From Henricia sp. BOLD:AAB3569 (Eukaryota > Echinodermata > Asteroidea > Spinulosida > Echinasteridae), in assembly GCA_037783545.1 (NCBI GenBank), contig JBBELK010000492.1, forward strand, positions 620,001-684,000: a DNA stretch of 64,000 nucleotides. The letters are read 5' to 3'. The translations under genes were made by a program, and so were the position numbers. Below the pieces are notes generated by a model. It was not told the origin of the DNA, did no database searches, and was given only the letters and a program-made list of their open reading frames with translations. Of this stretch, positions 1 through 64,000 are shown in pieces (positions within the stretch are counted from its first letter, which is position 1; each line of letters opens with the position of its first letter).

Positions 1-237
1 GGTCTCCTGGTCGCCGGCAGAAAACGGCGATACATCATGCAAATCCAGAGGTATCAATGTGCTCTCTTTGGAGGAAGTTTGCGAGTGTTCCCTTGCAGTT
101 CGATTTGTTAAGTAGTTGATCTACATGACAATGGGCATCCATGAAATCGTCGGTCGGGTGTTCGACGTATAGTGTTGGGACAAGAAGCAAAAGACGCTGT
201 AGCGTCCTCCAGTGAAAGACCGAGGAGAGATGTGTGG

Positions 238-331
238 GGGGAGGTTGGGGTGGGGGGAGGTGGGGGGAGGTGGGGGGAGGTGGGGGGAGGTGGGGGGTGG
301 GGGGTGGGGGGAGGTGGGGGTGGGGGGGGGG
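238..331. repeat. G-rich minisatellite (GGTGGGGGGAG-type)
   Basis: About nine head-to-tail copies of a 9-11 bp unit (GGGGGGAGGTG and variants) with almost no C or T on the plus strand. Runs of four or more G separated by 1-3 bases meet the usual G-quadruplex pattern. Proline-rich or glycine-rich reading frames across it are by-products of the repeat. Confidence 0.9.
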
Positions 332-344
332 GCTGCAGGTTGCG

Positions 345-895
345 TTCTTTTAACGGGGGAAATCCGACAAATTCGTATTGCGTCCCACACACGAATCTCC
401 TCAGGGCTAAACATGGAAATTTCGTCACCCAACTGACGCCGGACAACAAAATTTACCAACTCAACAGGGGACGCTAACCCTAACCTGGAACCGACATGAT
501 TTACGAAGCCAGTAACTCGTTCAGCCAGTTCCGGAAGATATATCCTTGCAAAATTGTCCGTGCAAGTCACCGTGTAGGGCGATCTCCCATCGCTTGCAGT
601 TCCATCCATTGTTGGCAATATGGTAGCGTTAAACGTGCCGTCTCAGCTGGATGGTCCTTGTTACTCACCCTGGTTGCGGACACAACTGTTGGCGTTTCTT
701 TCGGGCTGGAGGAAGTGTCTCTAGTTGATTGGGTGGTCTTGGCACTAATGGTTCGCCCACAGATGATGGCAACGGTGATTCTTTACTTGAAGGTCGAAAG
801 TCTCTGTGATGGTAGAATCCATGCTTGCAGTAACCCATCCTCGTAATCTGGAACAAAATCCGCTTCCTCCATCTTCCAAATTTGGCGAATGACAA
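345..895 (-). pseudogene. Uncharacterised coding-like remnant, possibly a Gypsy accessory or C-terminal region
   Basis: Two minus-strand open stretches (895-665 and 618-about 345) have complex, non-repetitive composition and lie just downstream of the Gypsy pol remnant on the same strand. The second has an amphipathic look around LASPVELVNFVVRRQLG, then runs into the G-rich minisatellite and loses meaning there. I do not recognise a domain. It could be the 3' part of the same element or unrelated sequence; only position and strand connect it with the element. Confidence 0.25.
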
Positions 896-937
896 AATAT
901 GGAAAACTAGAGAAATACAAATTCATGTAGTGGTAAG

Positions 938-3170
938 TTAAATACCGTCCTGGTAACGAGCAGGAAGTTTAACTTCCCTACCGCTCCTTGTGGTAATCTT
1001 GAAAGGTTGAACACCTTCACTGCTTACTTGTATAATCTCATTACTCCCATTGGATGCCCCTTCAAATAGATCACCCAATCTGTAACTTTCACACACTTTT
1101 ATACTGCCCTCCGTGCCGTCAGATCCTAAAAGCGTATTACGCATTCGTCTAAGCCAAATCGGGACCTTGCGGTATTCACACTTCTTAAGTAGATCATGAT
1201 GTACGACCGTGGTCTTTTTCCTACCAGTACCGTATAAAGTATTGGAGAGAGAGGTTCTATACAACCAACAGTGGACAGAGCCATACTGGCTGTAATTTAC
1301 AAGATTGGCTAGTTTTAGAGGATTTATTTAACCTGTAAACAATATCCCCCTCCTCAAATGCCGAGTAGTTTTGATTCAAATCGTAGTTCCTCTTCTATAA
1401 TTTTGTGCAGCCCCAATGTTCTTTCTAGCCAGAGCGTGAGCCTTGATCATTTGTGGTTTTAGGTTTTGTGCATATTCATGAATTTGTTCTTCCTCAGCAT
1501 TATTACTTTTCATTTCAAAAACAAATTTTACTGGTTGTACAACCTCTTTTTCCAGCATCAACAAGTTTAAAGTTAGACCCGTATGACGGTTCGGAATGGC
1601 ACGTATAGCAGCAGACACATTTCCCTATATGGCACCTCATAGTTTGTAAAATCGTTCGATTATATCTCTCGACCTTCCCATTAGAACAAGGTCGATAAGG
1701 GGTTGTACGAGTTTTGACAATGCCAAGGATGTTGCAAATTGCTTGAAATGGATCACTGGTGAAATTTGCGCCATGATCAGTATGAATTTGAAGAGGGCAT
1801 CCAAAGCGGGAAATGAAATTGTCAATGGTGGTTCTAGCAACAGATTCAGCCCTTTGATCTGGATACGACTCAATCCATTTCGTGAACTGACAAATCAACA
1901 CAAGAATATACTGGTTACCAGTCTTAGTTGGTTGAAATGGTCCCAGAATGTCTAAATGGATACGTTCACATGGAGCTCCTGCATGATATTTCACGAGGGG
2001 AGCTTTGGCTTTCCTTGACGGTTTTTTGCTTGTGTTATTTAACATACAATGTGGCATCATCACCCATTTTATACCAAAAACATGTCTGTTTTAATTTCTG
2101 GGTGGTTTTTGTGATCCCTGGGTGACCAGCCATTTTGGAGTCATGATTTAGCCTAAGGGCCTCTTCCTTTATTACAGTGGGTACCACAAATAGCAACTTA
2201 AATGAATCGCCCTCCACCCACTTATAATACAAGACGCCGTCATTAATTGTTAGAAAAGCATTGCTTGTCCGGAAATACTTCACACTTGGAGATAGTATTT
2301 GCAATTCAGTTTGTGACGGAGAAGAAGAGGATTCTATTTGGCCTATAAGATGTTTTAAATCCTGGTCCTCTGTTTGCAATTTCCCTAATTGACCATGTGT
2401 AGGCCTATACTTGACAAAAGGAGACGCATTGTCGTCGTCCAGCAAACACCGGACTGAAGGACAAAACGTTTCTTGGTCTCTATTAGTTTTAGAATCAGTG
2501 GGACAAATGATTTCTTTAGACAAAGGGGCATTGCCCTTTTCAGGGTAGGACATAACCCCGAGACCAGGTGTTTCAAACGTCTCACTAAACTGCAGAGGTA
2601 CCATGGAAACTGGGTTTGCTATACTGTTATTTCTCGCACAGTGAGTGGAATGACGTTATCGACGTCATCTTCAAAACTAGAATTCTTCAAATCTAGAATT
2701 CCTCTTGGTCAGCCCATACAAGGGGTTTGCTAACTCGGCAAAACAAAAATGGGCTCTATAATAGTTAACGAACCCGAGAAATGTCTCTACATCTTCACTG
2801 CAACAAGGTGTGGGCCATTGTTGAACAGTGGACACACTGCTAGGGTTCGGGGAGATACCATGACCGCTGACCAACTTTCAAGAAAAAGTACTTCCCTTTG
2901 GAAAAGTTGACATTTCTTGGCCTTAAGTTTCAAGTTATGGAAGCGAAATATCCCAAGAACTTCAATTAGATTTTCCATGGAGTCCTCAAAACCTTTCCCT
3001 AAAATTATAATGTCGTCTAAATAAGCCATAACATGTTCCTAATTAAGGCCTTTCGATATTAATGTCATAGCACGTTGAAAAGTTGCAGGGGGTTACATAG
3101 CCCGAACGGCATTCGTTGATACTCGAATAAACCATAGTTGCAGATAAAATTAGGCATTTGACCTCATTAT
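938..3170 (-). pseudogene. Decayed Ty3/Gypsy pol (RT, RNase H region, integrase, C-terminal tail)
   Basis: Reading leftwards on the minus strand, the fragments follow Gypsy pol order. First come an RT piece around 3165-3060 (EYQRMPFGLCNP) and the catalytic box MAYLDDIII at 3029. RT thumb text follows near 2870-2700 (FLGFVNYYRAHF). The integrase zinc-binding start (HPGITKTTQKLK) is near 2130. The integrase core has its three acidic sites in HLDILGP (about 1955), HTDHGANF (about 1775) and NGKVERYN (about 1675). A pol C-terminal stretch ending GREVKLPARYQ lies near 970. Several frameshifts and stops separate the fragments, and the RNase H text is short or lost. The 5' RT half, protease and gag are absent; homology stops at about 3170 where the minisatellite starts. 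No LTRs are seen, so it is a dead, truncated insertion. Confidence 0.85.
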
Positions 3171-3189
3171 TAGGGGCGCTGCGGACTGA

Positions 3190-3343
3190 CTTGTTTGTGG
3201 CAAGCGTGTCAGATACTTTTTTGGAGGAAACATGCCCTCTTTTGTGACAAATATCCCAAGGGCTTGTGGCAAACATGCTTTCTCTTGTTTGAAGTGTGCC
3301 AAGGGGTTTGTGGCACGAGTGCAGATTAGGCTATTGGGCCAAG
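3190..3343. repeat. Degenerate GGCAAG/GCCAAG minisatellite, left part
   Basis: Imperfect repeats of a roughly 20-40 bp unit built around TGGCAAGYRTGCCAAG, a motif close to its own reverse complement. The same array continues at 4148-4680 on the other side of a foldback element. Confidence 0.7.
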
Positions 3344-3347
3344 CTAG

Positions 3348-4143
3348 CCTTGTCCAAGGGCTGTGAAGTGTGAATTCGTGAAGAATTGACCTGCATGCTA
3401 TGCAGTGAAAGTGCGAAACCTAAATATCTTGGTCTGGAAACCAGACTGACACACACGAGGCTGAATCACAGCCTTGTTCTTTCTGTACACGACGCGTTTT
3501 ATGGGCGGATACTCTTTATGCTAATTTTCAAAAGGAGACCACCGAGGCGTAAGCTCATTGGCTAACGGTTGTTTTGACGGAGCAATATACCGTTTATTAT
3601 ACGGCACTGTTTGAAAAATAGCAGACTTACCCAGTTCGTAGGTTCAAACACTTCATACCCTTGCAGAAAATTATGTAGGCCATAAAGCGCTTTTTTTCCT
3701 GGTCTTCGTAAAACTCAAAGTCATGAACTTGCAATTTGCCGGTTGCATTATTCAAACTACATGTACCGTTATTTCCTCAGTTGTAACAAATCTAGGTCAA
3801 GCGAAGTCGCCATACGTTTTGCACGCATACACAACAACAACATGACGTGTACAGATATTATGTTTACAACTCGGATGTTATGTAAGATATGAATATTTAT
3901 AACCACTCGGGTTTTGCATAAGTAATTGCGTTGGATTTCGAACGCAGATATGAAGAAACACAACACGTCGTGTACAGAAAGAACAAGGCTGTGATTTAAC
4001 ATCGAATGTGTCAGTCTGGTTTCCAGACCAAGATATTTCGGTAACCATACTATTTTGCAGTTGGCTACAGTTGACCGCGCGGTGTCGCACTTTCGCTGCA
4101 CAGCATACTTCACGGACTCATACTTCACAGCGCTTGGACAAGG
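3348..4143. mobile_element. Foldback DNA element inserted in the minisatellite, TSD CTAG
   Basis: The left end (CCTTGTCCAAGGGCTGTGAA) is the near reverse complement of the right end, and the similarity continues inward. A block with TATCTTGGTCTGGAAACCAG and TTGTTCTTTCTGTACACGAC near 3428-3495 reappears inverted at about 3970-4045. The arms are imperfect and about 150 bp long. CTAG flanks both sides (3344-3347, 4144-4147), fitting a 4-bp target duplication. No transposase is visible; a 119-codon minus-strand open frame inside has no recognisable domain. This is a non-autonomous element of unknown superfamily. Confidence 0.75.
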
Positions 4144-4147
4144 CTAG

Positions 4148-4680
4148 GGTCAAGCGTGCCCTCTAATTGTTGCAAGTATGCCAAATGCTTAAGGCCTATG
4201 ACAAGAGTGCAATTTGGGCTCTTGGGACAAGCGTGTTTGCCAAAGGCTTTGTTTGTGAAAAGAGTGCAGATTAGGCCCTTGGGCCAAGCGCGCCCTCAGG
4301 CTCATTGTGGCAAGTAATCCAAAGACTTTGGCCCCAGATTATGCTCTTGGGCCAAGCGTGCCCTCATTGTGGCAAGTATGCCAAAGACTTAGTGGCAAAC
4401 GTGCATGCCAAGTACTTTTGAAGCAAGTATGCACACCCTCTTTTGTGGCAAGTGTGCCATGTATTTTGCGGAAAGTATTATGCCAAGTGCATTGGGCCAA
4501 GAGTGCCGAGTACTCTTTGGCAAGTGTGTCAAGTAATTTCTGGCATGTGTGCCAAGTATCAGGGGCGAGCGTGTCCTCTCCTTTGTGGCAAGTATGCCAA
4601 GTACTCAGGGGCAAGTGTCTCCTCTCTTTTTATGCAAAGAGCATTGGGAAATCCTTTCTGGAAATTGGTCCAGCAAGTGC
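4148..4680. repeat. Degenerate GGCAAG/GCCAAG minisatellite, right part
   Basis: Continuation of the array at 3190-3343. Words such as TTGTGGCAAGTATGCCAA, GGGCCAAGCGTGCCCTC and GTGTGCCAAGTA recur every 30-60 bp with drift. Open frames here (for example 4307-4795) simply translate the repeat. Confidence 0.75.
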
Positions 4681-4739
4681 ATTTAGACAAGGAAAAAAAA
4701 ACTTTAGACGGCAAAACAAGGTTCGGACCCTCGACTGCC

Positions 4740-4880
4740 GGACTATTCTATGTCATCGCAACAAACGCAGAGAGTACCGCAAACGCAAACAGTAACGCAG
4801 ACAGTCGGCAAAGTTTAAGTTTGCCGATTGTTTTCGTCAGTGTTTGCGTTGCAGTTGTTTGCGTCTAGTCTGCGTTACGA
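4740..4880. repeat. CGCAAAC-rich imperfect palindrome
   Basis: Short CGCAAAC/AACGCAGAC words on the left face GTTTGCG/GTCTGCGTTACG words on the right. They pivot on GGCAAAGTTTAAGTTTGCC near 4808-4826. It looks like a small hairpin or foldback element; no target duplication was resolved. Confidence 0.45.
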
Positions 4881-4904
4881 ACTAGGCTTAAGCCAGAGTC
4901 AATG

Positions 4905-5173
4905 AGGGCGGTCGGGTTGGCGTAGTGGTTCTTTCCTCGCATTCCACCTCTGGCGTCCCGGGTTCGAATCCGGGGCGTGTATGTGGATTGGGTTTGCAGT
5001 CCCTACTTGACCTACTCTCTGGGGGTTTTCCTCCCACTTCTAAAACTGCAACTCTTTCTTCGTCATCTCAAGTTGATAATACAGTATAGTTAAAGCTAAA
5101 ACCGTATAGTTGATGGCATAAAGGGCCTTAGTTGCCGAAGATGCCATAAAATAAACAACAACAACAACAACAA
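4905..5173 (+). mobile_element. tRNA-derived SINE, copy 1, with 11-bp TSDs
   Basis: The 5' head is tRNA-like with a pol III A box (TTGGCGTAGTGG, about 4917) and a B box (GGGTTCGAATCC, about 4959). A unique body follows, containing GGGGGTTTTCCTCCCAC, the kind of conserved central block seen in several animal SINE families. A 3' double-stem tail lies at 5114-5146, then (AAC)n. The duplication CAGAGTCAATG flanks it at 4894-4904 and 5174-5184. The tail matches the 3' end of the LINE at 38017-44015. It is not a functional tRNA gene because the tRNA cloverleaf runs into the body without a 3' end. Confidence 0.9.
5114..5146 (+). other. SINE 3' double stem-loop (predicted LINE RT recognition structure)
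   Basis: The outer stem TGGCAT (5114-5119) pairs with ATGCCA (5141-5146), and an inner GGC/GCC stem lies between. The intact LINE has the same architecture at 38075-38041 with TGGCAC/GTGCCA, so the last pair differs by a compensatory change. The CAA tail follows directly in both. Confidence 0.7.
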
Positions 5174-5277
5174 CAGAGTCAATGTTTATGTTGGGAGTTC
5201 GCTGTATGAACCCGGCTTCCTTAATCTTTCTGGGTATAGTAAACTGTTCTCTGTCCAAGATAGTAGCACTGGTCCAG

Positions 5278-5283
5278 TTTATT
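5278..5283 (-). promoter_or_regulatory. Candidate polyadenylation signal of the MCT-like gene
   Basis: AATAAA on the minus strand lies about 40 bp after the stop codon at 5325. It is the first canonical signal after the last exon and would give a short 3' UTR ending before the SINE. Confidence 0.5.
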
Positions 5284-5324
5284 GTATGGTTGGTATTGGT
5301 GACATGCAACTTTGTTTCTTGGGC

Positions 5325-5446
5325 CTATTCCTCCGCTGTTTTGTTCTTGAATTTCCATATGAGTAGCGGAGGCAACACCACGGTTGGTAGCAACCCAAAG
5401 GTCACAAACGCTAGGTCGTAGCTGCCACTGGTGTCGTAGATCCAAG
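5325..5446 (-). CDS. MCT-like transporter (SLC16 family), coding exon 4 (last)
   Basis: This exon encodes residues 392-430 plus the stop TAG (5327-5325), and its first two bases complete codon 391. The acceptor AG at 5448-5447 follows a T-rich run. Joined to the G left by exon 3, the frame reads FLPAWIYDTSGSYDLAF. That is the family's conserved loop before the last membrane segment (usually D-x-T-G-S-Y), followed by a hydrophobic helix (about residues 401-419) and a short basic tail. In MCTs this loop directly follows the AYGW-containing helix, which is how exon 3 ends. The exon lies 17.6 kb from exon 3 and is only 122 bp, so gene finders could easily drop it. Confidence 0.85.
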
Positions 5447-5772
5447 CTTTTCAAAATACCAAAAAAAGGATCAAAAGTCAGGTATGCATTTGAAAGGTAT
5501 GCTAAATATTCATAGTTTGAGCATAATACTTTGACATGTTTTCGCGACCACAACTAGAAACATGTTGCTATATAATGTAGCTGTAGTTGTGGACAACAGA
5601 ATTACCGTTTCATGGCTAAAGTTTGTATAGGTTTCCCGCACATTTTAAAATACGTGTAAATTATCCGTGTAACTTCAATTTCGTCCCAAGACGATTGAAA
5701 CGCAAAATGGTACAATTGATTTGGTCTTTGGTCTTTTCAAATGATCAATACTGCTAACTAATTTTAACATAA
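5447..5772. other. Intron 3 sequence between exon 4 and the Gypsy LTR
   Basis: AT-rich sequence with no repeat or coding signal that I recognise, apart from the acceptor tract next to 5447. Confidence 0.5.
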
Positions 5773-6728
5773 TGTAGCGATATTGGGGTACCCGCTCTTT
5801 TTCTTTTTTCCCCTCCCCCACTGATCTCTTGAAGCATTTGCATGTAATGTTTATTAGTACAGAGTGTCAACTACTGTTGCGTGTTATGATGCCCACCCTC
5901 ACAGGAAATAGCTACGGGACACATGGGGAGGATGTCATTCCTGTGGGGCACTGGAGGCTTGTGTGGTGGCCTTTGTTCTTTGGTCATTCTGACCTGAGAC
6001 TTTGCTGAGTGAAGAAAAGTGACCACAAACCCAAGCTAAACCAGTGTCCATCTGTTTGTATTTTTACTGGTATGTTACATTATTTGCCTTATTCATAAAT
6101 ATCATTGAGGCTTACATGAAATATCTTTTGTTTGTCATTCTAAGTATTAGTTCAGGAAAGTGATATAAGTGTGTAAATGTTTACACACACTTTCTTTTCT
6201 TTCTTCCATAAAGCACAAGGCCCAAATGTACATGTATCAAGGACAGCATGTGACTTTATTTGGAAATTATTTTAGTGTGCTTAATTATTGATTGACTGTT
6301 TTATTGGAGAAGCACGAAAATTGCTGTGCTTTGTTCTGTTCGCAATTATTTTGGCATGCACAGAAAAGTCTCTGTGACGCTCATTGATTTCCAGACACAT
6401 GTACTTGCATTTACTACAATGCAAGGTTACGCTCAAATAGTTTTGCCACAAACTGGAAATATTGTGTGAATGTAGACCTTCTCATGTTAAAGTTTTATTT
6501 GTAATCATTTTCAATTTTTCATCTAGAGTTTGAGTTTTACTATTATCAGTTAACCTGTGTGAACTGTTATTTTTACTTTTTGCAGTGCTTACACAGTAAC
6601 TCATATATCCATGTACATAGTCATTTACTGCAACTTTTAACTCTCGATTTTTCGCGCATATTTAATGAAGGTCACATTCCTAAGCCCAGCTGCCCATACT
6701 TTAATGCAGAAAGGCTGGGACTGACCAA

Positions 6729-7723
6729 TTGGACCGTGTTTACACTTGATCCCGAGCTCGGGATCGAACACCGAGCTCGGGATCAGCCCCGGATCACAAA
6801 TAGGTGTAAACGCTCTCGGAACCAAACTGGCCCCGGATCAGACCCCGAGATTTTGGTCTCGCGATGGCGGAGGGTTCGATCCCGAGCTCGGGATCAGTTT
6901 GCGGTTAGCTGGGCAATAAATCTTCCCGACATCCTGTTGCGGGCTAAAGCGCGCGAAATTTCCAGGGGAGCCCGCGCTCGTATTATGTACACGTGTACAC
7001 GTAGTACATATACACGCACACAGCCTACAGCTGGGTACCACTGGTTCCATGCATTGCAGGCTATGGACAAAATGCATGATACCCCGACGCGACTTATGTG
7101 ATGCAAAGCTGAGAATCTCGATCGCTGGTGTCCGTTACGAAAACACAACGTACTACAAACGTAATTGGTATCCTGCATTCAGCAATCTCTTTTGCGTGTC
7201 CGATACAAACTTCACACGTTGAGAAAAAGTTTCTGTATTTCCTCTACTTTCTGCAACTTCTCTACTTTCTGCAACTATCTAGCGACACTTTGTCATTATC
7301 ATAATACAGCTTAGTTTTTAGTTGTTATATCAAGGATTTCGGAGTGTCATTCAACGATTTCCGACATAGCATAAGTTGACATTATTTCGTCGTGAAGAGA
7401 AGTTGACGAAGACGAAGTGGCCGAGTCGAGTTGTCTTCGTGTGAAAATATGGCAAACGAAGTTCGCGGGCGCTCGTGGAGCAACGACAAACTGGCGAAGT
7501 TTTTGGACATTTGGGCCAGCGCAGAAATAATGGCTAAACTGGACGGAACATCTCGGAATTCTGCTGCGTTAGCTTGACCTTTGACTGCAACTTCTGGCTC
7601 CGCGCTCGGGATCAACAACAGATATAAACGCGGCACTCGAGACCATTGCGGTTAACCTCAACACATTCTTATCAGGGGGTCAATCTTGATCCCGAGCTCG
7701 GGACCAGTGTAAACACGGTCCAA
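6729..7723. mobile_element. MITE with TTGGACCGTGTTTACAC inverted ends, only in unit 1
   Basis: The ends TTGGACCGTGTTTACAC and GTGTAAACACGGTCCAA are perfect inverted repeats. The sister sequence in unit 2 (at about 13821) is the uninterrupted empty site, GACCAAGAGTT. Comparison with it allows a 4-bp CCAA duplication (element then ending ...CACGGT), or insertion of the full palindromic ends without duplication. Subterminal palindromes GATCCCGAGCTCGGGATC recur near both ends (6749, 6871, 7687). No transposase is seen. Confidence 0.9.
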
Positions 7724-8130
7724 GAGTTGTATTGCCCTATGGGGATTATCACCCAGGCAATGTTTATCTGTGGTTTCTAGCCAAGACTTTTAGACTTACG
7801 CCAGTCTCTTGTTTATTTCAGAGCCATGCTGTGTTACGCATGTACATTATATATATACCAGTTATGCACTCTCAGCAACACTATAATGTATTGTGGATCA
7901 GTGCAAGTCTATTCAGGCACAGTGCTGATTAATGGTGACTGCAGTCACTAGTTAAGCGTCGGTCACAACCCACCGTGCATGTTTTTAGTCCGTACGTTTT
8001 TTGGGGAGGCCACGGCCGCCACGTTTTTCTGAAAACCTGTGGAGGGAGTGGTAAGAGCAGGGAGGGAGTACGTCAACGCGCGTCACCCGCACGGTTGCGC
8101 AAGGTGTAAGTACGTGGCCCGCACGCGCAT

Positions 8131-9148
8131 TTTTTTTTACACCACTGCGAGGGGTAATCCTTCGTTACAGCGCACGTACAAAGACTACGAACAAGTCGCG
8201 CATGCGTAATAAGCCCCATAAGCCAATGATTGCAAACCACGTGTCTGTCGACGATGATACCGGTGACTTTTCACTGATACCGGTGACTTTTTACCACAGA
8301 AAAAAATTGAGGGGTAGCTGATATTGGCTTCGAGACCTTGTATGCAAAACATAGTTTAATGATACTACATGCACGTAGGCTGAAAAAATATGTGTTCCCT
8401 AGTCTTCTATATTTTCCCACCCTCAACGGGGTTTTTCCATATCAAATATGCACCTACTGACATGACTGATGTTTTTATTGAGTAATTTTAAAGAATTTTA
8501 CAATTCTGATACTGAACATTTAGAAGAATATTGAGTATTTAGAAGAAGTGATTGAAAAAGTGTTTGGAGGGAACGTTTGAAAAGTGACTTTAGGTAACAA
8601 AAAGTGTTTCATGGGGCAAATTATAGTGTTAAAAAAAAACAATCAAAAAGTGTTTCAAAAGAACGATCAAAACGTCGTTTCGAAAGAAAGATCGAAACGT
8701 TTCGAAAGACGACCAAAATGTCGTTTAGAAAGAACGATCAAAACGTCGTTTCGAAAGATTGATCGAAACGTTGTTTCGAAAGAACGATCGAAACGCGTTT
8801 CGAAAGAACGATCGAAACGCGTTTCAAGGGAAAGAAGAAAAAAAAGTTTCGGAAACAGAGTTCAACCTTATACATGTACATGGAGGAAGGAAATGCCTTA
8901 GGCCTATGGGCTTATACTTTTGGGGACTGTTGTCGATCGACATAAAAAAAACATGCACTGATCCTTTGGCTGATATTTTAATATGTACGCAGTTCTTCTT
9001 TTTTTTCCTTTCTAATCAATCATGATATTTATCTTATTATAATACATATTGTACAGCACATATACGTACGGGGAACTTTAGTCTCTTCACCAGCAGTGAA
9101 ATGGTGCGTTTTCTGCCAAATTCCCCTCGCAGTGGTGTAAAAAAAAAA
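8131..9148. repeat. Inverted pair inside the LTR region (TTTACACCACTGCGAGGGG)
   Basis: TTTTTTTACACCACTGCGAG at about 8131-8155 is inverted at about 9123-9148. GC-rich ACGTACG/GCACGC words flank both sides (7950-8120 and 9150-9960). The same pair recurs in unit 2 at about 14670 and 15665. The layout suggests an old foldback element captured in the LTR. Confidence 0.6.
8645..8830. repeat. 24-bp minisatellite, self-complementary unit
   Basis: About seven imperfect 24-bp units built on GTTTCGAAAGAACGATCGAAAC. Each contains TTTCGA and TCGAAA facing each other. The period is eight codons, so a plus-strand frame repeats VSKERSKR; I regard this as a consequence of the period, not a protein gene. The same array is in unit 2 at about 15190-15370. 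Confidence 0.85.
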
Positions 9149-10449
9149 TGCGCGGCCCGCACGCCACGCCTGGCCGTGAGCGGTTGCGTGCATCGTACGT
9201 TGCGCAAGTGGTAAGTGAGTTGAACGTGCTTACAACGTGCTTACAACGTACGATCTCCGTGCGATTGCCACGTTATCGTACGGAGGCCGTACTTACACGT
9301 GCTGCTTACGTATGGTGTCATTACTCACTCGCATGTTAGTGCGTGCAAGTGCGACGAACGTGAGTTTTTTTGGGGGGGTGGGGGGTGGGGGTATATATAG
9401 AAGGACCTTCCGAGGTTCTCCAGAAGTCCCAGCTGCTGCTGCCTCGGATTTTTATATATACTGCAGAAATCAGTGCACACAACGTGCGTTGTAAGTGGGG
9501 AGCACGTGCTTACTCGGTACGGTCCAAGTGAGTTCTGCGTGCTCATTTGACAGTTGAACTGGGGAAGTGCCAAGTAAGTACGGACCACGCACTTATCACG
9601 TGCGCAGCACGCACGTGCTAAGTGCGCCGTCCGTAGAGCAACTGACCGTAGGAAAAATTTAAATTTAAAATTAAAAATTTTAAAAGACTCACGGAGTCAG
9701 TGCGTTGTGCGCTCATTGGCTGTAGAGGGCACGCGCGTCACCCGTACTGGGGGTGAATCCGTAGCCCGAACGCAGCGAAAGTTCCTCGTGCACTAAAAGT
9801 GCTACGGCGTGTCTGCGTGCTCCCAAATCCGTACTGAGGCGGTACTCACCACGTACGGATCCCCAAATTTTGCCCACGTTTTTGCAAGTAGACAGCACGC
9901 ACTTGCAAGTACGCCGGTTTGGGACCACGGCTTTAGGCACATGTTTACGATATGTACTTGTCACTCTTAGAAGAATGAAATTAACTCGAATCTGTCAAAG
10001 TGCATGTAGTTGTACTGACGGTTTAACTATTATGTAAATTCCTTTTTAAATTATTATTACTGCGATTTGTTTTTGACATTGGTATTTTCTTTTATTCTGA
10101 ATACTGTTTTTGAGTACATGCACTTGCATAATTCGAATTGGTTTTCAGCCAGAAATAAGTTGGATTATGTCTGGGATCAGAGGCTTAGTTTAATTTCTCC
10201 TTACTGACCTAGTTACGGTCAAATGTCAGTTTTAGTTGTTATTGATTATGGTTTTAAGACATTGACAATTATTGTGTTTTAGGTGATGTTTATTAGCCTG
10301 TGTAACTTGTAATTCTGACCTGAGACTTTGCTGAGTGAAGAACAGTGACCACAAACCCAAGCTAAACCAGTGTCCCTCTGTTTGTATTTTTACAGTCTCA
10401 TTGATGAATCCCCCAGCGGTTACCCATTAGCCGTTGCGGGTGCAACATT

Positions 10450-10467
10450 TGGCGACCACGAATTGGG
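10450..10467 (+). promoter_or_regulatory. Gypsy primer-binding site
   Basis: TGGCGACCACGAATTGGG starts two bases after the CA end of the LTR. It begins TGG, as expected for a site complementary to a tRNA 3' CCA end. The tRNA species was not identified. A duplicate lies at about 16987 in unit 2. Confidence 0.6.
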
Positions 10468-10670
10468 ACGTGTGTCGTCTCTACATAAGCCTGTGGGGTC
10501 GATGACATACGCCTGTCCAGTGATGTTTAGAACCCGTCATTAATGCCACAAGTCACAGTCTAAGGCGGCATCAGCTAAGGAGAGCAGATCACCAGGGAGA
10601 GGACAACAGCGGCTTTTAGGGAGACCGGCATATTCGATTTCGGTCCCATCGTACAGCCTTTTGGTCCAAG

Positions 10671-11618
10671 ATGGAGGTTTCTGCACAAGAGCTATGCCAG
10701 CAACTGATACATCAGATTGGCGGACTATCCCGGGAGGCTTTGCTCAAGGTGTGTCAACACATTGGTCTCCCTGGATTCGAGGAACTGGTGGAAAAGGAAG
10801 AAACCTCAAGGGCTCTGGTTAGAAAAATACACCGACAGGTGCTAAGTGAACATTTAGAAACCAGAGAAGATGAAGGTCTGTCAGTATATCGTGACCTCAG
10901 TGATTTTCTTCAGAAGATAGGAGACGAGTCTGAGAAACTACAGGTACCGCACACGGAGAAGCCAGCAACGACGACAAAGGCTGCAGAGTCCACCAACCCT
11001 ACGTACACGGCAGGGTTTGTCACACGCCGAGAGTTAAAAATATCAGGGCAAATTGGCGAACCGGATCAGCGAGATCGGCTTTCCTTCTCCAGCCTGGCCC
11101 ACCAGATTGAGAGCGGCGGAACCAAAGGTTACAGTGAGCATGAGATCACTGAGGCAGTAATCCGAGCTGTTGTACCAGGGTCAGCTTTAAGGAGTTACCT
11201 CGAAGGGCGGAGTGACCTCACATTGCCAAGTATTCGTCGACTGCTTCGATCCCACTATCAGGAGAAGGATGCAACCGAGCTATACCATCAGTTGTCTCGG
11301 TTGTCCCAAGACAGCAGAGAGTCACCACAGAGTTTCCTAATGCGGGCCCTTGACCACCGACAAAAGGTGATTTTTGCCAGCCAGGAATCAGGCTCTGGCG
11401 TTAAATACGACTCGGCCCTCGTACAAAATATGTTCCCACACTCCATTCTGACAGGACTGAGGAGTAACCCAGTGAAGAGTGAAATCAGGACCCTACTAAG
11501 TGACCCTCTGACGACAGATGAAATCCTCCTCGAGAAGCTGAATATAGCCGCGGGCCATGAGACTAAACGGAGGGAGAAGCTGGGACAATCTAGGACCGCC
11601 CTGGTGAGGTCAGTTTAA
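10671..11618 (+). CDS. Gypsy Gag, unit 1 (315 aa, open)
   Basis: This is the only long intact frame in the unit, starting ATG at 10671 about 220 bp after the primer-binding site. It is mainly helical and hydrophilic with no membrane segment. A central stretch (about residues 150-250, with GTKGYSEHEITEAV and YHQLSRLSQDSRESPQSFLM) has the look of a Gypsy capsid region with its uptake-like Q/E-S-x-x-x-F pattern. A basic tail leads to a stop at 11616. The nucleocapsid zinc knuckle is downstream in a broken frame at about 11860. The product would form the particle of the retrotransposon. It differs from the unit 2 copy by very few bases (for example Ala/Thr at residue 47). Gag assignment rests on position and composition. 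Confidence 0.7.
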   Translation: MEVSAQELCQQLIHQIGGLSREALLKVCQHIGLPGFEELVEKEETSRALVRKIHRQVLSEHLETREDEGLSVYRDLSDFLQKIGDESEKLQVPHTEKPATTTKAAESTNPTYTAGFVTRRELKISGQIGEPDQRDRLSFSSLAHQIESGGTKGYSEHEITEAVIRAVVPGSALRSYLEGRSDLTLPSIRRLLRSHYQEKDATELYHQLSRLSQDSRESPQSFLMRALDHRQKVIFASQESGSGVKYDSALVQNMFPHSILTGLRSNPVKSEIRTLLSDPLTTDEILLEKLNIAAGHETKRREKLGQSRTALVRSV

Positions 11619-11849
11619 CAACAGAACACCAATGAAGAGGCATCAGAAGGGGATAACCCTGGCAAGAAAACACCCAAGCCAGGTACGCTCATGACAGACT
11701 TGGCTGAGCTAAAAGCAGGGATCGCCGAGATAGACACCCTAAAGCGGCAACTGACTAGTTAACAGGACACCCTACAGGCCACCCCCCTCCCCCCGCTCGT
11801 CAACAAGAATGGCAACAGTTATCCGAAAGCCGACGACCACAGAATAATT

Positions 11850-12189
11850 ACAGACGTCGCCGGGGCTGCCCCAACTGCCAACGAGAGGGAACTGGCAGTA
11901 GTTGTGATCACTGCTTCCACTGTGGATCGAGTGAGCATTTTGCCCGGGGGTGTCGCCGACCAAGAAACTACCAGACGGGAAACGGCGAGCGGTTACTGCC
12001 ACGGGACGAGCAGTAACCGTTGGATCTGTGCACCACAAGTCCCATGTCTATAACATATCTCCATCAAATCAAACAAAAGTTGCCAATCTTGTCGGGAAGC
12101 GCTGCCTTGTAAACTGCCAGATACAAGGAGTCAAAACAAGAGCGCTGTGGGACATGGGTGCCCAAGTCTCTGTCATTCCGGCAGACTGA
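11850..12189 (+). pseudogene. Gypsy nucleocapsid zinc finger and protease, unit 1, disabled
   Basis: An extended cysteine-rich finger (CPNCQREG, then CFHCGSSEHFARGC) lies at about 11867-11953. The protease frame follows at 11950-12189 and contains ALWDMGAQVSVI. The family's catalytic triplet is D-[ST]-G, so here the Thr/Ser position is Met, predicted to be inactive. A TGA stop follows IPAD at 12187. Both faults are identical in unit 2. Confidence 0.8.
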
Positions 12190-13560
12190 AAGATGGAAAA
12201 TATCCCAAACGCCGAGATCCGCCCCATTTCAGATCTCCTAGGTACAGACGACCTCAGTCTGACTGCAGCGAATGGGTCAGCAATCCCTTATGACGGATGG
12301 CTCGAGGTCTCCTTTACACTATAACGAGGTAAACAAATCAAAGCCCCAATGCTCCTTACCACAGCAACAACCGGAGTGCCCATCATCGGCTACAATGTCA
12401 TTGAAGAGATAATCAAGGCGGACGACTCGAGCTGTGGTCCAATACAAGCAGTAAAGACAGCTTTCCCGTCTTTGGCAAGAGGAGAAATCAAAATGCTGGT
12501 CAACCTTATACAAAAGGAACCACCGAGTGTAGGTGCAACGTAGTAGTGGGACGGAGCAATGTGATGCTACCAAAGAAGAGTATCAGTGAAGTGTGGTGTC
12601 ACGTCCATGCTAGCTACTTCCCAAGAGACACCAACGTCGTTTTCGAGCCCGATGTGACTGCCCCTTGGCCTGAGGATCTTCACCCCCAGCCAGTCATCGT
12701 AAAGCTTGACCAGGACCAAACACACAAAATTCCAATCCTCGTTGCCAATTATGCAGACCATGATATAGTACTTCCCAAGTGCACTCCCCTCGGCACTATT
12801 GAAGCAGCTGTGGCTGTTGAACCCATCATCCGTCAACGTCCAAGTACTCTAGAGTCAGTAGCACAAGTGAATTGCGTGACACCAACAGAAGGAGAAAGTT
12901 AATGGGTGCCACCTGTTGACTTAAGTCGCCTGTCGGAAGAACAGCGTCAACTTGCAGTACAGATACTCAGGGAAGATGCCAATGCATTTGCCCGTGATGA
13001 GAATGATTTGGGTTGCATCCAAAATTGGCAAATGCACCTCCGCCTACAAGATAGTCGTCCCGTACAAAAAAACATACACGTCCATCCCTCCTCCCCTTTA
13101 TCGAGAAGTCAAATCCTATCTTCAAGAACTGCTACAGAAAGGATGGATTAGAAAGTCAGAGTCGCCCTACTCCTCACCGGTAGTCTGTGCAAGAAAGAAA
13201 GACGGATCGCTGCGCCTGTGCATCGACTACCGGGAGTTAAACCGCAAGACCATACCCGACTAGCAACCGATACCCCGAATACAATATGTCTTGGACAGCC
13301 TTGGTGGTAATGCGTGGTTTTCGACATTGGACCAGGGCAAAGCCTATCAGGGTTTCATGGCAGAAGACAGCAGGGAAGCAACAGCATTCATCACACCTTG
13401 GGGATTGTATGAGTGGCTTCGAATCCCATTCGGCCTCACCAATGCCCCAGCAGTGTTTCAGAGGTGCATGGAGTCATGCCTGGACGGTTTAGTCGGTGAG
13501 ATTGCTGTTGTCTACCTGGATGATATCTTGGTGTACAGGCCGTCATTCGAAAAGCAGGTC
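12190..13560 (+). pseudogene. Gypsy reverse transcriptase, unit 1, broken off
   Basis: Linker frames lie at 12349-12543 and 12546-12902. The RT fingers follow ([22 protein letters not shown], about 13195-13260), then a TAG at 13261. Next comes the palm with [22 protein letters not shown] and the catalytic VVYLDDIL (about 13510-13533). The frame ends at the duplication junction 13560, where LTR sequence begins. RNase H and integrase are therefore missing from this copy. Confidence 0.88.
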
Positions 13561-13956
13561 GTGAATGTAGACCTTCTCATGTTAAAGTTTTATTTGTAAT
13601 CATTTTCAATTTTTCATCTAGAGTTTGAGTTTTACTATTATCAGTTAACCTGTGTGAACTGTTATTTTTACTTTTTGCAGTGCTTACACAGTAACTCATA
13701 TATCCATGTACATAGTCATTTACTGCAACTTTTAACTCTCGATTTTTCGCGCATATTTAATGAAGGTCACATTCCTAAGCCCAGCTGCCCATACTTTAAT
13801 GCAGAAAGGCTGGGACTGACCAAGAGTTGTATTGCCCTATGGGGATTATCACCCAGGCAATGTTTATCTGTGGTTTCTAGCCAAGACTTTTAGACTTACG
13901 CCAGTCTCTTGTTTATTTCAGAGCCATGCTGTGTTACGCATGTACATTATATATAT

Positions 13957-14392
13957 GGGTCTGTCCACAGTAATGGGGTACATTTCTGTAACATTCAAGA
14001 TCTTAGCTCCGTGTTCACTTCAAATGTCTTAATTTTATCTTTAAATTATCAAGCTAAACTGAGGAAATAACTTTTTCACCAAGGAGTAAGAAAAATAGTC
14101 TTACAACATACATTTCTGAAAACCCCGTGCACAAATTTTCCTATTACGCGTGTAACAAAGACGGAAAAAAATGTCACAAAATGGTCTGTCCACGTTACCT
14201 ACGTAATAGGAAAATTTGTACACAAGCTTTTCAAAAATGTATGTTGTGGCAGAATTTTTTTACCTTTTTGGGCAAAAGTTATCTCCTGAGAACAAAACAA
14301 GGACATTTCTTTAATTCTGAGATAAACTAAAGACATCTGAAAGGATTTATTGACTTACTTTTCAAATGTACCCCATTACTGTGGACAGACCC
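13957..14392. mobile_element. MITE with GGGTCTGTCCACAG inverted ends, TSD ATAT, only in unit 2
   Basis: The ends GGGTCTGTCCACAGTAATGG and its complement are perfect over about 29 bp. The flanks are ATAT at 13953-13956 and 14393-14396. Unit 1 at about 7846-7862 is the empty site, which confirms both boundaries. No coding capacity is recognised. Internal symmetry continues (TTTCCTATTACG near 14137 against CGTAATAGGAAA near 14203). Confidence 0.92.
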
Positions 14393-17206
14393 ATATACCA
14401 GTTATGCACTCTCAGCAACACTATAATGTATTGTGGATCAGTGCAAGTCTATTCAGGCACAGTGCTGATTAATGGTGACTGCAGTCACTAGTTAAGCGTC
14501 GGTCACAACCCACCGTGCATGTTTTTAGTCCGTACGTTTGTTGGGGAGGCCACGGCCGCCACGTTTTTCTGAAAACCTGTGGAGGGAGTGGTAAGAGCAG
14601 GGAGGGAGTACGTCAACGCGCGTCACCCGCACGGTTGCGCAAGGTGTAAGTACGTGGCCCGCACGCGCATTTTTTTTTACACCACTGCGAGGGGTAATCC
14701 TTCGTTACAGCGCACGTACAAAGACTACGAACAAGTCGCGCATGCGTAATAAGCCCCATAAGCCAATGATTGCAAACCACGTGTCTGTCGACGATGATAC
14801 CGGTGACTTTTCACTGATACCGGTGACTTTTTACCACAGAAAAAAATTGAGGGGTAGCTGATATTGGCTTCGAGACCTTGTATGCAAAACATAGTTTAAT
14901 GATACTACATGCACGTAAGCTGAAAAATATGTGTTTCCTAGTCTTCTATATTTTCCCACCCTCAACGGGGTTTTTCCATATCAAATATGCACCTACTGAC
15001 ATGACTGATGTTTTTATTGAGTAATTTTAAAGAATTTTACAATTCTGATACTGAACATTTAGAAGAATATTGAGTATTTAGAAGAAGTGATTGAAAAAGT
15101 GTTTGGAGGGAACGTTTTAAAAGTGACTTTAGGTAACAAAAAGTGTTTCATGGGGCAAATTATAGTGTTAAAAAAAAAACAATCAAAAAGTGTTTCAAAA
15201 GAACGATCAAAACGTCGTTTCGAAAGAAAGATCGAAACGTTTCGAAAGACGACCAAAATGTCGTTTAGAAAGAACGATCAAAACGTCGTTTCGAAAGATT
15301 GATCGAAACGTTGTTTCGAAAGAACGATCGAAACGCGTTTCGAAAGAACGATCGAAACGCGTTTCAAGGGAAAGAAGAAAAAAAAGTTTCGGAAACAGAG
15401 TTACCTTATACATGTACATGGAGGAAGGAAATGCCTTAGGCCTATGGGCTTATACTTTTGGGGACTGTTGTCGATCGACATAAAAAAAACATGCACTGAT
15501 CCTTTGGCTGATATTTTAATATGTACGCAGTTCTTCTTTTTTTTCCTTTCTAATCAATCATGATATTTATCTTATTATAATACATATTGTACAGCACATA
15601 TACGTACGGGGAACTTTAGTCTCTTCACCAGCAGTGAAATGGTGCGTTTTCTGCCAAATTCCCCTCGCAGTGGTGTAAAAAAAAAATGCGCGGCCCGCAC
15701 GCCACGCCTGGCCGTGAGCGGTTGCGTGCATCGTACGTTGCGCAAGTGGTAAGTGAGTTGAACGTGCTTACAACGTGCTTACAACGTACGATCTCCGTGC
15801 GATTGCCACGTTATCGTACGGAGGCCGTACTTACACGTGCTGCTTACGTATGGTGTCATTACTCACTCGCATGTTAGTGCGTGCAAGTGCGACGAACGTG
15901 AGTTTTTTTTGGGGGGTGGGGGGTGGGGGTATATATAGAAGGACCTTCCGAGGTTCTCCAGAAGTCCCAGCTGCTGCTGCCTCGGATTTTTATATATACT
16001 GCAGAAATCAGTGCACACAACGTGCGTTGTAAGTGGGGAGCACGTGCTTACTCGGTACGGTCCAAGTGAGTTCTGCGTGCTCATTTGACAGTTGAACTGG
16101 GGAAGTGCCGAGTAAGTACGGACCACGCACTTATCACGTGCGCAGCACGCACGTGCTAAGTGCGCCGTCCGTAGAGCAACTGACCGTAGGAAAAATTTAA
16201 ATTTAAAATTAAAAATTTTAAAAGACTCACGGAGTCAGTGCGTTGTGCGCTCATTGGCTGTAGAGGGCACGCGCGTCACCCGTACTGGGGGTGAATCCGT
16301 AGCCCGAACGCAGCGAAAGTTCCTCGTGCACTAAAAGTGCTACGGCGTGTCTGCGTGCTCCCAAATCCGTACTGAGGCGGTACTCACCACGTACGGATCC
16401 CCGAATTTTGCCCACGTTTTTGCAAGTAGACAGCACGCACTTGCAAGTACGCCGGTTTGGGACCACGGCTTTAGGCACATGTTTACGATATGTACTTGTC
16501 ACTCTTAGAAGAATGAAATTAACTCGAATCTGTCAAAGTGCATGTAGTTGTACTTACGGTTTAACTATTATGTAAATTCCTTTTTAAATTATTATTACTG
16601 CGATTTGTTTTTGACATTGGTATTTTCTTTTATTCTGAATACTGTTTTTGAGTACATGCACTTGCATATTTCGAATTGGTTTTCAGCCAGAAATAAGTTG
16701 GATTATGTCTGGGATCAGAGGCTTAGTTTAATTTCTCCTTACTGACCTAGTTACGGTCAAATGTCAGTTTTAGTTGTTATTGATTATGGTTTTAAGACAT
16801 TGACAATTATTGTGTTTTAGGTGATGTTTATTAGCCTGTGTAACTTGTAATTCTGACCTGAGACTTTGCTGAGTGAAGAACAGTGACCACAAACCCAAGC
16901 TAAACCAGTGTCCCTCTGTTTGTATTTTTACAGTCATTGATGAATCCCCCAGCGGTTACCCATTAGCCGTTGCGGGTGCAACATTTGGCGACCACGAATT
17001 GGGACGTGTGTCGTCTCTACATAAGCCTGTGGGGTCGATGACATACGCCTGTCCAGTGATGTTTAGAACCCGTCATTAATGCCACAAGTCACAGTCTAAG
17101 GCGGCATCAGCTAAGGAGAGCAGATCACCAGGGAGAGGACAACAGCGGCTTTTAGGGAGACCGGCATATTCGATTTCGGTCCCATCGTACAGCCTTTTGG
17201 TCCAAG

Positions 17207-18154
17207 ATGGAGGTTTCTGCACAAGAGCTATGCCAGCAACTGATACATCAGATTGGCGGACTATCCCGGGAGGCTTTGCTCAAGGTGTGTCAACACATTG
17301 GTCTCCCTGGATTCGAGGAACTGGTGGAAAAGGAAGAAACCTCAAGGACTCTGGTTAGAAAAATACACCGACAGGTGCTAAGTGAACATTTAGAAACCAG
17401 AGAAGATGAAGGTCTGTCAGTATATCGTGACCTCAGTGATTTTCTTCAGAAGATAGGAGACGAGTCTGAGAAACTACAGGTACCGCACACGGAGAAGCCA
17501 GCAACGACGACAAAGGCTGCAGAGTCCACCAACCCTACGTACACGGCAGGGTTTGTCACACGCCGAGAGTTAAAAATATCAGGGCAAATTGGCGAACCGG
17601 ATCAGCGAGATCGGCTTTCCTTCTCCAGCCTGGCCCACCAGATTGAGAGCGGCGGAACCAAAGGTTACAGTGAGCATGAGATCACTGAGGCAGTAATCCG
17701 AGCTGTTGTACCAGGGTCAGCTTTAAGGAGTTACCTCGAAGGGCGGAGTGACCTCACATTGCCAAGTATTCGTCGACTGCTTCGATCCCACTATCAGGAG
17801 AAGGATGCAACCGAGCTATACCATCAGTTGTCTCGGTTGTCCCAAGACAGCAGAGAGTCACCACAGAGTTTCCTAATGCGGGCCCTTGACCACCGACAAA
17901 AGGTGATTTTTGCCAGCCAGGAATCAGGCTCTGGCGTTAAATACGACTCGGCCCTCGTACAAAATATGTTCCCACACTCCATTCTGACAGGACTGAGGAG
18001 TAACCCAGTGAAGAGTGAAATCAGGACCCTACTAAGTGACCCTCTGACGACAGATGAAATCCTCCTCGAGAAGCTGAATATAGCCGCGGGCCATGAGACT
18101 AAACGGAGGGAGAAGCTGGGACAATCTAGGACCGCCCTGGTGAGGTCAGTTTAA
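17207..18154 (+). CDS. Gypsy Gag, unit 2 (315 aa, open)
   Basis: Duplicate of the Gag at 10671-11618 with the same length, start and stop, and almost identical sequence (Thr in place of Ala at residue 47). It keeps an open frame even though the downstream protease and RT carry shared stops. With so few substitutions since the copy event, the open frame says little about selection. Confidence 0.7.
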   Translation: MEVSAQELCQQLIHQIGGLSREALLKVCQHIGLPGFEELVEKEETSRTLVRKIHRQVLSEHLETREDEGLSVYRDLSDFLQKIGDESEKLQVPHTEKPATTTKAAESTNPTYTAGFVTRRELKISGQIGEPDQRDRLSFSSLAHQIESGGTKGYSEHEITEAVIRAVVPGSALRSYLEGRSDLTLPSIRRLLRSHYQEKDATELYHQLSRLSQDSRESPQSFLMRALDHRQKVIFASQESGSGVKYDSALVQNMFPHSILTGLRSNPVKSEIRTLLSDPLTTDEILLEKLNIAAGHETKRREKLGQSRTALVRSV

Positions 18155-18379
18155 CAACAGAACACCAATGAAGAGGCATCAGAAGGGGATAACCCTGGCA
18201 AGAAAACACCCAAGCCAGGTACGCTCATGACAGACTTGGCTGAGCTAAAAGCAGGGATCGCCGAGATAGACACCCTAAAGCGGCAACTGACTAGTTAACA
18301 GGACACCCTACAGGCCACCCCCCTCCCCCCGCTCGTCAACAAGAATGGCAACAGTTATCCGAAAGCCGACGACCACAGA

Positions 18380-18717
18380 ATAATTCGCCGGGGCTGCCCC
18401 AACTGCCAACGAGAGGGAACTGGCAGTAGTTGTGATCACTGCTTCCACTGTGGATCGAGTGAGCATTTTGCCCGGGGGTGTCGCCGACCAAGAAACTACC
18501 AGACGGGAAACGGCGAGCGGTTACTGCCACGGGACGAGCAGTAACCGTTGGATCTGTGCACCACAAGTCCCATGTCTATAACATATCTCCATCAAATCAA
18601 ACAAAAGTTGCCAATCTTGTCGGGAAGCGCTGCCTTGTAAACTGCCAGATACAAGGAGTCAAAACAAGAGCGCTGTGGGACATGGGTGCCCAAGTCTCTG
18701 TCATTCCGGCAGACTGA
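18380..18717 (+). pseudogene. Gypsy nucleocapsid and protease, unit 2, disabled
   Basis: Same CFHCGSSEHFARGC finger and same DMG-for-DTG protease change with the same TGA stop at 18715 as unit 1, so these defects are older than the duplication. The 8-bp deletion next to the finger is private to this copy. Confidence 0.8.
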
Positions 18718-20776
18718 AAGATGGAAAATATCCCAAACGCCGAGATCCGCCCCATTTCAGATCTCCTAGGTACAGACGACCTCAGTCTGACTGCAGCGAA
18801 TGGGTCAGCAATCCCTTATGACGGATGGCTCGAGGTCTCCTTTACACTATAACGAGGTAAACAAATCAAAGCCCCAATGCTCCTTACCACAGCAACAACC
18901 GGAGTGCCCATCATCGGCTACAATGTCATTGAAGAGATAATCAAGGCGGACGACTCGAGCTGTGGTCCAATACAAGCAGTAAAGACAGCTTTCCCGTCTT
19001 TGGCAAGAGGAGAAATCAAAATGCTGGTCAACCTTATACAAAAGGAACCACCGAGTGTAGGTGCAACGTAGTAGTGGGACGGAGCAATGTGATGCTACCA
19101 AAGAAGAGTATCAGTGAAGTGTGGTGTCACGTCCATGCTAGCTACTTCCCAAGAGACACCAACGTCGTTTTCGAGCCCGATGTGACTGCCCCTTGGCCTG
19201 AGGATCTTCACCCCCAGCCAGTCATCGTAAAGCTTGACCAGGACCAAACACACAAAATTCCAATCCTCGTTGCCAATTATGCAGACCATGATATAGTACT
19301 TCCCAAGTGCACTCCCCTCGGCACTATTGAAGCAGCTGTGGCTGTTGAACCCATCATCCGTCAACGTCCAAGTACTCTAGAGTCAGTAGCACAAGTGAAT
19401 TGCGTGACACCAACAGAAGGAGAAAGTTAATGGGTGCCACCTGTTGACTTAAGTCGCCTGTCGGAAGAACAGCGTCAACTTGCAGTACAGATACTCAGGG
19501 AAGAAGCCAATGCATTTGCCCGTGATGAGAATGATTTGGGTTGCATCCAAAATTGGCAAATGCACCTCCGCCTACAAGATAGTCGTCCCGTACAAAAAAA
19601 CATACACGTCCATCCCTCCTCCCCTTTATCGAGAAGTCAAATCCTATCTTCAAGAACTGCTACAGAAAGGATGGATTAGAAAGTCAGAGTCGCCCTACTC
19701 CTCACCGGTAGTCTGTGTAAGAAAGAAAGACGGATCGCTGCGCCTGTGCATCGACTACCGGGAGTTAAACCGCAAGACCATACCCGACTAGCAACCGATA
19801 CCCCGAATACAATATGTCTTGGACAGCCTTGGTGGTAATGCGTGGTTTTCGACATTGGACCAGGGCAAAGCCTATCAGGGTTTCATGGCAGAAGACAGCA
19901 GGGAAGCAACAGCATTCATCACACCTTGGGGATTGTATGAGTGGCTTCGAATCCCATTCGGCCTCACCAATGCCCCAGCAGTGTTTCAGAGGTGCATGGA
20001 GTCATGCCTGGACGGTTTAGTCGGTGAGATTGCTGTTGTCTACCTGGATGATATCCTGGTGTACAGCCCGTCATTCGAAAAGCAGGTCGAGTATCTTCGT
20101 CGAGTATTGAGGCGTTTGCAAGCAAGAGGTGAGGTACCTGGGCCGAGTTGTTTCTTGTAAAGGTTACAAGATGGATCCCGCAGATGTAGCAGCAGTGGAG
20201 GCCCTTCGCGATAGACGGCCAGGTACTGTAGGTGAACTGAGGAAGGTACTGGGGCTGCTTGGCTACTGCCGCCAATACATCCAAAACTTCTCCTGCATTG
20301 CAAAGCCCCTGTACGAACTACTCCAGAAACAAGGCGATGAGGGTCAGAGAGAAAGGGGAAAACTACATCCACAACAGAGAAAAGCGTATAAGAAGAACTG
20401 TATGGGACATGTCCCCTCTTGGCAGCCAATCACTTGGACATATTCCCACCAGTCAATCCTGGAACGCCTTCTGAGATGCCCTACGTCTCCACCAGTAATG
20501 GGTTTCCCCGACCACAAGAAACCATTCATCTTACACACTGACGCCTCACATCACGGATTGGGTGCTGTGCTTTACCAAGAACAAGATGGCAAGAAACGGA
20601 TGATTGGCTATGGTTCTCGTACACTTACTGCGGCAGAAAAAAACTACCACCTTCACTCCGGTAAGCTGGAGTTCCTTGCCCTAAAATGGGCAGTCACAGA
20701 GAAGTTCATGGATTACCTGTACGGACCAGGTGATATGAGACACTACAACCTGACACAGGCCACACTCCTACATTAA
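18718..20776 (+). pseudogene. Gypsy RT and RNase H, unit 2 and unique continuation
   Basis: The RT fingers (about 19722-19788, TAG at 19789) and palm with VVYLDDIL (about 20037-20060) match unit 1. Past 20088 the sequence is unique and continues the same gene. The RT thumb (GELRKVLGLLGYCRQYIQNF) lies at about 20230-20290. The frame 20129-20776 carries the RNase H start HTDASHHGLGAVLY (about 20536) and GKLEFLALKWAVTEKFMDYL (about 20660-20717). RNase H then stops short of its second half and runs into unrelated text. Integrase is absent, so an internal deletion joined RNase H to the pol tail. Confidence 0.85.
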
Positions 20777-21345
20777 GCCACAGCACTGAGGAGTTTATCC
20801 CGGTAGCTCACCAACAGGACAAAGACGCCTCGAGTAGCACTGCTGCCAACACGGCACTAGCCGATGCCCCCGCCCTAGTCCCTATAACTGACGCTCCTGA
20901 AACTCCTACTGTCCCAGTATCGTACTGCAGCACAGGCAGAAACCCAGGGACCAGCCGAGGTAGAGCAACCAGACATCCCTGAACCAGTCCAGTCCCCGCA
21001 GGAGGAGCCCACCCACGGACCAGAAACCCCAGCCGCAAAGCGACTCTACCCACCAAGACAACGACAACCTCCACAGCGGCTAAGTTACCAACAACTGGGT
21101 GAGTTACAAACGCCACAGCCAGGCGTCAACACAGTCAGTGCAGGAAGCAGTTCACCTCAGCTGAACTACATGTACCAGCACCCCATGCTACCAGCACCTC
21201 CACCAATCCCACCCATACCACTATAGCCACCGATTCCCGTGCAGTGGATTACACAAATGATGGTACCCTGGCAACTGGCACCTACAGTAACATCACAATG
21301 GCAACAACCTTACCAACCGTTAGGTTAACTGAACCAGAACTCATT
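20777..21345 (+). pseudogene. Proline/glutamine-rich C-terminal tail of Gypsy pol
   Basis: A broken frame with AKRLYPPRQRQPPQRLS (about 21027-21080) and a P/Q-rich stretch up to LPAPPPIPPIPL (about 21190-21225). It resembles the low-complexity tails that follow integrase in Gypsy pol. It lies just upstream of the polypurine tract, which fixes the integrase deletion between about 20720 and 20780. Confidence 0.6.
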
Positions 21346-21419
21346 CTAAGAGGGCCAACGTTCAATTTTTATGTTTTTTTGTTGTTTTGTCTCAAATGTT
21401 GAGGGACAACATTTATTTT

Positions 21420-21431
21420 GTCGGGGGCGAG
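21420..21431 (+). promoter_or_regulatory. Polypurine tract of the Gypsy element
   Basis: GTCGGGGGCGAG abuts the TG of the 3' LTR at 21432, the expected place for the plus-strand primer of reverse transcription. It contains two C, so it is an imperfect purine run. Confidence 0.65.
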
Positions 21432-21880
21432 TGTAGCGATATTGGGGTACCCCTCTTTATCTTTTTTCCCCTCCCCCACTCTCTTGAAGCATTTGCATGT
21501 AATGCTTATTAGTACAGAGTGTCAACTACGGTTGCGTGTTATGATGCCCACCCTCACAGGAAATAGCTACGGGGCACATGGGGAGGATGGTGTCATTCCT
21601 GTGGGGCACTGGAGGCTTGTGTGGTGGCCTTTGTTCTTTGGTCATTCTGACCTGAGACTTTGCTGAGTGAAGAACAGTGACCACAAACCCAAGCTAAACC
21701 AGTGTCCCTCTGTTTGTATTTTTACAGGTATGTTACATTCTTTGCCTTATTTATAAATATCATTGAGGCCTACATGAAATATCTTTTTTTGTCATTCTAA
21801 GTGTTAGTTCAGGAAAGTGATAAAGGCCCAAATGTACATGTATCAAGGACAGCATGTGACTTTATTTGGAAATTATTTTA
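21432..21880 (+). mobile_element. 3' LTR of the Gypsy element, truncated
   Basis: It matches 5773-6274 in the 5' LTR with a few substitutions. One 5' LTR stretch (about 6163-6218, TATAAGTGTGTAAATG... to ...CATAAAGCACAAG) is absent. Homology ends at 21880, where LINE-like sequence begins, so the target duplication of the Gypsy insertion cannot be read. Confidence 0.88.
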
Positions 21881-22520
21881 TAAGTTAACATTTTGAATAT
21901 AACCTACTAAAGCTGTACTGTATAAAATAGGAAAAATGTGTGATATTTTGTGTCCTTTTTGTAATACGGAACAGGATCGGAAACCCACGGGCATTTGTTT
22001 ATTGTACGCATACCCTGCGTGGATGTATGGATGTAATGCATGGATGTATGTTGAAAGATTATTGAGACGTTTTATAGGCAACACATTGTTTTACTGAAAT
22101 GACTGCAATATAATTCTTCCAAGTACTCCGAACATAATCACGCAGTTCAAACAAAGCATGACATGTTTTTTGTTAATGGAAAAGAACAGCTTCAAGGCGG
22201 AGGTCTTCAAAGCAAATTATGTAAGAAATAGTGCCCTTTGTTTATTGAATAGGCAAAACCGAATACGCTTTTGTTTCTAAATTGATGAAGTATGATTTGA
22301 ATATGTACATCTGTGAACCTTTAACCATAAACATATTTCTTTAAAAACCACCCTCCCCCACCCTCACTCGTCTACTCCTTCCTTTTAAATGTAATATATT
22401 GTAAGTTGAATTGGTAATTATATTTATTTATGAGATTGTATTTTTGTCATATATTGTGAAATGTTGTGAGAAATTGATGTGGAATAAATAGAGCCTCGTA
22501 GCTCTACTTTCAAGGGAAAA
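21881..22520 (+). mobile_element. 3' end of a non-LTR retrotransposon (probably L1/Tx1-like)
   Basis: A broken frame contains CPFCNTEQ near 21950. A little later, in another frame, come text rich in Trp and Met and a basic stretch. This resembles the C-terminal CPxC...H...C finger plus FW motif of L1/Tx1-type ORF2. A tail follows with GGAATAAATAGAGCC (about 22481) and A/T runs. It truncates the Gypsy 3' LTR. The assignment rests on one short motif and the arrangement. Confidence 0.4.
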
Positions 22521-22952
22521 AAAATTAAATAAAAAAATTAAAATTTTTTTTTAATGTGCGGGGAAACTATGAATACGTTAGAATCGTTTCTTGTTGTCAC
22601 GGTCGCGAAAACAAACCCTATATTCACGGAAAAGCAATTTTCAAGCGTGTCTCCTTGATCAGTTGACTAGTCTATGCCAGACCGTCCCCTTAAGGCCTCA
22701 TATTTGAGACCAGTCTTAACGGGTATGGAGTCTGGCAGATTCATATCACCAATGTGTATTATAGAACTGAATCAGAGGACACAGTTGGAAATTGAATAAG
22801 GTCCAGCCTATTTGACCCGTTCCAAATGTTGTGCTTCCGTCAAGTCGAACTTCATCAAATTGATTTGTTGACATGTGAATCGGGCATTATTTTGTCCATA
22901 ACTGTGAGGTTGGTGATAAAATATTACGATAGTTAAAAGAGCATGGACTTGG
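22521..22952. other. Intron 3 sequence next to exon 3
   Basis: No repeat, RNA or coding signal recognised. Confidence 0.5.
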
Positions 22953-23026
22953 CTAATACGCCACGCCCGAAACCTCTGTGGCCAGGCCTTTCGTGTACCA
23001 AGCGAAATAATGTTGACTCAACACAC

Positions 23027-23827
23027 CTGGTAAAAAGCCTGCTATCATCATAGGAGCCACACCGAGGATACCAATCCACCCATATGCACTCGTTATCCGA
23101 TCACCTCCGAGTAGATATTTTGTCAACACGTCGTCGATGGTGAACAGGGCAGATATGGCAATCCCAAAGATGAAGGCCGAGACGGCTAATGAAGGTATAC
23201 TGTTCATCCAAGGGTCCACTACTAACGAAGCAGAAAGAATAAGGCTTGCGACGATAACTCCTGTTGAGTAGTCAACCAAACGTCTGTCAATGAATGGTGC
23301 AATGAGAACTGTCCAGATGAAGTAACCTGCGGCAGTTACGGAGACTAACAAGGTCGCTACCTGGGGTGAGATCCCTTTGGCTTGTAGGTGTGGGACGTAG
23401 AAAATCACCCAAACACTATTAGTTATGTTCACTGACATCAGACACATATAAGCCACCCAGAATTTGAATTCTAAGAGGAGTTTAAAATCTATTGCTTTTG
23501 TAACTTCGGCACACAGCGATTTTATTGATCGCTTGCTCGAGTTGTCGCATTCCGGGAAACGTGGTTGGTCTGACAAAGGGTGGTAGAGAGGTCTCTTTAA
23601 CCTAACACGGGCTGAGCTAGCAATGGGATGCAAGCAAATTCCACCGAGGAGTAGGGTCGCGCCTCTCCAACCATATGTGTCAAGAAACAGCTGCATCAAA
23701 GGTGCGAAGACCAGAAATGCAAAGGCTGTGCCCGAGTGGCTAATTCCGCAGGCGAATGTATAATGGTTGGTGAAATGACGTGCGAGTACAGACTTGTGGA
23801 GGACAGTTAGAAATCCGTTTCCCGGTC
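23027..23827 (-). CDS. MCT-like transporter (SLC16 family), coding exon 3
   Basis: Encodes residues 124-391 of a 430-residue 12-helix major facilitator of the monocarboxylate transporter type, expected in a membrane. The first bases complete the Gly of GPGNGFL, the family's glycine-rich fourth helix. Next comes CGISHSGTAFAFLVFAPLMQ and the hallmark LDTYGWRG before helix 6. A hydrophilic central loop (about residues 185-225) separates the two six-helix halves. The C-terminal half has the pair PFIDRRLVDY, where MCTs carry functional Asp/Arg residues, and SAYGW in the penultimate helices. The acceptor AG is 23829-23828 and the donor is CAG|GTGTGT at 23027/23026, phase 1. Reading past that donor gives 24 unrelated residues to a stop at 22953, which I interpret as intron. 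The substrate cannot be told from sequence. Confidence 0.88.
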
Positions 23828-23929
23828 CTGAATAATAAAGCAACAAAACAAGTAAGCAAATGTACAATGTTAAGCTCATTGATTTTCGGGGATATTTCGG
23901 CAAATGTATGTAACTTGGAAGTGTCTTAC

Positions 23930-24073
23930 CCACAAGAAAAATAATGGCCATTGAGATGTGGAATAGGCGTGTGGCCAAAGGAATCAAGAGCAAGCCAAAT
24001 CCAACCATTGATGCGCTGAGGACCAACACAGGTCTGGTGCCCAGGCGATTCTCCAGAACCACAGTGAACAGTC
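23930..24073 (-). CDS. MCT-like transporter (SLC16 family), coding exon 2
   Basis: Encodes residues 76-124: the end of the helix 2-3 loop and helix 3. The text GLFTVVLENRLGTRPVLVL matches the family loop that usually reads R-x-G-x-R-P-V. The acceptor (TTTCCAG, AG at 24075-24074) and donor (G|GTAAGA at 23930/23929) both have good consensus. The 102-bp intron after it happens to stay open, so a naive frame continues through about 34 spurious residues before GPGNGF. Removing the intron restores an uninterrupted MCT alignment with helix 3 joined directly to helix 4. Splice phase is 1 on both sides. Confidence 0.88.
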
Positions 24074-24099
24074 CTGGAAATAAATATGCGAAAGTTAAC

Positions 24100-24900
24100 A
24101 GTCAAAGATTAGGCTAATTGTACGCAACGTGTTGGAGAGATTATGTTTACTTAGGAATTTTGTTCTTTAGCGTTGTTACGTGACATCCCTTGTAATACGC
24201 CTTTCTTAATATTTATGCTGACGTCATCACTTGCGGACCAAACCGAGGCTATAGTTCCTCCGAAACGTAAACACGCACGCACGCACGCACACATCTGCAC
24301 ATATGGGTAGTTATGGGGTACTTCCGGGTTGTCTCTTTTGTTCCCTCGCACACTTCCCTTTGTCTCCCCTTTGTTCCCTTTGTCAAAATTCATCCCATAG
24401 GTAAAGCACTAGTTTTACCTTGTGAGGTACCAAGTGGACAAAGACCGACTTGTGGGGCACCATTGTTCCCTTTGTTCTTTTTTCCTTGTGGGGTACCTGG
24501 GTACCCCACAAGTGTAGGTATGTAGGATCACGATGCATGGCAGCTGTCGATGTCAACACAAGGGATCTTAGCTTAGCCCTAGGTTTTGTCGACTCGATGA
24601 TTATATCAAAAGAAGAGACACTTTGGCAAAGGATGCAGGTATTTTTCAGCGGCGTAGGTGAATGATTTAAAAGTATAGTGTTTACATCAGCATAACCTGA
24701 AGGAAAATTGTAACGAACGACATGTTTGCATAGGCGTACACTACATGCGGATTCACTCGTGTTGTGTCGTCGTATCGTGGTAAAATTTTACTGAGATGCC
24801 TGCGCTACATTTTCCTTATTATACAGCATATTAAAATCAACCACCAAAACGTGAAAGTCTGTTAAGAAATCGTAATTTTAGCGTGGAAATGTTAACAAAT
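24100..24900. other. Intron 1 sequence with short GT/TTCCCTTTG repeats
   Basis: A CGCACGCACGCACGCACAC microsatellite lies at 24271-24290. Words TTTGTTCCCTTTGT and TGTGGGGTACC recur between 24330 and 24515, including the palindrome GGGGTACCTGGGTACCCC near 24487-24504. No gene recognised. Confidence 0.5.
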
Positions 24901-24916
24901 TTCGGAAAGAATTGCG

Positions 24917-25110
24917 AAGTTGATCATGGCTTCAGACCTTGTGTGCATACTGTGCAAAACATATGAGACAGGCTTGTAACTTTCTAAGTGATTCCTCACA
25001 AAATCTTAAATTTTGGTTTTCCATCAAATCTGCACATTCCAATGCTAGATGAGTCATTTTAAAGAAAAAAATTGTGACCAACTTTCCAAATCTTATCAAG
25101 GTGACGACCC
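24917..25110. repeat. Dispersed repeat with GGCTTCAGACCTTGTGTGCA, copy A
   Basis: Shares an ordered series of words with 62750-62940: TGRCCATGGCTTCAGACCTT, CAAAACATA, TTTTCATCAAATCTG and CATTTTAAAG. It is more distantly related to 8325-8510 and its duplicate near 14865. No ends or coding content were found, so the family is unknown. Confidence 0.6.
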
Positions 25111-25539
25111 TCCCGAGTTACTCCTCCTGTTTTGGGGTGTTTTTTTTGTGGGTGGGGGGTGGGGGGAACAATACAGCCATGTGGGGAAACGCACGTAGCT
25201 GGTAGCAGAAAAGCTTGGGCTCTATTGTTCACACTTCCAATCTGATGGACAAATAGGGTAAATTTTGTCAGGAAACATGATTTTGGCAATGAAAAAGTTT
25301 TTCATTGAAAACACTTTAATTATGTCATGCTCCATTGACCCGAGTCTCAACTGGCGAAATAATATGGCAGTTTTTCCAAAGTGAAAACATCAACCTTTGT
25401 GTTTTGCCATAATAATTAGGTCTAACGTAAATGTCGACATACACTGTGTAGTCGCCAGTGAGATTACCATGCACTGTGAACAATTGCTGTAGGGTGGCGA
25501 CTTCACGGACAGCGGCGAAGCTAGGGTTCTCTCCATAGG

Positions 25540-25720
25540 GGGGCGACTGGGGGAGGGGGGGGGGGGGCCTGGACGTGTCTGAGGGAGGGCGGCCGTGTAA
25601 TACAAAACAATTTCGCAAGTTCATGCGAGCGCCGGCGTCGCTCAGCGGGGTGGGGGAGGGGGAGGGGGGGTTGGGAGGGGGGGGGGGGGGGGGGAGGGGG
25701 GAGCGGGGGGTGGTGCTGGT
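25540..25720. repeat. Two long G-tract clusters
   Basis: Nearly pure G runs of up to 18 bases at about 25542-25567 and 25647-25710, broken by single A or T. G-quadruplex potential is high. Sequencing length errors are likely here. The run begins after CAGCGGCGAAGCTAGG (25512), a word resembling one at 32776 (CAGCGGCGTAGCTATACG), which is also followed by a G run. Confidence 0.8.
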
Positions 25721-25950
25721 GCCCTCTTAACCCCCACCTAAATTTCTTTTTAAATTTTGTATACATATTACATTCACACCATCGTACTTTACACCAGAGA
25801 AACGGCACTTTATACAGTTTCGGTGGGAAAACTTTATAAATTAAACAAATTAAATTAAATTAAACATTAAGCAGTGAAAGTTCTATGGGGAAAGCCATGC
25901 CACCGTATTTTTCTCCGTTTGCCCAATTTTCAGTGGGGCGCGACTAGGGG

Positions 25951-26046
25951 CGACGACTTTTCTTGGGGGGGCGACGACTTTTCTTGGGGGGGGGGGGAGG
26001 AGGGGGGCGACGACTTTTCTTGGGGGGGGGGGGGGGGGTGGGGGGG
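25951..26046. repeat. CGACGACTTTTCTT-G(n) tandem repeat
   Basis: CGACGACTTTTCTT occurs at 25951, 25972 and 26008. Each copy is followed by a G run that grows from 7 to 12 to 17 or more bases. It is a short minisatellite with expanding homopolymer spacers. Confidence 0.85.
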
Positions 26047-26059
26047 AGTGCGCCCCAGC

Positions 26060-27035
26060 ATTTTTCTGAAAATATCTTTATGACCAATTCTGCTGAGGCA
26101 ATTTGGTATAGAGATGAGTTGGATATACTCTGCCATTTCAGGGAAAGATGTTTTGATGGACTCCTGCTGGTATTTTACATATTATTACTGGTTCTGGAGA
26201 GGACAACTTTTTAACATAAATTATGAGTACAAATTTTGAAGGCCCAAATCAGTTTTACCGCATTAATACAGGGTTGATGTTTTATGGCATATATATACAT
26301 TGGGAACATAATGTTGTCATGTGGAATTCACAAGGATTTGCTTCATTTTGATGGGCTTTGGAGAGGACATTTCACAATTTCTTTTAACAGAAAATGGCAT
26401 GGTCCACATGGTCTAACTTTTGATTGTCTCGATCAATTTTCCTGACATTCGGGATGAATGTAGCCAGGATGACATTTGTCATTGCTATCCATAATGGATA
26501 ACAGCCAATCCAACGATTTTTATTTATTTAATGTAAAAAAGAAATAATGCAAATTATCTGTGGCAGTTAATTGTTGGCTAAATTTGTGTTAAAAATTACG
26601 ATAACATTGTAGCCATTTGAGGTACGCAAATCATTTTTGTCATGTAGCCTCTCCCTATCCTGGTACATATGGCACAAACATGAACAAAAATCGGTCCAAT
26701 AGGAACGGAAACATTTGCCGTTAAAATTGAAATTTGTAAAAACAACCTTTGGTGTGAACGTGCCCTTTACGTTACACTAAAACCAGTCAACATTTTCCTT
26801 GCACTTTAGCAATGGACGTTTCAGATAGCCATTCAATGTTTAGACCCAATTACCATGACAGCTACATGTATATATCAATTGCACCCCCACTCCCCGAGTT
26901 ACTCCAGGTGGGGACTGTCACTACAAAATCCCCACTTTGAAAGATTTGTATATAGTGTTGCCTTCCCGGGTATTTGGGGTGTTACCCGGTGTGTGGGCAA
27001 TCAGTTAATAGTTAAAGGGAAATGGACTGGACACT
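26060..27035. other. Intron 1 stretch without recognised features
   Basis: AT-rich sequence with no open frame, repeat ends or RNA signal that I recognise. Confidence 0.5.
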
Positions 27036-27039
27036 TCCT

Positions 27040-28040
27040 TTGTTGACAGTCAAGGGTTGGTTTATTAACCTCACTTCATTTATTTACAAGTATACAAGTA
27101 TAGCAGTAATAGACTTAGATAATGGTAGCGTTAGATAATGGTAGCGTTAGAGTCTTCGAGCGGTTGGAATAACTCAAACAGTATTGCATAGCGACACCGG
27201 GACGACGGGCAAGTGACCGGGCGTAGGTACGGGGGAGACACGGCCAACGGCAAGGGACTGCACCGATGTCTCAAGTGTTCGTATAAGACTATACGGGTAC
27301 TAGGTTGACCAGGTTGGGTGGTGGCTCAATTCGAGGGTGCTCGCTAACGAGAGACTCGGCCGGGTGTAGCGGAACTGGACCGCTACGCCGAGTGGGACAA
27401 CCGCAAGCCACGCACGGCGAGGTGTAGCGGGGGAGAGCAGCTACGCATACGCCGAGAGAGGCAACCGCAAGCCCGGCGAGGTGTAGCAAGAGGGAACCGC
27501 TACGCCTACGCCGACAGACAACCGCAAGCCACCCACACCAAGGTCATACGAAGCACGGGCGGTTCAGTGGCCGACGTCGCACAGCACCACTGAGCCGAGT
27601 TACCAAGCAACCGCATGCTCAGCCACAGTCTTATCGAACGGGACCGCTAACCGAATACGAACTCAGTCTGATCTTTCGCACCAACCAGTTTGTCTGAGAA
27701 CGCATCAGTCTATATTCGAGATCGCCTTTACCATGGTCACCATTCGCCGCCCGGATATCGCTCGCAAAACGACACACCGAAGTGGACTTCACTTGCCTTA
27801 TTTATAGAACTTCGGGAGCTAGTAACATGAATAAATATGAGGAGAGAACCAATGGAAAGGCGCCAACGTGTCCTCTTCCCACATGGTTGGGACCAAGGCT
27901 AGCGTCATGTATTAGCCTTGTGCAAAAGGGTAATAGCTAAAATAAGAGGTCAGAGCTGAGTCAGCAATCTTCTGAAGGACTATGACTTAGCCACGCCCAA
28001 TCATGCACTCATTCAGTTATGTAACGGCATCTCGCTTTCC
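27040..28040 (-). mobile_element. Candidate solo LTR or promoter-bearing element, minus strand
   Basis: A GC-rich island in AT-rich intron. On the minus strand it has a TATA-like TATAAATAA at 27806-27799, about 700 bp of compositionally distinct sequence, and AATAAA signals at 27084-27079 and 27066-27061. This matches the U3-R-U5 logic of an LTR, and a TGTTGACAG end is possible at about 27042. I could not find a matching right end or target duplication, and no internal retroelement sequence adjoins it, so the boundaries are approximate. Confidence 0.35.
27363..27535. repeat. Three 58-59 bp tandem units with internal hairpin
   Basis: Units start at 27363, 27421 and 27480 with GGTGTAGC. Each has a GTAGC...GCTAC hairpin followed by ACGCCGA and CAACCGCAAGCC. 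Loop sequences differ between units while stem bases are mostly kept. Confidence 0.8.
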
Positions 28041-28232
28041 GGATTGGCCCTTGAATAGCGTCAATGTACCGACGGTTTGGACCGACGGTTAAGCCAATCA
28101 CAAAACCTTCCCTTATATGGCAGGTTTCTAGGCAACCCTGCCATGTTTACCGAAAACACAGCCACCTGTTTATGGGGAAAACAGAGCCGTCTTTGTTCCA
28201 CGCTGTCCACGTGTTTTGGTGTGGCAATGAGG

Positions 28233-28633
28233 CCGGTGTCACGGTCTCAGATGTTCCGCGTGCTCAGATGTTCCGATGACGTCACGGAACAGTTTAGCAC
28301 GTTGCGTGCACGATCTCAGATGTTCCGCGTGCTCACATGTCCCGGTGTAAAAGGTAAAACTGTCCCCTTGCGAATGTGTACCCGGCTTTTCATAGACGAG
28401 TGCATACAAGCATTGTAACCAGTGGCGAACGTTGGCAACGTTTGCGTATGTGGAACGCAGCCCTGTACATATGCGCGCCTACGTACATGGCGCGAATTCT
28501 GCTGATCAACTCAGCACTTCACCTAAACTGGTATAATTACGTATGCTGTGCGCATGACGTTCCGTGACGTAAGCTACCATATTTGGTCATCGGAACATCT
28601 GAGCACGCGGAACATCTGAGATCGGGACACCGG
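28233..28633. mobile_element. Foldback/MITE with CCGGTGTC ends and repeated TCAGATGTTCCG
   Basis: Left arm (28233-28280) and right arm (28583-28633) are inverted copies of CCGGTGTCNCGNTCTCAGA followed by TGTTCCGCGTGCTCAGATGT. The word TCAGATGTTCCG occurs twice within each arm, and once more with the GTGCT context near 28317. CACGTTGCG/GACGTCACGG words add further symmetry. No target duplication or transposase was resolved. Confidence 0.75.
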
Positions 28634-28889
28634 AAAGCAAGTTCTTCCCTATGCCCCAGACAATAGCCCAACTAACACAAAATAACTCACAATTGAACAC
28701 AATTTGGGATATGTAAGTGTATTCGGACACCGAATGCAATGGCAACTCCACAGTGTGTCCATACTGAAGGTTAAAGAAGGAGAGTGAAAAACCCCGACCT
28801 GATCTGGCTTTTTTAAAAATTAAAAAAAAACCGGCTATAAGGCCATAACAGAGAAAAAATCCCCGGAGAGGAAGGAAAAAATACATAAG

Positions 28890-29127
28890 AAACACTTAGC
28901 TGGTTAAATTCGAATTGTCGTTGGTTCCCCTCTCTACGCCATTTTGTTTTGGTGGTGCCCTTTATCTTCTCGGTCAGTGATTTCGTTGTTTTAGTCTGAA
29001 GCTCTACCACTTCTGATCTCGTCTGTCTCAACTTTTCGTCGAACGTCGACGCAAAAGCTGATAAAATTTCTTGAATATCAGCTTTGGTAGCTGGCGCGGA
29101 AGACGGATCGATGTCTTCGGCAAACAT
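28890..29127 (-). pseudogene. Coiled-coil ORF fragment of a retroelement-like protein
   Basis: From the ATG at 29127 the frame reads a helical, heptad-like stretch (ADIQEILSAFASTFDEKLRQ), then KWRREGNQRQFEFNQ, before losing sense at about 28897. The last motif recalls the 'G-N-x-x-Q-F-x-F-N' motif of predicted proteins linked with tyrosine-recombinase retroelements in marine invertebrates. That link is from memory and weak. It might also be a host exon, but no convincing donor follows FNQ. Confidence 0.3.
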
Positions 29128-29217
29128 TGCACGTATATGATAGATGACTATCGTTGAGACTAGTGTTAAGATTGACGGGGGAAAATGGAAGTTTAACAGC
29201 CGGCGCGAAACTGACCT

Positions 29218-29335
29218 GAATGTTGTTGTTGTTGTTGTTGTAGTAGGATAAATGGCACGTATGGCAATCAGTGTGCCCTTTGTGCCATGAACTGTTTATT
29301 GCGATGCATGACGTCAGTGTCACTAGTTCCAAGTG
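29218..29335 (-). mobile_element. Short 3'-tail copy of the I-type LINE/SINE family
   Basis: On the minus strand, TGGCACAAAGGGCAC ... TGCC ... GTGCCA (29287-29253) is followed by TTTATCCTACTACAACAACAAC. This is the same double stem and CAA tail as the intact LINE's 3' end, and similarity extends some 40 bp upstream of the stem. It is either a heavily 5'-truncated LINE or a SINE using the same tail. Confidence 0.7.
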
Positions 29336-29339
29336 CTAT

Positions 29340-30390
29340 CCAACTGAATAAATTATGCATTTGAAATAGACTCGGAAACGACGGAACGTGTGGAAAGTAA
29401 CAAAAATCACTAATCATGAACAAATGAAAATATGCATATGATTAGAGGTGGGAGGTACGCCGGCGATTTTTCAGACAAGTGCCACAAAGGGTCCCGCAAG
29501 GCCGGCCGTTTCCCAAGTGAGGGCGCAAGGCCCCCACCCGGTACTCAACCTGAATGAACCGAATAGACCTGAGCACACCCTATACCCCTGCCCCATTACG
29601 CAACCTGAACAAAGGCCATTGAAAACCACGCACCGTGAAGAAAATAAATACATTCTAATTCGCACCTGGTCGCTCAACCGAACGTATTTACATATCTCGT
29701 TGTAGCGAATTTCGTGTGGTGAAATAGAGAGTGCTTCTAAATTATAAGACTGGAAATTATCAGTAATCTAGGTTCGCAACACTAGCCACGATAGCACATG
29801 TGCTTTGTACATGATCTACAAATTAGAATATAACAATTTTTTTCTCTTTCGTTCCTCTTTTTGTTTCTCCTCCTCGGACCACAAAGTAGCAGCTATAGTG
29901 TTGCAATAAAGTACGGCATGAATCTCCGTCAGCAAAGTATTTCTGTAAGGTAAAATTTGTTGTTATTTATGGTCTTTTCCCCCAAACAAATTCCAGTGCC
30001 ACAGGATAGAAATCAATTCACCCATGCTGGCCACACACAAACCCCAGGCACAAACCCATGTTGAGCATTTACTGGTATTTACTTTTGCAGTCTCTATTGT
30101 TTTTGGCTATAATTTGCATAACAATAGTAATGTTCAGATTTGTTTTTTGTGCCAGTTTAAAATTATTCATACCCCTTACAAAATCTCAGCATTTAGGCCA
30201 TTTTTAAGTGTGATAATGTATCTGCTTTCGACATTCCAGTGATTCCTTTTTGTTGTTCAACAATTCTCCTAAGATGTTTGCATAAGATTTGCATCATTAA
30301 CATATCTATTTAATTTAATTTAAATCAAAGAATATCACTCTGCTTGTAGGCTATAAAGCGAGGGGGGTTGATGCCTTCATTCTCAGTTTC
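29340..30390. other. Intron 1 stretch; possible left part of the Tc1 element
   Basis: No coding signal. ATTATTCATAC at about 30162-30173 is inverted at about 31431-31441, suggesting that the Tc1 element's terminal repeats lie in this region and beyond 31240, but the ends could not be fixed. Confidence 0.4.
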
Positions 30391-30398
30391 TGGTCAGC

Positions 30399-31220
30399 AT
30401 GACAAAGAAAATAGAACCCAGTGAGGACTTGCGCATGGCTATTGTCAATGGCCACAAAGAAGGGAAAGACTACAAGGCCCTTTCGAAGCAGTATACAGAG
30501 TGCCAGTATCCACCATTCAAGAGGAGGAAGTACAAGGAGTTCCACACGAAACCTTAACGGGCGTGGTCGTAAGTCGAAGGCGCCACCTCGTCTGGCAAGA
30601 AAAGTGTGCCGAGAAGCCAGCAACATTAACAATCTCCGCGTCACAATGAAGGGTCTCCTAAACAGCCTTGGCGAGTCTGGGCCAAAGATATCCAGGCAGA
30701 CACTTCAGCGCACATTGCATTCGGGCGGTCTCCATGGCCGCCGACATAGAAAGACGCCACTCCTGAGGCAGAGACATCGGGAAGCACACCTGGACAAGGA
30801 TCCAAGCTTCTGGTCATCGATTCTGTGGTCAGACGAGACAAAAATAGAGCTTTTCGGGCACATCGATGTTACTTAGGCTATGTCTGGCGAAAGAAAGGGG
30901 AAGCGTACAATCCAAATAACACGGTATCAACCGTCAAGCATGGAGGTGGTAGCATCATGATGTTGGTATGCTTCTCTGCAAATGGGACTGTGAATCTCGT
31001 TAAAGTGGTTGGGATCATGAAACAGGAGCAACTACATTAAGATCATCAATGAAAACATAAAGCAGTACAGTCCGCTGAGAAACTCCAACTTGGTCAGCAT
31101 TGGACCTACCCACAGGAGTGGGCGAAAATTCCAGTGGAAAAATGCCAAAGCATTGTAAGCCGATACAGGAACCGTTTAGAGACTGTAATAAAAAACACAG
31201 GCTTTTGTATTGATTATTGA
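30399..31220 (+). pseudogene. Tc1-family transposase remnant with catalytic-core deletion
   Basis: ATG at 30399 starts MTKKIEPSEDLRMAI, the N-terminal DNA-binding region typical of Tc1. A frameshift near 30500 moves the text into the frame 30421-30876, which runs through the helix-turn-helix half to ILWSDETKIELFG, holding the first catalytic Asp. Another shift leads to STVKHGGGSIMML and SANGTV. Near 31109 the text jumps from QHWTY directly to PQEWAKIPVEKC, the C-terminal end, so the part with the second and third catalytic residues is deleted. It ends VIKNTGFCIDY. It cannot encode an active enzyme. Confidence 0.9.
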
Positions 31221-31459
31221 GAGTGACTTTATTAAGGGTATGGATAATTATGGACATGACCTTTTTTGGAAATATATCAATAAAATAACCCCAAAATAAT
31301 ATATTACAGAAAAGGTCACTTGTTATTATTTCAGTTGTTTGTCACATAGTTATCATAAGTAAGCCAGACCAAAACTCACTCATGTTTTAACATGATTCAA
31401 AATGATTTAGATGATTCAAAAATTACAAGAGTATGAATAATTGTGAGCATATCTTAGTG

Positions 31460-34400
31460 TAACTGTTGGTGTTAGCTCCACGCGGAACCGTCACGCAGCC
31501 GGTTGCTCCAGTAGTACGTTCGTGAAGAAAAAACAACGATGTCAACTCCTCCAAAGAAAACGTAAAAACTTATTCGGTGGTATGGGCTGTCCGATGAAAT
31601 GATTAGCAGAAAATGCGAGATATCTAAAACAAAGCAAAAACTGCAATAGGAAACTGAGTGCAAATCGTTTGCGACAAAGTCGTAAGGCTCGCACGATAGT
31701 TGCAACCACGGCTGGTCAAGCGTATATGACTTCGTTTTTACAACGACCATCAACAAATTATTGTCGATATGATGCTATCAGTACAATTGGGTAAAAATTA
31801 GATTAGGACCTATACTTTCCTTTTTTGACACGCACTGTATATTGAGTTTCTTTAGCAAGAAAAAAATACTGTATTTTCATGGTGATTTCGCCCGTATACA
31901 TAGGCCTACACATGTAGTACGCTGACAGAAACTGTGTTTGTGTGGCCAACCGGACCGTGTAAAAGAGATCCTTGTACATGCACACTACTAACACTAACAG
32001 GTCATAAATGTAGAACGAATGCATTGCATCCCTAATAGCAAAGACCAGTGCGAGGTCATACTTAAGGTGATTGGGCTGATAATATTGGGCCGAATACATG
32101 TACATGAAAACTAGCAATTGGTACATACATAACTAGAACGGCGAAGCCGCCATGGCTCGCTACTTCCTATTAATTAAGTTCTTAATTACGAATAAAAAAC
32201 CCCACCCCATCACTCGATCGTACCCCAACCCCACCCCAACTCCATCGCCCCCACCCTATCAGCCTCACCATCCTCGAACACCCATGCACTAAACTTATTG
32301 GACAACTTAATTAAAACAATAATTCTTAATGAAATCATGACATTTTCCCTCATTTTGTTTTGCGTTTTTTTTGTTATCAAAGTAACATATTTGTATATGG
32401 TTTATATAGCATAACAAGGAAAATTATTGGTGTCCATTCATGGTAATCTATCCCGACCCTCTATACCCAATCACCCCACACCCAAACCCCCACATTAATG
32501 CCCCCACCCCACTATACCTCCACCGCGGCCCCAACACCACCTCCACCACAATGCGCACACATCCCATCCCCAATCCCTCAACTCAGCACTATAGCCTGGG
32601 ACTCCCAAAACGGTATCTAAAAAAAATATTTACCTGCGTCGATAAGGCAAATGTTTTAGCTCGATTATCGAAATTTGTGGAAATTATTTATTTATTTATT
32701 TATATGTTATTTTTAAAACCAAATGCACGCTAGTAATAATAATTGATTTGGCTTGCGTCAGGTAGAATGTATGTTCAGCGGCGTAGCTATACGAGGGGGG
32801 CGGTGGGGGGGGAGCAAAGTCGCGAACCGCTTTAGAAAATCATGCTGTGATTAATATTATTTTGATCGCGCAACAGACGCGACGGACGGAAATTCGACAA
32901 GGATCAACCCTTCCGTCATCCGTCATTTTGACGTCTGACGGAAGAAAACAGTGCAGAAAACTATTTGTAACAGTTTACCAATCATGTATACTACACGACC
33001 TTTAACTGCCCAAGTCGTACATATACGATATATTGTATGCATTCTGAAAGTGTTATGGTACATGTACGACCTTGCTTGTATAATTGTTTTATTTCAACAC
33101 GCCAACCGTCACGCATGTATGACTTCAATCTAAAAAAAAATATTGAAAAAACCGCAAAAGGTTAAGCACATTAGGGTTAAATTTTAACAACAATTAATGG
33201 GTAGTGAAAGAGTTAAAGGCGAAACGACGTGGCTTGCTAATGTCAATCGAGAGAATATATTTAATAAAAGATCCGATTGGGAGTCATCACAGATTTCTCT
33301 TGTAGGCCTAACCTTAAAACAATTTGTTTGTTTAATTGATAATTTTTTTTGAAACATAAAAGTTATTCGCTTTCAAATGAGACAACGAAACAAAACAAAA
33401 CGACAAACGTTTAGTTATGGAACATTTACTGTCAATATTTCGAAATATTAGCGGTCCGCCAACAATTCAAGGCGTAGACTTGCACAAGTCTGACCTCCTA
33501 TGTTCATCAGAAAGTCTTCCGAGACACATGAAACACATTTGTTGCCAAACCTTTTATATAACGAAAATATCAAATTGTTTATCAAACGTGGGTTTTATTG
33601 TCAAAAGCAATGTGTTGTCAATCATTTCAGTTTACAAATAACCAAGCTAACCCACCGAATACAAGGAAAATCTTAGTTTTAAAATGATGTGATAATTTTA
33701 GCCTATTTTTAGTCAGAATTAGGACAACGAATGACTCATGATACCAATTTTTAAGGTTTTGTTTAAAGGTTTTGTGAGGTGAAAATTATCACCCAGCTGT
33801 TTTTATACAGAAATCAAAAGATCAAAGTGTTGAAGACAAAGGGGCAAACTCAAATTTGTCTTCATTTCAAAAAGAAGTGACATTTTCTCTACTTCAAAAA
33901 TGTCTTGTCAGGCGAGGGCGCTGTTTGTTGCTGGTCATGGAGGGAACCCACAGTGGAAAAACAAAGAAAGAACATTACATTTCAAACAGTAGCAGTAGCC
34001 CATTGATCCATTTTTGACCCAAACAAACTTGTTAGGGTTGTTGCAAATGACATACTAAACAAACTCAGCAAACTTATATAGTTCATGATATCAAGAAGCC
34101 ACTGAAAATGACATTAACTTTTGTACACAAGTCTATGGAGAATTCCTCTGTTTTTCCTGAGATGACATCACGGCTTTGCTCATGAATATGGAAATTCTCA
34201 TTAACATAAAAATAGAAAATGTGCAATTACACCAAAACGCAACTATCAAATTCCCTGAAATTGACCGAAATGTGTAAAACACATCCTCTACTAATATTTT
34301 ATGTAATAAAAACCCTATTTCACACGTCCTTTAATACAAATTGATGTTGGTGACACAAGCAAAACTCAAAAAATAACATGTGGAATAAAGTAACTTAAAG

Positions 34401-35820
34401 TACAATCTACCCATTCATATCATTGGGGCCCGAATTTATGGAATCACCCATATCCAATGTTTTGTTTCCCCCACGAACCGTATAGCGTAGGGGATTATTG
34501 TCACGGGACTTATGTCTCGTGAGCCCCTACACTATTTCCACCGTGGAACACGTTCCCGTTACTCTCTGAATTAAAATCTTACGTTCGTTTTTTTATAGTA
34601 ATTTATAAATTTGTTTCATAACCTCAGGCCGAATAAAATCACTTTTGTCAAATACTCGTATTTAAAAAAAATCACAGCTGGATTTGGTGCAGTACTGCAG
34701 TAACAAACCTTCATACGGCTGGAAATATAGCCTTGATCAAGGCGTTGGGCTTGTCTTCTAGACGGCCCACTGAAGATAAAACTGAACAAAGCGCTTACAG
34801 GCTATACGGAATCTGTTGCACGTATAGGCTCACAACGCACACATGCACGTACATGTATCGGTACGGTCCTAAACACAACGCCTTGATGGGTCTGCATTCA
34901 GCCAGCGAAACTCATTACAGTAATAGGGAAACCAACCCAGCGTGAGCTAAAATTTCATTGGTCGACGCACGGAAGGTTACGTTTGAAAAACGATATTATC
35001 TGCGATCCCCAGTTTGTTCATCCGAGGCAGTATTAAGAGCTCCCACAAATCAATTAGGAAAGCTGTCATATTACGACCGTTGTCCCCCAGAAGTGTAATC
35101 AAATACGTAAACAGACAAGCACAATAAATGCTACGAACCCAAGAATATTTGTTGTTTTCGTCCATCGATCATGCCACGGTTCTCGTAACATGAGGACGCC
35201 ATCACATGCATAATGCATGCTCGCGTCATTACGTGCTACTCATGAAGCTTAAATTACGTGCTACTCATGAATGTTAAATATTCATACCTTGCATACCTGC
35301 ATACTCAAAGCCCGCTCATTTTCGGCAAAATCTGGCCGAAAAAAATAAAGAAAAACATTAAACCCGGAAGTGCAGACTCGACAAGGCTGTCTTTACGAGC
35401 TAGGCCACGCCGTACGCAGCTAGTACGCAGTATGTACGCAGCCAGTGTGTTGCCGTACGGGTTTACTACGGAAATCGTTATCTCACAGTGGCTTGTTTTG
35501 ATGCCGTGTGCAGTTTGCATGCGCTAGAACCAATATTATCTCGTACAGCAACAAAACCTGGAGACGGCCTTGGACGAGGCTACTGGAAATACAACTCGTA
35601 AGAACATGCGATTTATCCTAACCAGATAAATCACGTGATCTTGATTTTTTTCAAAAATGCTCCAAACGGCCAACTTATTTCATTCAAGTGAAATGCTTAC
35701 TTGTCACAGTGATGATTTTACCATCTTTCGCAATGGCCATGTTTGCTCAGTCATGCATGACAGTTACATAATGACTGACCATGGTACTATTGGACAGAGG
35801 ACAGTCTGGACGTTCCGTAC
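31460..35820. other. Intron 1 stretch, mostly unrecognised
   Basis: Contains C-rich low-complexity stretches (32195-32280 and 32445-32600, CCCCAC/CCCCAA words), a TTTATTTATTTA run near 32686, and the G-run word at 32776-32812. At 34160-34200 GATGACATCACGGCTTTGCTCATGAA resembles 55390-55420. No gene or element boundary could be supported. Confidence 0.45.
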
Positions 35821-35859
35821 ATAATGTCTGAAGCCACGATCAACTTTTTTATTATTTCC

Positions 35860-37165
35860 ATTTTCCCATTTAGGATTTATCCCCACTTACTCAACTCTGT
35901 AACTGAGAGGAAACATCGAGTAGTTGTTAATGGTGAATGTTCTAACTGGTATCCTGTTCCTTCAGGCGTGCCTCAAGATTCAGTGCTTGATCCTCTGTTA
36001 TTTACTTTGTTCATTAACGATTTGCCAGCTTGTTTAACTAATAGATCTCTGTTGTTTGCTGATGATATGAAGGTTTTTCATAGGGTTCACAATGATTCTG
36101 ATGCTCTCTCTCTTCAGAATGATCTAACAGTGTTAAACTTGTAGTGTATAGTACATGGAAATTTAGTCTGAACCTGCACAAATGTTATGTAATGAGTATT
36201 ACTTTGAAGAAGAAACCCTGTATTTTTAATTATGCCATTTCTGAGTATGTCTTAAACCGTGTTTTGTCTCAGAGGGATCTTGGTGTGTTCATAGACAGCA
36301 GACTGAATTGTGTACATCATGTTAATCACTTCATAAAGAAAGCTAATCGTACTATTGGTTTAGTGTGGCGAAATTTTCGCCATTGTAAGAACGAACATGT
36401 ACTTAGAATACTTTAAATTATTGCTCTCTTATTAGGCTACAGCTAGAATATTGCACGGTAGTTTTTAACTCGATTTCTGATCGACTTGAAAGACTTCAGA
36501 GACGGTATCTATTTGTTATGTACAAAGTCCTCCATACTGATCAAGGCAATGTAACTTAGTATAAACTGTGTAACATGTTTAACCTGCACACACTTGTCCA
36601 AAGGAGAACCGTTAACGATTGTTTATTTCTGTACAGACTTCTCCGTAACCAGTATAATTTAACCACTGCCAATCCTTTCATCCTACATGTTCCAGAACGT
36701 CGGACTAGATCAGCTCACAAACACATACTGCATGTTCCATGGAGCCGAGTTGATGTATGTAAGCTTGGTTTCATCTCACGAATCTCCTCTACATACATTA
36801 TGTACAACCGGCTCCATGAAGCATGTGATGTGTTTGGGGCACCCTCACTAAATTGCTTCCGTGGTCAGATTTATCGTTGTATAATGAACACCTATAGCTG
36901 TATTGTACATGTATCGTTGTCATGTTTGTCCTTGCACCAAAAACAGGTAAATTTACTAATCCAGAGTAAGGATTTAAGATTAGGTTCATCATATACAAGT
37001 TTTTATTTTACTTAAATTCATTTTTTTTTTTTTTTTTTTTTAAAGTTTATTTTTATATATATATTTATATTTATATATAATATTTATTTGTGTTTAATTT
37101 CTTTATGATACCTGTAAGTGGCGGATCTCCGCTGTTGGATATCAAATAAATAAACAAATAAACAA
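35860..37165 (+). mobile_element. 5'-truncated non-LTR retrotransposon (CR1/Jockey-like RT remnant)
   Basis: It begins in the reverse transcriptase with RKHRVVVNGE. The palm motifs follow: GVPQDSVLDPLLFTLFINDL (normally G-x-x-L/V, here altered to D-S-V) and LLFADDMKVF with the catalytic Asp pair (about 36051-36080). It continues in shifted frames through the thumb region (36144-36416, SLNLHKC and DLGVFID), then RLERLQRRYL and the C-terminal text to about 36900. The 3' UTR ends with GTGGCGGATCTCCGCTGTTG and a tail of AATAAACAAATAAAC to 37165. The endonuclease is absent and at least two frameshifts and a TAG are present. It is inactive and antisense to the MCT-like gene in intron 1. Confidence 0.85.
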
Positions 37166-37282
37166 ACCTGCAAATTCGTATGCCTGCGCAAGCCCAGTCG
37201 TAGCAACTTCCAGTGGCAGTGGGCGACCAAAAACTTGTACAACACTACCAAATGTGGGAAAACACGCCCTGCCTTAAGGTAG

Positions 37283-37761
37283 TATCTCACTGGGCTGCGA
37301 CAGCTCGCGACTAGTTGAACAGTTTGGAAACACAAAATTGCGAGAAAATACGCGAATTAGCGACAATTTTCACTTAGAATCACACTGAATTGGTACTTAC
37401 GACACGTTTGCGAAATTTGTTTTAAAAATCGCCGGGAGCTCGCATTTGCGCCTGTCTCGCACCTGGAATGTCAGATTCTTATTTTTGTCTACAATCAGTC
37501 ACAATTTAGTTTCATAGGTCGCCATCCCCTAACAAAGTTCTCACATTTCTCACACTTTCTGACTCACGGAAACTAAATTGAGAAGGGTTCGAGACGGGTG
37601 CGAGACACCCGCGACGACTCTGTGACTATTTTGAAAGAAAATTTGTCGCGCGACTTACGCGAGGAAATTGAGAAACCCCGCGAACGTTTCAAAACATTTT
37701 GGAAACTCCCTCGCGAATGCCGTTCGCAATTTGTCGGCAACAGTCGCAGCCCAGTGAGATA
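37283..37761. mobile_element. MITE abutting the exon 1 splice donor
   Basis: The ends TATCTCACTGGGCTGCGAC (37283) and its complement (to 37761) are 19-bp inverted repeats, with further symmetry of TCGCGA/GCGAG words inside. The right end lies 8 bases beyond the donor GT (37771-37770) of the MCT-like gene's first intron, so the element starts at intron base +11. No target duplication was found. Confidence 0.8.
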
Positions 37762-37771
37762 TGGGCTTTAC

Positions 37772-37997
37772 CTGCGATTCTCGACGCGACGGACATCATT
37801 GATATCGTGGTTCCGATAAGCCATGTGTCGCTTGTAAATTGCTCTGTAAGGGTTAGCAACAACACGCCGAAACTTTTGTAGATACACCCCCACAACGCGA
37901 CGACGCTAAAAGCCATCACAACGATAAAGACATCATCCCAACACCATTCATTTCTCGCATCAACGACGGCTGCCCCGGACTGACGTGCTCCCGCCAT
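37772..37997 (-). CDS. MCT-like transporter (SLC16 family), coding exon 1
   Basis: Encodes residues 1-75 and one base of codon 76. ATG at 37997 is the first in frame. In the sequence before the LINE inserted, an in-frame TAA lies 27 bases upstream (now 44034-44032), which supports this start. A short polar N-terminus leads to WCWDDVFIVVMAFSVVALWG (helix 1) and KSFGVLLLTL. The family usually has D-G-G-W-G-W before helix 1, so this protein keeps the Trp pair but not the glycines. Helix 2 (DTWLIGTTISMMSVASRIAG) ends at the donor GCAG|GTAAAG (37772/37771). Joining the phase-1 G to exon 2 restores AGLFTVVLENRLGTRP. The gene continues 13.7 kb away at 24073. Confidence 0.88.
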
Positions 37998-38005
37998 TGC
38001 ACTCA

Positions 38006-38016
38006 CGGAGAAAGTG
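38006..38016. repeat. LINE target-site duplication, proximal copy
   Basis: CGGAGAAAGTG next to the (TTG)n end of the LINE, identical to 44016-44026. The following T is shared as well, so 12 bp is possible. It lies 9 bp upstream of the MCT-like ATG. Confidence 0.92.
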
Positions 38017-38040
38017 TTGTTGTTGTTGTAGTGGGTAGGT

Positions 38041-38075
38041 TGGCACGTACGGCAAACTTAGTGCCCTGTGTGCCA
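38041..38075 (-). other. LINE 3' double stem-loop
   Basis: On the minus strand, TGGCAC (38075-38070) pairs with GTGCCA (38046-38041), and an inner GGCA/TGCC stem lies between. The CAA tail follows about 12 bases later. A structure at this place is the usual recognition site of a stringent LINE reverse transcriptase. The same 35-nt layout is at 29287-29253 and a 33-nt version ends the SINE at 5114-5146. Confidence 0.7.
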
Positions 38076-38474
38076 TTAACATAACAATTCATGCGAAATG
38101 TACAGTGATACGGTACGGTAGAGCTGACCGGGATGGTGTATCATGTACTGCGCGCGCAAATAAAAGCTAGTAATGAAGAAAGGATCGAATCCATAAGCGC
38201 AAGCACGACAAGTTGGGCAAAACCATTTGGAAGGCGGGTAGGAGGGTTGTACGCATTCACGCTCGTTCCCTAGTCCCAAACCGCAGTATGGGGGTATTAC
38301 GACTGTCCCGCCGCAAGAGTTCAAAGAACTCTCCCGACATCATTGAAGTTTTGATCATTCCGGGGGACAGCCGCCAACTAACCTACCTACACTAAATTAA
38401 AGCTAATTAACGAGCATTTATGCGCCACCCTCCAAAAGGAATGCAATATCGTTAGATCAAGAGGTGTATTATAT

Positions 38475-41400
38475 TTAAATGTTAATATTACAATTTCGGA
38501 TATACTGCAGAATTTGGTAGCCGTTTTGTTTTTGTCCCAGAATTCGTTCCAGAGTCATCTCGGGTTTAGTCAATCCGAGTGACTTTTGAAGGATTTGTCT
38601 CTGATTGTTGTATTTTGAACAATTCAGTAGGAAGTGTTCAATATCTTCCCAACATGCACAGTTTTCGCATAGACCATTGGGATGTTTGCCAATTATGTAA
38701 AGGAAATCATTTAGTCCTTTGCAGGTACCAATTCGCAATCTGTGTAAGGCGACTTCTAGGGGTCGTTTCATTCCCCAGCTTACAAAGTGAAATGATGGTT
38801 GATAAATTATGTTCTTTGTTGTTTTTAGTTTGGAGATTTTCTTAGCCCAGCTCTCTTTAAGTTGTTCCTTGAGTATATGTTTAATTTCACTATCTAGCAA
38901 TGGAATGCAGCAGTCAATATCACTTTTTTGGGTGGCCAATTTTGCGATTTTGTCAACTTTTTCATTTCCGGGGATACCGCAATGACTGGGAATCCATTCG
39001 AAGTTGACAATGTTGCCCTGTTGACGTATGTTAATGAGCATGTGACGTATGTCACAAACTATTTTGTGTTTTGGGACTGTTTTATTGATTGCCTGAAGTG
39101 CGCTTAGGCAATCACTGAAAATACATGTATTAAGGGGTTTAACGTCTTCAATCCACTCAAGGGCGAGGAGTATAGCAAAGAGTTCAGCTGTGAATACAGA
39201 AACGCCGTTATTTAGTCGGATGCATTTTGAGTATTTAAATTCAGGGATGTAAATCCCACATCCGACAGTTCCAATTTTGGGGTTGTATGAGCCATCAGTA
39301 TAAACATGTAACGAGTTAAACCAAGTGGTATTAATTATTTCAATACTTTTACTGCCCTTATCATTGATGTGAATTAAATGAGAAACTTGACAGAAAATCT
39401 CCTCAGATATTGCAGGTTTGAAATAGTGCCAGAAAGGAAAAGGGTCGTTTTGAGGAAATACGTTAAAGGTGAATTGTGAAAATCTGGCTTCGAAAGGTGT
39501 TTTGTGAGTAGTTTTTTGCCATTTTTCCTTAAAATATTGTTTTTGCCAATTGTCCCCTTTAAGGTACTCATTGGGGTGGTTTTTTTGGGCATTTATTTTG
39601 GTTCCATATAGATTGCATAAAAATTGTCTGCGGAGAGATAAGGGAGGATCACCACTCTCAGTCTGCAGTCTGTATAGAGGCGAGCCTTGAATTGCCCCAG
39701 TACATACTTTTAAGGCTTGATACTGCATGCTGTCCAGTTTCTCTTTAATTGTTGTTGAAGCGGAGTCAAAAGCTTCACAACCATATTCTAAAACGGGTCT
39801 GATTAGGGCAGTGTAGAATTGGTAGAGGGTTTTGCAGTCTGCACCCCAAGAATTACCACAAATACATCTGAGAATATTAAGTTTTCTCTTACATTTACTA
39901 ATAGTATTTTCGATATGTTCCTTCCATGTAAGTTTGCTATCAAAGATAACTCCCAGAAATTTAGCAGATGGAGCAGTCTGGATGATGTTGTCTTGGAGTC
40001 GAAGGGAAATGATCTTTGGGTTTCTTTTGTTTGTGAATAGAACAGCAACTGTTTTGGGAACAGACAGCTTGAATCCCCATTTTGAACACCATGTATTAAC
40101 AGCATCCAGACTTTTCTGGATTTGTTTTTCAAGATAATTTATGTTTCTGTTTGATTTCCAGATAGCAATATCATCTGCAAATTGTGAGATGTTAGCATTT
40201 GTAATATGCTGGGAGAGATCATTGATAGAAATATTAAACAGAATAGGACTTATGACACTTCCCTGTGGAACACCATTTTCGACAACTTGTTCCTCAGAAA
40301 AATTATTATTAATTTTGACTTGAATTTTTCTGTCGGTAAGGAAGTTATCAATCCATTTGGTTATTCTACCGTATATACCCATTGATTGCAACTTAATAAT
40401 AATACCCTTACGCCAGACCATGTCATAGGCTTTTTCAATGTCGAGAAAAATGGCAAGGGTGCTTTCCTTGTTGGCACGAGCTCTATTTATGGATGATTCT
40501 AGATTAAGGATATGGTCTTTAGTACTACGACCTTTCCTGAAACCACTCTGATGTTGTGAGAGTATGTTATTCTTTTCAAGAAACCAAGTAAGTCGATTGT
40601 TAACCATTCTCTCCATTAATTTACAAAGTGTGGATGTGAGAGCAATAGGTCTATAAGAGGATGGTTTAGTTTTGTCTTTTCCAGGCTTGGGAAGTGGAAT
40701 TAGAATTGCCTCTTTCCACTGTTTAGGGCATTGAGATGTCTGCCAAATCAAGTTGAAGATGACAAGAAGAAATTGGCGAATTTTTATTGGGAGATGTTTT
40801 AGAACAAGATTGTTAATTCCATCCTTGCCTGGTGAAGTGCACTTTGACGAGTCAATAGCATTGTTAAGTTCGTCTATATTAAATGATTCATTAATAACAT
40901 TGTCGTTATTGGAGTTAATTTCAAGTTCCTCTTCTGCTTTAGTTTTTATGGTAACAAATGAGGGAGTGTAATTACCAGTACTGCTTACTTTGGCAAAGTT
41001 TATAGCAAGAGCCTCGGCTTTATCTTTGTCAGTTACAGCATCCGCTGTTCCATCTTGTTGCAGAACAGGGATACTGTTAGTGTTTCCGGATTTTTCAATT
41101 CGTTTAATTTTGTTCCAAATAACTTTAGTATTAGTTTTGGGATTTAGTTCATTACAAAATTTTTCCCAATCATTGCGTTTAGCATTATTAATTATTCTCT
41201 TTGCCATTGCACAAGTTTTTTTATATGTTATAAGGTCTGAAGGTAGCCTTGTTTTTCTAAGTGTTTTTAAGGCATTCTTTTTATCATTTATGGCTTGCTT
41301 ACATTCTTCATTCCACCATGATGTGGGTTTTTTCCTATGATTAGGGTTAGTTTTGGGAATAGCACATCCCATAGCTTGTTCAAGTTGGTTAATGAAGTTA

Positions 41401-42224
41401 TCATAAATTACATTAATATTATCCATGTCATTAGGCTCAGAGATATATTGGTTGCAAGTATTATGGAATTTATCCCAATTAGCTTTCTTAAGAGACCATT
41501 TAGGGGTCGTTATAATAGAGTTTTTATGAACCTTATGATTAATTACTGTATGTATAGGACAATGATCACTTCCCCATGTGTCGTTTAAGACTGTCCAACT
41601 AGACTTGGCAGCAAGGCCTGGGGAAGTGAAGGTGACGTCAAGGCATGAGAGAGTGCTTTTAAAAGAATTTACTCTAGTACCTTCACCTGTATTGATGCAA
41701 ACCATGTTTGTCTGGGATATAATATCTTCAACAACTTGTCCATTATGGTCTAAGCTTGAGCTACCCCATAAGGGGTTATGGCCATTTAAATCGCCACAAA
41801 TGATAGCTGGTTTGTCTACTTTCTTAACAATGTCGTTAAATGAGTTGGCATCAAGATAGGTACAAGGATTATATAAGTTAAGTAAGCTAATTTTATTTTT
41901 ATGGTCATCATACAATTCCCCTATTTGGTATTCAATTGGATTGTCAGAGCCTGATATATATTTGAAGGCTAAACCACGTTTGGCTAAAATTGCACAGCCC
42001 CCTCCGCGTTTTTTGAGTTTCGTATTATTTCTATCTTGTCTATAAATGTCATATCCAGGAACATTGTATTTTTTATCTTCTTTTAACCAAGTTTCTTGAA
42101 GGCAAATTATATCAGGCTTGACATTCCATGAGCTTATAGCGTTCTTGAACTCTTTGCTATGTGCTAATATTGACTGTGCATTCCATTGTAGGATACTAAG
42201 AACCATGAGAGATATAAAAATCAT
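38475..42224 (-). CDS. LINE ORF2: endonuclease-reverse transcriptase-RNase H (1249 aa)
   Basis: One uninterrupted frame. The APE-type endonuclease occupies about residues 1-235 (LQWNAQSI, CLQETWL, GDLNGHNPLWG and GSDHCPI near residue 218). Reverse transcriptase runs from about 480 to 770 with SSYRPIALTSTLCKLMERM, GFRKGRST, FLDIEKAYDMVWR, GVPQGSVISPILFNI and FADDIAIW (catalytic Asp pair near residue 682). RNase H lies at about 970-1100 with HVYTDGSYN, FTAELFAILLALEWI, FSDCLSAL and IPSHCGIPGNEKVD, so all acidic sites are visible. A C-terminal CENCACWEDIEHFLLNC finger closes the protein. The frame starts at ATG 42224, which overlaps the ORF1 stop as ATGA. The product would nick target DNA and copy the LINE RNA in place. 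No disabling change seen. Confidence 0.95.
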   Translation of the reverse strand: MIFISLMVLSILQWNAQSILAHSKEFKNAISSWNVKPDIICLQETWLKEDKKYNVPGYDIYRQDRNNTKLKKRGGGCAILAKRGLAFKYISGSDNPIEYQIGELYDDHKNKISLLNLYNPCTYLDANSFNDIVKKVDKPAIICGDLNGHNPLWGSSSLDHNGQVVEDIISQTNMVCINTGEGTRVNSFKSTLSCLDVTFTSPGLAAKSSWTVLNDTWGSDHCPIHTVINHKVHKNSIITTPKWSLKKANWDKFHNTCNQYISEPNDMDNINVIYDNFINQLEQAMGCAIPKTNPNHRKKPTSWWNEECKQAINDKKNALKTLRKTRLPSDLITYKKTCAMAKRIINNAKRNDWEKFCNELNPKTNTKVIWNKIKRIEKSGNTNSIPVLQQDGTADAVTDKDKAEALAINFAKVSSTGNYTPSFVTIKTKAEEELEINSNNDNVINESFNIDELNNAIDSSKCTSPGKDGINNLVLKHLPIKIRQFLLVIFNLIWQTSQCPKQWKEAILIPLPKPGKDKTKPSSYRPIALTSTLCKLMERMVNNRLTWFLEKNNILSQHQSGFRKGRSTKDHILNLESSINRARANKESTLAIFLDIEKAYDMVWRKGIIIKLQSMGIYGRITKWIDNFLTDRKIQVKINNNFSEEQVVENGVPQGSVISPILFNISINDLSQHITNANISQFADDIAIWKSNRNINYLEKQIQKSLDAVNTWCSKWGFKLSVPKTVAVLFTNKRNPKIISLRLQDNIIQTAPSAKFLGVIFDSKLTWKEHIENTISKCKRKLNILRCICGNSWGADCKTLYQFYTALIRPVLEYGCEAFDSASTTIKEKLDSMQYQALKVCTGAIQGSPLYRLQTESGDPPLSLRRQFLCNLYGTKINAQKNHPNEYLKGDNWQKQYFKEKWQKTTHKTPFEARFSQFTFNVFPQNDPFPFWHYFKPAISEEIFCQVSHLIHINDKGSKSIEIINTTWFNSLHVYTDGSYNPKIGTVGCGIYIPEFKYSKCIRLNNGVSVFTAELFAILLALEWIEDVKPLNTCIFSDCLSALQAINKTVPKHKIVCDIRHMLINIRQQGNIVNFEWIPSHCGIPGNEKVDKIAKLATQKSDIDCCIPLLDSEIKHILKEQLKESWAKKISKLKTTKNIIYQPSFHFVSWGMKRPLEVALHRLRIGTCKGLNDFLYIIGKHPNGLCENCACWEDIEHFLLNCSKYNNQRQILQKSLGLTKPEMTLERILGQKQNGYQILQYIRNCNINI

Positions 42225-43795
42225 GATGATTTATTTGTTTTTGCTTTAGGGATATCGTTTTGACTCGAGGTGGATGGAGGGCCCATTTTTGGCTGATCAG
42301 TGCCACCAGAGTCTTTTCCTTTAGGTTGGGAAGATTTGCGAGAGCTTTCATTTCTTTTTGTGGTGACGGGCGATTGTGATGGTGTTCTATGCTTTCCATG
42401 TTTTTCCTTTTGTTTAGAGGTTTCAGTAGAGTGGAAAGTATGGTCGATCAGTTTCTTTATGGCAGTTATTCTATCGTCCTTTTTCTTGATTGTTTCCCAA
42501 ATCTGCATGGTTCCGGTTAGTAGTTCAAGGAGGTATTGTTGGTTACCGCATGGACATGGTTGACTTATTTCCGTTTGTGTCTCAGCCGATTGTTCTGTTT
42601 GAGTAGTCGCATCTGTTGTTCGTCTTACGGGCTTTGTGGGTTCAGGGTCAAGGTTTATGCTCATTCTTCTGTCACCACTGAAATTTGGACGAACGTGATT
42701 TTCTGCATTAACCATTTGTTCTGGTTGTTGGGATAGTTGGGATAGTTGGGTCATTTGGGTATAAGACTCCGGACGTATGGATATGTCAGTTTTAATTACT
42801 TTAGCGGCATCTGCATATGAAAGTTTGTATGAGATTCTAATCTCTTGAATTTTCCTTTCCTTTTTCATGGTGTCACAGCCCCCGTATGCGGATGAGTGGT
42901 TTTGACCGCAGCGACAGCATCGAGCATTGTCTTTTTGGTTGCAATGCTCGAATGCATGTGGCCCCCCGCATCGCACGCACCGGGTGCTGCTTCGACAATT
43001 GCTGGCAACATGACCAAGACGCTGACAATTAAAGCAGCGAATTACGGGGGGTATGAACGGTTTGACAGAAAAGTATTCATATCCAAGTTGAACTTTGGGT
43101 GGTAGATTTGGACAATTGAAGGTCAGACAGACAGATATACTTTTTTCAAGTTTCCCTTCGTATTTTCTCATGAGGCGTTTGGCTGTGATTACGCCCTGCT
43201 TTTTGCATGTTGCCAGCAATTCATCGTCCGTGATATCTGTAGGAATACCCGTAATAACGCCTTTACTTTGGGTTTCTGACTTAGCGTACTCAGTCGTGAC
43301 AGTCCATTGGTCCAGGCGTGTTATGTTTTTCATTTTCTTTGCTTGGGCCGATGTGTGACAGCGTACACTAATTCCACCTTGATTATTTTTGTTCACTGAT
43401 TTGATGTAGTCTTTCCCTACTTGGTTAAGTGCCTTAGCGATTCTAATGGGGTTTATTCTAGCTAGTTGCACGTCCGGAGATTTAATTATTACTAGGGTCG
43501 GTTGGCTATCATCAGGTTGGATGTATCTACGCTTAGTTTGGTGGTGATCATTAGAAGAGTCATTATCGGTATCAGTAAAAACGTCGCTATACGAGATAGA
43601 TGCTTTTGATCTCTTCCTTGTTTTTGTTTGTGGCTGGGGTTGAGAGCTATTTTGGGCTTGACTTATTAGGGCATCGCAGGTGGATCGGGGTTGATCGTTT
43701 TCAGTTTCATGTTTGGCTTGCGAGTTTCTTGGGGGTTTTTGTGCACATTCCCAATGCCGGTCAGAGTCAGACTCCATTTCGACTTCTTCGGCCAT
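42221..43795 (-). CDS. LINE ORF1: Gag-like nucleic-acid-binding protein (524 aa)
   Basis: An intact frame starting at ATG 43795. The N-terminal 100 residues are polar and probably disordered. A central region (about residues 100-240, with VQLARINPIRIAKALNQVG and GVITGIPTDITDDELLATCK) resembles the RNA-recognition-like domain of I/Jockey ORF1 proteins. Three zinc knuckles follow at about residues 250-305: CFNCQRLGHVASNC, CVRCGGPHAFEHC and CCRCGQNHSSAYGGC. The C-terminal part is low in complexity and rich in Gln, Ser and Lys. It would coat LINE RNA. The stop TGA (42223-42221) overlaps the ORF2 start, suggesting ORF2 is made by re-initiation after ORF1 termination. Confidence 0.92.
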   Translation of the reverse strand: MAEEVEMESDSDRHWECAQKPPRNSQAKHETENDQPRSTCDALISQAQNSSQPQPQTKTRKRSKASISYSDVFTDTDNDSSNDHHQTKRRYIQPDDSQPTLVIIKSPDVQLARINPIRIAKALNQVGKDYIKSVNKNNQGGISVRCHTSAQAKKMKNITRLDQWTVTTEYAKSETQSKGVITGIPTDITDDELLATCKKQGVITAKRLMRKYEGKLEKSISVCLTFNCPNLPPKVQLGYEYFSVKPFIPPVIRCFNCQRLGHVASNCRSSTRCVRCGGPHAFEHCNQKDNARCCRCGQNHSSAYGGCDTMKKERKIQEIRISYKLSYADAAKVIKTDISIRPESYTQMTQLSQLSQQPEQMVNAENHVRPNFSGDRRMSINLDPEPTKPVRRTTDATTQTEQSAETQTEISQPCPCGNQQYLLELLTGTMQIWETIKKKDDRITAIKKLIDHTFHSTETSKQKEKHGKHRTPSQSPVTTKRNESSRKSSQPKGKDSGGTDQPKMGPPSTSSQNDIPKAKTNKSS

Positions 43796-44015
43796 TTGGC
43801 CGGTTTGGGGGTCTTAATTTGTACACCTCTTGATCTTATAGATATTGCTTACCCGTCTTGTGCAGAAAACAGTAGGCTTATTAGATGATCAGTTTTAACT
43901 CAGTGTGAAAAACAACTTGTCGCGATTGACTAGTGACGCAGTTTCAATTTTTGGCGCGCTCACGAAATTTTATGAACACGTCCGGTCAGCTCTGAGTCTC
44001 ATCGTCGAATCTCCG

Positions 44016-44026
44016 GAGAAAGTGTA
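44016..44026. repeat. LINE target-site duplication, distal copy
   Basis: CGGAGAAAGTG directly beyond the LINE 5' end and identical to 38006-38016. What follows (44027 on) is the original upstream region of the MCT-like gene. Confidence 0.92.
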
Positions 44027-44189
44027 ATTTTACCTGGCGATACTGTTGACTGCACGGTCACGCATTGTATATCACTATGAGCTACTAACAATGGAAATTG
44101 GGCACAAACCATTGTTATTAACAATGGTTTGTGTCCTATATATCTAGTGCACTGTTGTGTGTAAGGGAGGTGAAGGCTGTTACCATTTA
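44027..44189 (-). promoter_or_regulatory. Original upstream region of the MCT-like gene, with TATA-like box
   Basis: After mentally removing the LINE, this segment lies immediately upstream of the ATG. On the minus strand it has a TATA-like GATATATAGG at about 44145-44136 and a 31-bp palindrome (44103-44133) between that box and the start. Before the insertion the TATA-like word was about 130 bp from the ATG; now it is about 6.1 kb away. Function is inferred from position only. Confidence 0.3.
44103..44133. repeat. Perfect 15-bp palindrome, 1-nt centre
   Basis: CACAAACCATTGTTA (44103-44117) and its exact complement TAACAATGGTTTGTG (44119-44133). Each arm has ACAAACCATTGT, resembling ACAAT/AACAAT-type binding sites arranged head to head. 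Confidence 0.9.
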
Positions 44190-44431
44190 GCCTTTTAGAA
44201 GTATGGCGGAACAAAAGGAGAGGGCGCAATTTTATTTGGGTATGAATGTTTTTATCAATTGTATTTCTTTCCAAAAACTTGATTTACATGTTGTAATTAT
44301 AATACATAGACAGAATTATAAATAAAATTAATAAGTGTAAAGTGAAAAACTGAGTTATTTTGCATTTTAGTCGATTTTATACCCAATGCAAAGTGCGCCC
44401 TCCTATTGTGTCCGCCATACTTCAAAAAGGC
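44190..44431. mobile_element. Palindromic MITE (GCCTTTTNGAAGTATGGCGG ends)
   Basis: Left arm (44190-44245) and right arm (44378-44431) are inverted. They share GAAGTATGGCGGA, AGGAG-GGCGC and TTTGGGTA/TACCCAATG blocks. About 55-bp arms surround an AT-rich centre. No clear target duplication. Confidence 0.75.
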
Positions 44432-44727
44432 CAATTCAGTGACACAGGCGTTCTGATTGACTTGTTTTTGATTGTTTGAAATAAAATAATGATTTTATTT
44501 CTAAACTTTTGTGTCCCGTTGTACCGTTTTGCTGGGTTTAGTTTGTATTGGTAATTTGGGATGGGATTTAAATGTTATTTTTGCGAGCAAAAGAAAGTTT
44601 TTCAGTTAATTTTGGTCTAGCAGGAGCTAGCTTTCTAGGCTACCGTTTGCCCTTCATCAGCTGCGGGTGGGATTCGGGAGAATCCGGGTGACTCGCTTTG
44701 GGTTCCTTGAGCGGAAGGATCCAGCTT

Positions 44728-44985
44728 TTAAGAAGTTATTTGTTCTTCAAGCAGTGAGATAAAGATGTTTAGGGTTTCATCCTGTTCTTGGGTGTTTTCG
44801 GTGTAACCTGAATCTGATAGTGGTGGGGGGAGCCGTTTTTCGTGGTTGGGTAATTTGGCTCGTATCATTTTTTGTTTCACGTTTTCCGCTTTTTTGAAAG
44901 CAATGAGTGGTGGTTTAGGAAATATTTCCTTTAGTAGTTCAGAGCTTTCAATTAGGTGCCAGTGTTTGTTTACCGCTTTTCTCAA
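44728..44985 (-). pseudogene. Short retroelement protein fragment (Penelope-like candidate)
   Basis: An 85-codon minus-strand frame with KHWHLIESSELLKEIFPKPP followed by LIAFKKAENVKQKMIRAKLP. This recalls the text C-terminal to the RT in Penelope-like elements (HWP-x-L ... FP-x-PP-x-x-A-x-R-x-x-x-N-L-x-x-x-L-V-R-A-x-L), cited from memory. No RT or GIY-YIG domain is nearby, so it is at best a small remnant. Confidence 0.4.
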
Positions 44986-45009
44986 GTTGTGGTTGTTTAT
45001 TGCTATACT

Positions 45010-45265
45010 GCAAAAAAATGCGGTGTTAAATTTCTAACACCAAGGTTTTTTAATTCTTTGGGTGTTACATTTGTGTCAAACGAACACCGGTGTAATAGAT
45101 TAACAGCAGAAAAAAGTAGTGTAGAATTTACATGGTGTTAAACTTGATAAACTGCGCATGATCACAATGCATGAAGCTTAGTATTCTAATCCCATTGGTT
45201 GATCTCGAGAAAATTATGGGATGTCGGTCACGTGTTCACTGCCAACAAATTGTTTTGGTGTTAAC
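45010..45265. mobile_element. Possible MITE with GGTGTTA palindromes
   Basis: ACTGCAAAAAAATGCGGTGT at 45007 is followed by a GGTGTTA/TAACACC hairpin (45022-45041). Repeats of GGTGTTA/AACACC occur at 45060, 45091, 45136 and 45256. The pattern resembles short foldback elements, but I could not identify the far end. Confidence 0.3.
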
Positions 45266-45413
45266 AAATAATGCTAAGAGAGCGTGCGCGGAAATCCAGC
45301 TATTTGATTGGCTACAGGCGTTTCTGTACAAACCCGTAATCACCACGTTGTACTTATGGCTAAACTATCTGAATAATTTTTTTTTTTTAATATCATCATT
45401 ACTCGTTAGGGTG

Positions 45414-45678
45414 GGGCGGTCGGGTTGGCGTACGGGTTCTTTCCTCGCCTTTCACCTCTGGGGTCCCGGGTTCGAATCCGGGGCGTGTATGTGGATTCGG
45501 TTTGCAGTCCCTACTTGACCGCGTGGGTTTTCCCCTGGGGCATTTCTCTGGGGGTTTTCCTCCCACTTCTAAAACTGCAACTCCTTCTTCGTCATCTCAA
45601 GTTGATAATATAGTATAGTTAAAGCTAAAACCGTATAGTTGATGGCATAAAGGGCCTTACAACAATAACAACAACTCC
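45414..45678 (+). mobile_element. tRNA-derived SINE, copy 2, shortened tail, 8-bp TSDs
   Basis: Same family as 4905-5173, with an intact B box (GGGTTCGAATCC). The A box is changed (TTGGCGTACGGG). The body has a 19-base extra stretch around GCGTGGGTTTTCCCCTGGGG. The tail stops after TGGCATAAAGGGCCTTA and goes straight to CAACAATAACAACAAC, so the distal ATGCCA stem arm is missing. TTAGGGTG flanks it at 45406-45413 and 45679-45686. Confidence 0.88.
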
Positions 45679-45689
45679 TTAGGGTGATG

Positions 45690-46294
45690 TAAAGAAAGGT
45701 TCGCTGATTCCCGTTGATGTAAGCGTTGCTCACTTGAGTGGCCAGTACGTCTCTGGGAATGGAGTCGGATAATTTTGTAACACGATTGCATCCGTGTCTG
45801 TGGTCTTGAGGATTGCTTGACCTAGACTGGTAACGATTGTGCTCGATTGGTATGACTGGAATTACACCAAGCCAGTGGGTGTTTTATTCGCACGAATACA
45901 ACATTTTAAAAACCGATCCTTCGCTGATTCCCGTTGATGTAAGCGTTGCTCACTTGAGTGGCCAGTACGTCTCTGAGAATGAAGTCGGATAATTTTGTAT
46001 CACGATTGCATCCGTGTCTGTGGTCTTGAGGATTGCTTGACCTGGACTGGTAACGATTATGCTCGATTGGTATGACTGGAATTACACCAAGCCAGTGGGT
46101 GTTTTATTCGCACGAAAAAAACATTTTAAAAACCGATCCTTCGCTGATTCCTGTTTTGATACTACTTTATGCGCGCATGCGGTAGTAAGTGAACAGTCTC
46201 TTATCCATGGCTGAATAAACATGCACTCACAAGCAAACGGAGGACTCTACATTTGTGCCATCGATTATCATTATTCCGTCTCCATATCTCTACA
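45690..46294 (+). mobile_element. Presumed 5' LTR of Gypsy element 3
   Basis: The right boundary is clear: TCTCTACA (46287-46294) precedes a Gypsy primer-binding site. The left boundary is uncertain and may be TGTAAAGAAAGG at 45688, next to the SINE duplication. GGCTGAATAAACATGC (about 46209) could supply the polyadenylation signal. There is no 3' LTR to compare, so the extent is an estimate. Confidence 0.5.
45701..46150. repeat. 220-bp tandem duplication plus partial third copy
   Basis: TCGCTGATTCCCGTTGATGT starts at 45701 and 45921, and TCGCTGATTCCTGTT at 46141, giving an exact 220-bp period. The two full units differ by only a few bases. It lies in the presumed U3 of the Gypsy LTR that ends at 46294. 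Confidence 0.92.
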
Positions 46295-46307
46295 TGGTGG
46301 CAGCGGT
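46295..46307 (+). promoter_or_regulatory. Gypsy primer-binding site (TGGTGGCAGCGGT)
   Basis: TGGTGGCAGCGGT directly follows the CA of the LTR. A TGG-starting, TGGTGGCAGCG-type site is common in metazoan Gypsy elements. Confidence 0.8.
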
Positions 46308-47049
46308 AAAGGTTATAAAGACACAACCGTCGAACTCAACACATCTGTCGTTTGATTGACCACCGATCAACGATATATTTTGACATCCACACAGCGTAAA
46401 CGGTCGCCCTAGTACAGTGTAGCAGTACAGCGTAGCAGTACAGCGGGCCACCACAGCAACGTGACTGTTTACACTGTTGCTGTGCACAGCCTCCGCTCCG
46501 GCCCCGGCAACGAACAGACTGACAACCCGCCATTGTGTTGTCACTTCAAATAGGCGATTTCACACCAACCCGACAGTAAGTGCTCTTCGAGAGCACATCC
46601 GTCCTGTTCTACTTCCCCCCGACTACACCGTGAGCGAGTCCGGAGGCCCCCATCGGCACCACACCGAGAGCGAGCGAGCCCGGAGAACCTACCGTACTAT
46701 TACACGGACAACGGGACTCCCAGCACCGGACGACCCGCCGGAATCTTCGGCAGGGAAGCGGCACTGACACGGTGAACTGACACGGTGAAGCACAGTCGTT
46801 AAATAGAACCGCTAACTATTGTTGAACTGACTAATTTCTAAATATATGCCTGTTGTGGATTTACATTTCTTATGTGGTGTGGTTTTTAAGAAATTTTCAG
46901 GCCCGATTTAGTTTTAAAACAGCTCAGATTTATCGTTAAATATTGTACGTTCAGTGCATTGGTACTATATAACGTAGCGTAGGGATTCACACTCCCGTAT
47001 ATATTATAGCAGTTTACGGAACAATCAGCCGGAACTGTGCAACATAGAC
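46308..47049 (+). other. Leader of Gypsy element 3
   Basis: Sequence between primer-binding site and recognisable gag. It has a C-rich part (46480-46760) that is open in one frame, then AT-rich sequence, with no domain recognised. Part of gag may have decayed here. Confidence 0.4.
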
Positions 47050-47783
47050 TTGCCACAAGTCACAATGGTGAAATACCCGGAAATGCATTGGGATGTTCAG
47101 GACGCATCAGAGAGCCAGTTACAGATAAAGGTTAATTTCCGTATTCACAGGTTAGAACTAATGCGATACAGACAGAAGCCGCAGGAACCCTTGGACGAGT
47201 TTGTTACGAGCGAAACACTGCGATTTCCAGCCTGATGAGCTAAGCGAACGCGTTCTAGAGCTGGTAGTTGCCTCCACACCATACGAAGCGTTCTAAAAAG
47301 ATCTCCTTGGTAAAGCCAAGGGGTTTACTAGATGAGCTTCTGATAGAAGGCCGAAAATACGAAGCCGTGGCGGCGAGCAAAAAATTCCTACAAGCTCTGG
47401 AAAGCACCGCCCCCAATACCGACGTCAGCGCAATGCGGCAGACCAGGCGTGCTTGTTTCAATTGCGGTCTCGTGCACCAGCCACGCAGATGCCCAGCCTA
47501 TAACGATACGTGCAAGGACTGCGGTTCTAAAGGCCACTGGGCGAAGTATTGCAGAAAGTCGAAGCGCACGCAACGCAAGGGCAAATCTCCCCGCAGACCG
47601 CGCAGCCAATCGCGCCAACGCGGCCGCTCACAGTCGCGTAACCCAGGTGGCAAAGCAGGGAGTCTTACCAATGATAGGCAGGTGGACCTCATGACCGACG
47701 GTACCACAGCAGACGAGTCTGTGACCTGGGACAACCAAGCAGCCGACCTGTCTTCGGACGGCGTGTTCTACTCTATCATGTGA
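47050..47783 (+). pseudogene. Gypsy element 3 Gag with two zinc knuckles, frameshifted
   Basis: The 47050-47235 frame (RIHRLELMRYRQKPQEPLDE) carries a capsid-type R-Y-x-Q-x-x-x-E-x-x-x-x-F block. A frameshift and a stop near 47295 lead into 47268-47783. There, LDELLIEGRKYEA is followed by CFNCGLVHQPRRCPAYNDTC and CKDCGSKGHWAKYC knuckles (about 47457-47560), then an Arg/Ser-rich tail. It would bind genomic RNA. It is inactive as read. Confidence 0.85.
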
Positions 47784-48013
47784 ACACCATGAATACGCCA
47801 GTACCAAACGAAGCATTGACAACCCTGGATGTGATGTGTACAGATTTGCCGGGCCCAAAGCGCCTCCGCCTCAAAGTCGACACAGGAGCAGGAGCCAACA
47901 CTCTGCCCGTGCGTACCATCAAGCAGATGTACGGCGACAAGTGGAAGTCACGCGCACTACCGACTGAGGCAAGACTAACGGCATATAACGGCTCTGCCAT
48001 TACGTGCCTATAG
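47780..48013 (+). pseudogene. Gypsy element 3 protease
   Basis: KRLRLKVDTGAGANTLPVRT (about 47858-47917) holds an intact D-T-G aspartic protease site, unlike the D-M-G of the intron 3 element. The flap and ILG-like region follow in shifted frames to about 48100. Confidence 0.8.
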
Positions 48014-48199
48014 GATGCGTCCACGTCATGTGCCGATACAAAAACTCAATGTGGTCAAAGCAGCAGTTCTACATTGCCCATGTGCAAGGCTCTCCGGATC
48101 GTGACCATGATTCCGTAGGCCAACCAGCACTACCATTACGTACGCCCAGCACAGACACACAGCCAAGCCCAGAGCTGCCAACCGAGAACAACTGTCCCG

Positions 48200-49556
48200 A
48201 GTTGCATGTACCCATCAACACAGTAGATGACCTTAAAAGCAGGTTTCCGAAGCAATTTGATATGCTCGGGAACTTCAAAGCTAAAGCCCATCTCTTCCTC
48301 AAAGAGGATGCAACCCCAAGCATAAATGCACCACGCAAATACAGCATCCACCTCAAGCCGAAACTAAAAGTAGAGCTCGAGAAAATGGAACGAAACGGCG
48401 TAATCTGATACGTCGAGCACCATACCGACTGGTGCAGCTCCAGCACCACCAGTGTGAAAAAAGATGGCTCCTTGAGAATTTGCTTAGACCCCAAGCGTCT
48501 CATCAACGACAGCCTTAAGCGGTGTCCACACAAGATACCCACGTTGGAAGAGCTCAACCCAGCATTCGCCAAAGCAAAATTCTTATCCAAATTGAATTGG
48601 ACGCTAAGGCAGGATATTGGTCAGTCTACCTCGACGACGAATCTCAGGAACTGACGACATTCCGAACGCCGTTTGGGCGTTACTGCTTCAGAAGGCTTCC
48701 TTTCGGGCTATCAGTGAGCCAGGATATCTTTCAACTGGGTATGGATCACATCACCAACCAGGTACCAGGCTGTGTAGGCATTGCTGATGACATTGCTGTA
48801 TACGGGCAGACAGAAGCTGAACATGATGCAAACCTACTGCGCCTCATGCAGACTGCTGAGCGCGAGGGCTTAGTCTTCAACAGCTCCAAATGCAAGATTA
48901 AGGTGGACAAGATTAATTTCTTCGGTTCAGTATACTCCGACTCAGGCATCTTCCCAGATCCAGGGCGAGTCGAGGACATCCATGCTATCCCGTCCCCACA
49001 GGACAAAGAGGATCTGCAGAAGTTCCTAGGGCTAATGAACTATGTTTCCTCATACATACCACACTTCGCTACCAAGGCAGCACCTCTGAGGGATCTATTG
49101 CGCAACGATGTCCCGTACCTGTGGCAGGAGGATACCAAGCGGCATTCATCTTCATTAAAAACTCGATCACCATGAGTGACTCCTGTCTCCAGTACTACGA
49201 CCCCAATGGACTAACCACCTTGGAAGTCGATGCATCACAGAAAGGGCTTGGGGCATGCCTCCTGCAAGAGGGCAACCCAGTCGCTTTTGCCTCAAAAAGC
49301 CTCTCACCTGCCCAAGCCTGCTAATCCAACATCGAGCGAGAAACTTTAGCTGTTGTATTTGGCATCACCCGGTTTCACCCGTACTTGTTTGGCACAGATT
49401 TCCATGTCCACACTGACCACAAACCACTGGTGACGATTTGCAACAAGCCCCTGACTAGTGCCCCACCGCGACTCCAAAGACTCCTCATTAAGATCCAGGG
49501 TTACAACTTCACCATCGCCTACAAACAAGGAAAGTCTGGTACTTGCCGATGCCATT
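48200..49556 (+). pseudogene. Gypsy element 3 reverse transcriptase and RNase H
   Basis: The linker with LHLKPKLKVELEKMERNGVI runs to a TGA at about 48406. Then come KKDGSLRICLDPKRLI (about 48457), a frameshift near 48590, the palm with RTPFGRYCFRRLPFGLSVSQ (about 48664), and GIADDIAVYG (48775-48810, catalytic Asp pair). The thumb has QKFLGLMNYVSSYIPHFATK. Another shift at about 49130 is followed by RNase H with TLEVDASQKGLGACLLQEG, ERETLAVVFGI after a TAA at 49321, and HTDHKPLV. At least four frameshifts or stops prevent expression. Confidence 0.88.
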
Positions 49557-50861
49557 AGTCGCTTGCCTAACCCAGCAAAGCGAGACTGCATACCCCTGGA
49601 CCTTCACGTGGATGACACTGACCTCAGTGACAACCCAACCAACGAGGACATAGATCTCGTCCACTTTGGTTGCAGCAAACGCGACGAGCTTCAGCGTAAA
49701 ACAGCACGTGACCCTGTGTTGAGGGCACTACAACAAATCATCTACACAAGATGGCCAGAATCGATCAAGAAATTACCTACCCAACTGCGGTCGTATTGGC
49801 CATACCGAGACGAACTTGGTGTTTCCAACGGAGTTGTCTTCAAAGGTAGACAGGTACTCATACCCGAGAGTATGCGTGACGACATCCTCAAGCAACTGCA
49901 CCTTGGGCACTTGGGGATCGAGAAGACAAGACGCCTGGCGCGCAACTCTGTGTAATGGCCGAATATAAACGAGGACATCGTCAAACTTGTCAAGGGATGC
50001 CCAGCTTGCCAAGAAAGCCAAACTAAACAACAAAAGGAACCACTTGACCCGCACGAGATTCCGACAACCCCATGGACCAAACTCGGGACAGACTTATTTG
50101 AGCTGGATGGACAACACTACCTCGCTATCATCGACTACCACTCCAAGTTCCCAATCGTATTCCAACTCACTAGCACAACCAGTCCAACCATTGCCCAACT
50201 CACTGCCTCAACATTTGGACTACTAGGGGCACCTGTTGAGATAGTATCCGACAATGGCCCACAGTACATAGGAAAGGCATACCAGGATATGTGTGACAAC
50301 TGGTCTGTCAAGCACACAACGCCATCACCGCGCTATCCCCGCTCCAACGGCCTGGCAGAACGCACTGTCCGCACTGTCAAGACGGTGTTGACAAAATGTC
50401 GCAAAACAGGCCAAGACATCCACCGCGCTCTACTCAACTTGAGAGCCACACCCATCGACACTGGTTTGCCAGCACCAGCAGAAATTGTGTGTTTGGCCGT
50501 CCAGTCCGCACAACCTTGCCCAGTAACAACACGCAAACCATCCCCCGAAACTTTTCAACGCCTACAGGACAAAACGCACAACATGAAGCAACAGCACGAC
50601 AAACGCGCAGGACCGGCGCTCCCACCGTTGTTCATTGGACAGAAGGTCAGGATCCTCAACCAGGCTGACAAGACCTGGATCCCTGGAGAGGTCACAAACG
50701 TACGTGAGGAACCGCGGTCCTATGAGGTTTCCACACCTAATGGTACCATACTTCGCCGCAACCGAGCACATTTGCGTGAAATGCTCAGCCAGCAGCGCGT
50801 CACTGCACAACCTACTACGGACGCCATGCCCGCTAAGCGCATTCGGTTCGATAAGCCATAG
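49557..50861 (+). pseudogene. Gypsy element 3 integrase
   Basis: The zinc-binding HLGHLGIEKTRRLAR (about 49900-49945) is broken by a TAA (49953). GCPACQ and the catalytic core follow: LGTDLFEL, VSDNGPQY (about 50248-50270) and NGLAERTVRT (50347-50375), giving all three acidic residues. The core frame stays open from about 50289 to 50861 and ends in a basic C-terminal domain (GQKVRILNQADKTWIPGEV) of the type that binds DNA. A further tail to about 51064 has no recognisable motif. Confidence 0.88.
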
Positions 50862-51064
50862 AAGCATGTCCGTTTTGCTGACAAATTGGTTCAAGAAGGC
50901 AATTACCAGACTGCCAAGCAAAGCGTGCGTGAAAAATCCGAGCTGCGTCATTCTCCTCACTTGGAGCCCAATGCAGCTCGTGACGGGCAAGTCCAAGGCC
51001 AACCCACACCAACACCTGCTAAACCAATAGTCATACCAGGTCCGGTCGAGTTAGTTGTCGACCA

Positions 51065-51309
51065 GGGGCCAATTTCATAGAGCTGCTTAAGCATGAAAAG
51101 TTGCTTAAGCACGAAAAACCTTGCTTGATAAAATGAGGTTACCAGCAAAGATTTCACATGATTGTCATGGTAATGAAACAGTCCTATAACACTGGTCAGT
51201 ACACTATTTCTATCACATGAGGATTTCACTGGTAAAGTTCTCTACTAAGAGAGAGTTTTTTGTGCTTAAGCAATTTTTGGTGCTTAAACACCTCTATGAA
51301 ATTGGCCCC
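51065..51309. mobile_element. MITE with GGGGCCAATTTCATAGAG ends
   Basis: GGGGCCAATTTCATAGAGCT at 51065 is mirrored at 51309, and inner TGCTTAAGCA blocks repeat. If the element is taken as GGGCC...GGCCC, CAG flanks both sides (3-bp duplication). It lies at the junction between Gypsy element 3 and the next foldback element, and the Gypsy 3' LTR is missing. Confidence 0.85.
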
Positions 51310-51310
51310 A

Positions 51311-52770
51311 GACGAATTTGTCACCCTATTGTTATTTGCCTGCTGGGTAATGGCTCTACACTAAAAATCACTAAACCGTTCCCTGTGCTTTTGCAATGGT
51401 GTTTCATCCGGCAGCCATACCATCGATAAATATACATTGGATGATTATGCAATAGCAGTTGGCTATACGAGAATTGAAGCCACGCGCCGCGGCCGCCATT
51501 GTACCTGTCATGTGCTCACGTCGAATACAATAGATCATTTGTTTTTTCAGCGGCACACCTCTGGAATGGTCTTTCTAACAGCATGCGTCAAATTCATTCC
51601 ATCAGTAATTTCAAGTCCCAGCTTAAGACACATCTTTTTGTTCAGTATTACCAGACTTGATGCTCTTGATGATGCTCTTTGGTTTTTAACGTTTAATATT
51701 TTTTGATATATGTACATGTATATGTATGTTATCGCTTTGGTTTATACTGTAAAGCGCCTAGAGGCCCTGGCATTTGGCGCTATATAAAATTGCTATTATT
51801 ATTATTATTATTATTAAAACCCCATTGCCATTCCCTAACTGGTCTCCGGAATATATATACAATGGATGAAGCAACGACGTCTAAAATTGAAGCCACCGTC
51901 CGGCATTGTACCCCACCAAATACAGTGCCTTACCTAGACTGGTCACACTGTCCTCTCTGGTCTACATCGTGGCCCAGTGTATCATTTGCAATGACCCCAA
52001 AAGGTAATCGACGAGTTTACAGGGGAAAGTTCTGAAAGTAAAGATTGAATTAATAGCAACTACCCATGAAATGTTTCCGCTCAAAATGATATAATTTTAC
52101 CAGAAAATAATCCGTAAAGATGAAATTATTTAGATCGTTTGCAAACGATTTACTTATTTTTGGTTTGCATCTACGCGGTCCAAAATGCATGGTCGCTGTG
52201 TACTGCGTGTGCGTGTTCCAACGCGATGCATTTTTATGGATCGCGTGCACACGCAGTATATGATGTGCGCCGTTGAGCTACATATGTAAATCAATGATTT
52301 GCGCCACAGAGTGCATGACGCAAGCCACATACTACCTGATCAACTGAGAACGAATATTTGAAACACCCCGCCAAGACCAGGAAAACGCATATGGATTTAA
52401 TTTTTTTTTAAACGTGGTACATTTGACAAAGCTGAAATTTCTTCGGATGAGTTTGTTGATGTCTTTCTTTTGATTTATAATGGTTTTATTCGCAGAATTG
52501 CTGAAAAACAGATCATCTACAGGCCTTTAAGTGGAACGCAAGCGATTGTATGAACCGGGGAGCAGTCTAGGCCAAGCATTGTTCGTCGGGTACAATGGCG
52601 GCCGCGGCGCGTGGCTTCAATTCTCGTATATCCAACTGCTATTGTATATTTATCGATGGTACATGTATGGCTGCCGGATAAAATGCCATTGCAAAAGCAC
52701 AGGGAAACGGTTTAGTGATTTTTAGTGTAGAGCCATTGCCCAGCAGGCAAATAACAATAGGGTGACGAAT
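51311..52770. mobile_element. 1.46 kb foldback element with about 190-bp arms
   Basis: The left arm 51311-51505 and right arm 52588-52770 are inverted copies. Shared blocks include GTCACCCTATTGTTATTTGC, ATGGCTCTACACTAAAAATC and GAATTGAAGCCACGCGCCGC. A third, poorer copy of part of the left arm lies in direct orientation at about 51835-51925 (ATTGAAGCCACCG, CATTGTACC), just after the nested LINE tail. No transposase is recognised. Confidence 0.82.
51525..51825 (+). mobile_element. 3' end of a second LINE family, nested in the foldback element
   Basis: A frame reads FSAAHLWNGLSNSMRQIHSI then NFKSQLKTHLF, the typical C-terminus of CR1/L2/Rex-type ORF2. The 3' UTR has GCGCCTAGAGGCCCTGGCAT and GGCGCTATATAAAATTGC, then (ATT)n to about 51815. 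It is 5'-truncated to about 300 bp. Confidence 0.85.
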
Positions 52771-52779
52771 TCACTTTGG

Positions 52780-53234
52780 TAGTCTTTTATCGATCGACTG
52801 CGACTAAATGACAGTGCTGATCTGCATTTTACGCACGATGGGTTAATGAGGCTGTCTATATACTCACAATCAATTATACCAGCCATTTTCTATATTGATT
52901 GTGATGTGCACTGTGTATACAGGGTGTCCCAGAAAAAAACCGGAACAGTTAGACAAATCGTGATTGTGGGAAAAAAAATACCATAGCCATAAAAATTTGG
53001 TTTTGCCAGATGCACCAGAGCATATTAAGCTATAACCTCATACCAATTGCAAGTTAATCCAGTTCCGGATGGCTGCACAATCGTTGTTTAACTGAGGTGC
53101 GGTGAAATGACAATTGCCGCATGTTTTCTGATTGTGAATTTCATTGCATAATCCTCTGCAGAATGGGCTTTTTGACTGATTACATAAGCACAGGCATAAA
53201 CAATTTGCCATGGGCTCTCTGCTGGTCATTTCAC
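52780..53234. other. Unrecognised stretch with mariner-like word
   Basis: ATACAGGGTGTCCCAGAAAAA at 52917 resembles a Tc1/mariner-type terminus, but I found no partner end nearby. A 99-codon minus-strand frame over 53038-53337 has clustered Cys and no domain I recognise; it is crossed by the inverted repeat below, so I do not call a gene. Confidence 0.3.
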
Positions 53235-53641
53235 ATCCTGAGATATCACGGAAGTTCCACTCTGCAAAGCGACGTAACAATACCTTGAGGAAACACACGC
53301 AAATCTGTGGAGTGAGCCGGCTGTTGTCTTGAGCCAACTCACGCCCGAGTCATCATGTTTTCATGTAATTTAATCAATTCGGTCATGTTATGCCGAAAAG
53401 AAACGATTTATATACTTTCCAGAAATTGTATTGGGTTCCGTTTCTTATGACTGTCCCATTCCTACCAAACTTTCAAACGACGATCTTTATTTACTCCGCA
53501 GTTTTTCAAATTAATAACAGGGATGCATGCTGACGAATGTAATGGAACGGATTCCCCAGTATGCTTTAAATAGCAGCCAATCGCCGACGCGGGTATTGTT
53601 ACGTCGCTTTGCAGAGTGGAAATTCCCTGATATCTCAGGAT
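53235..53641. repeat. Pair of 50-bp inverted repeats, 307-bp spacer
   Basis: 53235-53284 and 53592-53641 are inverse complements with two mismatches in 50 (ATCCTGAGATATCA ... GACGTAACAATACC). High arm identity with an unrelated spacer suggests a young foldback or a transposon end pair. Confidence 0.88.
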
Positions 53642-53790
53642 GCCATTGAACGACCACCGCGGCGACTGCTGAGCGCTCATTGGCCGACCGCGGCGACGCT
53701 TAAGCGACCGCTGAACGACCAATGAGCGATCGGCGAGCGACCGCTGAGCGACCTGTAGCGCCCTCTCAGCGGCGCCCTCTTATGAAAATG
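53642..53790. repeat. GCGACCGCTGAGCGACC short tandem motif cluster
   Basis: Seven or more variants of GAGCGACCGC / GAACGACC / GGCGAC words occur in about 110 bp, ending in GCGCCCTCT. Similar words in inverted sense lie at 58130-58190 (GTCGCCCAACGGTCG), outside the inverted arm at 57994. The cluster may form the outer termini of one large element. Confidence 0.6.
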
Positions 53791-54343
53791 TTTTGGTTGC
53801 TGAAACAGCGCACAAGGATCGCCGTAGTCCAGATTCTGGACTATATTATTGCGATATTGGATCGTATAGCGCGGCCGACTATAGAGGGCGCAATATCGAC
53901 ATGATTTGGACAGCGTATTTCAAGCCGTCAATACGATCGTCCGGGTAGTGGGCAAAATGCAGCGACGAACAGGAGTTAGGCTGGCGCCGTAGCCAGTGGT
54001 CAGGTAAACCTATCAGATGAACGCAAGGTACCATACCATTCTCCGCCTCCCGAGACATGTGTGAAATGTAAACACACTCACACACACACACCGACTGGCT
54101 GTCAAAAAATGTATCGTCAAGAGAACACAGCAGACGCGTCAAAAAAGAAAAAACGAAAACCTCGCCAATCAGGGTAAGAATATTGTCATGGGACAAACCG
54201 ATAGAAAGGACTTGGATGATTTATACCCAATGGTTATTGTAGACACGAATTAAAAAAACTGATCATAATACGAAATGTTTTAATGAAATAATTGTTCAGA
54301 AGTATTTCAACAGCTGCGACTGGAAATAAGACTAATATAATTT

Positions 54344-54391
54344 CTCCGCCATTTATGGGAGTCAAGATTTTGACTCCCATAAATGGCGGAG
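54344..54391. repeat. Perfect 22-bp palindrome with 4-nt loop
   Basis: The arm 54344-54365 (starting CTCCGCCATTTATGGG) is the exact complement of 54370-54391, with loop GATT. It would form a very stable hairpin, and the same short peptide is read from both strands. It could be a compact foldback remnant or a small-RNA hairpin. Confidence 0.92.
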
Positions 54392-54399
54392 CGTGCTGC

Positions 54400-56020
54400 T
54401 TCGAGACATTACGCAAAATTGAAGCATTTCTAAGGCACGTTTGTGTGGATCATTATATTCTACTTTTTAAACATCTTTCAGATCGTGCTCATTATACTTC
54501 AAACGCTTGTAATAGCCCAAAAACGCCCAATAAAGCGCAACCCGAAGGCAACGTGTTCCTTTAACCTCCAGTTCCCTGATAAATTTCAGGGAACTATAGC
54601 TCCGCCCACCTAGTCTGATTGGACGCAGCGCTCGTCAATCATGTGTGCCAAGCGCGCCGAATATTGACGGCCGGGAATCGATTCTCGAAAATTTTTCGGG
54701 CAATGTACCACGCATAGGCTAGAAAAAAGCCCCATATATACTGCAGTTTCTATTGCAGTTACCCAAAAGTTTACTTCACAACTACACAAGAAAAACCCGA
54801 CTAAAAGTGTAGATAACATTAACAAACTTTTAAACATCACATGATTTTTCCCGTGTAATTGTACATTTGTGGAAGAAATTGCCAACTAAAGTATTTTTTT
54901 TTTTACTATTCATTCAACATAAAAACCCTACATGGATTTTTTTAAAGGTTTTCTGAAGTATTACTGCATGCATCATTGGCTGAAATTTCTACCAGGCAGT
55001 TTATCAACATTATTCTTTTAAAGCTCCACATTACAAACTTTAACAAATTTGCCAAGCAAATTGCACCCTGTTTTAAAAGCCATTAGCTTTTTGTTTATAT
55101 ACAGACATTGGTGCTGTTCATTTCAATTTTAAATGAATACAAGACAACATTTTCAACTTTGACAATTTGTTTACAGAAACTGAGAGAAAGTAAACATAGA
55201 AAAACATCAATTCAAACTGGAGTTGTGGCAAACTGCTGCGGTTTTTATTTCCATTTTTTTTTACAAGCAACATGTAAAACAAACTTAAATTATGCAGCCA
55301 TGCATGGGTTACAAGAGTTTCATCAAAGTTGGAGAAAATGGTGCAATATTTTGTGCAGAGTTTAGAGTGATCCTGTGTTTGCCTGATGTGATGTCATAAC
55401 TTTGCTCATGAACATACAAATCTAAAAGCTTGATTTTTTTATACCATTTCAAGGGCCCCTCAAATATTTTTTTGCACTGTTCCAATATTATGGACTCATA
55501 AAGAGGCAGATTGGGGGGTTGGGGGAGGGAGTGGGGTCGTTCAGCTCTTACAGCATTGCAACAATAGAAAATGTACATGTATTGCATTATATGTGTCTGC
55601 CTTTCTGAGCATTCTGACATACATTGTATGATAGGATGTATGGTCACTGCCCTGATTTGAAAAATCACTGACTTGTATAATAGTGTTATGTTTTCGAAGA
55701 TGCATGGTTCATTGTCTGTGCACTTTATCTCACCCTGAACAGAAAATTCATACTTTTCTGATTTGCTCTGCAGCTTTTTGGAGATATTCCTGTGCAAAGG
55801 GGCAATTTTTACAACTTCCTGACCTGTGCAAAGCTGCATTAATTCTACACTGATATATTTTGTTGTCTACTAAGTGATTTCGCTCCAAATTTAATTACGA
55901 CAGATGCAGAAATTGTTCATATTTCATTCACAGACAGAATGTTCATATTATACGTGCTGCTGCAGAGGATTACTGTGCATGGCTGCAGGTCACATTGAAA
56001 AATTAGTGTGAAAGGCAAAT
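54400..56020. other. AT-rich stretch without recognised gene
   Basis: A 176-codon minus-strand frame (55839-55309) shows no domain and has noncoding-like composition. GATGTCATAACTTTGCTCATGAA at 55390 resembles 34160. CTGATAAATTTCAGGGAACT near 54577-54597 is a small palindrome. No other feature. Confidence 0.4.
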
Positions 56021-56029
56021 TGAACACTA

Positions 56030-57490
56030 GTAATAAACTCATGTGTGTAGCTCATTCTTGCAGTTGTGTAGCTCAGAATGCATGTTTTTTAATCTTGATG
56101 TACTCATTCTGAATTCAGGAATTCAGTTTTGTTAAAAATTACAACTGAAAGATTAATAATTTCTTTTTTTTGCAGATTAACATTCCCTTCTTTTGAAAGT
56201 ACACTATGTTAATGAAAACCCTCAATTCAAGAATACTTATAATTTATTAGTTTTGTGTTTCATATGTTGAGACACTGAAAAATATGGGACTTCTAAATTT
56301 GAAGTAATGGAGTGCTCACTTGCAGTTTTGCTTCACACCCCATGCCATTTTTAAATGAATGTTCAGGTCACTCATATAGGCATACCTATAGGCAATTATA
56401 CTGGCTGAGGATTGTTGTTTCAACTTAGGCCTAATCTGAAATGTTTGAACTTGAAAAAATGTCTGGGAACTTATTTTGTTGAGTTTGTATTGAGGTGGCA
56501 TAATCATGAAGTCCCCCTGGCCTTTTTTCTACAGGAACATTTCATGTGAATTGTGTGCCTGCTTATTTGCACATTGCAAAAAAAATGTCTGTTATCTGAA
56601 AGGTCCCTTAAAAAATACTGGATCATGCAAATCAATTGAAGGATTTAACACAAATAAACTCAAGTGTGTAACTCAGTCTTAATTCAGAATGCATTTTTAA
56701 AATCTTGATGTACTGTCATACTGAATTCAGTTTTATTAAAAATTGCAACTAAAAGATGAATAATTTCCATCTGTTAAAAGTAGGGATGGGCATTTACGGT
56801 TAATTCAGAAACCGGTTTGCAATTCTTTTCAGTGTCGGTTAACCGGTTAACCGTTCAGCCGACACCAAAGTTGTTGGTGGTGTTTTACTTTATAGATGCA
56901 TTTGCAATGCACACAATATACCTGTCCTAGGCCTCCAAAATAATCGTTGAATCTTTACCGGTGAAAATTTTACTACGACTCCATATAAATTTATTTCAAT
57001 TTCATGAAGTAATTACAAAAACTTTGAAAACTATTGTAAATTCTTTAAAATTGGGTTTCGTTTTAACGTACTTTCGGCAAAACGGTTTTTCATTTTTTTT
57101 CCCGGTTAACCGGTTAAATGTCCCATCCCTGGTTGAAAGAGTGCATTATGTTAATGAAAACCCTCAAATCAGGCATCCTCATAATTTGATTAGTTTTGTG
57201 CTTCACAAGTTGAGACAGATACATGAGACTTCCAAATTTGAAGGAATGGATTCAATGGACTGCTCACTTAATTGCAGTTTTGCTTCACACCTCATGTCGT
57301 TGTTCAATGAATGTTCAGGTCATAATCCTATTACTAGATGACACTTGTGTCAAATATTAATTTAAATAAGACTACCGAGAACTTATTTTGCTGAGTTTGT
57401 GAAATGTGTGCCTGCTTAATTATTTTGTGCATTGCAAAACATGTCTTATCTGAAGGTCCCATTCGGCGGGCCACAAAAAATACTGGATCT
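56030..57490. repeat. Diverged tandem duplication (units about 56030-56640 and 56650-57490)
   Basis: Ordered matches run through both units: AATAAACTCANGTGTGTA, AATCTTGATGTACT, GTTAATGAAAACCCTCAA, CAGTTTTGCTTCACACC, GAATGTTCAGGTCA, GAACTTATTTTG and AAAATACTGGATC. Divergence is moderate, so it is older than the hAT MITE that interrupts only unit 2 at 56781-57131. Confidence 0.85.
56781..57131. mobile_element. hAT-type MITE with 8-bp TSD
   Basis: The ends TAGGGATGGGCATTTA and, inverted, CAGGGATGGGACATTTAACC (right end) fit the hAT C/TAGGG...CCCTG/A rule. Flanks are GTTAAAAG (56773-56780) and GTTGAAAG (57132-57139), an 8-bp duplication with one difference. Subterminal CCGGTTAACCGG palindromes lie at both ends. 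No transposase. Confidence 0.88.
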
Positions 57491-57499
57491 GCTACTACG

Positions 57500-57960
57500 T
57501 ACAATGTACATGTACATGTTGAACTTCAAGAAAAGGATAAACAAGAACAGTTGGTTTTTATAAAAAAAAAAATTTTGCACTCTCAGCATGAAACTGAAGT
57601 AAATGGCACAGCAAGGAATAAGCTATATCCAAATTTTGTTTTCCCATGTAGGACCCCAACCAATCACTCGCACTCCCCTCACAGTGAACCTCCCAGGTAC
57701 ATACAGTACCCCCACCAGTCCCCCTACGCCCCACCCCAAAGTGACTTAGCCATTAAAACGTTCGTGCTAGCTATCTCTATTCTCGCTTCATGAGCTGAGT
57801 CACATACACACTGCAGGCAATACGCGCTATGTGTACAGTGCAAATACTCGTATTCAGTTTGTGCATACATGCATGCTGCGCTGCAGATATCGATATCGCG
57901 GTATCGAACTCTGCGACGTGAATGAATATTCATGGCTCGATTGACCTTTGACCCCAGCGG
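57500..57960. other. Unrecognised stretch
   Basis: No gene or element. TGTACATGTACATG lies at 57506 and a C-rich patch at 57665-57740. Confidence 0.4.
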
Positions 57961-58352
57961 GGAATTTGAGGTTAAGTGCTGGACTATATTATGCGCTGTC
58001 CAAATCATGTCGATATTGCGCCCTCTATAGTCTGCCGAGCTACGATCCAATATCGCAATAATATAGTCCAGAATCTGGACTAGGATCGCCGAAGCGTTTA
58101 CACAGAAACAGCTTTTTCTGAGTTTCGGCGACCGTTCAGTGACCTGGCCCATTTTTGGTCGTTTAAAGGTCGCCCAACGGTCGTAGCTCTGTGAAAATGG
58201 GCCTTACAAGGTTCCACTGTCTGAAATATTCGCCCTGACCCGTTGAATACCCTTTTCTATTGGCTTACATGTATGTGTGCTTCAGTAGTGTGGTATTTAG
58301 AGCAAAACATTGTAGGCCTATGAGGTCGGGATGTTGTTTTCCTATATTCCAG

Positions 58353-58420
58353 ATGTCATCATCATATTAGGAATTATTTTCAGATGTCATCATCCTACGT
58401 TTTTGATGTCATCATCCTGT
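58353..58420. repeat. GATGTCATCATC direct repeats
   Basis: GATGTCATCATC at 58353, 58383 and 58407, with CATCCTRYG after the last two. A second small duplication, AATTCCTTACCAAATA, is at about 58576 and 58591. Confidence 0.75.
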
Positions 58421-59219
58421 GATGTAGTATCTAAAGACTTTGTGGATGTCGACCAAATTACAAAATAGTACGTAAAGTAACACCCGACATATTTTGTGTA
58501 GTTTATAGATAATTCGAAAGTGATAACCTTTGAAGGTATAATTATAGTCCGCAAATTGCTGAAATCTGGGAACTAATTCCTTACCAAATAATTCCTTACC
58601 AAATAGTTTGATGGAAAAACCAAAATATAGGAGTGGGGCCGTCAACTTGATTTTCGCAGCAAACGTGAATTTACAGCCAATCTCATAATTATGCCTTGTA
58701 CACAAGGCCTGAGGTAGTCTTTGTCAGAGACGCGGTTTTGTTTGTTCCTGTAGCGCGCCCTCTTGCGCCAACATTACAAATTATTCGAAGTGGGACTTGG
58801 TCAAGTCTAGTGGCTGGTGTATTTTTCCCGAAACCCCGTTTTGTGGTTTTAGCTCACCGGGAAGAGGGCGCTATACAGGCGCATCGATGGCGCGAGCACT
58901 GTGAGGGCGCTATACCGGCGCTTGTAAAGCACAGCCTTAACAAAAGGCTAGGCCTGAGGCCATGATCAACTGATCTTTCCATTCTATGTGGTTTTTTATT
59001 ATTAAAATCGGGGTCGTTTAGAAAATTATAGTAATCCATGCAAAAATGTTTATGGATGTTAGAAAAATATTAACAGAATTGAAATGGATGCAGCCACAGT
59101 TTTACATGTACGGTGGATCAGCTACTGCTATGTATTTGTCACAGATTTCCATTAACAGCTAAAGATAAGAAACGACTGCGTGGAGTTTTACATGTAAATC
59201 AATGGGAAAGTGCCCAAAA

Positions 59220-59300
59220 CCATGCAAATGAGGTGCCCAAAGTTATGCAAATGGTGCCAAAACTATGCAAATGCTGCCAAAAACTATCCTAATGAGAGGG
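59220..59300. repeat. TGCCAAAACTATGCAAATG short tandem repeat
   Basis: Four variants of (G)TGCCNAAANTATGCAAATG occur in tandem with a 17-22 bp period. Each includes ATGCAAAT, which matches the octamer consensus; this may be chance. Confidence 0.7.
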
Positions 59301-59443
59301 CGCGGTTATGCGCGTCCCGGCTCCATTTCGGTTCTAGTTTTTAATTGGAGTTCTGTGGTATTTGTACAGTACCGCGTCAGAATGCATGCATTTGCGCGTG
59401 GTAGGGTTTATACGCGCACCACGTTTCGAAAGTTTGAAAGAAC

Positions 59444-59662
59444 ATGGTTGCGTACAAGGGACATCGCACATCACAGATATCTTTGCAAATAATTATTTGC
59501 GATGTCGCATACTTCTTAGCAAATATTTCTGCAAGTATTTGCAAACATATTTCCAAAGAAATGTATGACATCGCAAATACATTAGTTTGCAAAGATATTT
59601 GCGACATCACAAATAATTTGCAAAGATATCTGTGTTACGCGATGTCCCTGGTACGCCACCAT
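59444..59662. mobile_element. Foldback MITE of GACATCGCA / TTTGCAAAT words
   Basis: ATGGTTGCGTACAAGGGACA on the left is mirrored by the right end (ATGGTGGCGTACCAGGGACA on the minus strand). Inside, ACAGATATCTTTGCAAATAA appears inverted at about 59612-59632, and TTTGCGATGTCGC/GCGACATC recur. About 65-bp arms enclose further short inverted copies. Confidence 0.8.
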
Positions 59663-60383
59663 AAAACCCTATGCAGCTGCAAACGCGCAAAACCCTACAC
59701 GCGCGCGTCCATCATTCCAGCACAAAAAAGGCGGCGCAATGTCTTCTCAAGAAAAATATATGGAACTAGCTTAATGGGTGGTGCAGCCTTACCGGCGTCT
59801 TGTTTCACGAGGGGAAAGGGTGATGCGTCCTTTATATCACGAGGAAGATACACGTGTCACTTTGGGAGAAACCGATTGATTGCGATAAATCAGAGCTTAT
59901 CTCATCTATGCCAAACATCAATACAAAGCATCAGAGTATTGCGTCAATAATAGCCAACAGCTGTGGCAAATCAATAATCAATACAATAATGGAGCTTCTG
60001 TTGTTGTGCATTGTTATCAAAAAATAATCTCATGACAGTAATTCAACGGGTCTCTTTATTGTCGCAGTCCTTCACACAGAACAGTTTCCGCCAGGATGTA
60101 ACAGGTGGCCGAAAGATCCATCCTTTTGTGTTTTGCATACAGAGTACTTCGATCAACTATGTACATGGTGTGTGAACTATCAAATTAGGTTTCCACGTAT
60201 TAGACTTATTAGACTTCGGCATATTGGCCTGAGTAAACATGGGACTAGTTTTCTCAAATAAATTGAAACAAAATTGCACGGGAAAAATGCAAAACAGGAT
60301 CAGAGAACATGAAAGGTAAATGTATCACGTCCTTTCTTTGCTATCCGTTTTTTGGAAAAGATAGCCACACTAAACAACTGCTC

Positions 60384-60927
60384 GTAAATTTTACGGTCGA
60401 AATGTGTGCAGCTTTCTACCGTAATTTTAACGGTTGTCCCGTAAAATTCTATGTTATTGTCGTATTTTTACGGTGCTTTCCCCGTACTTTCCCGGGTGCT
60501 CTCAATAATTACCCATTCCAGTACTTTTAAATTCCACTAATCTATCTAAGGTCTGGGGCTTGACATTAAATCAACTATACATGTGTATGTACAAACTCCT
60601 ATTTTGTAGGCCTACATCGTAGCCTATATAGCTCACAGTTGCACACATCTACTAAAATTAAATTTACTATTAGTCGCTCGTCTGTCACCAGCTTAAGTTA
60701 ATTTGTACCCAACAACTGTCAGTTTTGCATCGTTTCCAAACAAAAAAATTACAAAAATTACAAAAAGCAAAACAACTGAAAACCGAAGAAAATTACCATC
60801 TTTACAAGGGAAATATTTTCAGTTACGCACAATCCCACAATACATTATGAAATTTTTTTTACGGGTTTGCCCGTAAAAATGTATTTACGGGCACTTCCAA
60901 AAAACGACCAAAAATACGGTATTTACC
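60384..60927. mobile_element. Possible MITE with TTTTACGG/CCGTAAAA ends
   Basis: TTTTACGG, CCGTAATTTTAACGG and CCGTAAAATT words on the left (60389-60475) face CGGGTTTGCCCGTAAAAATG and AAATACGGTATTTACC on the right (60861-60927). The ends are not exactly defined. Confidence 0.4.
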
Positions 60928-61881
60928 ACTTACAGTTAGCCCAATATTATTCATACCGTTAGCAAATTCGGAGTATTTTAAATCGTGCTATTTGAGGAAG
61001 GAGTTTTTTATGACTTAAAGGAGCGTGTTTAGATTTGTTTCAGAAAATTGATTTCTTTTCAATCTAACAATTATATAAAATGCCTCCCCAAAATACTATC
61101 CATGTGAAGACAACAGGAAATTCCCAATCTCCAAGTTGGATGTGGAAGCAGAAAGGTTGGTGTAGTTACTGCACTGCTTTATGGAACTGGATAAATTGGT
61201 TTACCAAACATTGGTGGCATTTTGACGATATCCTTGAAAATATTAAGGATTGAGAACGAGAAATTTCAGAATCCTAATAAGAAAAATGTGACAACTGATA
61301 TGGTATCAAAATCTCAAAACCCATGGGGAAAATCAGGGGGTCAAAAATGTAATCTGGTCACGCTCCTTTAAGTGACAGACAGCTGAAAGAATCACTGCAA
61401 GAGACATTTCAAGAAATGCATTGTTTCGGGAGTATTTTATTGGCAGATTTTTAAAAAAATGCCACGTCCAGAAAACGTGCCTGTACGGTTCCCCCACAAT
61501 TCACTGCGCGCTGCGCATGATGGGATACAAATCTATAGTACACTTTGCCTCGGCGTTCATAACATGCACACAATTCGATACCTCGCGCGCGCAAGGCATT
61601 GTGGTACAGAATGTGGATAAACAAGCCCACGGCGTGACGCGCCAGCCTGTGTGTGTATATGCGTGTGCATATAACAGGCTTAAAATCAAAAGCATTGCAT
61701 AGGTTTCTGTATTTGATAGGGAACTTATCTTACATCTTTTCACATAGTTTTAAGCGACCAGAAGTGTTCTAGGCCTGTCTAGCGGGCGGTCTTTCCGCCG
61801 CACCGAATCGAAAGCACGCATGCCGTCGTATGTTCGGCTCGCAACGGTGCCGGTATTCAGTCAGGTAAATTCTTTAATATA

Positions 61882-62446
61882 CAGGGTGTTTCATAAAAAA
61901 AAGGTAATCCAACTTTAAAAGTTTGTTTTGACCAGACTATACGTAATATGGTCACGCATTGTTGAGCACCAAAGTCTTGAAATTGAGCTGCAAAATGGGG
62001 GTTGGTTCACTTTCATGCGCTGGTGAACCGTATTGCGCCCGCCACAGGTATATAACGGAATGCTGTGAAGGATATGCGCCGCTGATGTCAACTTTGGAGA
62101 GAGGAGGTGGACACGTGGAGGGTCGTGGTGAATTAAAAAAATCAGATGGTTGTGGTTGACTGTGTTGGAAAGTGTGAATGAATACAATCCAACCGATGAG
62201 TAAGATTGTGTCATTTTTTTCTTAATTTTGTGTCAATTCTGTTTGATTTTGTTCAACAACCCCCATTTTGCACCTTAATTTCAAGACAATGGTGCTCAGT
62301 GATGCGTGGCTCTAGAAAAGTAACCAAGGCATCATTAAAAAGCCCGTATCATTCGCTTGAGGATGGTATCATGCTTTTTACTGGCAAATGTATAGTCTGG
62401 TCAAAACAACCTTTCAAATGTGGATTACCTTTTTTGAAACACCCTG
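61882..62446. mobile_element. Tc1/mariner-type MITE, TSD TA
   Basis: It begins CAGGGTGTTTCATAAAAAAA and ends with the complement TTTTTTGAAACACCCTG, flanked by TA on both sides (61880-61881, 62447-62448). The arms continue inward with GGTAATCCA, TGGTCAAAACA and GCAAAATGGGGGTTG over about 130 bp. No transposase frame. Confidence 0.9.
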
Positions 62447-62749
62447 TACTACTCACAATAAGTTAGGGATAATGTACCCGATATATTTTATTGAGAGTAG
62501 GCCTATGCATTCTGCTTGAATCATTTTGTATATGATTAGATAATTGTATCTGCATGACAGATACACCTTGTCACAGGAATAGGTGAAGACAATTATTTGA
62601 AAAAAGAAATCCAAAAGTGACAACACACCAATATCCCTAACTTAATTATTGTGAGTAGTATTTTTCTGACATCCATAACGTTGCACGGAATTGCTATAAC
62701 TTAAAGACTTAAGAAAATAATAAAAACCACACAGAATGAAAAGAGTAAT

Positions 62750-62940
62750 GTTGACCATGGCTTCAGACCTTGTGTACAAAACATAGGAGACTGGCTAAAA
62801 ATCTGTTTGCCAAAATCTATATATTGACAGTCCCACTCACAAATTTCGGTTTTTTCATCAAATCTGTGCCATTGATGCTTGATAAATCATTTCAAGGAAA
62901 ATACTATAATCAACTTTTCAATTTAATCGGGAGTCTCTAG
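62750..62940. repeat. Dispersed repeat with GGCTTCAGACCTTGTGT, copy B
   Basis: Collinear with 24917-25110 (TGACCATGGCTTCAGACCTT, ACAAAACATA, TTTCATCAAATCTG, ATAAATCATTT). Same orientation. Boundaries unclear. Confidence 0.6.
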
Positions 62941-63603
62941 TCTTCACAGTTTTGCTGACCAAACAACGTTTTTGGAGGGAAAACTTCGATTTTCACAGGA
63001 AAACATTTTCACTGGAAACCTTCGAATTTGAAATATGATTTTGATATTTTTTTTAAAAGTCATTATTCGTTTCCTTGTACCGAAATAAAGCATTAAAAAA
63101 TCCCCATCAAAATAATGTAGTACTCGATCACCTCAGAAAAGTGACCAATCAAATCCTTAGCTTTTCTTGTGAAAGCGTTTAAATTTTCCTCCAAAACTGT
63201 GCAGTTATATTGTCACATCAAACATAACTAGTTTACAAGACAAACTTTTTGCCAGCATAACTGTAATAAGGACTCCTTTACTCTTGCAACGTCATGAATG
63301 TCAGAAAAATCTAAAGGAATTAAACTAGAAACCGGCACTTTTGCGAGCTGAACATGCGACGGCATGTATGCTTTCGACTCGGCGCGGTGGAAAGACCGCC
63401 CACTAGCAGGCCTAGAGCACTTCTAGTCGCATAAAACTACGTAGAGAATGTAAGATAAGTTCCCTATCGAATACAGAAACCTGTGCAATGCATGCATTTG
63501 ATTCCAGTTTTCACTGAATGTTTTAAGTTTCGCGGAATAAGCGAAGCGTCTCATATAGGCCTACACACGCATATCAGGCTGGCGCGCCACGCCGCGAAGT
63601 GGG

Positions 63604-64000
63604 CTAGAATGCAACGAAAGTGCGCCAAAATTAAATATTCGTCTATTTTCGTGGAAAATATACCTCCAAGAGTTTTCAAACCCATAGAATTCAATGCTAA
63701 TATGTTAAATGAGTGTGCTGTCGTTATAATGGTGAATTATGATTGGGGCTTGTTTTTACATGAACCAGACCTAGGCCCTATATACAGTTTTAAAACAAAC
63801 TCCCGAAGCGGGCATGGGGGGTTTATAAAATAAATGCTCGACATAATATTGACAAGTTATGTTTTTTTCCTTCAACTTTTCACTTTTATACACACTTTAG
63901 GGCGATTGATTCTGTAAGTCCTTAGAAGGTGTCTCTGGTAGGCCAGACGAGGTAAATAGATGCCTAAGAAGGAGCAAACCCGTCAATCACGCGAAAAGTT
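63604..64000. other. Right end of window, no recognised feature
   Basis: AT-rich sequence; the 116-codon frame at 63483-63833 mostly lies over the foldback arm and is not a credible gene. Confidence 0.4.

Follow-up and report, generated by a model that had tools for sequence, protein, structure and literature searches.

On the usual view, a LINE either scatters or aims for a single repeated sequence. Targeting of transcription units is described for other elements. TRE5-A of Dictyostelium, a non-LTR element targeted to tRNA genes, has an ORF1 protein that binds TFIIIB subunits including TBP (PMC5911963 and PMC5391098), and inserts, in the opposite orientation, ~44-54 bp ahead of Pol III genes (PMC5911963). 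The LTR element Ty3 inserts at Pol III transcription start sites, guided by TBP and Brf1 (PMC5911963). The Drosophila I factor has an ORF1 with three Cys-His motifs and an ORF2 with APE, RT/RNase H and a C-terminal Cys-His domain (PMC2881922). The R1 and Tx1 clades, Keno and Utopia are non-LTR elements with specific targets in multicopy genes (PMC4640811). A literature search turned up no LINE that targets the start sites of Pol II genes; most subscription journals were beyond its reach.

The window insertion and its host gene

A stretch of 64,000 nucleotides from Henricia sp. (contig JBBELK010000492.1), here called the window, was analysed; its features are collected in Table 1. By the domain layout of ORF1 and ORF2, the LINE in it classes as an I-type (I factor-like) non-LTR retrotransposon. 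ORF1 gave one Pfam zf-CCHC match, and three C/H motifs were located by pattern at 254, 273 and 293. ORF2 was above the Pfam cut-off for Exo_endo_phos, RVT_1 and RNase_H, and all catalytic motifs looked for were found. The two frames overlap by ATGA and are both complete, in agreement with the initial annotation. The flanking direct repeats of CGGAGAAAGTGT were identical at 12/12 bp; the perfect duplication reported earlier is therefore present, but is 12 rather than 11 bp long, and its right copy lies 2 bp away from the place first given (44014-44025, not 44016-44026). Other full-length copies had ends near-identical to those of the window LINE, and several very short copies started at the 3'-terminal 58 nt. 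GGACGTG, close to the 5' end, resembles a downstream promoter element (RGWYVT).

Table 1. Features of the window locus, in window positions.
Feature	Position	Strand	Remarks
Transporter exon 3 (model), end of 414-aa frame	22953..23827	-	
Transporter exon 2 (model)	23930..24073	-	
Transporter exon 1 with ATG	37772..37997	-	ATG at 37997-37995
Target-site duplication, gene-side copy	38006..38017	.	sequence match
Non-LTR retrotransposon, full-length, 5996 bp	38018..44013	-	boundaries from longest duplication
3'-terminal 58 nt: predicted hairpin TGGCAC...GTGCCA and (CAA)n tail	38018..38075	-	
ORF2, 1249 aa: APE-type endonuclease, RT, RNase H, C-terminal C/H cluster	38475..42224	-	ORF call, Pfam, motifs
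ORF1, 524 aa, three CCHC-type motifs	42221..43795	-	ORF call, Pfam, pattern search
GGACGTG, LINE nt 31-37	43977..43983	-	also in 5' ends of 9 relatives read
Target-site duplication, far copy	44014..44025	.	sequence match
Nearest TATA-like heptamer to window target, TATACAA	44065..44071	-	46 nt upstream, vs usual 22

The window LINE differed from a copy on C228 by 4 mismatches in 5,996 aligned bases, which bears out the recent insertion proposed at first. Both assembled contigs of the locus (C492 and C599) carried it, with aligned blocks around the LINE 99.1-99.9% alike. When the assembly was searched with the far-side flank, no empty version was seen; among the scored matches, the far-side flank and the 3' junction each occurred only at the C492 and C599 loci.

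In the gene model, the three transporter exons join in phase into the 414-aa frame. The stretch 22953-24101 matched MCT2 (E 1.4e-12) and MCT1 (E 2.5e-7), and Pfam matched MFS_1 (E 9e-11). By its predicted MFS fold and MCT relatives the host gene is SLC16 monocarboxylate transporter-like. A dead gene was not supported, the model frame being open over all three exons. The LINE was found on the gene's strand, with 20 bp measured from the insertion point to a credible ATG, and rejoining the flanks placed an in-frame TAA 9 codons before that ATG; on all these points the initial annotation held. The insertion site is likely within the 5' UTR proper. Neither AATAAA, whose absence from the LINE 3' UTR had been remarked on, nor ATTAAA occurred between the ORF2 stop and the transporter ATG; of weaker variants, CATAAA and AATACA were each present once. 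A LINE-initiated transcript would have 124 ATGs ahead of the transporter ATG, so that simple translation of a read-through product seems less likely than lost expression, or than its rescue through splicing or another start.

Insertion sites and TATA spacing across the genome

The LINE 3' end (<=2 mismatches) was found at 59 places in the genome, and a control pattern at 0. Target duplications were recovered at 32 insertions, 25 of them with the window LINE's 3' end and 7 of ~65%-identical relatives; all sites belong to the window LINE and its relatives, and circular shifts, the mirror side and other offsets served as controls. Several short 3'-end copies were closer to the relatives than to the window copy. 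Duplications were 8-14 bp at the first 30 sites, which were chosen for having one, and mostly 10-13 bp. With these short duplications, a variable 5' truncation and a common 3' end, the set carries the hallmarks of target-primed reverse transcription.

The other 34 3'-end places were left out. Repeats of a flank already counted were C599, C79, second C490, C478, C1774, C99, C429, C654, C922, second C1020 and two of three C704. Seven with one common flank were read on the 3' side only (C34 twice, C57, second C64, C154, second C495 and C227), as were C1087 and C1965. No clear adjoining duplication was present at C365, C366, C611, C361, C161, C499, C1020, C261, C704, C888, C428, C279 and C237. Among these uncounted places, C365 had TATAAAAG 20 nt ahead of its 5' junction; C237 (imperfect duplication, TATA at 29) and C611 (TATA at 45 from the junction) would be misses. 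Further copies found by DNA search lacked a usable duplication (C104, C233, C50, second C361, C175) or had the 5' side only (C556, C6). Nine relatives were taken on both sides and 7 entered; one of the 7, C501, lies in the tail of an older LINE and counts as a miss. Omitted were C227, for a weak duplication with TATA far off, and C315, for a duplication-like 13-mer ~140 nt from the LINE. The 32 include C992 and C1590, where an additional 10 and 41 nt, respectively, separate the LINE from its duplication, and C1002, where the LINE was untraced up to the duplication.

On the LINE strand, 21/32 sites carried a TATA-like heptamer (<=1 mismatch) 19-24 nt ahead of the duplication (expected 2.3, P 5e-17); this range was fixed after most sites had already been inspected by eye. 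The count was 19/29 after dropping the three sites with a loose or unproven 5' junction (C992, C1590, C1002) and 17/26 after also dropping three nested in older LINE tails. At the first 30 sites the heptamer was present at 19 and an exact TATA motif at 8 (0.16 expected); the mirror side gave 1/30, ten other offsets 0-5/30 each, and none of 5000 circular shifts matched the observed score. The insertions thus keep to one spacing and one orientation relative to a core-promoter element. Distances at the first nine sites were 21-23, and that range, applied to later sites, held at 12/21 (0.77 expected) and at both of the two read last. TATA at the usual distance was absent at 11/32 sites, the window site among them, and no initiator (YR or CA) enrichment was seen at the expected start of the 21 TATA sites.

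Several targets were within repeats: older LINE tails (C158, C114, C501), an LTR-like promoter and a tandem tRNA array. C1590 and C242 share one target repeat, and C454, C237 and C495 touch one repeat family; a common target repeat as the cause holds for these few sites and not for the whole set. Rfam, run on 15 loci, gave 17 matches, all tRNA and all in L022.

Coding frames were found downstream in LINE sense at 7/32 sites: MCT-like frames in the window and at C495, an IFIT-like frame at C217, a signal-peptide-like frame at C490 (by eye), a piggyBac transposase frame at C548, a gag frame at C638, and histone H2B at the relative on C1769. The last sits in the H2B gene at a target with histone-promoter layout, in the order ATTTGCAT, TATATATAC, the duplication TTGTCTGGCCATT and the start of H2B; the duplication ends in a motif resembling the histone cap site, the one feature of the set that bears on distance to a start site. 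No gene was identified at 25/32 sites, where the flank was only ~300 nt at many, and ten further 3'-flank frames (7 antisense, 3 sense) matched no Pfam family.

Probable targeting of core promoters and alternative readings

Because relatives land repeatedly ~22 bases after a TATA box, the place of insertion looks chosen, not accidental. The initial annotation had treated the position as an accident; the genome-wide pattern instead points to a habit, in this lineage, of insertion near putative Pol II start sites. Chance adjacency to the gene is rejected for the lineage by the spacing statistics, a result that does not cover the window copy by itself. We consider it probable that core promoters of RNA polymerase II are the target of this young I-type lineage, with insertion in sense at ~+3. 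The window insertion, 20 bp before the transporter ATG, is as expected from such a habit, though without TATA at the usual distance, and for that reason the case at the window site is one of position.

Under core-promoter targeting, the DNA would be nicked ~22 nt past the TATA box, counted from its first T, and the element inserted in sense by target-primed reverse transcription. With start sites where TATA spacing places them, the duplication (mostly 10-13 bp) would cover ~-10 to +3, over the stretch melted at initiation, with the LINE 5' end at ~+3. The promoter would remain upstream of the LINE, the gene's coding part would be pushed downstream, and the host promoter may then drive LINE RNA. 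An element protein could be drawn by the initiation complex, to which it would be tethered, or by melted DNA. Chances are about even for the more specific proposal that the lineage evolved to target the Pol II initiation complex, being drawn to TATA promoters, cutting both strands at the initiation-bubble edges and placing its first nucleotide at ~+3 in sense. By such a landing each new copy would take a ready-made host promoter and sever the host gene from it.

An unlikely alternative is that bent, TATA-like DNA is itself recognised by the endonuclease (or ORF1), which then cuts at a distance of 22 nt without involvement of the transcription machinery. Direct reading would explain the spacing by itself, and it agrees with the absent initiator signature and with the AT-rich nature of some targets within older LINE tails (C158, C114). 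Against it, one strand only is used and the spacing fits that from TATA to start; the H2B target is arranged like a histone promoter, and coding frames follow several targets. APE-type LINE enzymes, moreover, are known to recognise the bases where they nick rather than bases two helical turns off. It is very improbable that this is an ordinary LINE that fell before the start codon by chance, and for the lineage such a reading is strongly disfavoured: LINEs without target preference are common and TATA is missing from its usual place at the window site, but at 21/32 sibling sites a single promoter feature recurs with the same spacing, matched by none of the 5000 shifted controls. Least credible of all is random insertion followed by survival or ascertainment of promoter-adjacent copies, kept or active there: full-length copies close to a promoter might have greater activity as sources, but survival would not set the distance at 19-24 nt, and 5'-truncated copies, some of ~30-60 nt, cannot be sources yet show the spacing equally (12/19, against 7/11 for full-length copies; first 30 sites).

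Relation to known targeted elements

If true, core-promoter targeting would reveal by what route an element that lacks an upstream promoter comes by one, and the lineage would be both a natural map of open promoters and a directed mutagen of them; it would also suggest RNA-templated writing of DNA at start sites.

The window LINE shares its ORF1/ORF2 layout with the I factor (I clade). The I factor tail is (TAA)n, that of the window LINE (CAA)n, and we know of no promoter targeting by the I factor. Like the R1 and Tx1 clades, Keno and Utopia, the lineage would be a target-specific non-LTR element; those elements use one sequence in one gene family, whereas the window lineage uses differing sequences with a common core-promoter feature. 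Like TRE5-A, it is an APE-type non-LTR element that keeps a set spacing to transcription units; it would differ in using TATA promoters of Pol II, where it lies in sense at the inferred start site. It shares insertion at a (putative) transcription start site with Ty3, but Ty3 is an LTR element with an integrase that uses Pol III genes and no target-primed reverse transcription. A LINE of Pol II start sites would be for Pol II what Ty3 and TRE5-A are for Pol III.

Spacing of TATA-like motifs before the insertion sites

TATA boxes some 22 nt upstream of the target-site duplication were first noticed in the flanks of the first copies of the window LINE. The genome assembly (740.7 Mb, window at C492:620001-684000; C-numbers denote its contigs) has histone, transporter and IFIT-like genes, which point to an animal. 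It was searched with the LINE 3' end, yielding 59 places, and 0 with a control pattern. The 3' flanks were fetched, then the 5' sides wherever placeable, together with both sides of nine relatives (65-67% identical in ORF2). The sites analysed were those with a target duplication, whose first base served as the alignment anchor: 25 with the window LINE 3' end and 7 of relatives. This set covers the window LINE lineage alone; at three of its sites (C992, C1590 and C1002) the 5' junction is loose or not proven.

The TATA-like heptamer sought was TATAWAD, one mismatch being allowed, with its first base 19-24 nt upstream of the duplication. It was present at 21 of the 32 sites (2.3 expected, P = 5e-17) and absent at 11. 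The distances spanned 19-24 nt and were 22 nt in 12/21, ties between two fitting heptamers being resolved towards 22; without this rule, the counts at 19, 20, 21, 22, 23 and 24 nt were 1, 4, 4, 11, 5 and 2 (30 sites). By the time the 19-24 range was chosen, most of the sites had already been inspected. Taken alone, the first nine gave a range of 21-23, which was occupied at 12/21 later sites (0.77 expected, P = 1e-12) and at both of the last two, read once motif and range were fixed (three relatives fetched, one not evaluable).

Among the first 30 sites, 19 carried the heptamer and 8 the exact motif, versus 0.16 expected for the latter. The mirror side of these sites gave 1/30, and ten other offsets gave 0, 1, 1, 3, 3, 3, 4, 4, 4 and 5 of 30. 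The observed score was reached in 0/5000 circular shifts (30 sites). Excluding the three doubtful junctions left 19/29, and excluding also C158, C114 and C501, which sit inside the tails of older LINEs, left 17/26. The spacing was found in 7/11 full-length versus 12/19 truncated copies (30 sites). No initiator signature was found at the expected start, and several targets sit in repeats; both weigh against promoter targeting, as do the 11 sites lacking the heptamer and the 25/32 with no gene identified.

Two LINE copies, on C1590 (locus L020) and C242 (L120/L072), occupy the identical point of one repeated sequence, which has no evident TATA box; the C233 3' flank resembles that of C1590. On C315 (L139/L140) a duplication-like 13-mer lies ~140 nt ahead of the LINE 5' end, as if extra sequence had been gained at the 5' junction.

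Genes and frames at the sites

The surroundings of several insertions also fit promoters. At six sites besides that of the window, a frame lies downstream in the LINE sense. The C1769 relative sits between ATTTGCAT...TATATATAC and a histone H2B-matching frame (E 9e-19 to solved H2B). Its 13-bp duplication, TTGTCTGGCCATT, terminates in CCATT, which we take to resemble a histone cap site, so that the first base of the LINE would lie at about +3. The C217 flank, ATGATGCAACCACAGAGCAATTTTCCGCCGAGTCATGTAAGT, has by eye an ATG followed by donor-like sequence, and a 228-aa IFIT5-like frame (E 6.9e-5) starts ~250 nt further on. The C495 flank begins another MCT-like first exon (E 9e-9 against that of the window, two-sequence comparison). 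The LINEs on C548, C638 and C490 lie upstream of a piggyBac-type transposase (1.2e-29), a gag (2.6e-5) and MKVLPILLFVVCLLGLSTG, signal-peptide-like by eye, respectively. No gene was identified at 25/32 sites. As a strand check, antisense frames of the 3' flanks gave a Pfam family in 0/7 cases; three further sense frames of 3' flanks gave none, and the 5' flanks of 8 loci held no frame of at least 150 aa.

The C757 LINE lies inside a tandem array with tRNA genes, within which its target sequence recurs. The array (L022) has ~815-nt units, 17 tRNA hits and a TATA-bearing unit; of the 11 occurrences of the target sequence, two are the duplications at the insertion. A C495 copy (L014/L092) is split by ~20 kb, beginning with a short tandem repeat (GGATGACGACATCC...).

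The window LINE and the transporter gene

Features of the window around the LINE insertion
Feature	Position	Strand	Description
LINE, 5,996 bp	38018-44013	minus	identical 12-bp duplications at both ends
Last 58 nt of LINE	38018-38075		predicted 3'-terminal hairpin, -15.4 kcal/mol
Transporter exons	37997-37772, 24073-23930, 23827-22953	minus, same strand as LINE	model, joined in phase to 414 aa; exon 1 opens with ATG at 37997
MCT-like stretch	22953-24101		matches MCT2 and MCT1
MITE-like repeat, ~250 bp	44187-44435		inverted ends ~60 nt; 160 bp upstream of LINE
5.7-kb duplication, 99.5%	7853-13561 and 14393-20089		315-aa frame in each

The initial annotation described an intact LINE, and ORF1 (524 aa) and ORF2 (1249 aa) are indeed both open, overlapping by ATGA. 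ORF2 encodes endonuclease, RT and RNase H domains, its closest solved relatives being human LINE-1 ORF2 (E 1.4e-25), then R2 proteins. The LINE is present in both assembled locus copies, on C492 and C599, the latter with 6 differences in 5,996 aligned bases. Full-length copies on C228, C64 and C1590 differ at 4/5,996, 59/5,972 and 60/5,971 aligned bases. The LINE carries at nt 31-37 a downstream-promoter-like motif, GGACGTG, shared by its relatives, so that its own and host start signals may both be used.

Very short copies consist only of the last 58 nt, each with its own duplication (L109, L110, L112, L125, L128, also L127). An identical first base, at the foot of the predicted hairpin, was found in 5/20 copies, and a sixth starts 1 nt earlier; these copies resemble strong-stop products of target-primed reverse transcription.

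Non-locus matches to the MITE-like repeat are 94-98% identical (among 40 scored of 3504 candidates). The other assembled locus copy may differ at the 5.7-kb duplication.

The annotated position, 20 bp before the transporter ATG, was borne out, with 8 nt from duplication end to ATG, and fits the habit of the lineage. There is no TATA at -22 of this insertion, TATACAA being found at 46; this may be either an off-target insertion or a promoter without TATA. Two other annotated features were recovered: a pre-insertion in-frame TAA, 9 codons upstream of the ATG once the flanks are joined, and a LINE 3' part lacking AATAAA, with neither AATAAA nor ATTAAA between ORF2 and the transporter ATG. Transcripts from the old promoter would begin with ~6 kb of LINE, placing 124 ATGs ahead of that of the transporter. 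Judged from sequence, the transporter is more likely to have lost normal expression than to be expressed by simple read-through.

Proposed promoter targeting

The first T of a TATA box lies ~30-31 nt from the start site, and the duplications would therefore span about -10 to +3. From this T to the last base of the duplication, 27-34 nt were measured, 30-34 in 20/21. About -10 to +3 is approximately the stretch that Pol II opens at initiation, on which basis we propose that an RNP recruited to this complex at initiation would nick at both edges of the bubble. Beyond the measured distances, this reading of the sites is an inference.

A targeted LINE using target-primed reverse transcription is of a known kind. 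The literature searched yielded no LINE directed at Pol II start sites, and within that literature this target class is new. The model for the proposed RNP recruitment is TRE5-A, whose ORF1 is thought to be drawn by TBP/TFIIIB (PMC5391098, PMC5911963).
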